In this document: piece by piece, positions 1 through 36,393 of the stretch
Position numbering within the stretch: the first letter of the stretch is position 1
How the letters are laid out: each line of letters starts with the position of its first letter
NCBI GenBank assembly: GCA_030700315.1
Contig: JAUYJO010000134.1
Location: 1 to 36,393, forward strand
Direction of reading: 5' to 3'
DNA length: 36,393 nt
Source of the DNA: Gallionella sp.
Lineage (GTDB): Bacteria; Pseudomonadota; Gammaproteobacteria; Burkholderiales; Gallionellaceae
The notes under the pieces: model-generated
What the model saw: the letters and a program-made list of their open reading frames with translations, nothing else
Databases searched by the model: none
Told to the model about the DNA's origin: nothing
Translations under genes and position numbers: made by a program

Positions 1-15
1 TCCCAGATAGTTTAG

Positions 16-209
16 TAACGTGAAACAACACAAATTCCAACCCCAATCCCCAAACCCCAAACCCCCTCCAGCTCCCCCTTGTCAGGGGGAGTGCCTCGCC
101 TCCTCCCCTGACAAGGGGAGGCCGGGAGGGGTTCGGGCTTCGGAGTAAAACGCGTGGAGCTATCTGACTAAATATTTCATTGTCAGGTTGGTCATTTGCC
201 ATGCCCGTT
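16..209 (+). repeat. Family A palindromic element, copy A1
   Basis: Starts with TAACGTGAAACAACAC and ends with TTTGCCATGCCCGTT, the two ends shared by all family A copies in this window. The middle is a large imperfect palindrome: CCCCCTTGTCAGGGGGAG, then CTCCCCTGACAAGGGGAG, inside a CCCCCTCC / GGGAGGGG outer arm, followed by a G-TAAAACG motif. This copy has extra C-rich repetition near its left end and a diverged right third. Comparable copies lie at about 5631, 23786, 25424, 33805 and, reversed, 34991. It occupies the upstream region of rppH. Confidence 0.8.
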
Positions 210-349
210 TCCCTCATCTCATCACTCCCCGCAAGCGGGGGAAGGGGCAAACGAGGCGCTGCACAAATTTCACGTTCAAGGTGTGCTTTCCATTCATGGG
301 GAAATGTGAAAGAATCCATCCCATTGAAATTAACCGGATAGAGTGGCAA

Positions 350-871
350 ATGATCGACCGAGACGGCTACCGCCCGAATGTCGGCATCATTATCACGAAT
401 GACAGGAATCAGGTGTTCTGGGGCAAGCGGATGCGGCAGCACGCGTGGCAGTTTCCGCAAGGCGGCATCCAGCATGGCGAAACCCCGGAGCAGGCGATGT
501 ACCGCGAGTTGCGCGAAGAAGTCGGCTTGATGCCGGAGCATGTGAGAATACTCGGGCGCACCCGGGACTGGATGCGTTATGAGGTCCCGCAGAGCTGGAG
601 CAAGCGCGAATCGCGCGGTGGTTACCGCGGGCAAAAGCAGATCTGGTTTTTGTTGCGCCTGATTGGTCGTGATTGTGATGTCTGTCTGCGCGCCTGTTCG
701 CATCCAGAATTTGATGCGTGGCGCTGGAACGATTACTGGCTGGATATCAGCGCCGTAATCGAATTCAAGCGTGAGGTTTACACGAGGGCGCTCAACGAGT
801 TGGCGCGCTATCTTCCCGCGCCGAAAACTGATGTTGTTTGCCCGCACCATGCACATCATGTGCATGGATAA
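350..871 (+). CDS. rppH: RNA pyrophosphohydrolase (Nudix hydrolase)
   Basis: A 173-residue Nudix protein. RppH removes pyrophosphate from the 5' end of triphosphorylated mRNA, which opens the transcript to RNase E decay in the cytoplasm. The start [15 protein letters not shown] is the classic RppH N-terminus. The Nudix box is complete at about residues 38-60: GGIQHGE, then REL-REEVG with the metal-binding glutamates. The WGKR and WQFPQGG motifs before it also fit the family. The reading frame stays open upstream to 188, but that part is family A repeat and low-quality sequence, so I place the start at ATG 350, where family homology begins. No strong ribosome binding site is visible. The His-rich tail ([10 protein letters not shown]) is probably specific to this lineage. 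It is followed by a CBS-domain gene on the same strand after 33 bases. Confidence 0.93.
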
Positions 872-904
872 GTTTAAGTAGATTATTTTTAAGGAGTGAG
901 CGTT

Positions 905-1501
905 GTGATCAAGGAATATACCCCACTGAAATCTTTTCCGTTGAAAGTGGGCTCCTCTTTTTCGCGCCCGGTGCAGGTTCTTCCGGAGCAAGTCAAACTG
1001 AATGACCCGGCGACGAACGTGATGACTGATTTGAGCAGGGTTTCGGTGGTCAGTACACATGCCAGGACTTCGATGGATATGGCCAATGCCAAGATGATCC
1101 GTTATGGCATACGCATGCTGCTGGTGCTCGACGATAACGAGCAGTTGGCGGGGTTGCTGACAGCGACCGATGTGCTCGGAGAAAAGCCGATGCGCTTCCT
1201 GCAAAACATGGGCGGAACCCATGCCGACATCATGGTGCGCGATATCATGACCACGCAGCGCGAACTGGAAGTGATGAAAATTGACGATGTGCAACATGCC
1301 AAAGTCGGGCAAATTGTCGCCACCCTGAAAAAATCCAACCGGCAGCACGCGCTGGTGGTGGCTGAAGGTGCGGATGGCAGGCAAACAGTATGCGGTTTGT
1401 TTTCCATTACCCAAATCGCCCGCCAATTGGGCGCGCAAGTGCATAGTTTTGAATTGGCGAGAACATTCGCCGAAATCGAAGCCGTGATCGCGCACGGTTA
1501 A
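905..1501 (+). CDS. CBS-domain pair protein
   Basis: About 198 residues, with two CBS motifs. The first, about residues 35-90, runs VMTDLSRVSVVSTHARTSMD to LLTATDVLGEKP. The second, about 110-185, runs IMVRDIMTTQ to GLFSITQIARQLG. CBS pairs bind adenosine nucleotides and act as energy or redox sensors, but nothing fused here indicates a partner. The start is GTG 905 rather than GTG 896, because AAGGAG at 891-896 is then 8 bases upstream; a start at 896 would overlap it. The protein is soluble, with no signal peptide. It probably forms a small transcription unit with rppH upstream and the lipoprotein gene 30 bases downstream. The domain call is firm; the physiological role is unknown. Confidence 0.85.
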   Translation: MIKEYTPLKSFPLKVGSSFSRPVQVLPEQVKLNDPATNVMTDLSRVSVVSTHARTSMDMANAKMIRYGIRMLLVLDDNEQLAGLLTATDVLGEKPMRFLQNMGGTHADIMVRDIMTTQRELEVMKIDDVQHAKVGQIVATLKKSNRQHALVVAEGADGRQTVCGLFSITQIARQLGAQVHSFELARTFAEIEAVIAHG

Positions 1502-1531
1502 TTACGTTTAAAAAATCCCGAGGTGAAATTC

Positions 1532-2572
1532 ATGAATTTATTTTCGCGGTCTGCCGCATTGGTTGTGTTGTTGTTCTCCGTTGCGGGATGCTCCACCGTC
1601 AAGGACGCCAAGGATTCTGTCACAGGATGGTTCAATGGCAACGGCGGTGATGGCAGCACGTTGAGCACCGGGGCCGGAAAAAAAACGGCCAGCGGCAGCA
1701 GCGGGCCGACGCTCAAATATGCCGCAACCTTGCGGGTCAGCAAGTATGTTGACCAGCGCAAGGCCGGCAACCCGCGCCTCGTTGGAATCACAACGCAGCG
1801 CGTTCGTGGCGTGGATGGCAAGGAGCTGCTGCTCGATCAGGAAGTCGCGAATATCGTCACCGCCTCAATCAAGCAGCGTTTTAATGCGGAAGGCTATCAG
1901 GTGCTGGAAGGCGGCGGCGCGGGCAGCGCCCTGTTCGAAGTGTCCGGGGTTATCAAGGACTTGACGCTGAATGTCAAAGATCGCGACGAAATCAATATCG
2001 AGATTGAAACCACCCTGAAAGACCTGGCTACCGGCAAGGTGATCTGGTCGGGTTTGGTGACGGAGAAAAATGACCGTTTTGCCGGAGTCTCCGGCAATAA
2101 TAAAGATGATGTGGTCAATTACCTGAACAAGGAATTGCGCGTTGCCAGCAACAAGACGGTGGAGGCGGTCAGCGCCTCACTGATGGCATCGCAGCCAGAA
2201 CTGTTCAATCTGACGGCGGGCACCAAGCCGATTCCCGGTGTGACGGTGTATGTCGCGCCCACCGCTGCCAAGCCCGCCCCGGCAACGGCTGTGATGCCGG
2301 CTCATGGCGTGCGGCCGGGCGGCGCGGTTCCACCGCCGGCCTATACCCCGCAAGCCAGCGCCACTGCCGGTTTATTGCTGGTTAATACCACTCCGCAGCG
2401 CGCCAAAGTGTATCTGGATGGGGTGTATTATGGGCTGTCCCCGTTGCGCCTGGAAATGGAACCCGGCGTACACGCAGTCAGCGTGAAGCTGGAAGGTTAC
2501 AAAATGGTCACCGAGAAAGTGTCGGTGCGCAAAGGCGACAATACTGAAATGGAATTGAACCTGGAACGCTGA
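1532..2572 (+). CDS. PEGA-domain outer-membrane-type lipoprotein
   Basis: A 346-residue predicted lipoprotein. The signal peptide MNLFSRSAALVVLLFSVAGC ends in the lipobox VAGC, so Cys20 is the lipidation site. Residues of about 45-215 form an alpha/beta region resembling the periplasmic lipoproteins that contain a YajG/CsgG-like fold (ALRVSKYVDQR-like start, then QRFNAEGYQVLEGG and FEVSGVIKDL). A Pro/Ala-rich spacer follows at about 240-275. The last 65 residues are a PEGA domain (VYLDGVYYGLSPLRLEMEPG, ending in VKLEGYK and ELNLER), a small beta domain of surface and envelope proteins. The start is ATG 1532, because GAGGTGA at 1520-1526 is correctly spaced; the GTG at 1523 lies inside that site. 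A terminator follows at 2594-2619. The exact function is unknown. Confidence 0.8.
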   Translation: MNLFSRSAALVVLLFSVAGCSTVKDAKDSVTGWFNGNGGDGSTLSTGAGKKTASGSSGPTLKYAATLRVSKYVDQRKAGNPRLVGITTQRVRGVDGKELLLDQEVANIVTASIKQRFNAEGYQVLEGGGAGSALFEVSGVIKDLTLNVKDRDEINIEIETTLKDLATGKVIWSGLVTEKNDRFAGVSGNNKDDVVNYLNKELRVASNKTVEAVSASLMASQPELFNLTAGTKPIPGVTVYVAPTAAKPAPATAVMPAHGVRPGGAVPPPAYTPQASATAGLLLVNTTPQRAKVYLDGVYYGLSPLRLEMEPGVHAVSVKLEGYKMVTEKVSVRKGDNTEMELNLER

Positions 2573-2593
2573 TGCTGTTGTAAGGCGCAACAC

Positions 2594-2619
2594 AAAAAAG
2601 CCCGCGAAAGCGGGTTTTT
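2594..2619. terminator. Rho-independent terminator after lipoprotein gene
   Basis: The hairpin CCCGC-GAAA-GCGGG (2601-2614) is followed by TTTTT and preceded by AAAAAA, so it could work in both directions. It lies 22 bases after the lipoprotein stop codon. Confidence 0.85.
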
Positions 2620-2689
2620 GCTTGGTGTGAAAGAGCACCAATTTCCCACTACGCCGGGCGAGCTGGAGGCAAAAAAGGTGGCGGTTTTC

Positions 2690-2756
2690 GTAGGTCGGGA
2701 TTCATCCCGACAGAGGGCCGCATAACCCAACCCCGTCGGGATGAATCCCGACCTAC
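2690..2756. repeat. Family G palindrome (TAGGTCGGG), 22-bp perfect arms
   Basis: The 22-base arms at 2690-2711 and 2735-2756 are exact reverse complements, beginning GTAGGTCGGG and ending CCCGACCTAC. Each arm contains a smaller dyad (TCGGGAT-TCATCCCGA). The spacer is 23 bases. Related elements with the same ends occur at 25365-25410 and 35270-35315. It lies between convergent genes and may also act as a transcription barrier. Confidence 0.9.
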
Positions 2757-2864
2757 ATCATCGTGAGACTCATGACCAAACGGTACGTTTGTGATTTCTG
2801 TCTCCCTAGTGAGGAATACCGGCATGGATTAGCACTGCGAGTTGAAGAAGCGAAAAATCGCTGG

Positions 2865-4391
2865 CTACGGTTTGACCGGTTTCAACTTCAAAGGCGTCCC
2901 AATTTTTGGCTTCACAGGCGTTGTTTCAACCTCTGTAGCCGCTTCTGCCCCGGTTTGCGCCACAGCGGATTCAGCCGCCTGTGGCGCGGGTGCTCCCTCG
3001 GTAAGCCTGGTCTTGGTTTCTGTTTCGGCTTGCACCTTCTTCTCGGCGGTGATACATGCCGCTTCGACTCGTGCCATTTCCTCTGCCGTGATGCATGCCG
3101 TTTTGGCCTTGGCTTCCTCTTGAGCTTTCAGCCGTGCCGCCTTGGCTTCGGCGGCAGCGCGCGCTTTCGACTGGGCTAGCGCCCTTGCCTTGGCTTGTTG
3201 CGCCGCGCTGACGCGGGCCGCTTTGGCGGCTTTCAGCTTGGCCGCTTTGGCATCGGCTGCGGCTTTTGCCTTGGCTTGTGCTCGCGCCTTTTTTTCCGCC
3301 TTGATGCGGGCGGCTTCGGCCTTGGCATCTTGTTGCGCTTTTATTCGCGCCGCTTCCGCTTGTGCGGCTTGTTCTGCTTTTAAGCGTTCCGCCTCATCCT
3401 TGGCATCCTGTTCTGCTTTGGCCATTTGCTGTGCTGCTATTTGCTTTGCTACCAATATGCGATGTTCATCCGGATCGATTTTCGCGAGGCTGCCCGCTTT
3501 AATTCCGAGTTTTGCCGCATCTTCCGTCAATTCCCCAATGGAAAACTGCGGCTGAACATGAGTCAAGGTAATCGTATCCACCGCGCGATCCATGACGCCC
3601 AGCGCTGAGCCATTCGGCGCTGCAATTGGGGTTGTGTCCCTGGCGTAAGCGACGAGCTTGTCGCCGGGCCTTAATAGCGAGTCGCTTCCCGCATCGAGAA
3701 AAGCCTCCTTTTCTTTAACGCGAAGAATATGCGCGGAAAACGGCACGGTTTTCAACCCCGTGCGTATGTCGCTGACGGCAAGATCGAGCAGCCGGCTCAG
3801 TGCTTGTCCCATCGCTGTTTCAAAGAAGAGGCTGCTGCCGAATGGTTTGTCGTTGCCAATTGTCACTTCTTCCGGAGCTTGTTCATCCAGGCGGCGCAGC
3901 AACAACTGGCCGCCGGTCAGCCCATCGTAAACAGCAAGCTCGACTTCGATATGTCTTTTTATATTTTCCCCGAGCGATGTTCCGAGAAATCCTTTTTCGT
4001 GTTTGATCCCGGCATTTATTACGATGCCGGAAATCAGCAATTGCGCGCCGGATTGTTCGGCTATCTGGATGATGGCGTTGCGCTGTGCCTCGCCTGCCCC
4101 GACAGGAATCGAGCGGCCGGTATAAGTGGTCAGGAACTCCCCGCTTGCTTCCAGCCGGTTAGCAAGCGCCAAGGGAAGCCCGTCGTAAATATTGCTGATG
4201 TCGTCGACGTGGTGCGTATTGGCGACATCAAACTGGGTCAGTGCGATTTTCTTTTTTACGACCGGTGCGGCTTGGAATTGGGTGTTTTGCGGTTCGGCAC
4301 GGGCGATGGGCGGTTCGCAGAGAGCCGCAACGATGCCAAACATCGCAAGCAGACCCGCGCGGCGAAAACCTTTACGAATGATGATCGGCAT
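2865..4391 (-). CDS. FlgT-like secreted protein with long Ala/Lys-rich tail
   Basis: A 508-residue protein with an N-terminal signal sequence (hydrophobic AGLLAMFGIVAALCEPPIARA, about residues 12-32). Residues of about 48-200 (KKIALTQFDVANTHHVDDIS, LPLALANRLEASGEF, GAQLLISGIVINAG) resemble the middle domain of flagellar assembly protein FlgT. Residues of about 225-310 (KEKEAFLDAGSDSLLRPGDK to LGIKAGSLAKI) resemble its C-terminal domain. FlgT belongs to the periplasmic ring around the flagellar basal body in Vibrio. From about residue 318 to 460 the protein is a lysine/alanine-rich repeat (AEAARIKAQQDAK-like units) predicted to be a long helix or coiled coil, as in TolA, ending in a Pro/Lys tail. 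No other flagellar gene is in the window, so a general envelope role is also possible. It follows the small membrane protein after 15 bases and is probably cotranscribed with lpxC. Confidence 0.6.
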   Translation of the reverse strand: MPIIIRKGFRRAGLLAMFGIVAALCEPPIARAEPQNTQFQAAPVVKKKIALTQFDVANTHHVDDISNIYDGLPLALANRLEASGEFLTTYTGRSIPVGAGEAQRNAIIQIAEQSGAQLLISGIVINAGIKHEKGFLGTSLGENIKRHIEVELAVYDGLTGGQLLLRRLDEQAPEEVTIGNDKPFGSSLFFETAMGQALSRLLDLAVSDIRTGLKTVPFSAHILRVKEKEAFLDAGSDSLLRPGDKLVAYARDTTPIAAPNGSALGVMDRAVDTITLTHVQPQFSIGELTEDAAKLGIKAGSLAKIDPDEHRILVAKQIAAQQMAKAEQDAKDEAERLKAEQAAQAEAARIKAQQDAKAEAARIKAEKKARAQAKAKAAADAKAAKLKAAKAARVSAAQQAKARALAQSKARAAAEAKAARLKAQEEAKAKTACITAEEMARVEAACITAEKKVQAETETKTRLTEGAPAPQAAESAVAQTGAEAATEVETTPVKPKIGTPLKLKPVKP

Positions 4392-4406
4392 AGGGTTCTT
4401 ATCCTG

Positions 4407-4607
4407 TCAAAGCAATACCCGCCAGCCGGCCAGCACATAGCGTTCCAGCACGAACAGCACGGCGAAGAGCAACAGCAGCAACGCGGTGAAGCGCACCGTC
4501 TGCCAGGCGAATTTAAGGTAGCGGCGATCGCGCGTAAAGATATACATCCCGCCGCTCAAGACCAGCAGCAGTGTGACCAGTATCAGGAGCAGGCGCAGGA
4601 TCAGCAC
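4407..4607 (-). CDS. Small membrane protein, two predicted TM helices
   Basis: A 66-residue hydrophobic protein. The first helix is about residues 2-26 (LILRLLLILVTLLLVLSGGMY) and the second about 40-62 (FTALLLLLFAVLFVLERYVLA). A short basic loop, TRDRRYLKFAWQ, lies between them. It starts at GTG 4607, 24 bases after the lpxC stop codon and 15 bases before the FlgT-like gene on the same strand, which supports a real gene in an lpxC operon. I do not recognise a named family. Confidence 0.6.
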   Translation of the reverse strand: MLILRLLLILVTLLLVLSGGMYIFTRDRRYLKFAWQTVRFTALLLLLFAVLFVLERYVLAGWRVLL

Positions 4608-4631
4608 ATGTCCGCCGTTTTCACGCCGGGG

Positions 4632-5543
4632 TCAGGCGGTTTGCAGTTGCAGCCGCAGAAATGCCGGCGCTTCTTCCACGCTGTCGAACGTGACGAACTC
4701 CCAGGCTTGCTCGTCGGCGAGCAGCGCGCGCAGCAGGGCGTTGTTCAGCGCATGGCCGGATTTGAAGCCGGAGAACGCGCCGATCAGCGGATGCCCGAGC
4801 AGGTAGAGATCGCCGATCGCGTCGAGCACCTTGTGCTTGACGAACTCGTCCTCGAAGCGCAATCCGTCGGCGTTCAGCACGCGGTACTCGTCCATCACAA
4901 TGGCGTTGTCCAGGCTACCGCCCAGCGCCAGACCCTGCGCGCGCATGTTCTCGACATCCTGCATGAAACCGAAGGTGCGCGCGCGGCTGATGTCGCGCAC
5001 ATAGGATTCTTCGCCCAGATCGACCACCACATGCTGCTTGGCATCGGCAAATACCGGGTGGGCGAAATTGATGGTAAAGGTCAAGCGGTAGCCATGATAG
5101 GGCTCGAAGCGCACCCATTTGTCGCACTGCTTCAGCTCGACGATTTTTTTCACGCGGATGAATTTCTTGGCGGCAGATTGTTCGGCAATCCCCGCCGATT
5201 GCAGCAGGAAGATAAAGGTGCCGGCGCTGCCGTCCATGATCGGCACTTCCGCGCTGTCCAGATCGACATAGGCGTTGTCCACACCCAGTCCGGCCAGCGC
5301 CGACATCAAGTGTTCGATGGTGGCGACGCGCACCCCATTCTGCTCCATGCAGGTGGACAGGCGCGTGTCATGCACCAGCTCGGCGCGCGCGCGTATCTCC
5401 TCGACCGGTTTGGTGTCCACGCGGCGAAACACGATGCCGGTATTGACCGGTGCGGGGCGCAGTCCCAGCGTAACTTTTTCGCCACTGTGCAAGCCGACGC
5501 CCGTCACGCTGACGGAGCTTTTCAAAGTGCGTTGCTTAACCAT
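4632..5543 (-). CDS. lpxC: UDP-3-O-acyl-N-acetylglucosamine deacetylase
   Basis: A 303-residue zinc enzyme that catalyses the first committed step of lipid A synthesis, removing acetate from UDP-3-O-acyl-GlcNAc in the cytoplasm. The expected metal and catalytic residues are in place: E77-H78 in [21 protein letters not shown]237 and D241 in [11 protein letters not shown], and H264 in [10 protein letters not shown]. The length matches the family (about 305). The start is ATG 5543 ([20 protein letters not shown]); the frame opens at 5594, but the added residues are not family-like. A TGTGATAAAAT-type sequence on the minus strand (5584-5594) is a candidate -10 region. In most proteobacteria lpxC follows ftsZ; here it is divergent and upstream of mraZ, separated by repeats. 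The outer membrane has lipid A, so the organism is Gram-negative. Confidence 0.96.
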
Positions 5544-5630
5544 GGGTGTCTTGTAGGTGTCTTGAGCGCAAAAACCATGCGGCGATTTTATCACAGACGG
5601 ATTTCACCCAGTGTTTTAGCCGCGCGACAT

Positions 5631-5796
5631 TAACGTGAAACAACCCAAACCCCTCCCAGCCTCCCCTTGTCAGGGGAGGAGCCTAGGCCCTCCCCCTGAC
5701 AAGGGGGGGCTGGAGGGGGTTTGAGGTTCGGAGTAAAACGCAAACAATTTTTCGAAATGTTTCATTTTTAGGGGTGGCAAAATTGCCATGCCCGTT
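5631..5796 (+). repeat. Family A element, copy A2
   Basis: Begins TAACGTGAAACAACCC and ends AATTGCCATGCCCGTT. The central palindrome is CCCCTTGTCAGGGGAGG versus CCTCCCCCTGACAAGGGG, enclosed by CCCCTCCAG-type and GGAGGGG arms. It then has GGAGTAAAACGC and TGTTTCAT, typical of the right third of this family. Confidence 0.85.
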
Positions 5797-6070
5797 GGGT
5801 AACTGCTCAGGTCGAAAAAAACTTCCCGCCAGATACCAACGTCCAACCGTCCCCGCGCGCCGAGCGTTTCGCTTCCCCCCACTTCGGCAAGCTCAGGACA
5901 TGCTTTGCAAAAGGGGGAGAGCTTGCGAGGGGGCCGAGGGGGATTTGAAGTGCGCCGCTCTCTCGCCGCCTGCTGTAAATCCCCCTACCCCCCTTTTTCA
6001 AAGGGGGGGGATCACCCCTCCCAGCCTTCCTCATGCGAGGGGGAAGGAGAAAACAGCCACATCTGAGTAG
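5797..6070. repeat. Composite palindromic block (family F ends) between lpxC and mraZ
   Basis: This stretch has no gene. It starts with GTAACTGCTCAGGTC and ends with ACAGCCACATCTGAGTAG, an imperfect inverted pair that also bounds the block at about 31642-31938. Inside are C-rich and G-rich arms (CCCCCCTTTTTCAAAGGGGG and others) and the fragment ACTTCGGCAAGCTCAGGACA, which recurs at 35077 inside copy A6. The block looks like nested insertion of one repeat into the arms of another. Confidence 0.6.
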
Positions 6071-6196
6071 CAGCAGCGCCGCATTATAAATAACTTTAGC
6101 TTATTTATGTAATCGATTGCTTTTTAAGCATTTTTACTTTTTATTAACTTCCCGAGCTAACTCCTTGTCGCATAAAGAAAAAAGCTGATTTTCGGC

Positions 6197-6225
6197 TTGA
6201 CGGGCTGGATTTTTTTCAATATAGT
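6197..6225 (+). promoter_or_regulatory. Predicted sigma70-type promoter of the dcw operon
   Basis: TTGACG (6197-6202), a 17-base spacer, then TATAGT (6220-6225), in AT-rich sequence immediately before the MraZ boxes. The expected transcription start, near 6232, falls inside the operator, which fits repression by MraZ. Confidence 0.8.
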
Positions 6226-6262
6226 GGGATTAAGTGGTAAAAAGTGGGTAAAAGTGGGGTTG
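6223..6262 (+). promoter_or_regulatory. MraZ operator: four 10-bp direct repeats
   Basis: Four repeats spaced exactly 10 bases apart: AGTGGGATTA, AGTGGTAAAA, AGTGGGTAAA, AGTGGGGTTG. The known MraZ binding region in proteobacteria is a set of TGGGN boxes at this period upstream of mraZ. The second box is degenerate (TGGTA). The boxes overlap the -10 element and lie 5 bases before the mraZ start codon, so autorepression of the operon is the likely function. Confidence 0.9.
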
Positions 6263-6267
6263 AAAAA

Positions 6268-6714
6268 ATGTTTCAGGGAGCGGCACAACTTAATCTGGAT
6301 AGCAAAGGCAGGCTCGCGATACCGGCGCGGCATCGCGACATGCTGCTCGCGAATTGCGCGGGCAAGCTGGTGCTGACCGCCGATCCGGATGGCTGCCTGC
6401 TGATGTATCCCGAGCCGGAATGGCAGCCGATCCGCGACAAGCTGAACAAACTTTCCTCTTTTAATGCAAGAAGCCGGGCTTTGCAGCGCCGCTTGGTCGG
6501 CTATGCCGAAAATGTGGAGATGGACGGTGCCGGGCGCGTGTTGATCCCGCCGACCCTGCGCAGCTACGCCGCGCTGGACAAGCATGTGATGCTGGTCGGC
6601 CAAGGCAACAAATTCGAATTGTGGGACGAGGCGAAATGGCGGGCGCAGGAAGAGGCTGGCTTGTCGTTCATGGATGGAGAGTTGCCGCCGGAACTTGAAG
6701 GCTTCTCTTTATGA
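6268..6714 (+). CDS. mraZ: Transcriptional regulator / division protein MraZ
   Basis: A 148-residue protein of the AbrB-fold SpoVT/MraZ type. It binds DNA as an oligomeric ring and represses the dcw operon through the boxes directly upstream. Two repeats of the fold are visible: [20 protein letters not shown] at the N-terminus with the DSKGR motif, and [19 protein letters not shown] at about residues 85-105 with the DGAGR motif. The start is ATG 6268; the earlier in-frame start at 6244 would be inside the operator. The stop codon overlaps the rsmH start (ATGA). Length is normal for the family. Confidence 0.97.
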
Positions 6715-7742
6715 GTGAGGGCTTGGCCCACACCACCGTTTTACTGAATGAAGCAGTCGAGGCGCTGGCCATCAAGCCTGAGGGTATTTATGTGGACGGC
6801 ACGTTCGGGCGCGGCGGGCACAGCGCGCTGATACTGGAGCGGCTCGGCAGCAACGGCAGATTGATCGCGCTGGACAAGGATCCGGCTGCGGTGGGGGCGG
6901 GCAACACATGGCGCGATGCGCGCTTTCAAATGGTGCATCGCGGTTTCGCACAACTGGCGGAAGTGTTGCGCGAACAGGGCGTGGCGAAGGTAGACGGCAC
7001 GACACGGCGTTGCGAAGCATCCGGGGCGGGAGTGCCGTCTTCCACCTTCTCCCGCACCGGAGGGCTTTGCCCCACAGTGTCGAAGGTGGATGGCATCCTG
7101 CTCGATTTGGGCGTGTCGTCGCCGCAACTGGACGATGCGCAGCGCGGTTTCAGTTTTCGTTTTGATGCGCCGCTGGATATGCGCATGGACACCAGCAGCG
7201 GGATGACCGCGGCGCAGTGGCTGGCGACGGTGGATGAAGGTTTTTTGACGGAGGTGATACGTGATTACGGCGAAGAACGGTTTGCTAAGCAGATTGCAAG
7301 GGCGGTTGTTGCGGCGCGCGCGATCCAGCCCATCCACACCACGCGGCAGCTCGTCGAGCTGGTTGGCAAAACGGTACGTACCCGTGAAGCCGGGCAAAAT
7401 CCGGCAACGCGTACCTTTCAGGCTATACGGATTTATCTCAACGGGGAGCTCGAAGAGCTTGCGCGCGTGCTCCCGGAATGCGTGACACACCTCAATGCAG
7501 GCGGGCGTCTGGTGGTGATCAGCTTTCATTCGCTGGAAGACCGCATCGTGAAGCGCTTCATGCGTGACATGGCGGAGGGCGACAAGCTGCCGCGCGGTGT
7601 GCCGATCCGTGCCAGCGAAGTGCCGCAGGGCAGGTTGCATTTGATCGGCAAGGCCGTGCGCGCGACCGGGGCGGAAGTGCGCGCCAATCCGCGCGCGCGC
7701 AGCGCGGTGATGCGCGTGGCGGAGCGCAGCGATGTGGCATAG
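6711..7742 (+). CDS. rsmH: 16S rRNA (cytosine-1402-N4)-methyltransferase with in-frame repeat insertion
   Basis: A 343-residue SAM-dependent methyltransferase (MraW) that methylates N4 of C1402 in 16S rRNA. The SAM motif is [16 protein letters not shown] (about residues 27-42). [20 protein letters not shown] and the C-terminal [13 protein letters not shown] are typical. It is about 30 residues longer than usual. The excess is one segment of 32 codons at about residues 97-128, between two copies of KVDG, where normal family members read directly [15 protein letters not shown]. This segment is a family D palindromic element (see 6999-7082). The frame is open throughout, so the enzyme is probably made with an extra surface loop. 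Translation is coupled to mraZ by ATGA. Confidence 0.95.
6999..7082. repeat. Family D palindrome inserted in frame in rsmH
   Basis: Arms of 33-34 bases at 7000-7032 (CGACACGGCGTTGCGAAGCA start) and 7049-7082 (ending CCCCACAGTGTCG) are imperfect reverse complements. The element is flanked by AAGGTAGACGGC (6987-6998) and AAGGTGGATGGC (7083-7094), a 12-base duplication with two differences. The period is 96 bases, exactly 32 codons. Arm sequences reappear in murD (14783-14870) and at 31763-31848. Confidence 0.88.
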
Positions 7743-8037
7743 CGGCGGGAGCGCATTGAATGCGCTACTGCTGGCGGCGGTGCTGGTCTGCGCGCTGAGC
7801 GTGGTCACTTCGCAGCACAAGGCGCGCAAGCTGTACATCGAACTGCAAAAGCAACGGGAGCATGCGCAGCAGATGGACGTGGAATGGGGGCAGTTGCAAC
7901 TCGAACAAAGCACTTGGGCCGCGCCGGCGCGGGTGGAAAAGATCGCGGCGCAACAATTGCAAATGCGGTTGCCCGGCAGCGGGCAAGTGCAATTTATACG
8001 CTTAGAGCCTGACGGACATATAGACAAACAGCCATGA
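7732..8037 (+). CDS. ftsL: Cell division protein FtsL
   Basis: A 101-residue bitopic protein. A short cytoplasmic head is followed by one transmembrane helix at about residues 8-27 ([20 protein letters not shown]) and a periplasmic coiled coil (about 28-70, rich in Q, E and K). FtsL joins FtsB and FtsQ and activates FtsI/FtsW at the septum. It overlaps the end of rsmH and the start of ftsI, the standard dcw position. Sequence is weakly conserved in this family, so the call rests on topology and position. Confidence 0.92.
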
Positions 8038-9764
8038 ATTATGCAGCCAGCGCACATCCAGACATCACGGCAGAATTGCCCGGATGGCGCGCCACCCTGT
8101 TATTTGCGCTGCTGCTGATCGGGCTGGCCGGATTGTTTGGGCGCGGGGCATACCTGCAAGTCATGCACGACGACTTCCTTCAGGAGAAAGGCAACGCCCG
8201 TTACAGTCGCGTGATCGAAGTCGTCGCGCACCGCGGCATGATTTCCGATCGCAACGGCATCCCCCTCGCGGTCAGCACGCCGGTCGAATCGGTGTGGGCC
8301 AGCCCGGCGGATGTGGAGATCGACAGCCGGCAACTGAAACAATTGGCGCGAATACTCGGCGTGGGCGCGACGGAATTGAAAAGCCGCCTGTCCGATACTT
8401 CGCGCGATTTCGTCTATCTCAAGCGGCAATTGCCTCCCGATCAGGCCGCAAAAGTGGTGAGCCTGAATCTTCCCGGCATTTCCCTGCAACGCGAATATCG
8501 CCGTTACTACCCGTCCGGCGAAGTGGCCGCGCAGGCGTTGGGTTTTACCGGGCTGGACGATAACGGGCAGGAAGGGCTGGAGTTTGCGTTGCAGGAACGG
8601 CTGGCCGGCAAGTCCGGCAGCCAGCGCGTCATCAAGGACCGGCGCGGGCACATCGTCGAGGATGCCGGCAACCTGCATGCGCCCAAGCCGGGCAGCGACA
8701 TTGCGCTGAGCCTGGACAGCAACCTGCAGCACCTCGCCTATCGCGAGCTGGAAAGCGCCGTCAGGCAGCACAAGGCCAAGGCCGGCGCGGTGGTGGTGCT
8801 CGACGCGAAAAGCGGGGAAGTGCTGGCGCTCGCCAATTACCCCGCCTACAACCCCAACAACCGTGGCAAGGCCGGCAACCAGGCGATGCGCAATCGCGCC
8901 GTCATCGACCTGTTCGAACCGGGCTCGACGATGAAGCCGTTCACCGTGGCATGCGCAATCGAGCAGGGCAAGGTGCGCCCGGAGACCGTCATCGACACCG
9001 AGCGCGGCGTGCTGACCGTGGGCAACAAAAAAATTCGCGACACGCACCCGGAACCCGCGCTGACCGTGGCGCAGATCATCCAGAAATCCAGCAATATCGG
9101 CGCGGCTAAAATCGCCTTGTCGATGGAGCCCGAGACGCTGTGGCAGAGCTTGGCGGATAGCGGCTTCGGCGCGCCGACCGGCAGCAATTTTCCGGGCGAG
9201 GCGCCGGGGAAATTGCGCGACGCGAAAACCTGGCGCCCCATCGAGCAAGCCACCCTGTCTTATGGGCACGGCTTGTCGGTGAACCTGCTGCAACTGGCGC
9301 GCGCCTATACCGTGTTCGCCAACAGCGGTGAATTGAAGCCCGTGTCGCTGCTGAAGCTGGAGACGCCCGCAATCGGAAAAAAAGTGTTTTCAAACGATAC
9401 CGCGCACATGCTGCGCGACATGCTGGAGCTGGCGGTACAACCCGGTGGCACGGCGCCGCTGGCGCAGGTGGCGGGCTACCGCGTGGCGGGCAAGACCGGC
9501 ACCGCGCACAAGCTGGAGAAAGGCCGCTACATCGACCGCTATGTCGCCTCGTTTGTCGGCTTCGCGCCGGCATCCAACCCGCGTCTGATCGTGGCGGTGA
9601 TGATCGACGAACCGGACAACGGCCAGTATTACGGCGGCCAGGTCGCCGCACCGGTGTTCAGCAAGGTGACGGGCACGGCATTGCACACACTCAACGTGCC
9701 GAACGATGCGCCGCTGGACAACGTCATTGCGCCGCCGGCGGACATCATCGGGGAGGAGGTGTGA
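8034..9764 (+). CDS. ftsI: Peptidoglycan D,D-transpeptidase FtsI (PBP3)
   Basis: A 576-residue monofunctional class B penicillin-binding protein that cross-links septal peptidoglycan. The transmembrane helix is at about residues 20-42, followed by the dimerisation domain (HRGMISDRNGIPLAVSTPVE, about 66-85). The transpeptidase motifs are SxxK at S298-T-M-K301, SSN at 352-354 and KTGT at 487-490. Length and spacing are as in the family, with no insertion detected. The start overlaps the ftsL stop codon. Confidence 0.97.
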   Translation: MNYAASAHPDITAELPGWRATLLFALLLIGLAGLFGRGAYLQVMHDDFLQEKGNARYSRVIEVVAHRGMISDRNGIPLAVSTPVESVWASPADVEIDSRQLKQLARILGVGATELKSRLSDTSRDFVYLKRQLPPDQAAKVVSLNLPGISLQREYRRYYPSGEVAAQALGFTGLDDNGQEGLEFALQERLAGKSGSQRVIKDRRGHIVEDAGNLHAPKPGSDIALSLDSNLQHLAYRELESAVRQHKAKAGAVVVLDAKSGEVLALANYPAYNPNNRGKAGNQAMRNRAVIDLFEPGSTMKPFTVACAIEQGKVRPETVIDTERGVLTVGNKKIRDTHPEPALTVAQIIQKSSNIGAAKIALSMEPETLWQSLADSGFGAPTGSNFPGEAPGKLRDAKTWRPIEQATLSYGHGLSVNLLQLARAYTVFANSGELKPVSLLKLETPAIGKKVFSNDTAHMLRDMLELAVQPGGTAPLAQVAGYRVAGKTGTAHKLEKGRYIDRYVASFVGFAPASNPRLIVAVMIDEPDNGQYYGGQVAAPVFSKVTGTALHTLNVPNDAPLDNVIAPPADIIGEEV

Positions 9765-11317
9765 TGTTCCCCCTTGACCAGTTAAAAAAACTGAACGTGA
9801 AAATTACGCACCTGGTTTCCGACAGCCGCGCGGTGCGGCAGGGCGACACCTTCGTCGCCTATCCGGGCGAAAAGACGGATGGTCGGCAATTCATCGCGCA
9901 GGCGATCGCGCAGGGAGCGAATGCGGTGATCTACGAAAAGCTTTTGTCCGGGCACCCGTGGAAAGCGCAGTATTTTGTCTGGAACGACGCGTGGCAAATC
10001 CCCAATCTTGCGGTGAGCGACCTGCGCCACAAGGCGGGGTGGCTGGCGGATGCGGTGTATGGCATGCCTTCAGAAAAGCTCTGGCTGGTGGGAGTCACAG
10101 GCACCAACGGCAAGACTTCCACCAGCCACTGGATCGCCCATGCGCTGAACGATGCCGGAAAAAAATGCGCACTGATCGGTACATTGGGCAATGGTTTTGT
10201 TGATGTGCTGCAGGCCAGCGCCAATACCACGCCGGATGCGCTCCGCGTGCATGGCCTGCTCGCGGATTACCAGCGCGCCGATGCGCAAGCCGTGGCGATG
10301 GAGGTGTCCTCGCACGCATTGGCGCAGGGGCGGGTGAACGGCGTGCGTTTCGATGTGGCGCTGCTGACCAACCTGAGCCGCGACCATCTCGATTATCACG
10401 GCGACATGGAAAGCTATGCGGCAAGCAAACGCAAGCTGTTCGATTGGCAGCAACTTAAATTTGCCGTGGTCAATCTCGACGACGCGTTTGGTGCGGAATT
10501 GGCGGAACAATTGCAGGATGGGAAAGTGGAGGTCGTTGGTTACGGGTTGACTGACGCTGCGTTGCAACTTGCCGAGCGCTTAGGTTTGCGCATGGTGTAC
10601 GGCAACCTGGCGCAGATGAGCGGGCATGGCTTGCGGCTGGAGGTGCATTCGAGCTGGGGCGGGGTGCAGGTCAACAGCACGCTGGTCGGGCGTTTCAACG
10701 CGGCGAATCTGCTGGGCGCATTGGCGGTGTTGCTGGTGAGCGGCATTGAGCTGGACAAGGCGGCGCAGTCGCTGGGCAAGGTGCAAGCGGTGGCGGGGCG
10801 GATGCAGCGGCTCGGCAGTGCAGCACAGCCGACGGTCATCGTGGACTACGCGCATACGCCGGATGCGCTGGAGAAAGTGTTGCTGGCGTTGCGCGAGGTC
10901 GGAGCATCTCAAGCTGACCAAGGGGCTGACCAACGGGCTGGACAACAGGGGGGCGGCAGGCTGATCTGCCTATTCGGCTGCGGCGGCGACCGCGACCGTG
11001 GCAAGCGCGCGATGATGGGACGGGTCGCCGAAAAATTTTCCGACCATTGCATCGTCACCAGCGACAACCCTCGCAGCGAAGACCCGCAGCACATCATCGC
11101 CGAAATACTTGGCGGCATGACCGCGAACAACCACGAGATCATCGTCGAGCGCGCCGCCGCCATCGGGCGCGCCATCGGCCTGGCGCGGCAACACGACACC
11201 GTGTTATTGGCCGGCAAGGGGCATGAGGATTACCAGGAAATCGCCGGCGTGAAGTATCCGTTCAGCGATGTGTCGGTTGCCGAAGGCGCGCTGCGAACCT
11301 GGAGGGCGCCGGCATGA
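9764..11317 (+). CDS. murE: UDP-MurNAc-L-Ala-D-Glu:meso-diaminopimelate ligase
   Basis: A cytoplasmic Mur ligase of about 517 residues that adds meso-diaminopimelate to the peptide stem. The ATP-binding loop GVTGTNGKTS is at about residues 110-119. The DNPR motif (SDNPRSEDP), which reads meso-DAP in this family, is present in the C-terminal domain, so the peptidoglycan is of the standard Gram-negative type. The start is ATG 9764, because GGGAGGAGG at 9751-9759 would be too close to GTG 9761. A short low-complexity stretch at about residues 384-396 (ASQADQGADQRAGQQGGG) comes from 12-base near-repeats GCTGACCAAGGG / GCTGACCAACGG / GCTGGACAACAG (10914-10949) and lengthens a loop before LICLFGCGGDRDRGKR. 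Confidence 0.96.
   Translation: MFPLDQLKKLNVKITHLVSDSRAVRQGDTFVAYPGEKTDGRQFIAQAIAQGANAVIYEKLLSGHPWKAQYFVWNDAWQIPNLAVSDLRHKAGWLADAVYGMPSEKLWLVGVTGTNGKTSTSHWIAHALNDAGKKCALIGTLGNGFVDVLQASANTTPDALRVHGLLADYQRADAQAVAMEVSSHALAQGRVNGVRFDVALLTNLSRDHLDYHGDMESYAASKRKLFDWQQLKFAVVNLDDAFGAELAEQLQDGKVEVVGYGLTDAALQLAERLGLRMVYGNLAQMSGHGLRLEVHSSWGGVQVNSTLVGRFNAANLLGALAVLLVSGIELDKAAQSLGKVQAVAGRMQRLGSAAQPTVIVDYAHTPDALEKVLLALREVGASQADQGADQRAGQQGGGRLICLFGCGGDRDRGKRAMMGRVAEKFSDHCIVTSDNPRSEDPQHIIAEILGGMTANNHEIIVERAAAIGRAIGLARQHDTVLLAGKGHEDYQEIAGVKYPFSDVSVAEGALRTWRAPA
10914..10949 (+). repeat. Three 12-base near-tandem repeats inside murE
   Basis: GCTGACCAAGGG, GCTGACCAACGG and GCTGGACAACAG follow each other without a gap. 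They encode ADQG-ADQR-AGQQ. As 4-codon units they keep the frame of murE. Confidence 0.75.
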
Positions 11318-12885
11318 TGCTGCTCTCGCAAGCCGCACAGGCCCTGGGCGCGCGCCTGGTCGGAGAGGATGCGCGCATTTTTGCCGTGTCCAGCGACTCG
11401 CGCAAGATACAGCCGGGTGATTTATTCATCGCGTTGCGCGGCGAGCATTTCGATGGCTACGAGTTTGTCGCGACCGCCATGCAGTCCGGCGCCGTGGCGG
11501 CGCTGGTCAACGCCGATAGCTATGCGGCGCATAACGCTATTCTCGACCCGCGATCCTCGATGCTGGTCGTGGACGATACCCGTTTTGCGCTGGGGCAACT
11601 CGCGGCGTACTGGCGCAGGCAATTCGACATTCCGCTGGTGGCGATCACCGGCAGCAACGGCAAGACCACGGTGAAGGAAATGCTCGCCGGCATTCTGCGC
11701 GTGGCGGCAGGCAGCGATAACGCGGTGCTGGCCACAAAGGGCAATTTCAACAACGACATCGGTATGCCGCTGACCTTGCTGCAACTGAACGCGCAGCATC
11801 GTTATGCGGTGATCGAAATGGGCATGAACCATCCCGGTGAAATCAATTATCTGACGCAGATCGCCTGCCCCGACGTGGCGCTGATCACCAATGCCAGCGG
11901 CGCGCATCTGGCAGGGATGGGGTCGGTGGAAGCGGTGGCGCACGCCAAGGGGGAAATCTTTTCCGGGCTTCAACAGCAGGGAACCGCCGTGATCAATGCC
12001 GACGATGCCCATGCGCCGCTGTGGCGGAAGCTGACCGGTTCGCACCCGTTGCTCGAATTCGGCCTGGACGGGGAGCAAGCCGACGTGACCGGGCAATGGC
12101 AGCCGCATCCCCGCAAGGGGGAGGCCGAGGGGTACCCGATGCCTTTGGCATCACCCTCTCGCACGGGCGTCGGGCTGCATCTGGATGCCCGCACCCCCTC
12201 GGGGGATTTCAGCGCGAACCTGCAGGTGCTCGGCGCGCACAATGCGCGCAACGCCCTGGCGGCAACTGCCGCTGCCATCGTGTTGAATGTGCCGCTGGAA
12301 GTCATCGTTCTGGGGCTGGAAAAATTTGGCGGCGTCGCAGGGCGATTGCAGCGCAAGGCCGCGCGGCATGGCGCGGCGCTGATCGATGACACCTACAACG
12401 CCAACCCCGCCTCGGTACGTGCAGCGATCGACGTGCTGGCCCAAGTGGCGCAGGCTGGCGGCAAGCGCGTGCTGGTGCTTGGCGACATGGGCGAATTGGG
12501 CGACAACGCCGCTGTGTTCCATGCCGAGATCGGCAGCGCAGCACGCGAGGCCGGGATCGATAAACTCTATGCGTTGGGCCCGTTGAGCATCAACGCGGCG
12601 CGCGATTTCGGCGACGGCGCAGAGCATTTCGAGCGCATCGAAGACTTGCAGAAAGCGCTGGAAAACGAACTGGACGCAGATACCACCGTGCTGGTGAAAG
12701 GCTCGCGCTTCATGAAAATGGAGCGCGTGGTGCAGTTTTGCCTCGGCGACGGGAAGGAGGAGTGGGCAAAGGGGCAAGGGGAAAGCCAAGGGGAAAGCCA
12801 AGTAGAAAGCGAGAAGGGCAGTTCCGTGTTGACACCTTCTTCCCCATTGCCCCCTCCCCCTTCTCGCGATGGGAGGACACAGTAA
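11314..12885 (+). CDS. murF: UDP-MurNAc-tripeptide:D-Ala-D-Ala ligase with two repeat-derived segments
   Basis: A 523-residue Mur ligase that joins D-Ala-D-Ala to the tripeptide precursor (typical length about 450). The ATP loop [15 protein letters not shown] is at about residues 109-123. KGNFNNDIGMPLTLL and DDTYNANPASVRAAID are diagnostic. There are two extra segments. Residues of about 260-292 (from PHPRKGEAEG to LDARTPSGDF) come from an imperfect palindrome. The last 45 residues after VQFCLG (GESQGESQVES and a Pro/Ser-rich end) come from another repeat. Both keep the frame. GGAGG at 11301-11305 fits ATG 11314. The start overlaps the murE stop codon and the stop is directly followed by mraY. 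Confidence 0.95.
   Translation: MMLLSQAAQALGARLVGEDARIFAVSSDSRKIQPGDLFIALRGEHFDGYEFVATAMQSGAVAALVNADSYAAHNAILDPRSSMLVVDDTRFALGQLAAYWRRQFDIPLVAITGSNGKTTVKEMLAGILRVAAGSDNAVLATKGNFNNDIGMPLTLLQLNAQHRYAVIEMGMNHPGEINYLTQIACPDVALITNASGAHLAGMGSVEAVAHAKGEIFSGLQQQGTAVINADDAHAPLWRKLTGSHPLLEFGLDGEQADVTGQWQPHPRKGEAEGYPMPLASPSRTGVGLHLDARTPSGDFSANLQVLGAHNARNALAATAAAIVLNVPLEVIVLGLEKFGGVAGRLQRKAARHGAALIDDTYNANPASVRAAIDVLAQVAQAGGKRVLVLGDMGELGDNAAVFHAEIGSAAREAGIDKLYALGPLSINAARDFGDGAEHFERIEDLQKALENELDADTTVLVKGSRFMKMERVVQFCLGDGKEEWAKGQGESQGESQVESEKGSSVLTPSSPLPPPPSRDGRTQ
12104..12206. repeat. Palindromic insertion in murF, internal
   Basis: Arms CCGAGGGGTACCCGATGCC (12125-12143) and GGATGCCCGCACCCCCTCGG (12183-12202) are imperfect reverse complements. 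CCCGCAAGGGGGAGG on the left side is a small dyad typical of the intergenic G/C-rich elements. A short inner dyad, GATGCCTTTGGCATC, is also present. Confidence 0.65.
12748..12877. repeat. Repeat block encoding the murF C-terminal extension
   Basis: The left arm (GGAAGGAGGAGTGGGCAAAG, 12751-12770) and right arm (CCCCATTGCCCCCTCCCCCT, 12843-12862) are imperfect reverse complements. Between them the 12-base unit AGGGGAAAGCCA is repeated directly (GESQ-GESQ). The block ends just before the ribosome binding site of mraY. Confidence 0.65.
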
Positions 12886-13971
12886 ATGTTGCTCGCACTC
12901 GCCCAATGGCTGGCACAGGACATCAGGTTTTTCAGCGTGTTCAATTACATCACGCTGCGCACCGTGCTGGCGGCGATGACCGCTCTGGTCATCTCGTTCA
13001 TGGTCGGCCCGGCGATGATCCGCAAACTGACCGCCTACAAGATCGGCCAGTCGGTGCGCAGCGACGGGCCGCAGACGCACCTGGTCAAGGCCGGTACGCC
13101 GACCATGGGCGGCGCGCTGATTCTGGTCGCCATCGCCGTCACCACCCTGCTGTGGGGCGATCTGTCCAACCATTACGTGTGGCTGGTGCTGTTCACCACA
13201 CTGGGTTTCGGCGTGATCGGCTGGGTCGACGATTACCGCAAAGTGGTGCACCGCAACCCCAAGGGGCTGTCGGCCAAAACCAAGATGTTCTGGCAATCGC
13301 TGATCGCGTTGGCGGTTGGCTTCTATCTGTGGGAAACCGCGACGCTGCCGGCGCAGACCGAACTGATCGTGCCGTTCTTTAAATTTTGGGTGTTTCCGCT
13401 CTCCGCCTTCCTGTTCATCGTGCTGGCCTATCTGGTCATCGTCGGCACCAGCAACGCGGTAAATCTGACCGACGGTCTGGACGGGCTGGCGATCCTGCCT
13501 ACCGTGATGGTGAGCGGCGCGCTGGCGGTCTTCGCTTATGTCGCGGGCAATGCGGTGTTCTCGAAATATCTCGGCATCCCCTACATCCCCGGCGCGGGAG
13601 AACTGGCGGTGTTTTGCGGTGCGCTGGCCGGTGCGGGTCTGGCGTTCCTGTGGTTCAACGCCTACCCCGCCGAAGTGTTCATGGGCGATGTCGGCGCGCT
13701 GTCGCTTGGCGCGGCGCTCGGCATCGTGGCGGTGATCGTGCGCCAGGAACTGGTGCTGTTCATCATGGGTGGCGTGTTCGTGGTCGAGGCGGTGTCGGTG
13801 ATGATCCAGGTGGCCTCTTTCAAGCTCACCGGCAAGCGCGTGTTCCGCATGGCACCGCTGCACCATCACTATGAGTTGAAGGGCTGGAAAGAGACGCAGG
13901 TCGTCGTGAGATTCTGGATTATCACCATGCTGCTGGTGCTGGTGGGATTGGCGACGTTGAAGTTGAGATGA
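12886..13971 (+). CDS. mraY: Phospho-MurNAc-pentapeptide transferase
   Basis: A 361-residue polytopic membrane enzyme that transfers phospho-MurNAc-pentapeptide to undecaprenyl phosphate to make lipid [10 protein letters not shown] carries the paired aspartates. [33 protein letters not shown] and the histidine cluster HHHYELKGW are the family signatures. About ten hydrophobic helices are visible. Length is normal and no repeat insertion is present. The start is immediately after the murF stop codon, with GGAGG at 12872-12876. Confidence 0.97.
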
Positions 13972-15458
13972 CACAACTAAAAGACAAATTCGTGCTGGTG
14001 CTCGGTCTCGGTGAGACCGGCCTGTCGATGCTGCGCTGGCTGAGCGCGCAGGGCGCGCGCCTGCGCGCCGCGGATAGCCGCTACGAGCCGTCCGGCTTGG
14101 CCGAAGCCGGCCAATATGTCGAGGCCGGGCAGATATTCTGCGGCGCATTCTGCGACAGTTTGCTCAACGGCATCGACCTGATCGCCATCAGCCCCGGCGT
14201 GCCCATGCGCGATGAATTTGTGGCACGCGCCATCGCGAGCGGCATTCCAGTGGTTGGCGACATCGAACTCCTGGCGCAGCAACTCATGGACTTCGACTTG
14301 CGGCTCACGACCAAAGTCATCGCGATCACCGGTTCCAACGGCAAGACCACCGTGACCAGTATGGTGGAGCATATGTGCAAGGCGGCGGGCAAGGATGCGG
14401 TTGCGGCGGGCAACATCTCCCCGGCGGTGCTGGACGTGGTGCTGGCGCGCGGCGCGAAGCAACCGGAGGTATGGGTGCTGGAATTGTCCAGCTTCCAGCT
14501 CGAAACGACCGCGACGCTGAACCCCGACGCGGCGACGGTGCTCAACATCAGCGAAGATCATCTGGATCGCTATGCCGGTATCGATGAATACGCGGCGGCC
14601 AAGGAACGCATATTTGTCGGCAACGGAGTGCAGGCGCTGAATCGCGACGACGCACGCAGTATGGGCATGGCGCACACCGGGGGCAGGATTATTACCTTCG
14701 GCTTGAACTTGCCCGGCAGCGCAAACGATTTTGGCATTGAAAAAGCGGGGAATGAAATCTGGCTGGTGCGGGGTGGCGGTCGCGACACGTTACTGGCACA
14801 GCCAGCCGGGTGCGGGAGCGACCGCCCGGACGCCCTTCCCGCACCAGAGTGCTCCGCACCACCGTGTCAGGGCGTCCACCGTCTGCTCAAGTCCAGCGAG
14901 CTTCGCATTGCCGGGTTGCATAACGTCGCCAATGCACTGGCCGCGCTGGCGCTGTGCAGCGCAATCGATCTGCCGATGCCGGCCTTGCTCGAAGCGTTGC
15001 GCAGCTTCAGGGGGTTGCCGCATCGCGTGGAGCGCGTGGCCGAAATCGACGGCGTGGTCTATTACGACGACTCCAAGGGAACCAATGTCGGCGCGACGGT
15101 TGCCGCCCTGGAAGGGCTGGGCAGAAGGGTGGTGCTGCTGGCGGGCGGCGAAGGTAAGGGGCAGGATTTCGCCCCGCTCAAGCCACCCGTAATGCGACAT
15201 GCGCGCGCGGTAGTGCTGATCGGGCGTGATGCACCGCTGATCGCGGCGGCGCTGGAGGGCTGCGGCGTGCCGCTGCGCTACGCCAAAAATATGGGTGATG
15301 CGGTGCGCCATGCCGCGCAACTCGCGCAATCGGGCGACGCGGTATTGCTGTCGCCGGCTTGCGCCAGCTTCGACATGTTCCGCAACTACGCGCATCGTGC
15401 CGAGATGTTTGTGGAAGCGGTGCACGAGCTGATCAAGGAGGCCGCATGGTCGCGCTGA
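13968..15458 (+). CDS. murD: UDP-MurNAc-L-alanine:D-glutamate ligase with in-frame repeat insertion
   Basis: A 496-residue Mur ligase that adds D-Glu (family members have about 440-460). The N-terminal substrate domain begins with [16 protein letters not shown]. The ATP loop [18 protein letters not shown] is at about residues 118-135, followed by [10 protein letters not shown] and [10 protein letters not shown]. The excess is at about residues 270-307: [18 protein letters not shown] and so on to CQGVHRLL. It falls in a loop just before the conserved [20 protein letters not shown] and is encoded by a family D element. [13 protein letters not shown] and [15 protein letters not shown] close the protein normally. 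It overlaps mraY by ATGA and the ftsW start by 13 bases. Confidence 0.95.
14783..14870. repeat. Family D palindrome inserted in frame in murD
   Basis: The left arm at 14783-14818 (CGACACGTTACTGGCACAGC start) and the right arm at 14835-14870 (CTTCCCGCACCAG to CACCGTGTCAG) are imperfect reverse complements. The left arm matches the left arm of the intergenic copy at 31763 almost base for base. Confidence 0.82.
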
Positions 15459-16681
15459 CTGCCATCAGAGATAGGCAAGCTGGCAGAGATATGCGGGCTG
15501 GTGCACCCGAGCCGCGCCGCCCTGCCGCCGCCCAAGCGCGCATGCACCTGCCGCAGACGCAGTTCGACGCGCTGCTGATCTGGGTATTGGTCGCGCTGCT
15601 TGCGCTGGGTCTGGTGATGGTTTATTCCGCCTCGATCGCCACTGCGGAAGCCGGAAAATTTACCGGCTACCAGCCAACCTATTATTTATTGCGGCACGGG
15701 ACGTATATCGCCGTGGGCGTGCTGGCCGGTTTGTTCGCCTTCCAGGTGCCGCTGACGGCGTGGCGGGCCGGCGCGCCCTACCTGTTCCTGTCCGGTGTGG
15801 CCTTGCTGGCGCTGGTGCTGATCCCCGGCATCGGCCGCGAAGTCAACGGCAGCAACCGCTGGTTGTCGCTCTATGTCATCAATCTGCAACCTTCCGAACT
15901 GATGAAGCTGTTCGTCGTGCTGTATGCCGCCAGTTATACGGTGCGCAAGGTGAAGGTGAAGGACACCTTCGTCAAGGCGTTCATGCCGATGTTTGCGGTG
16001 ATGCTGCTGGTCGGCTGCCTGTTGCTGATGGAGCCGGACATGGGTGCGTTCGTGGTGATTCTCGCCATCGCCCTTGGCATGTTGTGGCTGGGCGGCTACA
16101 ACATCAAGATATTTTTCGCGCTGCTGCTGGCGTTGCCGGTCGCGTTCGCCGCACTGATCTATTTTTCGCCCTACCGGATGCAGCGCATCGTCGGCTTCCT
16201 GGATCCGTGGTCCGACCCGTTCGGCAAGGGCTACCAGCTCAGCCACGCATTGATCGCCTTCGGGCGCGGCGAATGGTTCGGCGTGGGGCTGGGCGGCAGC
16301 GTGGAAAAACTGTTCTATCTGCCGGAAGCGCATACCGATTTTCTGATGGCCGTCATCGCCGAAGAACTGGGGCTGCTCGGCGTAACGGCGGTGATCGCGC
16401 TGTTTGCATTGCTGGTGCTGCGCTCCTTTCAGATCGGCCGCCATGCCGCCTTCCTCGAACGCAATTTTTCCGCGCTGACCGCGCAGGGCATCGGCGTGTG
16501 GCTGGGCGTGCAGGCGATGATCAACATCGGCGTAAATATGGGCGTGCTGCCGACCAAGGGGTTGACCTTGCCGTTTCTCAGCTTCGGCGGCAGCGGCCTG
16601 GTGGTCAACTGCATCGCGGCTGCGGTGCTGCTCAGAGTCGATTACGAGAATAGAAGAGTTGCTCGGGGGTTGCCGGTATGA
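15446..16681 (+). CDS. ftsW: Peptidoglycan glycosyltransferase FtsW (SEDS)
   Basis: A 411-residue SEDS-family polymerase that works with FtsI at the septum. There are about ten membrane helices after a 35-residue polar head. The SEDS signatures [25 protein letters not shown] and [20 protein letters not shown] are visible. The start is ATG 15446, because AAGGAG at 15435-15440 is five bases upstream; the frame opens earlier, at 15359, but only within murD. The Arg/Ala-rich head ([20 protein letters not shown]) is longer than usual, and M33 in MHLPQTQFD could also be considered. The stop overlaps the murG start (ATGA). Confidence 0.95.
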
Positions 16682-17904
16682 GGTCAGAGGACAGAAGACA
16701 GAGGACAGAGGACAGAGGTTTTGTTGCCGCTGCGCGGCACCTTTTTAATAAAGGCGCGGCCAAGCCGCTCGACGCTCTGTCTTCTGTCCCCTGTCCTCTG
16801 TCATCTGAGCCTCTGTCCTCTGATCAGAATCGTTCGATTCTGATCATGGCCGGCGGCACCGGCGGGCACATCATGCCGGGGCTGGCGGTCGCCGACATCC
16901 TGCGCGCGCAGGGGTGGCGGGTGACCTGGCTGGGCGCGCCGGGCGGCATGGAGGCGGAACTGGTGCCGAAGCACGGTTACGAAATGGCCTGGGTAAACTT
17001 CTCCGGCGTGCGCGGCAAGGGCTTGCTGCGCCTGTTGTTGCTGCCGTTCACGCTGCTGCGCGCACTGGGGCAGAGCGCGGTCGCGATGTTCCGCCATCGT
17101 CCCGACGTGGTGCTGGGCATGGGCGGTTACATCACTTTTCCCGGCGGGCTGATGGCGGCCATGTTGCGCCGCCCGCTGGTGATCCACGAACAGAATTCCA
17201 TCGCCGGGCTGAGCAACAAGGTGCTGGCGCGCCTCGCGCAGAAGACGCTGAGCGGTTTCCCCGACGTGCTGCCCAAGGCGGTCTGGTGCGGCAACCCGGT
17301 ACGCGGCAGCATCGCTGCATTGGGCGATTCGCAGACACGTTATGCGGCGCGCAGCGGCAGGCTGAATGTGCTGGTGGTGGGCGGCAGCCTCGGGGCGAAG
17401 GCGCTCAACGAAACCATGCCGCAGGCGCTCGCGTTGCTGCCGGCAGAGGTACGCCCGAATGTGGTTCATCAAACCGGCAAACAGCATTTTGCGACCGTGC
17501 AACAGATGTATAAACAGGCCGGCGTGCGGGCCGACATTCGCCCGTTTCTCGACGACATGGCCGGTAGCTACGCGAATGCCGATGTGGTGATCTGCCGCGC
17601 CGGCGCGTTGACCATCGCGGAGCTGGCGGTGGCAGGCGTGGCGAGCATCCTGGTGCCGTTCCCGTTTGCGGTGGACGACCACCAGACGCACAACGCGCGC
17701 TTTCTCTCCGAGCGCGGCGCGGCATGGTTGTTGCCGCAAAGCGAATTGAATGCGGAGAAACTGGCGCAGTTGCTGCGCGACCTGATGAATGATGGGCAGG
17801 GGCGCGAAAAACTGTCGGTGATGGCGCAGCAGGCGCGCGGCGCAGCCAAGACCGATGCGGCACAACGAGTCGCGCAGGTTTGCGCGGAACTGGCTGAAGC
17901 ATGA
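16678..17904 (+). CDS. murG: Lipid II synthase MurG with repeat-encoded N-terminal extension
   Basis: A 408-residue GT28 glycosyltransferase that adds GlcNAc to lipid I at the inner membrane face (normal length about 355). The core begins at about residue 54 ([20 protein letters not shown]), and [15 protein letters not shown] and [19 protein letters not shown] are typical. Residues 2-50 ([40 protein letters not shown]) are translated from a family C element lying exactly between the coupled ATGA start and the old coding region. I read every codon from 16681 to 16843 and found no in-frame ATG, GTG or TTG. M57 is already inside the first beta strand and glycine loop. The extended protein is therefore the only normal-looking product. 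Confidence 0.93.
16684..16844. repeat. Family C (GACAGAGGACAGA) palindrome at the 5' end of murG
   Basis: The left arm (16684-16716) is built of AGAGGACAGA units. The right arm (about 16775-16820) is CTCTGTCTTCTGTCCCCTGT-like. The core is TTTTGTTGCCGCTGCGCGGC, then a short AT-rich stretch and CGCGGCC. The right edge holds a further perfect dyad, GATCAGAATCG / CGATTCTGATC (16821-16844). The core is shared with the copy at 19416-19619. Confidence 0.9.
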
Positions 17905-20576
17905 AACATAAAGTCAAACATCTGCATTTCGTCGGCATCGGCGGCTCCGGCATGAACGGCATCGCCGAGGTACTGCTGAACCTCGGCTTTCAGGTCAGCG
18001 GCTCCGACCTCGGCGAGAACGTCGCCACGCAACGCCTCAAACAGCTTGGCGCGACGGTGTATCTCGGTCATGCCGAACAGCATCTCACCAACGCCGATGC
18101 GGTGGTGGTGTCCACCGCCGTCAAGGCAGACAACCCGGAAGTGGTCGCGGCGCGCGCGCGCCGCATCCCGGTGGTGCCGCGTGCGATGATGCTCGCGGAA
18201 CTGATGCGCTTGCGCCAGGGCATCGCGGTGGCGGGCACCCACGGCAAGACCACCACCACTTCGCTGGCCGCCAGCGTGCTGGCCAAGGGCGGTTTCGATC
18301 CCACTTTCGTGATCGGCGGCAAGCTCAACAGCAGCGGCGCCAATGCAAAGTTGGGCACCGGCGAATTTATCGTCGCCGAGGCCGACGAATCGGATGCGTC
18401 GTTCCTGTACCTGCAGCCTATCCTCGCGGTGATCACCAATATCGACGCGGATCACATGGAGACCTACGGCCACGATTTCGGCAGGCTCAAGCAGGCGTTC
18501 GTGGACTTCGTCGAACACCTGCCGTTCTACGGTATGGCGATGCTGTGCATCGACGACGCCAACGTGCGCGAAATCCTGCCGCGCATCAGCAAGCCGGTAT
18601 GCACTTACGGGCTCAGTGAGGGTGCAATGATCCGCGCGGTCAACGTGCGCCATCAGGGCGGACAGATGCGCTTCACCGCCGAGTGCCGCCAGAACGGCAC
18701 GCCGAAAGACCTGGACATCACCTTGAACCTGGCCGGGACGCACAACGTGTTGAACGCGCTCGCCGCGATCGCGATCGGGCTGGAAGTGTGCGTAACAGAT
18801 GATGCGATCGTTGCGGCTTTGGCCGAGTTCCAGGGGGTGGGGCGGAGGTTTCAGCGGTACGGTGAAATACAGTTGTCCGACTACCCTCTCTCCAACTCTC
18901 TGGGTGAAACAACTAGCCATTCGACTAGGCTGCAAGAAACCGCAGCCAAGTCGCTGGTTATCCCGCCTGCGGGAGAGAGAGCAATCGATTCCTCTTCCAA
19001 AGGCGGAAGAGGAAGTTTCACTCTTATCGACGACTACGGTCACCATCCGGTGGAAATGGCGGCCACGCTGGCGGCGGCGCGTGGCGCATTTCCCGGCAGG
19101 CGGGTGGTGCTGGCCTTTCAGCCACACCGCTACACGCGCACCCGCGACTTGTTCGAGGATTTCGTCAAAGTGTTGCGCGGCGTGGACGCGCTGTTGCTGG
19201 CGGAGGTGTATGCGGCGGGAGAGCCGCCTATCGTCGCGGCAGACGGGCGCGCGCTGATGCATGCGCTGCGCGTCGCCGGGCAGGACGAGGCTGTATTCGT
19301 CGAAAACATTCAGGATATGCCGCAGGCCATCATGCAGATGGCGCGCGGCGGCGATGTGGTGATCACGATGGGCGCGGGCTCAATCGGCGGCGTGCCGGGC
19401 ATGCTGGCGCATGCGGCAGAGGACAGAGGACAGAGGACAGAGGACAGAGATTTTGTTGCCGCTGCGCGGCAATCTTTCGATAAAAACGCGGCCAACCCCC
19501 ATCCAACCCCTCCCCCAGAGGGGGAGGGATCAATTGCCCTTTCCCCCAGAGGGGGAAAGATGGATAGAGGGCTGCCGCTCAACACTCTGCCCTCTGTCTT
19601 CTGTCTTCTGTCCTCTGAATTGCGCGGGAAAATGTGCTGCGACGTGCCGATGAGCCGCCATACCAGCTGGCGCGCGGGCGGTGTGGCCGAGCGTCTGTAC
19701 CGGCCCGCCGATATCGCCGACCTGCTGGTATTTCTGCGCGGCCTGCCTGCCGACGAGTCGCTGCATGTAGTGGGCCTGGGCAGCAACCTGCTGGTGCGCG
19801 ACGGCGGCTTGCGCGGCACGGTGCTGTTGCTGCACGGCGCGCTGGGCGGACTGCGCCTCGAAGCTGACGGCAGCATCTCCCCGCAAGGAGGAGGCCGTGG
19901 TTGTAAAGCCACTGAAGCGGCAACAACCACGCTCTATGCCGAAGCAGGAGTGCCGGGTGCAAAGCTGGCGCGCTTCGCCGCGCTGCACGATCTGCGCGGC
20001 GCGGAATTTTGCGCCGGTATCCCCGGCACGGTCGGCGGCATGTTGGCGATGAACGCCGGCTGTTACGGCAGCGAGATTTGGGAGAAGGTGCTGCGCGTGC
20101 AGACGGTGACGCGCTGCGGTGAGCTGATCGAACGCACGCCGCAGGATTACGAGATCGGGTATCGGCATGTTGTCAGGAATCAGGAATCAGGAATCCGGGA
20201 TCAGGAATCTTCCGAGTTTTTCGTCGCCGCATGGCTGAAGTTTGAAGCGGGCGACGGCGCAATCGCGCGGCAGGAAATCAAAGCGCTGCTCGGCAAGCGC
20301 ATCGCCAGCCAGCCGCTGAATTTACCGAATGCCGGATCGGTGTTCCGCAACCCGCCGGGCGATCATGCGGCGCGGTTGATCCAGCAATGCGGCCTGAAAG
20401 GCAGGCGCATCGGCGGCGCGCAGGTGTCGGAGAAACATGCCAACTTCATCGTGAATACGGGCGGAGCGACGGCGGCGGATATCGAAAATTTGATCAATGA
20501 AGTGCGGGCAGCGGTGCGGCAACAGACCGGCATCGACCTGCACCCGGAAGTGCGAATTATTGGGGAAGCGGCATGA
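17901..20576 (+). CDS. murC-murB: Fused MurC-MurB: UDP-MurNAc:L-Ala ligase + UDP-MurNAc dehydrogenase
   Basis: One open frame of 891 codons. Residues 1-503 are MurC, with the nucleotide site [10 protein letters not shown] (11-20), the ATP loop [11 protein letters not shown] (111-121) and the C-terminal [10 protein letters not shown]. Residues from about 578 to the end are MurB, with [45 protein letters not shown], the catalytic serine in [12 protein letters not shown], and EVRIIGE. The linker (about 504-577) is repeat-encoded and family C-like. MurC has an extra segment at about 329-372 before [12 protein letters not shown]; MurB has two more (19872-19928 and 20168-20208). Translation of MurB alone could begin at ATG 19560 (after AGGGGGAAAG), TTG 19620 or ATG 19632, so a fused DNA frame does not prove a fused protein. 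The start overlaps murG (ATGA). Confidence 0.92.
18886..19018. repeat. Composite in-frame insertion in murC (family B hairpin plus flanking dyads)
   Basis: The family B arms are AACTAGCCATTCGACTAGGC at 18911 and, as the complement, GCAGCCAAGTCGCTGGTT at 18942-18959. CCCTCTCTCCAACTCTCT on the left and GGGAGAGAGAGC on the right form an outer dyad. A second, separate hairpin, TTCCTCTTCC-AAAGGC-GGAAGAGGAA, with perfect 10-base arms, follows at 18989-19014. The flanks GGTGAAACAACTAGCC and GGTTATCCCG match the intergenic copies at 23906-23970 and 25504-25566. Confidence 0.85.
19416..19619. repeat. Family C element with nested palindrome at the murC-murB junction
   Basis: The left arm is AGAGGACAGA repeated at 19419-19450. 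Then comes the core TTTTGTTGCCGCTGCGCGGC, as in murG. The right arm, CCTCTGTCTTCTGTCTTCTG (about 19590-19609), leads into TCCTCTGAATT. Inserted between core and right arm is a second G/C-rich palindrome, CCCCTCCCCCAGAGGGGGAG and TTTCCCCCAGAGGGGGAAAG (about 19507-19559). No stop codon occurs in the murC frame. Confidence 0.88.
19872..19931. repeat. Small dyad insertion in the murB part
   Basis: CGTGGTTGT (19896-19904) and ACAACCACG (19923-19931) are perfect inverted arms, preceded by the dyad CTCCCCGCAAGGAGGAG. The segment encodes about 19 residues ([19 protein letters not shown]) between LRLEADG and [15 protein letters not shown], where family members need only a few residues. Confidence 0.7.
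20168..20208 (+). repeat. ATCAGGA direct repeats inside murB
   Basis: Units of TCAGGAA / ATCAGGA are repeated four to five times, one with a changed CCGGG. They encode [14 protein letters not shown] in a loop between YRHVV and [14 protein letters not shown]. This is only one arm of a possible palindrome; no complementary arm is visible nearby. Confidence 0.75.
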
Positions 20577-20586
20577 ATACGATGAT

Positions 20587-20663
20587 GCGTAGGGTGGGCA
20601 CAGTTTTATCGTGCCCACGCGGACAGAAATCGCGTGGGCACAAAGTACGTGCCCACCCTACGC
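20587..20663. repeat. Palindrome (TAGGGTGGGCAC) between murB and ddl
   Basis: Perfect 15-base outer arms, GCGTAGGGTGGGCAC (20587-20601) and GTGCCCACCCTACGC (20649-20663). An inner dyad, GTGCCCACGCG / CGCGTGGGCAC, lies at 20611-20641. It separates the murB stop (20576) from ddl by about 110 bases, in an operon where most genes overlap. Confidence 0.88.
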
Positions 20664-20688
20664 TTGGATTGGATATTGGATGGAGTAC

Positions 20689-21600
20689 ATGAAGAGATTC
20701 GGAAAAGTGGCAGTGTTGTTCGGCGGCAAATCCGCCGAGCGCGAAGTGTCGCTGAAAAGCGGCGCGGCGGTGCTGGCGGCTTTGCAGCGCAGCGGCGTGG
20801 ATGCGCACGCCTTTGACCCGGCGACACAGAACTTGCAGGCTTTGCGCGACGAAGGTTATGAGCGCGCCTTTATCGCGCTGCACGGGCGCTTTGGCGAAGA
20901 CGGCACGGTGCAGGGTGCGCTGGAACTGCTGGGCATTCCCTACACCGGAAGCGGCGTGCTGGCCTCCGCGCTGGGCATGGACAAATGGCGCACCAAGCTG
21001 GTGTGGCAGGCGGCGAGATTGCCGATACCAGCATACACATTGCTGGATGAACAAAGCGACTGGGATGCAGTGGTGCAGCAATTGGGTTTGCCGCTGTTCG
21101 TCAAACCGGCCAACGAAGGCTCCAGCGTCGGCATCAGCAAGGTGAAGACAGTCGGCGAATTGCGTGGCGCTTATCAGGCGGCCGCGAAGCACGATTCACT
21201 CGTTCTGGCGGAAAGTTTCATCGGCGGTGGCGAATACACCGTGGCAATTCTCGGCGATGAGGCATTGCCGGTGATCAAGATTGAGCCGGCCAACGAGTTC
21301 TACGATTACGAGGCGAAATATTTGCGCGACGACACCCGCTACCTGTGCCCATGCGGCCTGGACGCGGCGCAGGAAGCTGAGATGCAGCGCCTGGCCAAAC
21401 AGGCTTTCGCGCTGATCGGCGGACAAGGCTGGGGGCGGGTGGATTTTCTGGTGGACGAAGCGGGCAAGCCCTATCTGCTGGAAGCGAACACCTCGCCGGG
21501 GATGACCGACCACAGCCTGGTGCCGATGGCGGCGCGCCAGGCCGGTATCAGTTTCGAGCAACTGGTGTTGCGCGTATTGGAGTCGGCGCATGTGGGATAA
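20689..21600 (+). CDS. ddl: D-alanine--D-alanine ligase
   Basis: A 303-residue ATP-grasp enzyme that makes the D-Ala-D-Ala dipeptide used by Mur[20 protein letters not shown] is the N-terminal signature, ending in the conserved serine. [19 protein letters not shown] is the ATP-grasp lysine and glycine-rich loop. [20 protein letters not shown] is the C-terminal metal and substrate site. The start is ATG 20689 ([11 protein letters not shown]) or ATG 20680 (MEYMKRF). Codons further upstream are part of the palindrome at 20587-20663 and are not family-like. The end overlaps the ftsQ start. Confidence 0.95.
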
Positions 21601-22381
21601 CGCCGCCCTGTTGCGCAACATCGCCAACGCGCTGCTGGCTTTCAGCGTGCTGGCGGCGCTATACGGGGCCGCTTATTACATTGCGCATCTGCCGGGGTTG
21701 TTGCCGTTGCACAGCGTGCGCTTGAGTGCGGTGCCGCAGCGGGTGATTTCCGGGGATGTGTTGCAGGCGGTGCGCAGTGAGGTGAACGGCAATTTCTTCA
21801 CCGTGGATATCGGGCGGCTAAGGCAGTCGCTGGAAAAATTGCCGTGGGTGCGCAGCGTCGCGATCCGGCGCGAGTTCCCCGACCGGCTGGCGGTGCATCT
21901 GGAGGAACACCAGGCGCTGGCGCGCTGGAACGGCGCGGCGTTGGTGAATACCTATGGCGAGGTGTTCAGCGCTGATACCGGGCAGGTATTGCCTGATTTT
22001 ATGGGGCAGACAGGTGATTCGGGCGAGGTTACGCAGCGCTACGGCGACTTCAGCCGGCAGCTCGCCGCACTTGATTTGCAAGTGGTGCAACTGGCCTTGT
22101 CGCCGCGCCATGCCTGGCAGTTGCGCCTGAGCAACGGCACGGTGCTGGAGTTGGGGCGCGAGCAGATGCAGCAGCGCCTGGCGCGGTTCGTGGCGGTTCA
22201 GAAGACAGATGACATAACCAGCGACTTGGCTGGCGTTGTTTGCCAGCCTAGTCGAATGGCTAGTTGTTCCATCAGAAGACAGATGACAGAAGGCGCGGTG
22301 AAATATGTTGACCTGCGCTATCGCAACGGATTTGCCGTCAGGCGGATGGTGGAAGATAGAAAGCTGGGGGCTGAAAGTTGA
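21590..22381 (+). CDS. ftsQ: Cell division protein FtsQ with in-frame family B insertion
   Basis: A 263-residue bitopic protein of the FtsQ-B-L divisome complex. The transmembrane helix is at about residues 10-32 ([20 protein letters not shown]). The POTRA domain ([19 protein letters not shown] to [20 protein letters not shown]) and the beta domain follow. Between ARFVAV and KYVDLRY is a stretch of about 35 residues ([33 protein letters not shown]) that is translated from a family B palindrome. In FtsQ proteins this part is a helix-to-strand turn near the FtsB-binding edge. The tail ends soon after FAVRRMVE. The sequence is otherwise complete. Confidence 0.92.
22199..22288. repeat. Family B hairpin in ftsQ with 16-bp flanking direct repeats
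   Basis: The arms are AACCAGCGACTTGGCTGGC (22216-22234) and its imperfect complement, starting GCCAGCCTAGTCGAATGGCT (22242-22265). The flanks are identical copies of CAGAAGACAGATGACA at 22199-22214 and 22273-22288. The flank is itself family C-like sequence, so a B element probably entered a C fragment. Confidence 0.92.
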
Positions 22382-22526
22382 AGATATTAAAAATTGAGGG
22401 CGCAAGGAAGGTGGCGGGAAATAGACAGGCTTTTCTGTCCTCTGTCTTCTGTCCTCTGATGGAGCAACTAGCCATTCGACTAGGCTGGCAAACAACGCCA
22501 GCCAAGTCGCTGGTTATGTCTTCTGA
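22382..22526. repeat. Family C fragment plus family B hairpin between ftsQ and ftsA
   Basis: This 160-base gap has no gene. It holds a short stretch with GTTGAAGATATTAAAAATTG, a C arm (CTGTCCTCTGTCTTCTGTCC, 22435-22454) and then a B hairpin with arms starting at AACTAGCC (22466-22489) and ending TCGCTGGTT (22497-22515). It is followed by ATGTCTTCTGAAG, as at the ftsQ copy in reverse. Confidence 0.85.
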
Positions 22527-22541
22527 AGCGGAGCGCACGCG

Positions 22542-23777
22542 ATGAGCAGAAACAAAGAGACCAAAAACCTGGTGGTCGGGCTGGATATCGGCACCTCCAA
22601 GATCGTGGCCATCGTCGGCGAGGTCAAGCCGGATGGCATGTTGGAGGTGATCGGCATGGGCATGCACGAATCCGACGGCATGAGGAAAGGTATGGTGGTC
22701 AACATCGAAGCCACGGTGGGCTCGATCCAGCGCGCGCTGGAAGAGGCCGAGCTGATGGCCGATTGCAAAATCCATTACGTCCATACCGGCATCGCGGGCA
22801 GCCATATCCGTGGCATCAATTCGCGCGGCATGGTGAAAATAAAGGATAAAGAGGTTACGCCCGCCGACGTGCAAAGAGTGATCGAAACCGCCAGTTCGAT
22901 CAGCTTGCCGGGCGACCAGAAGATTCTGCACATTCTCGAACAGGAGTTCAGTATCGACGGCCAGGATGGCATCAAAAAACCGCTGGGTATGAGCGGCATG
23001 CGCCTGGATGTGGAGGTGCATATCGTCAGCGGCGCGGAGGCTGCGGTGCAGAACATCATGAAGTGCATTCTGCGCTGCGGGCTTGAGGTCGACGAATTGA
23101 TCCTGCAACCGCTGGCGTCGAGCAAGGCGATACTCGAAGAGGATGAAAAAGAACTCGGCGTGTGCATCGTCGATATCGGCGGCGGCACCACCGACATCGC
23201 GGTGTTTACCGGCGGCGCAATCCGCCACACCGCCGTGATCCCGATTGCCGGCGACCAGGTGACCAACGACATCGCGATGGCGTTGCGCACGCCGACGCAG
23301 GATGCCGAAGACATCAAGATCAAGCATGGCTGCGCGCTGCGCCAGCTGGCCGATGACGGAACGATCGAAGTGCCGGGCGTCGGCGAACGCGGGCCGCGCA
23401 CGTTGTCGCGCCAGACGCTGGCCGAGGTGATCGAACCGCGCATCGAGGAATTGTATTCGCTGGTGCAGCAGGAATTGCGCCGCAGCGGCTTCGAGGATTT
23501 GCTGTCGTCGGGCATCGTGATTACCGGCGGCAGCAGCGCCATGCAGGGCATGGTCGAGCTGGGCGAAGAGATTTTTCATAGGCCGGTGCGCCTGGGTATC
23601 CCCAAATATGTCGGCGGATTATCCGATGTGGTGAAAACGCCGCGCATGGCGACCGGTGTGGGGCTGTTGCTGTATGGCATGGAGCATTTTCAGCGCGGTG
23701 AAGAGGCGCGCAAGCAATCCACCTCGCTGGGCGATGTGTTGGAGAAAATGAAATCCTGGTTCCAGAAAAATTTTTAG
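22542..23777 (+). CDS. ftsA: Cell division protein FtsA
   Basis: A 411-residue actin-like ATPase that anchors FtsZ to the membrane and recruits later divisome proteins. NLVVGLDIGTSKIVAIVGEV is the phosphate-1 loop and GVCIVDIGGGTTDIAVFTGG the phosphate-2 loop. GIVITGGSSAMQGMVELGEE is the adenosine motif. The C-terminal amphipathic helix LEKMKSWFQKNF is the membrane anchor. Length is normal, with no insertion. GCGGAG at 22528-22533 is a plausible ribosome binding site for ATG 22542. Position between ftsQ and ftsZ is standard. Confidence 0.97.
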   Translation: MSRNKETKNLVVGLDIGTSKIVAIVGEVKPDGMLEVIGMGMHESDGMRKGMVVNIEATVGSIQRALEEAELMADCKIHYVHTGIAGSHIRGINSRGMVKIKDKEVTPADVQRVIETASSISLPGDQKILHILEQEFSIDGQDGIKKPLGMSGMRLDVEVHIVSGAEAAVQNIMKCILRCGLEVDELILQPLASSKAILEEDEKELGVCIVDIGGGTTDIAVFTGGAIRHTAVIPIAGDQVTNDIAMALRTPTQDAEDIKIKHGCALRQLADDGTIEVPGVGERGPRTLSRQTLAEVIEPRIEELYSLVQQELRRSGFEDLLSSGIVITGGSSAMQGMVELGEEIFHRPVRLGIPKYVGGLSDVVKTPRMATGVGLLLYGMEHFQRGEEARKQSTSLGDVLEKMKSWFQKNF

Positions 23778-23785
23778 TCTGGAGC

Positions 23786-24044
23786 ACACAAAATGGAAAC
23801 CCAAACCCCCTCCAGCTCCCCCTTGTCAGGGGGAGAGCTCACCTCCTCCCCTGAAGTGGGGTAAGCAGGCAATCCGCGCAGCGGATGCTCGCACAAGGGG
23901 GAGGTCGGGATAACCAGCGACTAGGCCATCGCCTTTTGATGGTCTAGTCGAATGGCTAGTTGTTTCACCAGGGGGTCGGGGTAAAAGGTGCAGCAATCTT
24001 GCGAGACGTTTCAACATCAGGGGTGGCTACTGCCATGCCTGTTA
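23786..24044 (+). repeat. Family A element, copy A3, with nested insert and family B hairpin
   Basis: Left ACACAAAATGGAAACCC, right GGCTACTGCCATGCCTGTTA. In the G/C-rich palindrome, CCCCTGA is followed by AGTGGGGTAAGCAGGCAATC and GCGCAGCGGATGCTCGCA before CAAGGGGGAGG continues, a nested insert that also occurs at 25450 and 35130. A family B hairpin (23911-23960) is nested further right. This separates ftsA from ftsZ by 374 bases; the final 107 bases before ftsZ are ordinary leader sequence. Confidence 0.9.
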
Positions 24045-24151
24045 GTAAGGGTCCGTTGAACACGGTAGTTACGTGAACGGGAGTGTTTTTGTAGCGGGGG
24101 GCGGTAGGCGGGTTCGGGGTTGGTTTTTGTAATTACGACAAGGAGGCAATA

Positions 24152-25327
24152 ATGGCATTCGAACTATTGGAAGAGGCAACACAGGAGGCGGTGATCAAGG
24201 TCATCGGGGTGGGCGGTTGCGGCGGTAATGCGGTCGATCACATGATCGAACAGGGCGTGCAGGGGGTCGAGTTCATCGTCATCAACACCGATGCGCAGGC
24301 GCTCAAGCGCAGCAAGGCTCGCACCCAGTTGCAGATCGGCGCAAACATCACCAAGGGCCTGGGTGCCGGCGCCAAGCCTTCGGTCGGGCAGGCGGCAGCC
24401 GAGGAAGACCGCGAGCGCATCAAGGAGATGATCTGCGGCGCGAACATGGTGTTCATCACCGCCGGCATGGGCGGCGGCACCGGCACTGGCGCCGCGCCGA
24501 TCGTCGCGCAAATCGCCCGCGAACTGGACATCCTCACCGTGGCGGTGGTCACCAAGCCGTTTACCTACGAAGGCAACCGGATGCGCTTCGCCAAGGCCGG
24601 TATCGAGGCGCTGCACGAGCATGTCGATTCGCTGATCATCGTGCCGAATTCCAAGTTGATGGAAGTGCTGGGTGAAAGTATCACCGTGCCGGAAGCGTTC
24701 AAGGCCGCCAACGGCGTGTTGCAAGGCGCGGTGGCGGGTATCGCCGAAGTGATCAACGTGCCCGGCTTGATCAACGTCGACTTCGCGGATGTGAAAACCG
24801 TAATGTCGGAAAACGGCATGGCGATGATGGGTTCCGCGATCGCCTCGGGCCCCGACCGCGCGCGCCTTGCGGCAGAGGCAGCCATCGCCAGCCCGCTGCT
24901 GGAAGACGTGGATATGTCCGGCGCGCGCGGCGTGCTGGTGAATATCACCTCCTCGATTGGCCTGAAGTTGAAGGAGATTGACGATGTGATGAAGTGCGTC
25001 CAGTTCGCGGCAGAAGAAGCGACAGTGATCGTCGGTTCGGTGTTCGATGAAATCATGGGCGATGAATTGCGCGTGACCGTCGTGGCGACTGGCCTGGGTG
25101 CGCCGCGCATCGTCAAACAGAAACCGGAAGTGGTTTACCGGGGCGAAGAAACTTATCAGCGCACCGGCACGCACGACGAGCCGATTGCCAACAGCGGGGT
25201 GAATTACGACGTACTGGACACGCCGGCCGTGATGCGCCGTGGCCGCAGGGAAACCATCGATGCGATGGAAAAATCCGGCATGGACACGCTGGACATCCCG
25301 TCATTTTTGCGCAAACAGGCGGATTAG
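24152..25327 (+). CDS. ftsZ: Cell division GTPase FtsZ
   Basis: A 391-residue tubulin-like GTPase that forms the Z ring. The GTP site is complete: IGVGGCGGNAVDHMI near residue 20, and the tubulin signature GMGGGTGTGAAPIV at about residues 105-118, followed by VVTKPF and the T7 loop FADVKTVMSENGMAMMG. The short linker ends in the conserved C-terminal peptide LDIPSFLRKQAD, which binds FtsA and ZipA. AAGGAGG at 24141-24147 is a strong ribosome binding site. Since copy A3 lies between ftsA and ftsZ, ftsZ either reads through it or has its own promoter; I could not assign one with confidence. Confidence 0.98.
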   Translation: MAFELLEEATQEAVIKVIGVGGCGGNAVDHMIEQGVQGVEFIVINTDAQALKRSKARTQLQIGANITKGLGAGAKPSVGQAAAEEDRERIKEMICGANMVFITAGMGGGTGTGAAPIVAQIARELDILTVAVVTKPFTYEGNRMRFAKAGIEALHEHVDSLIIVPNSKLMEVLGESITVPEAFKAANGVLQGAVAGIAEVINVPGLINVDFADVKTVMSENGMAMMGSAIASGPDRARLAAEAAIASPLLEDVDMSGARGVLVNITSSIGLKLKEIDDVMKCVQFAAEEATVIVGSVFDEIMGDELRVTVVATGLGAPRIVKQKPEVVYRGEETYQRTGTHDEPIANSGVNYDVLDTPAVMRRGRRETIDAMEKSGMDTLDIPSFLRKQAD

Positions 25328-25364
25328 GGCTCAAAGGAGATAATCCCAGATAATCCATTTGGAC

Positions 25365-25410
25365 GTAGGTCGGGCTTCAGCCCGACATGTCGGGTTAAAA
25401 CCCGACCTAC
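25365..25410. repeat. Family G palindrome (46 bp) after ftsZ
   Basis: GTAGGTCGGG and CCCGACCTAC outer arms, with two inner dyads (CGGGCTTCAGCCCG and CGGGTTAAAACCCG) around CATG. It is the exact reverse complement of 35270-35315. It may serve as a terminator-like structure after ftsZ, although no T-run follows. Confidence 0.93.
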
Positions 25411-25423
25411 GGATATCTTTCGC

Positions 25424-25650
25424 TTGTCAGGGGGGGGAGCCTTCTCCCATGAAGTGGGGTAAGCAGGCAATCCGCGCAACGGATGCTCGCACAAGGGGAG
25501 GTTGGGATAACCAGCGACTTGGCCATCGCCTTTTGATGGCATAGTCGAATGGCTAGTTGTTTCACCAGGGGTTTGGGGTTCAGAGTAAAACGCGAAGCAA
25601 CCCTAAAAAATGTTTCATTGACAGGGATGGCATACTAGCCATGCCCGTTA
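25424..25650 (+). repeat. Family A element, copy A4 (left end missing)
   Basis: Starts inside the palindrome at TTGTCAGGGG. It contains the nested GAAGTGGGGTAAGCAGGCAA insert (about 25450), then the family B hairpin (25509-25558), then GGAGT-like AGAGTAAAACGC and the right end TAGCCATGCCCGTTA at 25650. The last three bases are the stop codon, read on the minus strand, of the prepilin gene. Confidence 0.88.
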
Positions 25651-26274
25651 GAAACCCATGCAAACCAAATAGGTTGTGTCATCTGTCATATTGCCGTTTG
25701 CAGCTCCGCCGCTTACTGTTCCCTGGGCAGTTGCTTGCATTGAACCCGTGGCAGAATTGCCGTCGTCAAGAGTGATATCCAGTTGTTTGGCAAATTTTCC
25801 CGCAATGCCATCAGAGCAAATGACATACGAACCCCTCAGATTTGCAACCGGAGAATCGGCGGCACTGGAATTGGTCATGCCAATTTTTCCACCCGCCACG
25901 TTCACGGGAAGATAGTCTGCGGCGTTGGTATCTGTCGGGCCTGGGGCAAAACCGGCCAAGCGGACGTGCTGCCAGAAATTGAAGGTCTCCCCGGAAGCCG
26001 CGTTCCACTTGCCATTGATTATTCCCGAGCTATCGCCATCCGTGGTGGCGGCTACATGGCTGATTGCTTTGGGGTCGTCCCCCGGCAATGCCTTGAATTT
26101 GTCCTGGTAGCCGTAGATGAGCACCGGAATGTTCTTGAAATCGGTGGCCAGATTTTTTACTTTTGCGCTGTTAATCAGCTCCTGCCCTTTCAGCACACCA
26201 CCGAGCAGCAGGCCGATAATCACCAGCACAATGGCGATTTCGATCAAGGTAAAGCCGGATTGATTGCGTTTCAT
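25648..26274 (-). CDS. Type IV prepilin-like protein
   Basis: A 208-residue protein with a class III prepilin signal: MKRNQSG cut before FTLIEIAIVLVIIGLLLGGV, with Glu at position +5 after cleavage, then a long hydrophobic helix. This motif is read by prepilin peptidase and builds type IV pili or type II secretion pseudopili. The rest is a globular domain with TTDGDSSG and LDDGNSATGSMQATAQG, and two cysteines (VICSDG, LVCMG) that could form the C-terminal disulfide loop of pilins. The start is ATG 26274, with AGGAAGG about eight bases upstream. There are no pilus assembly genes nearby, so it is probably an orphan pilin. Its stop codon lies in the end of repeat A4. Confidence 0.88.
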   Translation of the reverse strand: MKRNQSGFTLIEIAIVLVIIGLLLGGVLKGQELINSAKVKNLATDFKNIPVLIYGYQDKFKALPGDDPKAISHVAATTDGDSSGIINGKWNAASGETFNFWQHVRLAGFAPGPTDTNAADYLPVNVAGGKIGMTNSSAADSPVANLRGSYVICSDGIAGKFAKQLDITLDDGNSATGSMQATAQGTVSGGAANGNMTDDTTYLVCMGF

Positions 26275-26385
26275 GGTGAGACCTTCCTGAAGAGATTTCG
26301 GATGGTGCATCGGGGTGGCAGCATATGCCTGTGAGATGGCAGGGTCAATAAAAACAATGAATTATTGTAAATTTAGTTTTGATGC

Positions 26386-26625
26386 AACTACCCAGATCAA
26401 AGTCGTAGGCTCGAAAATAGCCACAACGCCAGTCTCTTCGCCCAGGAAGGGGTGCGACGAAACAGAATAAATTCGCGCTTCCCTAACGGGCATGGCAATT
26501 TTGCCGCCCCTGATAATGAAACATTTCGGTAACTACTTAGGTCGAAATCGTATGCTTGAAAAGAGCGACAACGCCAGTCCCTTCCCCCTGGAAGGGGGAA
26601 GGAGAAAAGCGGCTGCGCCCGACAT
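26386..26625. repeat. Family F direct copies and family A end fragment
   Basis: Two copies in the same direction: CTACCCAGATCAAAGTCGTA to CACAACGCCAGTC (26386-26431) and CTACTTAGGTCGAAATCGTA to GACAACGCCAGTC (26532-26580). The second is followed by CCTTCCCCCTGGAAGGGGGA. Between them lies the reversed right end of family A (TAACGGGCATGGCAATTTTG, 26490-26509). The whole gap between the prepilin and rpmA genes has no gene. Confidence 0.75.
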
Positions 26626-26654
26626 GGCGGGCATAGCCCGCCCTACGATACAAA

Positions 26655-26682
26655 TAAAAAAGCCCTACCTTGCGATAGGGCT
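26655..26682 (-). terminator. Terminator of rplU-rpmA
   Basis: Read on the minus strand, the hairpin AGCCCTATC-GCAA-GGTAGGGCT is followed by TTTTTT. It lies 22 bases after the rpmA stop codon. Confidence 0.9.
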
Positions 26683-26704
26683 GATTTGTTCCAAACGGCG
26701 CAGT

Positions 26705-26962
26705 TTACGCGGCGACGATGGAAACTGTTCTACGCTGTTGCGCGCCCTTGATGGCGAACACTACCTTGCCGGTGATCTTGGCAAACAGGGTGTGATCCTT
26801 GCCCATGCCGACGTTGTCGCCGGGATGAAATTCGGTGCCGCGCTGGCGCACGATGATGCTGCCCGCGCTAATCAGTTCGCCGCCGTAGCTCTTCACGCCG
26901 AGTCGTTTTGAGTGTGAGTCGCGTCCGTTACTGGTACTGCCGCCGCCCTTTTTTGATGCCAT
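26705..26962 (-). CDS. rpmA: 50S ribosomal protein bL27
   Basis: An 85-residue ribosomal protein of the large subunit near the peptidyl transferase centre. [20 protein letters not shown] and the LGVK motif are characteristic, as is [10 protein letters not shown]-like [26 protein letters not shown] lies before the ATG. It follows rplU after 33 bases. The usual next gene, obgE, is missing here; a terminator follows instead. Confidence 0.98.
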
Positions 26963-26995
26963 GTTGTCTGCTCCTTACGAAAATTACGCCAAAAT

Positions 26996-27307
26996 TTAAG
27001 CCGAAATACCGTCGATGCGGATTTCGGTGTAGTTCTGACGATGACCTTGATTTTTTTGGTAATGCTTGCGGCGGCGCATCTTGAAGATGCGTATCTTGTC
27101 GCCACGGCCATGCGACACGATGGTCGCCTGCACGGAAGCGCCAGTCAGCAGTGGCTTGCCTACGGACAGCTTGTCGCCGTCGGCCACCATCAGCACTTTG
27201 TCCAGCACAATGGCGCTGCCCACGTCGCCGGGGATGATTTCAACTTTTAAAGTTTCACCAGACGTAACACGATATTGCTTACCACCGGTTTTAATAACTG
27301 CGTACAT
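26996..27307 (-). CDS. rplU: 50S ribosomal protein bL21
   Basis: A 103-residue large-subunit protein. [14 protein letters not shown] is the diagnostic N-terminus. [20 protein letters not shown] is the basic RNA-binding stretch and TEIRIDGI closes the protein. GAGG is six bases before the start. It is the first gene of the rplU-rpmA operon. Confidence 0.98.
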
Positions 27308-27361
27308 AACAACCTCGATTAACTATTGTGATTTCTTGGGCGACTTTTTGCGAAGGCGCGA

Positions 27362-27389
27362 ATTATACATAAATATCCGGCCCCGTCAA
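27362..27389 (-). promoter_or_regulatory. Promoter of rplU-rpmA
   Basis: On the minus strand, TTGACG (27389-27384), a 16-base spacer and TATAAT (27367-27362). This gives a leader of about 50 bases to the rplU start codon. Confidence 0.85.
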
Positions 27390-27721
27390 AACCATTTTTC
27401 GCCGCCGAATTGACTCATGCACCCCGAGCCGCAAAGCTTCCGATCATTTTGCGGCGCTGCGCCTATATCCGGGCAACTCCAGACGGCAGCCGGGGCGGCG
27501 CGGCCGCCATAAACGTCGCCATAAACGAGGTGATGCAAAAATAGGCCGTTCGGCTATATACACTTTTTTCATGCGGTGTGGTATGTTTTGCACAAAACTA
27601 TAACGATCTGTGCAACTCGCTGTTTTTAATCGCAACAACAACCAATAACCAGCATGGTCGCCGGCAGCAAAAAGCGGATGCAGCCTCCGCGCGCTGGCAA
27701 ACCCGATCTTAGAGACAGACG

Positions 27722-28867
27722 ATGAGCCTTTCCGATGACACCGCCCTCAATCTGGTGGGCATGGTTTACGAAGCCGCGCTGGACGAGCACAAATGGCCGA
27801 TTTTTCTCGACGCGTTTGCGCGTGCCGTGGGCGGCTGTTCTGCCATGCTGCGCTCGGCTGATTGGCAAGCTGGTAAGGCAGGATTTGTCGCCAGCATCGG
27901 CTACGATCCCGCGTGGCAGGCGGCTTATTGTAACCACTTCGTCAAGCTGGACTACCTGACACCCGTCTTAAATCAATTTCTGTTGGGTGAAGTCAAAACA
28001 TCTGATCAAGTTTTCAGCATGTCCGAACAGCGCAAGACCGAGTTCTACAACGATTACTTCCTTCCCCAGGACAAGGTGCATGCGGTGGGTTCTCTGCTTG
28101 CCAGGGATGGCGACCACACGCTGCTGTTTGGCGCGCAGCGCGGCAAACGCGCCGGTGCCTTCGGCGAGGAACAGGCGCGACTGATGGGAATTCTCGCGCC
28201 GCATGTCACCCGTGCGGTACAGGTGCATCGCAAACTCAGCAGCGCCGCCGTCGAAAAGGATTGGGCGCTCGGCACGCTGGACCAACTGCGCATGGGCGTG
28301 ATTCTGACCAACCGTTCCGGCGCGCCGCTGTTCGTCAACCGTGCGGCGGAGCAACTTCTGGGATCAGGCCAGGGCATCAACTCCCATCAAAGCCGGCTGG
28401 CGCTGCCCAACCTGGCGGAAACCGCGCGGCTCTATCAGCTCATCAGCGATGCGGCGCAGGGCGCTCCCGGCACCAACCGGGGCGGCGACATGCGTATCGC
28501 CCTGCCCAACGGCGAATCCCTGCATTGCTTGGTGATGCCGATCCCGCTGGAATTCTCCGCGCGCCTCGATGTGGCGCTCGCGTCGGGTTGTGTCGCCCTG
28601 TTTATTTCCAAGCCCAGCGGCCTGCGGCTATCCCCCCAACGGTTGGCCACCCTGTACGAGCTCTCCCCTGCCGAGGCACGGCTGGCCGCGAAGCTCTCCG
28701 CGCTCAGGAATATGGAGCAGGCGGCCGATGAGCTGTGCATCACCGTCCACACCGCGCGCAGCCAGTTGAAATCCATCTTCGCCAAGACCGGCGCACAAAG
28801 CCAGGCCGAGTTGCTGATGTTGCTCGCAACCGGCACGCTGGCGAATTGCCGCGATGACACGAGTTAA
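27722..28867 (+). CDS. LuxR-type transcriptional regulator 1
   Basis: A 381-residue regulator with a C-terminal helix-turn-helix at about residues 318-372 (YELSPAEARLAAKLSALRNM, ADELCITVHTARSQLKSIFA, KTGAQSQAELLMLL). The first 200 residues have a GAF- or PAS-like sensing appearance (LNLVGMVYEAALDEHKWPIF start, WQAAYCNHFVKLDYLTPV), followed by a second PAS-like part (GVILTNRSGAPLFVNRAAEQ). It has no acyl-homoserine-lactone signature that I can recognise, and the ligand is unknown. The regulator at 32463-33614 is a clear paralogue. It lies upstream of the TonB receptor gene, separated by a terminator and repeats. A GCCG-TT-CGGC dyad at 27544-27553 in the upstream region could be an operator, but this is weak. 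Confidence 0.85.
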   Translation: MSLSDDTALNLVGMVYEAALDEHKWPIFLDAFARAVGGCSAMLRSADWQAGKAGFVASIGYDPAWQAAYCNHFVKLDYLTPVLNQFLLGEVKTSDQVFSMSEQRKTEFYNDYFLPQDKVHAVGSLLARDGDHTLLFGAQRGKRAGAFGEEQARLMGILAPHVTRAVQVHRKLSSAAVEKDWALGTLDQLRMGVILTNRSGAPLFVNRAAEQLLGSGQGINSHQSRLALPNLAETARLYQLISDAAQGAPGTNRGGDMRIALPNGESLHCLVMPIPLEFSARLDVALASGCVALFISKPSGLRLSPQRLATLYELSPAEARLAAKLSALRNMEQAADELCITVHTARSQLKSIFAKTGAQSQAELLMLLATGTLANCRDDTS

Positions 28868-28933
28868 ATGCCCCCGGCAAAGCTGGGAGCTTATTGAGTG
28901 CCCCCCTCAACGGGGCCGATAAAACCTTGAACC

Positions 28934-28956
28934 GCCTGAAGGTGGCAGGCTTTTTT
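28934..28956 (+). terminator. Terminator after LuxR regulator 1
   Basis: GCCTG-AAGGTGG-CAGGC followed by TTTTTT, 67 bases after the stop codon. Confidence 0.8.
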
Positions 28957-28959
28957 ACT

Positions 28960-29070
28960 CCTTCCCCCTTGCAGGGGGAAGGTTGGGATGGGGGTAGAAA
29001 TTCCGATTGTATTCATGCTTAGCTTCTACCCCCTCCCTAGCCCTCCCCCTGCAAGGGGGAGGGAATGATG
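28960..29070. repeat. G/C-rich palindromic element (TTCCCCCTTGCAGGGGGAA)
   Basis: The left arm CCTTCCCCCTTGCAGGGGGA then GGATGGGGGTAGAA, and the right arm TTCTACCCCCTCCCTAG then CCTCCCCCTGCAAGGGGGAG, are reverse complements. The loop is about 25 AT-rich bases. Related arms bound the block at 31672-31888. A further simple hairpin, CCCCCGGC-ATA-GCCGGGGG, follows at 29128-29146. Confidence 0.85.
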
Positions 29071-29154
29071 TCGCCAAATTTTATTGTTGCTCTTTAATGA
29101 CCGCCGGAGCGGTCAAACCTAATTGAGCCCCCGGCATAGCCGGGGGGTTTACAT

Positions 29155-29353
29155 AACTGAAGTGGGGTATCCAGCTAAATGCGGTAAATATTTTCATGCG
29201 TTTAACTTGTTGATAAAAAAAGTAAAGTTCATGGTTCTTTTGTTGCGTTGAAAGTGGTACGTGTTTAGCGCGTATTGTAACTTATTGTAATTTAAGGAAA
29301 ATTTACTCTCCCCATCAAAATCACAGCATTTAGCTGGATACCCCACTAACTGA
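29155..29353. mobile_element. MITE-like element: 22-bp perfect terminal inverted repeats, 6-bp target duplication
   Basis: The termini at 29161-29182 (AGTGGGGTATCCAGCTAAAT start) and 29326-29347 (ending GCTGGATACCCCACT) are exact reverse complements. The flanking 6 bases AACTGA are directly repeated at 29155-29160 and 29348-29353. The 143-base interior is AT-rich and has no gene. The element ends 27 bases before the TonB receptor start and so contains its leader region or promoter. Confidence 0.88.
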
Positions 29354-29380
29354 ATTAGCCTCAACCATGGGAGATTTATA

Positions 29381-31630
29381 ATGACTTCATTGCAACAGCT
29401 CGGATTCCGGTGGATAAGCGCTTTGTTGATGTTGGCGGCAGCCAGTGCGCACTGCCACGCTGAGGAACAGCAGACTCCCGCTACCGACACCGCTCCCCTA
29501 TCTCTGGGCGAGGTAGTGGTCACGGCGCAAAAGCGCGTCCAGTCCATCGAGGAGGTGCCGGTCTCCATGACGGTCGTCGACCGGAAGACGCTGGATAACA
29601 GCCGCGCCGCGACGCTGACCGAGATGCAGCAACTGGTGCCGAATTTTTCCATCGCCCAGTCGCTCGGCGTGAATACCGTCACGATTCGCGGCGTGGGCGG
29701 CGGCGGGCGCAATATCGGTTTCGATACGCGCGCCGGCGTTTATCTGGACGGCATTTACATGGGGCAGGCACAAGCTCTCGACCAGTCTCTGTCAGATATC
29801 GAGCAAGTGGAAGTGCTGCGCGGCCCGCAGGGGCATCTGTTCGGTCGCAATACCGTGGCCGGTGCGGTCAACATCACCACGCGCGCGCCGTCGGAAACCT
29901 TCGCCAGCTCTTTCCGCGCCGTGGCCGGCAACTATGGCACACGCGAAGGCTATGCCAGCGTGTCGGGGCCGATTTCGGACAAGCTGCTGGGCAAATTTTC
30001 CCTCGGCTATGAAGCGCGCGACGGGTTCACCACCAACCTGTTCAACAACCGGAAAGTCGACGATCTGAAACGCGCGTCGCTGCGCGGCCAGCTCGCCATT
30101 CAGGCAAGCGACCGGCTGATGATCGATCTTGCCGCCGACCACGCCAACATCCGGCAAAAGGGCATTGCCGAAGCTGCCACGGGAATGTTCGACGCCCCGC
30201 TGCCGGGCGGACTATATCCAGACCACACCGTCAATTACAACACCACGCCCTATCTCAACAACCGGCTGTCCGGCGCCAGCCTGACGGCAAACTACGATAT
30301 GGCGGGAGGCCGCACGCTGACGGCCATCACCGGCTATCGCGACACGCATCAGAACCGCGAGGTTGACAATGACTGGAGCCCCGACGATATGTTTCATGTC
30401 AACTACACCGACAACTTCAAGCAGCTCTCCCAGGAAATCCGCATCGCGTCGCCGCTTGCAGGCCCGCTGCGCTATGTGGCCGGCGTATATCTGATGCATG
30501 AATCCGCGGATACTTATCGCCTGGCGATTACCGGCCAGGACACCCATACGCTGGTGAACCACCCGCTCGTCCCTGTGCCGATTCCGTTCGGCACGCTGCT
30601 GGGCATGAACCCCGGCGACACCATACCGGTGTCGGGCACGGTGAAGACCGATTCCTACGCGCTGTTCGGGTCGCTGGATTACGATCTGACCGACAGGCTG
30701 ACGCTCAATCTGGACGCACGCTATACCGGCGAAAGGAAGAGCCTGCTCTATAACATCAACGGCGCAGCCAGCGGCGCGATCGGCATGGGCACCGCCGTCA
30801 GCTACACCGATGGCCGCTCCGACTCGATGCTGACGCCGATGGCGGGCATCACCTACGCACTGGATAAATCACTCAACCTTTACGGGAAATACTCGACCGG
30901 ATTCAAGAGCGGCGGCTGGAACCTCGATTACCTGACCGCAACCCAGATTGCCGATGGGATGGATTTCAACAAGGAAACCGTCAACAGTTATGAGCTCGGA
31001 TTGAAGGGCGCGACAGCGGATCGCCGCCTGTCATACGACCTTGCGGTTTTCCACAGCACCTTCAAGGATTTTCAGGTGTTCCAGTTTGTCGATCTCGGTG
31101 CCGGCACCACCGAAATGCAACTCAAAAATGCGGCAAAGGCCGAATCGACCGGCGCGGAGGCCAGCCTGCGCGCCATGCTGACCAACAACCTCAGCATCGG
31201 CGGCAATATCGGTATCCTGAAAGCAACCTTCAACAGTTTCCCCGGCGGGCTGACCGGCGGCGGCGGCGATGCCGCCGGCAAGCGCCTGCCCGATGCGCCT
31301 GATCTGACGGCTGCCGTGACCGTCAACTACAGCATGGCTGCGCCTTCCATGGGTGGCCGGCTGGATTTTTATGGCGAAGTCAGCCACCGCAGCAAATCGT
31401 ACAGCAACGTGGATAACAGCGAAATCCTGGACGCCGTCAGCAGCAGGGACATCGTCAACGCGCGCGTGTCGTTTGCCGCCGACCAGGCACCCTTGAAGCT
31501 AAGCCTGTGGGCGCGCAACCTGTTCAACAACAACTACACCACCGCGCGCGGTCGCGATTTTTTCGGCAACCAGTTCGTCAAGCGCGGCGACCCGCGCGCG
31601 TTTGGGATTGATGGCAAGATCAGTTTTTGA
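29381..31630 (+). CDS. TonB-dependent outer membrane receptor
   Basis: A 749-residue receptor with a signal peptide (ISALLMLAAASAHCHA, residues of about 12-27). A TonB box follows (LGEVVVTAQKR, about 42-53), then a plug domain (VPVSMTVVDRKTLDN, VTIRGVGGGGRNIGF, VEVLRGPQGHLFGRNTVAGA) and a beta barrel ending in the outer-membrane sorting sequence FGIDGKISF with terminal Phe. Such receptors import siderophore-iron, cobalamin or other large substrates with energy from TonB-ExbBD. The substrate cannot be read from sequence; plug features resemble the broad TonB receptor group with a VTAQKR box. GGGAG (29369-29373) lies before the start codon. It is flanked by two paralogous LuxR-type regulators, which suggests substrate-responsive control. 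Confidence 0.93.
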   Translation: MTSLQQLGFRWISALLMLAAASAHCHAEEQQTPATDTAPLSLGEVVVTAQKRVQSIEEVPVSMTVVDRKTLDNSRAATLTEMQQLVPNFSIAQSLGVNTVTIRGVGGGGRNIGFDTRAGVYLDGIYMGQAQALDQSLSDIEQVEVLRGPQGHLFGRNTVAGAVNITTRAPSETFASSFRAVAGNYGTREGYASVSGPISDKLLGKFSLGYEARDGFTTNLFNNRKVDDLKRASLRGQLAIQASDRLMIDLAADHANIRQKGIAEAATGMFDAPLPGGLYPDHTVNYNTTPYLNNRLSGASLTANYDMAGGRTLTAITGYRDTHQNREVDNDWSPDDMFHVNYTDNFKQLSQEIRIASPLAGPLRYVAGVYLMHESADTYRLAITGQDTHTLVNHPLVPVPIPFGTLLGMNPGDTIPVSGTVKTDSYALFGSLDYDLTDRLTLNLDARYTGERKSLLYNINGAASGAIGMGTAVSYTDGRSDSMLTPMAGITYALDKSLNLYGKYSTGFKSGGWNLDYLTATQIADGMDFNKETVNSYELGLKGATADRRLSYDLAVFHSTFKDFQVFQFVDLGAGTTEMQLKNAAKAESTGAEASLRAMLTNNLSIGGNIGILKATFNSFPGGLTGGGGDAAGKRLPDAPDLTAAVTVNYSMAAPSMGGRLDFYGEVSHRSKSYSNVDNSEILDAVSSRDIVNARVSFAADQAPLKLSLWARNLFNNNYTTARGRDFFGNQFVKRGDPRAFGIDGKISF

Positions 31631-31641
31631 TAATTCATAGA

Positions 31642-31938
31642 GTAACTGCTCAGGTGCTGCCGTTTTTCTCCTTCCCCCTTGCAGGGGGAAGGCAGGGATG
31701 GGGGTAGAAAGGTGGCAAAAAGACACCGTGCGATGATGCCACCCTTCCACCCCCACATCCCGCGACACGTTACTGGCGAAGCCAGCCGATTGAGGGAGCG
31801 GGTGTGAGGCGGCCATTCCCGCCCCAGATGCTTCGCAACGCCGTGTCATGGCCGCCATCCTAACCTTCCCCCTACCAGGGGGAAGGGACTGGCGTTGTGG
31901 CTATTGTTTGAACGTAGTACATCGACCTGAGTAGCTAC
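31642..31938. repeat. Nested repeat block with family D and family F after TonB receptor
   Basis: This stretch has no gene. The outer ends are GTAACTGCTCAGGT (31642) and GACCTGAGTAGCTAC (31924-31938), an imperfect inverted pair. Inside them are CCTTCCCCCTTGCAGGGGGA (31674) and CCTTCCCCCTACCAGGGGGA (31864). In the centre, a family D palindrome has arms CGACACGTTACTGGCGAAGC (31763) and ATGCTTCGCAACGCCGTGTC (31829-31848). GACTGGCGTTGTGGC is the reversed family F motif. Three layers of nesting are visible. Confidence 0.85.
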
Positions 31939-31964
31939 GGCACCTCTAAAAAATCAGACACACT

Positions 31965-32177
31965 TCACACTGCCTGCCTCGCGAAATATTGCGACACTTT
32001 CTTGAGGACTTCAACCTCCCGCTTAAGCCTGGCATTCTCCTCGCGGAGCCGTAAAAGTTCCGCCTGCTCCGGCGTGTCAACCTTGACGGCGACACTATTA
32101 AACCCGCCTGGCGCGAACACCACAGCCCAGTGATGAAGCATTCTCCCTATCGTATCCATAATCGGGCTCCCATTCAA
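31965..32177 (-). pseudogene. Remnant of IS3-family transposase OrfA
   Basis: A 70-residue open frame. Its second half (LLRLREENARLKREVEVLKK, then VSQYFARQAV) is the leucine-zipper end of IS3/IS150-type OrfA proteins. The helix-turn-helix domain expected before it is missing, and the N-terminus (MNGSPIMDTIGRMLHHWAVV) is not OrfA-like. No OrfB with the DDE domain is next to it. It is therefore a degraded insertion-sequence fragment; the surrounding repeats suggest frequent rearrangement here. Confidence 0.6.
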
Positions 32178-32462
32178 AAAATAGTTGTTCGGGCATGTCG
32201 CTCCCGTGCGCTGGCCGATTGCTGTTTGCGGCTACCGGCTGTGCGGATGAAACCCGAGCGCCGGTAAAACATGCATGAGGACATGGGAGGCACTTTAAAC
32301 CAGGTCGATTCCTTTTCGCATCCCTCAAATGAGGTATATTTTCAGAAAAATTCTGGTTTTTTGGCTATGATTACACCAAGGGTAATCAATCTGAATATCG
32401 CGCCTGACGAATCAAGGTGTCATGCGTCAGAAAACCTATGCAATGCTCTCTTGGGGGAAACA

Positions 32463-33614
32463 ATGAAGCCCGCACAGATTCAGCAAAACGGCCCGACTAT
32501 CGCGGCGCAAATCGCGCCGCTGCTGCCCGCGATCTACGCGGCGGCGACCAACCCGGCGCACTGGCCGGAGGCCTTCGCACCGATTACCCCCTTGCTGGGC
32601 GGAAATTGCGGGCTGATCTTTTCCAACCAGGCGACACCGGAGCAGCAGGGTATCTGGGTACCTTGTCGGCTAACTTACGAGGATTTCAGGCCTTATGTCG
32701 AGCGCTATCACGCGTTTGATGTCTGGATGCAGCGCGGGCATGAACTGGGGTTGTTCGTGCCGGGCAATGTCGTGAGCAGCGACGATCTGCTGCCGCGCGA
32801 GGAATTTCTCGCCTCGGTGTTCTACCGCGAGTTTCTGGCACACGCCGACATTCACGACCTGTGCTGCGGCATATTGCATGACGGCAGCGAGCCCGACATC
32901 CCGATAGTGCATATCTCGATCTACCGTTCCCATGCGATGCCCGTATTCGGCTCGGACGAGAAGGCGCTGTTGGCCGCGCTGATTCCCCACCTGCGCGAAG
33001 CAACGCGCATCGGTTTTCGCAACGGCGCGCTCGAACGACAGGCCGGCATGATGCGGTGCGCCGTGGATACCCTCTCCCCGCTGCTGCTGCTCGACAAGCA
33101 GGGCAAGGTAGTTTTCGCCAATGAACAGGCGCAGGATTTTCTGGAATTCAACGATACGCTCAAGGTCATCGACGGCAGGCTGGTCGTCGCAAGCGGGGAG
33201 CAGGCCAGGCTCGACGCGTTGCTCGGTGATCGCCGCACGGAAGAAACTTTGCTCGGGATAACGCGCCCCTCCGACAAGGGCAACCTATGGCTGATCCGCG
33301 TGCCGATGCCGCTGGAAGGCAATGCCCCGCCGGATGCGCGGCGTCCCGCCATCGCGCTGATGATCCACGATGCCACGGCCATCGACCAGATCGACCTGGA
33401 AGGATTCGCCAAAGTCCACGACCTGTCCCGGGCGGAGGCGCGCATCATGAGCCTGCTGCTCGAACACACCTCGCTTCCGCCGATCGCGCAGGCACTCAAT
33501 GTCACCCTCCATACCGTCCGCAGCCAGTTGCGCGCTATCCGGGAAAAGACTGGCGCGCATCGCCAGGCCGAGCTCATCAGAATGCTGATGTCCTGGCCGA
33601 AGCGCATGGGATAA
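32463..33614 (+). CDS. LuxR-type transcriptional regulator 2
   Basis: A 383-residue paralogue of the regulator at 27722. The start is ATG 32463, after GGGGGAAAC; the upstream open frame to 32271 is not similar to the first regulator. Shared features are the early WPEAFAP segment (KWPIFLDAFA in the first), the middle PAS-like stretch (LLLLDKQGKVVFANEQAQDF), and the C-terminal helix-turn-helix (LSRAEARIMSLLLEHTSLPP, IAQALNVTLHTVRSQLRAIR, EKTGAHRQAELIRMLM). The ligand is unknown. It lies downstream of the TonB receptor, in the same direction, behind a repeat block and an IS remnant, so it probably has its own promoter. Confidence 0.85.
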   Translation: MKPAQIQQNGPTIAAQIAPLLPAIYAAATNPAHWPEAFAPITPLLGGNCGLIFSNQATPEQQGIWVPCRLTYEDFRPYVERYHAFDVWMQRGHELGLFVPGNVVSSDDLLPREEFLASVFYREFLAHADIHDLCCGILHDGSEPDIPIVHISIYRSHAMPVFGSDEKALLAALIPHLREATRIGFRNGALERQAGMMRCAVDTLSPLLLLDKQGKVVFANEQAQDFLEFNDTLKVIDGRLVVASGEQARLDALLGDRRTEETLLGITRPSDKGNLWLIRVPMPLEGNAPPDARRPAIALMIHDATAIDQIDLEGFAKVHDLSRAEARIMSLLLEHTSLPPIAQALNVTLHTVRSQLRAIREKTGAHRQAELIRMLMSWPKRMG

Positions 33615-33732
33615 CACGGCAAGTCATCGGGCGGCGCGATGAACGGCTATGTCACATGGTGGTTTACCGTGAAACTCGCGTAGCGATCGTTTGCCTCCTC
33701 GCCCGCTTGCGGGAGAGGATTGAGGAGAGGGG

Positions 33733-33781
33733 AACGGGCATGGCAGTTTCATTATCAGGGGTGGCTACTGCCATGCCCGTT
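33733..33781. repeat. Solo family A terminus with 15-bp perfect inverted repeat
   Basis: AACGGGCATGGCAGT (33733-33747) and ACTGCCATGCCCGTT (33767-33781) are perfect reverse complements, with TTCATTATCAGGGGTGGCT between. It looks like the right end of family A folded back on itself, only 24 bases before full copy A5. Confidence 0.85.
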
Positions 33782-33804
33782 AGGCTGATTTGCAGAGTGG
33801 TTTT

Positions 33805-33974
33805 TAACGTAAACAACACAAAATGGAACCCCAAACCCCCTCCAGCTCCCCCTTGTCAGGGGGAGAGCCCACCTCCTCCCCTGACAAGGGGAGGCCGGGA
33901 GGGGTTCGGGGTAAAATGTGAAGCAATCTCGCGAGACGTTTCATCATCATGGGCGGCTACCGCCATGCCCGTTA
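33805..33974 (+). repeat. Family A element, copy A5 (complete, no nested insert)
   Basis: TAACGTAAACAACACAAAAT at the left, GCGGCTACCGCCATGCCCGTTA-type right end (last bases CCATGCCCGTTA). The 170-base copy contains the basic palindrome CCCCCTTGTCAGGGGGAG and CCTCCCCTGACAAGGGGAGG without the nested inserts seen in A3, A4 and A6. It is the best reference copy of the family in the window. Confidence 0.92.
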
Positions 33975-34020
33975 GACGGGATTCCGGTTTAGCCGGATGA
34001 ATTATCCGGTTGAATAAGCG

Positions 34021-34896
34021 CTAAACCAACCGCCTCAGAATTTCTTCCCAGTGCCCATAGAGCACAAAATGCCCTTCATCCGCCAGCCTGAATAGATGGC
34101 TGTTCTGGAGTCGTGACGCAATGTAATCCGCCATCGCGGGCGGGGTATTGCAATCGGCTGTTCCGCACCAGAGATGTGCCTCGGTGTTGATACCGTCGAG
34201 CGGAAATCCCCAGCTTTGGGATGCCAACACAAAGTCGGAGGCAACGCCCTCGACTCCAGTATGCAGCGTTTGCGTGTATTCCGTTTCAAATTCCGCGTGC
34301 CGCGCATTCATCACATTCCTGTCCCACCCGGTGGCGGATGCGGACATAGCTTCCGCCAAGGCTAAAGGGGTAGGAGCGATAGCGGCAAGGGTATTTCTCA
34401 ATGCGTCCGGATTGGCTTGGGCGAGCGAGTACAGGCCGCTGACCGCAGGCGAAATTCCCGCCGTTACGCCGGGCACATCGAGCGGAGCAAGTGTGCCGAC
34501 CAGGGCTATTTTTGTTACCTGCCCGGGGAGCCTGTAAGCGCAGGCCAGGGCATAGGGGCTGCCACCCGAAAAACCGATGATCGCGAACTGTGCGATACCC
34601 AGCGCGCCCAGCAATGCCGCGACATCTTCCGGCCAATCGAGCATCGTGCGCCCCGGCTGCGGGTCGGACAAACCATAGCCAGGGCGCTCCACCGCAATCA
34701 GCCGAACGCCGCATTGCGCCGACGCGCGCGCCATGTCCGCATGAATATGGCGCGAGCCGGGCGCACCATGAAAAAACAGCACCGTGCTGCCCTCCGGTAC
34801 GCCATATTCGGCATAGCCCAGCCGCCGCCCATCCGGCAGCCGGAAAAATTGGTTTTCTTGTGTTGGATTGGGTCGAATCATTGCATTTTTATTCAT
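34021..34896 (-). CDS. Alpha/beta hydrolase
   Basis: A 291-residue alpha/beta-fold hydrolase. The oxyanion region is LFFHGAPGSRH (about residues 40-50). The nucleophile elbow is GFSGGS with Ser110. The acid is probably Asp248 in CGTADCNTPP and the base His276 in DEGHFVLYGHW. ERPGYGLSDPQPGRTMLDWP is the typical strand and loop after the oxyanion motif. It has no signal peptide and is probably cytoplasmic. The substrate cannot be inferred. Start M1, or M6 (MIRPNPTQENQF). It is a single gene between two repeat blocks on the opposite strand from regulator 2. Confidence 0.88.
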   Translation of the reverse strand: MNKNAMIRPNPTQENQFFRLPDGRRLGYAEYGVPEGSTVLFFHGAPGSRHIHADMARASAQCGVRLIAVERPGYGLSDPQPGRTMLDWPEDVAALLGALGIAQFAIIGFSGGSPYALACAYRLPGQVTKIALVGTLAPLDVPGVTAGISPAVSGLYSLAQANPDALRNTLAAIAPTPLALAEAMSASATGWDRNVMNARHAEFETEYTQTLHTGVEGVASDFVLASQSWGFPLDGINTEAHLWCGTADCNTPPAMADYIASRLQNSHLFRLADEGHFVLYGHWEEILRRLV

Positions 34897-34990
34897 TGAA
34901 CCACGCTTATCGGGCTGTCACACCACAGGCACTATAGACGGGGCGCAAGATAGGCAAGTCATTGCATCCACGCGATTTTTTATATCTAGC

Positions 34991-35223
34991 CGGGCATGGC
35001 AGTTAGCCACCGCTGATGATGAAACGCCTCGCAAGATTGCTCCACCTTTTACCCCGAACCCCTCCCGGCCTCCCCCACTTCGACAAGCTCAGGACATGCT
35101 TGTCAGGGGAGGAGGTGGGCTCTCCCCCTGAAGTGGGGTAAGCAGGCAATCCGCGCAGCGGATGCTCGCACAAGGGGGAGCTGGAGGGGGTTTGGGGTTC
35201 CATTTTGTGTTGTTTCACGTTAA
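34991..35223 (-). repeat. Family A element, copy A6 (reversed), with two nested inserts
   Basis: On the plus strand it begins CGGGCATGGCAGTTAGCCAC and ends TTTTGTGTTGTTTCACGTTAA. Inside one arm of the palindrome is ACTTCGACAAGCTCAGGACA (35077), and in the other arm GAAGTGGGGTAAGCAGGCAA plus GCGCAGCGGATGCTCGCA (35130-35170). Each insert interrupts the C/G-rich arms (CCCCC|...|TTGTCAGGGG). Confidence 0.92.
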
Positions 35224-35337
35224 ACCCGGATTTTCCATTAGCCCTTGGGCTTTCAAAAATCAAGGGGTTGTAGGTCGGGTTTTAACCCGACATGTCGGGC
35301 TGAAGCCCGACCTACGCTCTAATGGAAAATCCGGGTT
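35223..35337. repeat. Nested palindrome: 19-bp outer arms around a 46-bp family G element
   Basis: The outer arms AACCCGGATTTTCCATTAG (35223-35241) and CTAATGGAAAATCCGGGTT (35319-35337) are perfect complements. The family G element at 35270-35315 is the exact reverse complement of 25365-25410. The left outer arm abuts the end of copy A6. Confidence 0.92.
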
Positions 35338-35381
35338 AAACCAAGCTGGTTAAAGATAAAGCCGTTTACTCACCCTGCAAA

Positions 35382-36149
35382 TTATTCAATAAACCCGCCC
35401 GCCATCAATTCGTCGAGCAGCGCATCGTAATCTTTCGCCCCCCGGCTGCTGGGCGCATGTTCGAAAATGTTCTTGTTCAGCGATGGGCTTTCCGCCAGGC
35501 TGACGTTTTCAGAAATGAGCGTCCGGCACACATCCGCGCCAAATTCCGCTTCTGCCATCTCTAGGACATTTCTGGCCATGCGCCGCCGCGAGTCGAAACG
35601 GGTGAGCAGGTAACGGCGGTTTACGCGGCGCTTCAGTACCCGTTCCAGCGCCTTGAGCGTTTTCTGGATCTGGACAGCTCCCTTGAGGGACAGGTAATCC
35701 GCCGACATCGGGACGATGACACCATCGCTGGCGAAGATGGCGTTCAGCGAAAGCACACCCACCAGCGGGGAACAATCGATTATCCAGTGTTTATATCCGC
35801 TCGCCGCTTTTTCTGCCTGCAAACTGATGTTCAGCTTGTTGATCGCGTTGTAGCCCTTGCCATACAGCGCATCCACCTTGGACAGTTCGATGTGCGACGG
35901 GATGATGCCGATTCCGCTGGCCGAATCCTGAATCATTTCGCGCAACGGGCGGTTGCGCTGAAACAGGCTGAAAATGCTGTCGTCGCCGGTTTGTGCGGAG
36001 ATCCCGGCAATGATGCCGAATTGCGCCTGCGGGTCAAGGTCGATCCCTACCGGCTTGTGTCCGCGACGCGCCAGCGCGGCGGCAAGGTTGAGCGCCGTAG
36101 TGGTCTTGCCTACCCCGCCCTTCTGGTTAAATACGGCAACTATCGTCAT
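35382..36149 (-). CDS. ParA-family ATPase
   Basis: A 255-residue ATPase of the ParA/Soj type. The deviant Walker A motif is NQKGGVGKTTTALNLAAALA (residues 8-27), the A' region DLDPQAQFG is near residue 38, and the Walker B-like part is WIIDCSPLVGVLSLNA. Family members partition plasmids or chromosomes, or position protein clusters at the pole. No parB gene or parS-like cluster is visible; the gene is bounded by repeats on one side and the window edge on the other, so it may be an orphan that positions other cargo (as in McdA- or MipZ-like systems). The upstream 240 bases up to the window end contain no assured promoter. Confidence 0.9.
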   Translation of the reverse strand: MTIVAVFNQKGGVGKTTTALNLAAALARRGHKPVGIDLDPQAQFGIIAGISAQTGDDSIFSLFQRNRPLREMIQDSASGIGIIPSHIELSKVDALYGKGYNAINKLNISLQAEKAASGYKHWIIDCSPLVGVLSLNAIFASDGVIVPMSADYLSLKGAVQIQKTLKALERVLKRRVNRRYLLTRFDSRRRMARNVLEMAEAEFGADVCRTLISENVSLAESPSLNKNIFEHAPSSRGAKDYDALLDELMAGGFIE

Positions 36150-36294
36150 GATTCGGTGGAAATATGGATGGCTTTTCTCAGTTTGGGCTATTCTAGCAGA
36201 CTAATCTAGCTGACTAAGGCTGCATGCCGATTCTGCCGCAATAATAAACACCAATTAAAGTGGATCCTTGAGTCAAGACAATAATGCATCAAGT

Positions 36295-36393
36295 TTAAGC
36301 TGCACATTCGACTTCACTTGCAGCTGGACGGCGCTGCCCCGGTTTTACTTTTGCCTCTGTTCTTGATGTTGCTTTTGTTTTTGTTGTTATCTC
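36295..36393 (-). CDS. Possible 3' end of a minus-strand gene entering the window
   Basis: An open minus-strand frame of 33 codons up to the window edge, ending at TAA (36297-36295) with a Lys/Thr/Ala/Pro-rich tail (KVKPGQRRPAASEVECAA). It is too short to name. The remaining gap from 36150 to 36294 shows no other feature that I can support. Confidence 0.25.
   Translation of the reverse strand, partial: EITTKTKATSRTEAKVKPGQRRPAASEVECAA

Follow-up and report, generated by a model that had tools for sequence, protein, structure and literature searches.

The window analysed here, 36,393 nt of contig JAUYJO010000134.1, holds the dcw cluster of a Gallionella-like metagenome-assembled genome whose host is a freshwater iron oxidiser. 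Comparison of each window gene with its orthologues (99–109 per gene) revealed internal extra segments, in frame, in rsmH, murF, murD, murC, and murB; these and the other segments considered are collected in Table 1. The original prediction, that palindromic repeats lie in frame in many cell-wall genes of this operon, largely holds, with the murE segment and the second murB segment fitting the description poorly. The frame is kept and stop codons are absent at the confirmed sites, as predicted; this is partly a survivor effect, since frame-breaking inserts in essential genes would escape observation.

Table 1. Repeat-related segments and intergenic repeat copies in the window.
Feature	Position	Strand	Basis
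rsmH insert, family BC, 28 aa	6999..7082	+	orthologue alignment, DNA matches
murE insert, 13 aa	10910..10948	+	weak case
murF internal palindromic element, family F, 19 aa	12109..12165	+	orthologue alignment, DNA match
murF C-terminal extension	12751..12882	+	one DNA match, in L023
murD insert, family BC, 33 aa	14769..14867	+	orthologue alignment, DNA matches
murG N-terminal heptamer-ended hairpin, family D	16678..16836	+	folding, DNA matches, start-codon check
murC composite family A element, 41 aa	18885..19007	+	orthologue alignment, DNA matches
murC-murB junction, family D element	19415..19620	+	DNA matches
murB palindromic element E, 19 aa	19878..19934	+	orthologue alignment, folding
second murB segment, CAGGAAT-type heptamer repeats in variable loop	20171..20210	+	loop-length comparison
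ftsQ family A core, reverse orientation	22199..22288	+	DNA matches
intergenic family A copy, ftsQ-ftsA	22445..22535	+	DNA match
intergenic family A copy, ftsA-ftsZ	23904..23975	-	DNA match
intergenic family A copy, downstream of ftsZ	25485..25572	-	DNA match
intergenic family BC copy	31761..31856	+	DNA match

The family BC copies in rsmH and murD run in opposite directions. The rsmH insert is flanked by imperfect 12-nt direct repeats (6987–6998 and 7083–7094, 10 of 12 positions identical) that resemble a target-site duplication; the identical site carries the same insert in L039 and is empty at the DNA level in L059 and L025. Relatives with an empty site are also seen at the DNA level for murD, and an element related to the murD copy lies in murC of L060. 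An apparent 'murD' insertion in L025 and L056 was set aside, its position preceding the murD start and being judged to fall between mraY and murD. For the family F element inside murF, ftsQ of L063 holds related DNA in the reverse orientation, and L059 and L056 are empty at the DNA level. With L063 as its sole match, grouping family F with the short clade elements L032, L034, L037, L049, L060, and L064 into one family is not supported. The C-terminal extension of murF is probably repeat-derived. The minor segment predicted in murE is present, but its origin from a repeat is doubtful, as no second copy was found in the clade DNA searched.

At murG, the family D hairpin forms a probable N-terminal extension: murG starts 4–5 codons ahead of a conserved motif in most clade genomes, and past its overlapping ATGA start the window gene reaches that motif without a further ATG, GTG, or TTG. 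The ftsW–murG spacer holds a repeat in several relatives (13 loci looked at). The murC element is a family A core within a C-rich/G-rich palindrome, at a site where 20 of 31 clade loops measure just 7–8 aa. The repeat at the murC–murB junction lacks a stop codon and leaves a single 891-codon ORF; murC is fused to murB in 2 of the 111 loci having murC. The first murB insert recurs at the same site in L023, its sole matching relative, with 56 of 57 nt identical, and there are relatives whose site is empty at the DNA level. In ftsQ, the element sits between identical 16-nt direct repeats (22199–22214 and 22273–22288), which could be heptamers instead of a target-site duplication.

Each segment had been described as an extra stretch, which fails at two sites: the ftsQ repeat replaces native residues, and the second murB loop, at 16 aa, has an ordinary length for a clade range of 9–42 aa. 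We consider it very improbable that the segments are, in general, ordinary long variable loops and not repeat insertions. This is true of the second murB segment and perhaps of murE, but the DNA of the rsmH, murF, murD, murC, first murB, and ftsQ segments has counterparts in other clade sequences, and the corresponding sites in relatives lack residues or, in ftsQ, have different ones. In the closest solved structures, 2 (MurC), 2 (RsmH), and 5 (MurD) residues separate the aligned blocks that in the window are 45, 33, and 38 residues apart. An artefact of metagenome assembly or binning is hardly credible. The source assembly is fragmented (243 contigs, 5.4% contamination), but assembly error is unlikely given the recurrence of the rsmH insert in L039 and of the murB insert in L023, each at its same site, and the same repeat family occurs in relatives with long contigs, for instance in murE of G007.

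RNA folding z-scores are strong for murC (-4.6), ftsQ (-4.6), murD (-3.8), murG (-9.0), and murB (-3.4) but weak for rsmH (-1.5) and murF (-1.2), and no Rfam family reached the gathering threshold in the window. The same repeats were also expected between genes of the window; this is so for family A (murC, ftsQ) and family BC (rsmH, murD), but not for family D, whose matches are to its own copies and, very weakly, to the ftsQ region, nor for the murF and first murB segments, each matched in one relative.

Family A is an imperfect hairpin with a core of ~60 nt and a composite length of ~100 nt. Its exact core has 77 matches in the genome, versus none for a backward control, and searches that covered the genus and order gave matches to it in 38 of the 41 genomes of the genus at the DNA level and in 25 of them at the peptide level. 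The hairpin covaries, with two-sided changes at nine pairs and none of 500 shuffles scoring as high. No mention of the exact core motif was found in the literature searched. Most copies lie outside genes, and 105 of the 150 peptide matches listed are not in a stop-free frame of at least 300 aa; a hand count among these listed matches gives at least 45 in long open frames, each running from stop to stop and not a proven gene. The usual family A peptide occurs in frame in MurC, MurE, MurD, TsaD (two species), RsmB, and glucokinase, and the family is also found in cobD and glnE. The phenomenon is therefore genome-wide. One match, L292 in murD of G015, is located towards the C-terminus of the ORF, past the ligase domains.

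Two biases accompany the in-gene copies. First, the preferred frame is used at 8 of 11 independent family A sites, compared with an open-frame proportion of 31% in 67 further copies (p = 0.005). These sites were collapsed by hand: L157 and own_L255 share one place and were merged, the three copies at the murC site were treated as a single case, and the ftsQ site was taken from the A_full rows. Choosing the 30 family A loci for their resemblance to the murC copy may also have biased the sample towards the orientation and frame of that copy. Second, the outer palindrome P lies in one orientation in 13 of 13 independent in-gene copies (p = 2e-4), a count collapsed by hand from 19 rows after six that were ends of A composites had been dropped; P is nearly palindromic, so its direction can be assigned with less certainty than is possible for A.

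Family BC occurs across the clade in rsmH, murD, murC, and murG. The ends of family D and the second murB segment consist of tandem 7-nt units (STRRs), and arrays of CAGAGGA are stop-free in all six frames. The compact hairpin form of inserts in essential enzymes would suit their being skipped by the ribosome or spliced out to leave normal mature enzymes. Bypass does not need in-frame, stop-free sequence, however, and the preferred frame and stop-free heptamers suggest read-through, so that we regard skipping or splicing as extremely improbable.

In related species the same families sit in different genes, and across the clade the loops differ in both length and repeat (murC 7–50 aa, murE 7–51 aa, and murB over the range given above). 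Internal extra segments of at least 12 aa were found in 48 of 557 clade gene copies, including murC (10), murD (8), murE (8), murB (6), ftsW (5), ftsQ (3), murF (3), murG (3), and rsmH (2); not all 48 are repeat-derived, and the murB count takes in L040, whose extra sequence is fused murC. As predicted, mraY, ftsI, ftsA, ftsZ, and ddl have no such segment in the clade copies examined. In-frame repeats are nevertheless not confined to peptidoglycan genes, since priA, queA, recG, apbE, moeA, glnE, tsaD, rsmB, glucokinase, and others carry them in this genome or its relatives. Concentration in the dcw cluster received partial backing: in four relatives, repeat-derived inserts were counted in 7 of 54 genes of the dcw cluster and in 5 of 436 genes outside it (Fisher p = 7e-5, or 0.001 when limited to genes of at least 250 aa), but these species are related and dcw is a selected region. 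Three rows from G007 and G027, where the protein domains are repeated or of low complexity, were left out of this comparison, and a binomial test was set aside because it rests on an assumed 2600 genes.

Four shared inserts are 93–98% identical, and all 16 flank windows measured are lower (62–92%), one of them marginally. Inserts more alike than their flanks are not predicted by simple descent of a neutral insert. This low divergence, together with the strong, covarying hairpin, the orientation bias of P, and the dcw enrichment, would fit hairpins kept for a function in mRNA or DNA (mRNA stability, ribosome pausing, or transcription-coupled effects), with the peptide as a by-product. We judge this account quite unlikely: site and family change between species, close relatives lack the insert, and the covariation equally fits structure kept at the level of the element for mobility.

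The data show matching repeats, sites left empty in relatives, frames that stay open, the same elements in further genes and species, and a covarying family A hairpin. On this basis we consider it very probable that unrelated families of non-autonomous hairpin repeats disperse in the Gallionella clade and that a minority are read through in frame in tolerant loops. Several unrelated families of short repeats would spread through these genomes, by an enzyme or by recombination; the minority sitting in frame in conserved genes would, through their stop-free frames, add segments of roughly 15–50 aa, presumably translated into the mature protein and close to neutral. Copies would persist where the protein tolerates them, namely in a few recurrent loops, at gene ends, and at gene junctions, and such persistence would explain the observation that different species hold different repeats in the same loop.

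Palindromes within coding sequence are already known, mainly from Rickettsia but also from Wolbachia and from free-living bacteria, among them Thauera, itself a betaproteobacterium. The Rickettsia palindromic element (RPE), named as precedent in the original prediction, is indeed the best analogy, drawn from published descriptions. RPEs (Ogata and colleagues 2000, 2002, as cited in PMC2229807, PMC10969869, and PMC3733652) are described as hairpins of ~100–150 nt, in several families, found in frame in unrelated conserved genes and between genes. The clade repeats are likewise multi-copy hairpins with both locations, and the preferred frame of family A gives the same peptide in different genes. 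They differ in their host, an iron-oxidising betaproteobacterium in place of an obligate intracellular bacterium, in the nesting of several elements, and in the unrelated repeats that fill the same loops in different species. A study of repetitive extragenic palindromes (REPs) describes coding-region REPs encoding 43–82 aa in Thauera and R. conorii, and members of the GTAG and CGTC superfamilies lying inside conserved genes, including those of non-intracellular bacteria, with emphasis on DNA synthesis and repair genes (PMC3733652). It also reports that two Xanthomonas species carry different REPs at about one recB site, which sets a precedent for reusing sites. By definition, these superfamilies comprise 20–40-nt palindromes with a tag at one end, in contrast to the longer family A, which lacks a GTAG or CGTC tag in alignment A3 (55 copies). 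G-rich heptamers are described as under-represented in coding regions of Xanthomonas and Nostoc (PMC4692102), unlike the family D arrays, which form hairpin arms in or beside genes. MITEs, for which terminal inverted repeats with a target-site duplication are expected, and other small mobile sequences with ORFs (RU/ERIC, Correia) are described as non-autonomous hairpins sometimes fused in frame to genes (PMC2229807, PMC10969869); for the window repeats, in contrast, neither an autonomous partner nor a consistent target-site duplication was found. What looks new is the combination of many unrelated families, nested elements, and the reuse of the same loops by different repeats across species.

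These results widen the known range of palindromes inserted in frame within essential genes to an entire genus-level clade of iron oxidisers. The 41 searchable genus genomes, in which equivalent loops are sometimes empty and sometimes filled, offer a natural experiment on the conversion of selfish DNA into protein, on which Mur ligase and RsmH loops tolerate 20–50 extra residues, and on repeats that fuse neighbouring genes (murC–murB). A stronger version of the preferred reading, which we find unlikely, holds that unrelated elements repeatedly reach, or replace each other in, a few loops (murC, murB, murE, and the ftsW–murG junction), with a strand and frame bias and a real dcw enrichment. If so, repeated arrival would point to a shared delivery route, such as single-strand insertion or hairpin-guided recombination between copies, instead of random insertion plus selection, and Mur enzyme loops would be fast-changing, species-specific cassettes.

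Regarding mobility, candidate target-site direct repeats occur only at the rsmH and ftsQ sites described above; for family BC, a duplication was sought in rsmH, murD, murC (L060), and murG (L022, L027) and was convincing at rsmH only. The genome has four Y1_Tnp genes above the Pfam cut-off, presumably of RAYT type. Association with a transposase gene is expected for GTAG families, but a link to these genes was not adopted, as no insert-like element was found directly beside them in the flanks examined. In the same flanks, insert-like repeats lie near two of the five Y1_Tnp matches, ~700 bases off and inside priA and queA.

The window's in-frame palindromes are a real, well-supported instance of an already known phenomenon, while the diversity of the elements, their nesting and the reuse of their sites are unusual. 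In-frame palindromes are described from Rickettsia, Wolbachia, O. terrae, Thauera and others (PMC3733652, PMC2229807, PMC2996958, PMC10969869, PMC4692102). No description of such elements in Gallionellaceae was found in the titles and abstracts of the literature searched, to which subscription papers mostly do not belong, and the main text of two Gallionellaceae genome papers (PMC3770913, PMC10734462) has no wording for palindromes, repeats, hairpins, in-frame or selfish elements.

The host genome (G000, with the window on contig 187) measures 3.52 Mb in 243 contigs, with 95% completeness and 5.4% contamination, and the named relatives closest to it in MraY are MAGs assigned to Gallionella, Nitrosomonadales and Ferrigenium (95-90% identity). 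The finding concerns the dcw cluster; each window protein was aligned with its orthologues, drawn from 34 dcw regions of the same genus and 80 named loci, which gave 98-110 sequences for every gene except ftsZ (56). The original prediction of extra in-frame segments holds by alignment for RsmH (32 aa), MurF (19), MurD (33), MurC (37, or 41 by a second comparison) and the first segment of MurB (19), but is weak for murE and the second murB segment; in FtsQ, the repeat replaces native residues. Empty sites are present for rsmH, murF, murD and murB in relatives picked by script among the close ones, and the murC loop has 7-8 aa in 20 of 31 clade sequences. Solved structures have two residues at the insert positions of MurC and RsmH and five at that of MurD. 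The rsmH and murB inserts recur at the same sites in other genomes (loci L039 and L023, respectively), which counts against their being assembly errors. At gene ends, MurF carries a C-terminal extension, the probable N-terminal extension of MurG requires that the usual start codon has been lost, and the fusion of murC with murB is restricted to the window and locus L040 (2 of 111 murC-bearing loci), with heptamer repeats at the junction in both.

Coordinates of repeat-related features (window positions unless a locus is named)
Feature	Position	Observation
murG start	16822-16845	Inverted copy of downstream codons (GATCAGAATCG/CGATTCTGATC palindrome) at relatives' start-codon position; upstream overlapping ATGA is the sole start left
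murC-murB	17901-20576	Single ORF, no stop between genes
Second murB segment	20171-20210	CAGGAAT-type heptamers
Intergenic paired palindromes	25365-25411; 35270-35316	GTAGGTCGGG...CCGACCTAC, like GTAG-tagged REP doublets (REPIN-like)
Similar pair	28740-28810; 33502-33572	75% alike; look like paralogous genes, not dispersed repeats
Family A copy	L159:1625-1708	Broken by extra sequence resembling another short repeat

Three loops vary between species in both length and repeat: murC (7-50 aa, 31 sequences), murB (9-42 aa, 33 sequences, one further spurious match left out) and murE (7-51 aa, 26 sequences), all measured in loci fitting the search pattern. The ftsW-murG spacer, inspected in 13 loci, likewise carries differing repeats in several of them. 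Four shared inserts are 93-98% identical against 62-92% for their flanks, which could reflect recombination that moved them between species, gene conversion from one repeat to another, or a constraint acting on the hairpin. Alongside the observed repeats, empty sites, open frames and recurrence, we infer that the elements would be dispersed by an enzyme or by recombination between copies, retained where tolerated, and translated.

Family A, an imperfect hairpin of ~60 nt, has conserved ends flanking a variable inner stem, and it often sits inside a C-rich/G-rich palindrome or adjoins heptamers. Across 55 copies the stem covaries, with both partners altered at nine pairs (53 such cells), a level that 0 of 500 shuffles reached; every two-sided change belongs to the inner helix, and the outer helix shows none. 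Exact-core matches number 77 in the host genome (37 + 40), against 0 for the backward control. Of 150 genomes from the order, 4 contain the exact core, among them the host and another member of its genus; under looser criteria, 38 of 41 genus genomes gave a match. Seven exact cores lie in a single genome from a different family of the order (G102), which suggests that family A may have spread horizontally. The frames open among 67 untranslated cores were same-2 (60), same-0 (49), opp-1 (48) and opp-2 (31), with the others at 3 or fewer. Same-2 is used at 8 of 11 independent in-gene sites (p=0.005; sample partly selected by similarity to the murC copy), so more than frame openness may be at work. 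The rsmH and murD inserts (BC) are one family read in opposite orientations. Family D (murG, murC-murB junction) matches at most seven other clade loci, and family F (murF), family E (first murB segment) and the murF tail match one relative each. CAGAGGA heptamers are stop-free in every frame of both strands, and CAGGAAT heptamers on one strand only, the one used in murB.

The predicted concentration in dcw genes was examined through reciprocal best hits, using 300 kb from each of four relatives plus a host sample and counting repeat-derived inserts of at least 8 aa. For the relatives the tally was 7 of 54 dcw genes versus 5 of 436 others (p=7e-5), or 7/51 versus 5/250 among genes of at least 250 aa (p=0.001); the host sample gave 3/12 versus 5/68, and genome G027 had none in dcw or other genes. 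This enrichment is suggestive only, because the relatives share history and dcw was the region chosen for study. Internal extra segments of at least 12 aa, repeat-derived or otherwise, occur in 48 of 557 dcw gene copies in the clade versus 25 of 865 outside it. As anticipated, mraY, ftsA, ftsZ and ddl lack them both inside and outside the clade; ftsI lacks them in the clade and has two outside.

Confinement to cell-wall genes was not borne out, since repeats also lie within ORFs of many other functions in the host genome and its relatives. Five of 30 host family A loci, window murC included, are in frame within coding ORFs, and all five encode a PLPNPL..TTSHST..KSLVI..-type peptide. Clade DNA totalling 2.45 Mb contains 79 composite A copies, 14 of which fall within coding ORFs (one place counted twice). 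By hand count, 45 of the 150 family A peptide matches listed from 41 genus genomes lie in stop-free open frames of at least 300 aa. Pfam matches place family A in tsaD (two species), rsmB, NAD(P)H-hydrate dehydratase, cobD, glucokinase, a thioredoxin-domain protein, a sulfite reductase-type protein, murD (near the C-terminus), a cobQ-type gene, glnE, a histidine kinase and a YgjP-like protein; one of ten proteins in the set holding tsaD, rsmB, cobD, glucokinase and murD had no Pfam match. Other repeats occur in ORFs of recG, apbE, moeA, priA and queA, and for priA, queA and all of the family A proteins just listed except the cobQ-type one the assignment reflects placement within the ORF rather than orthologue alignment.
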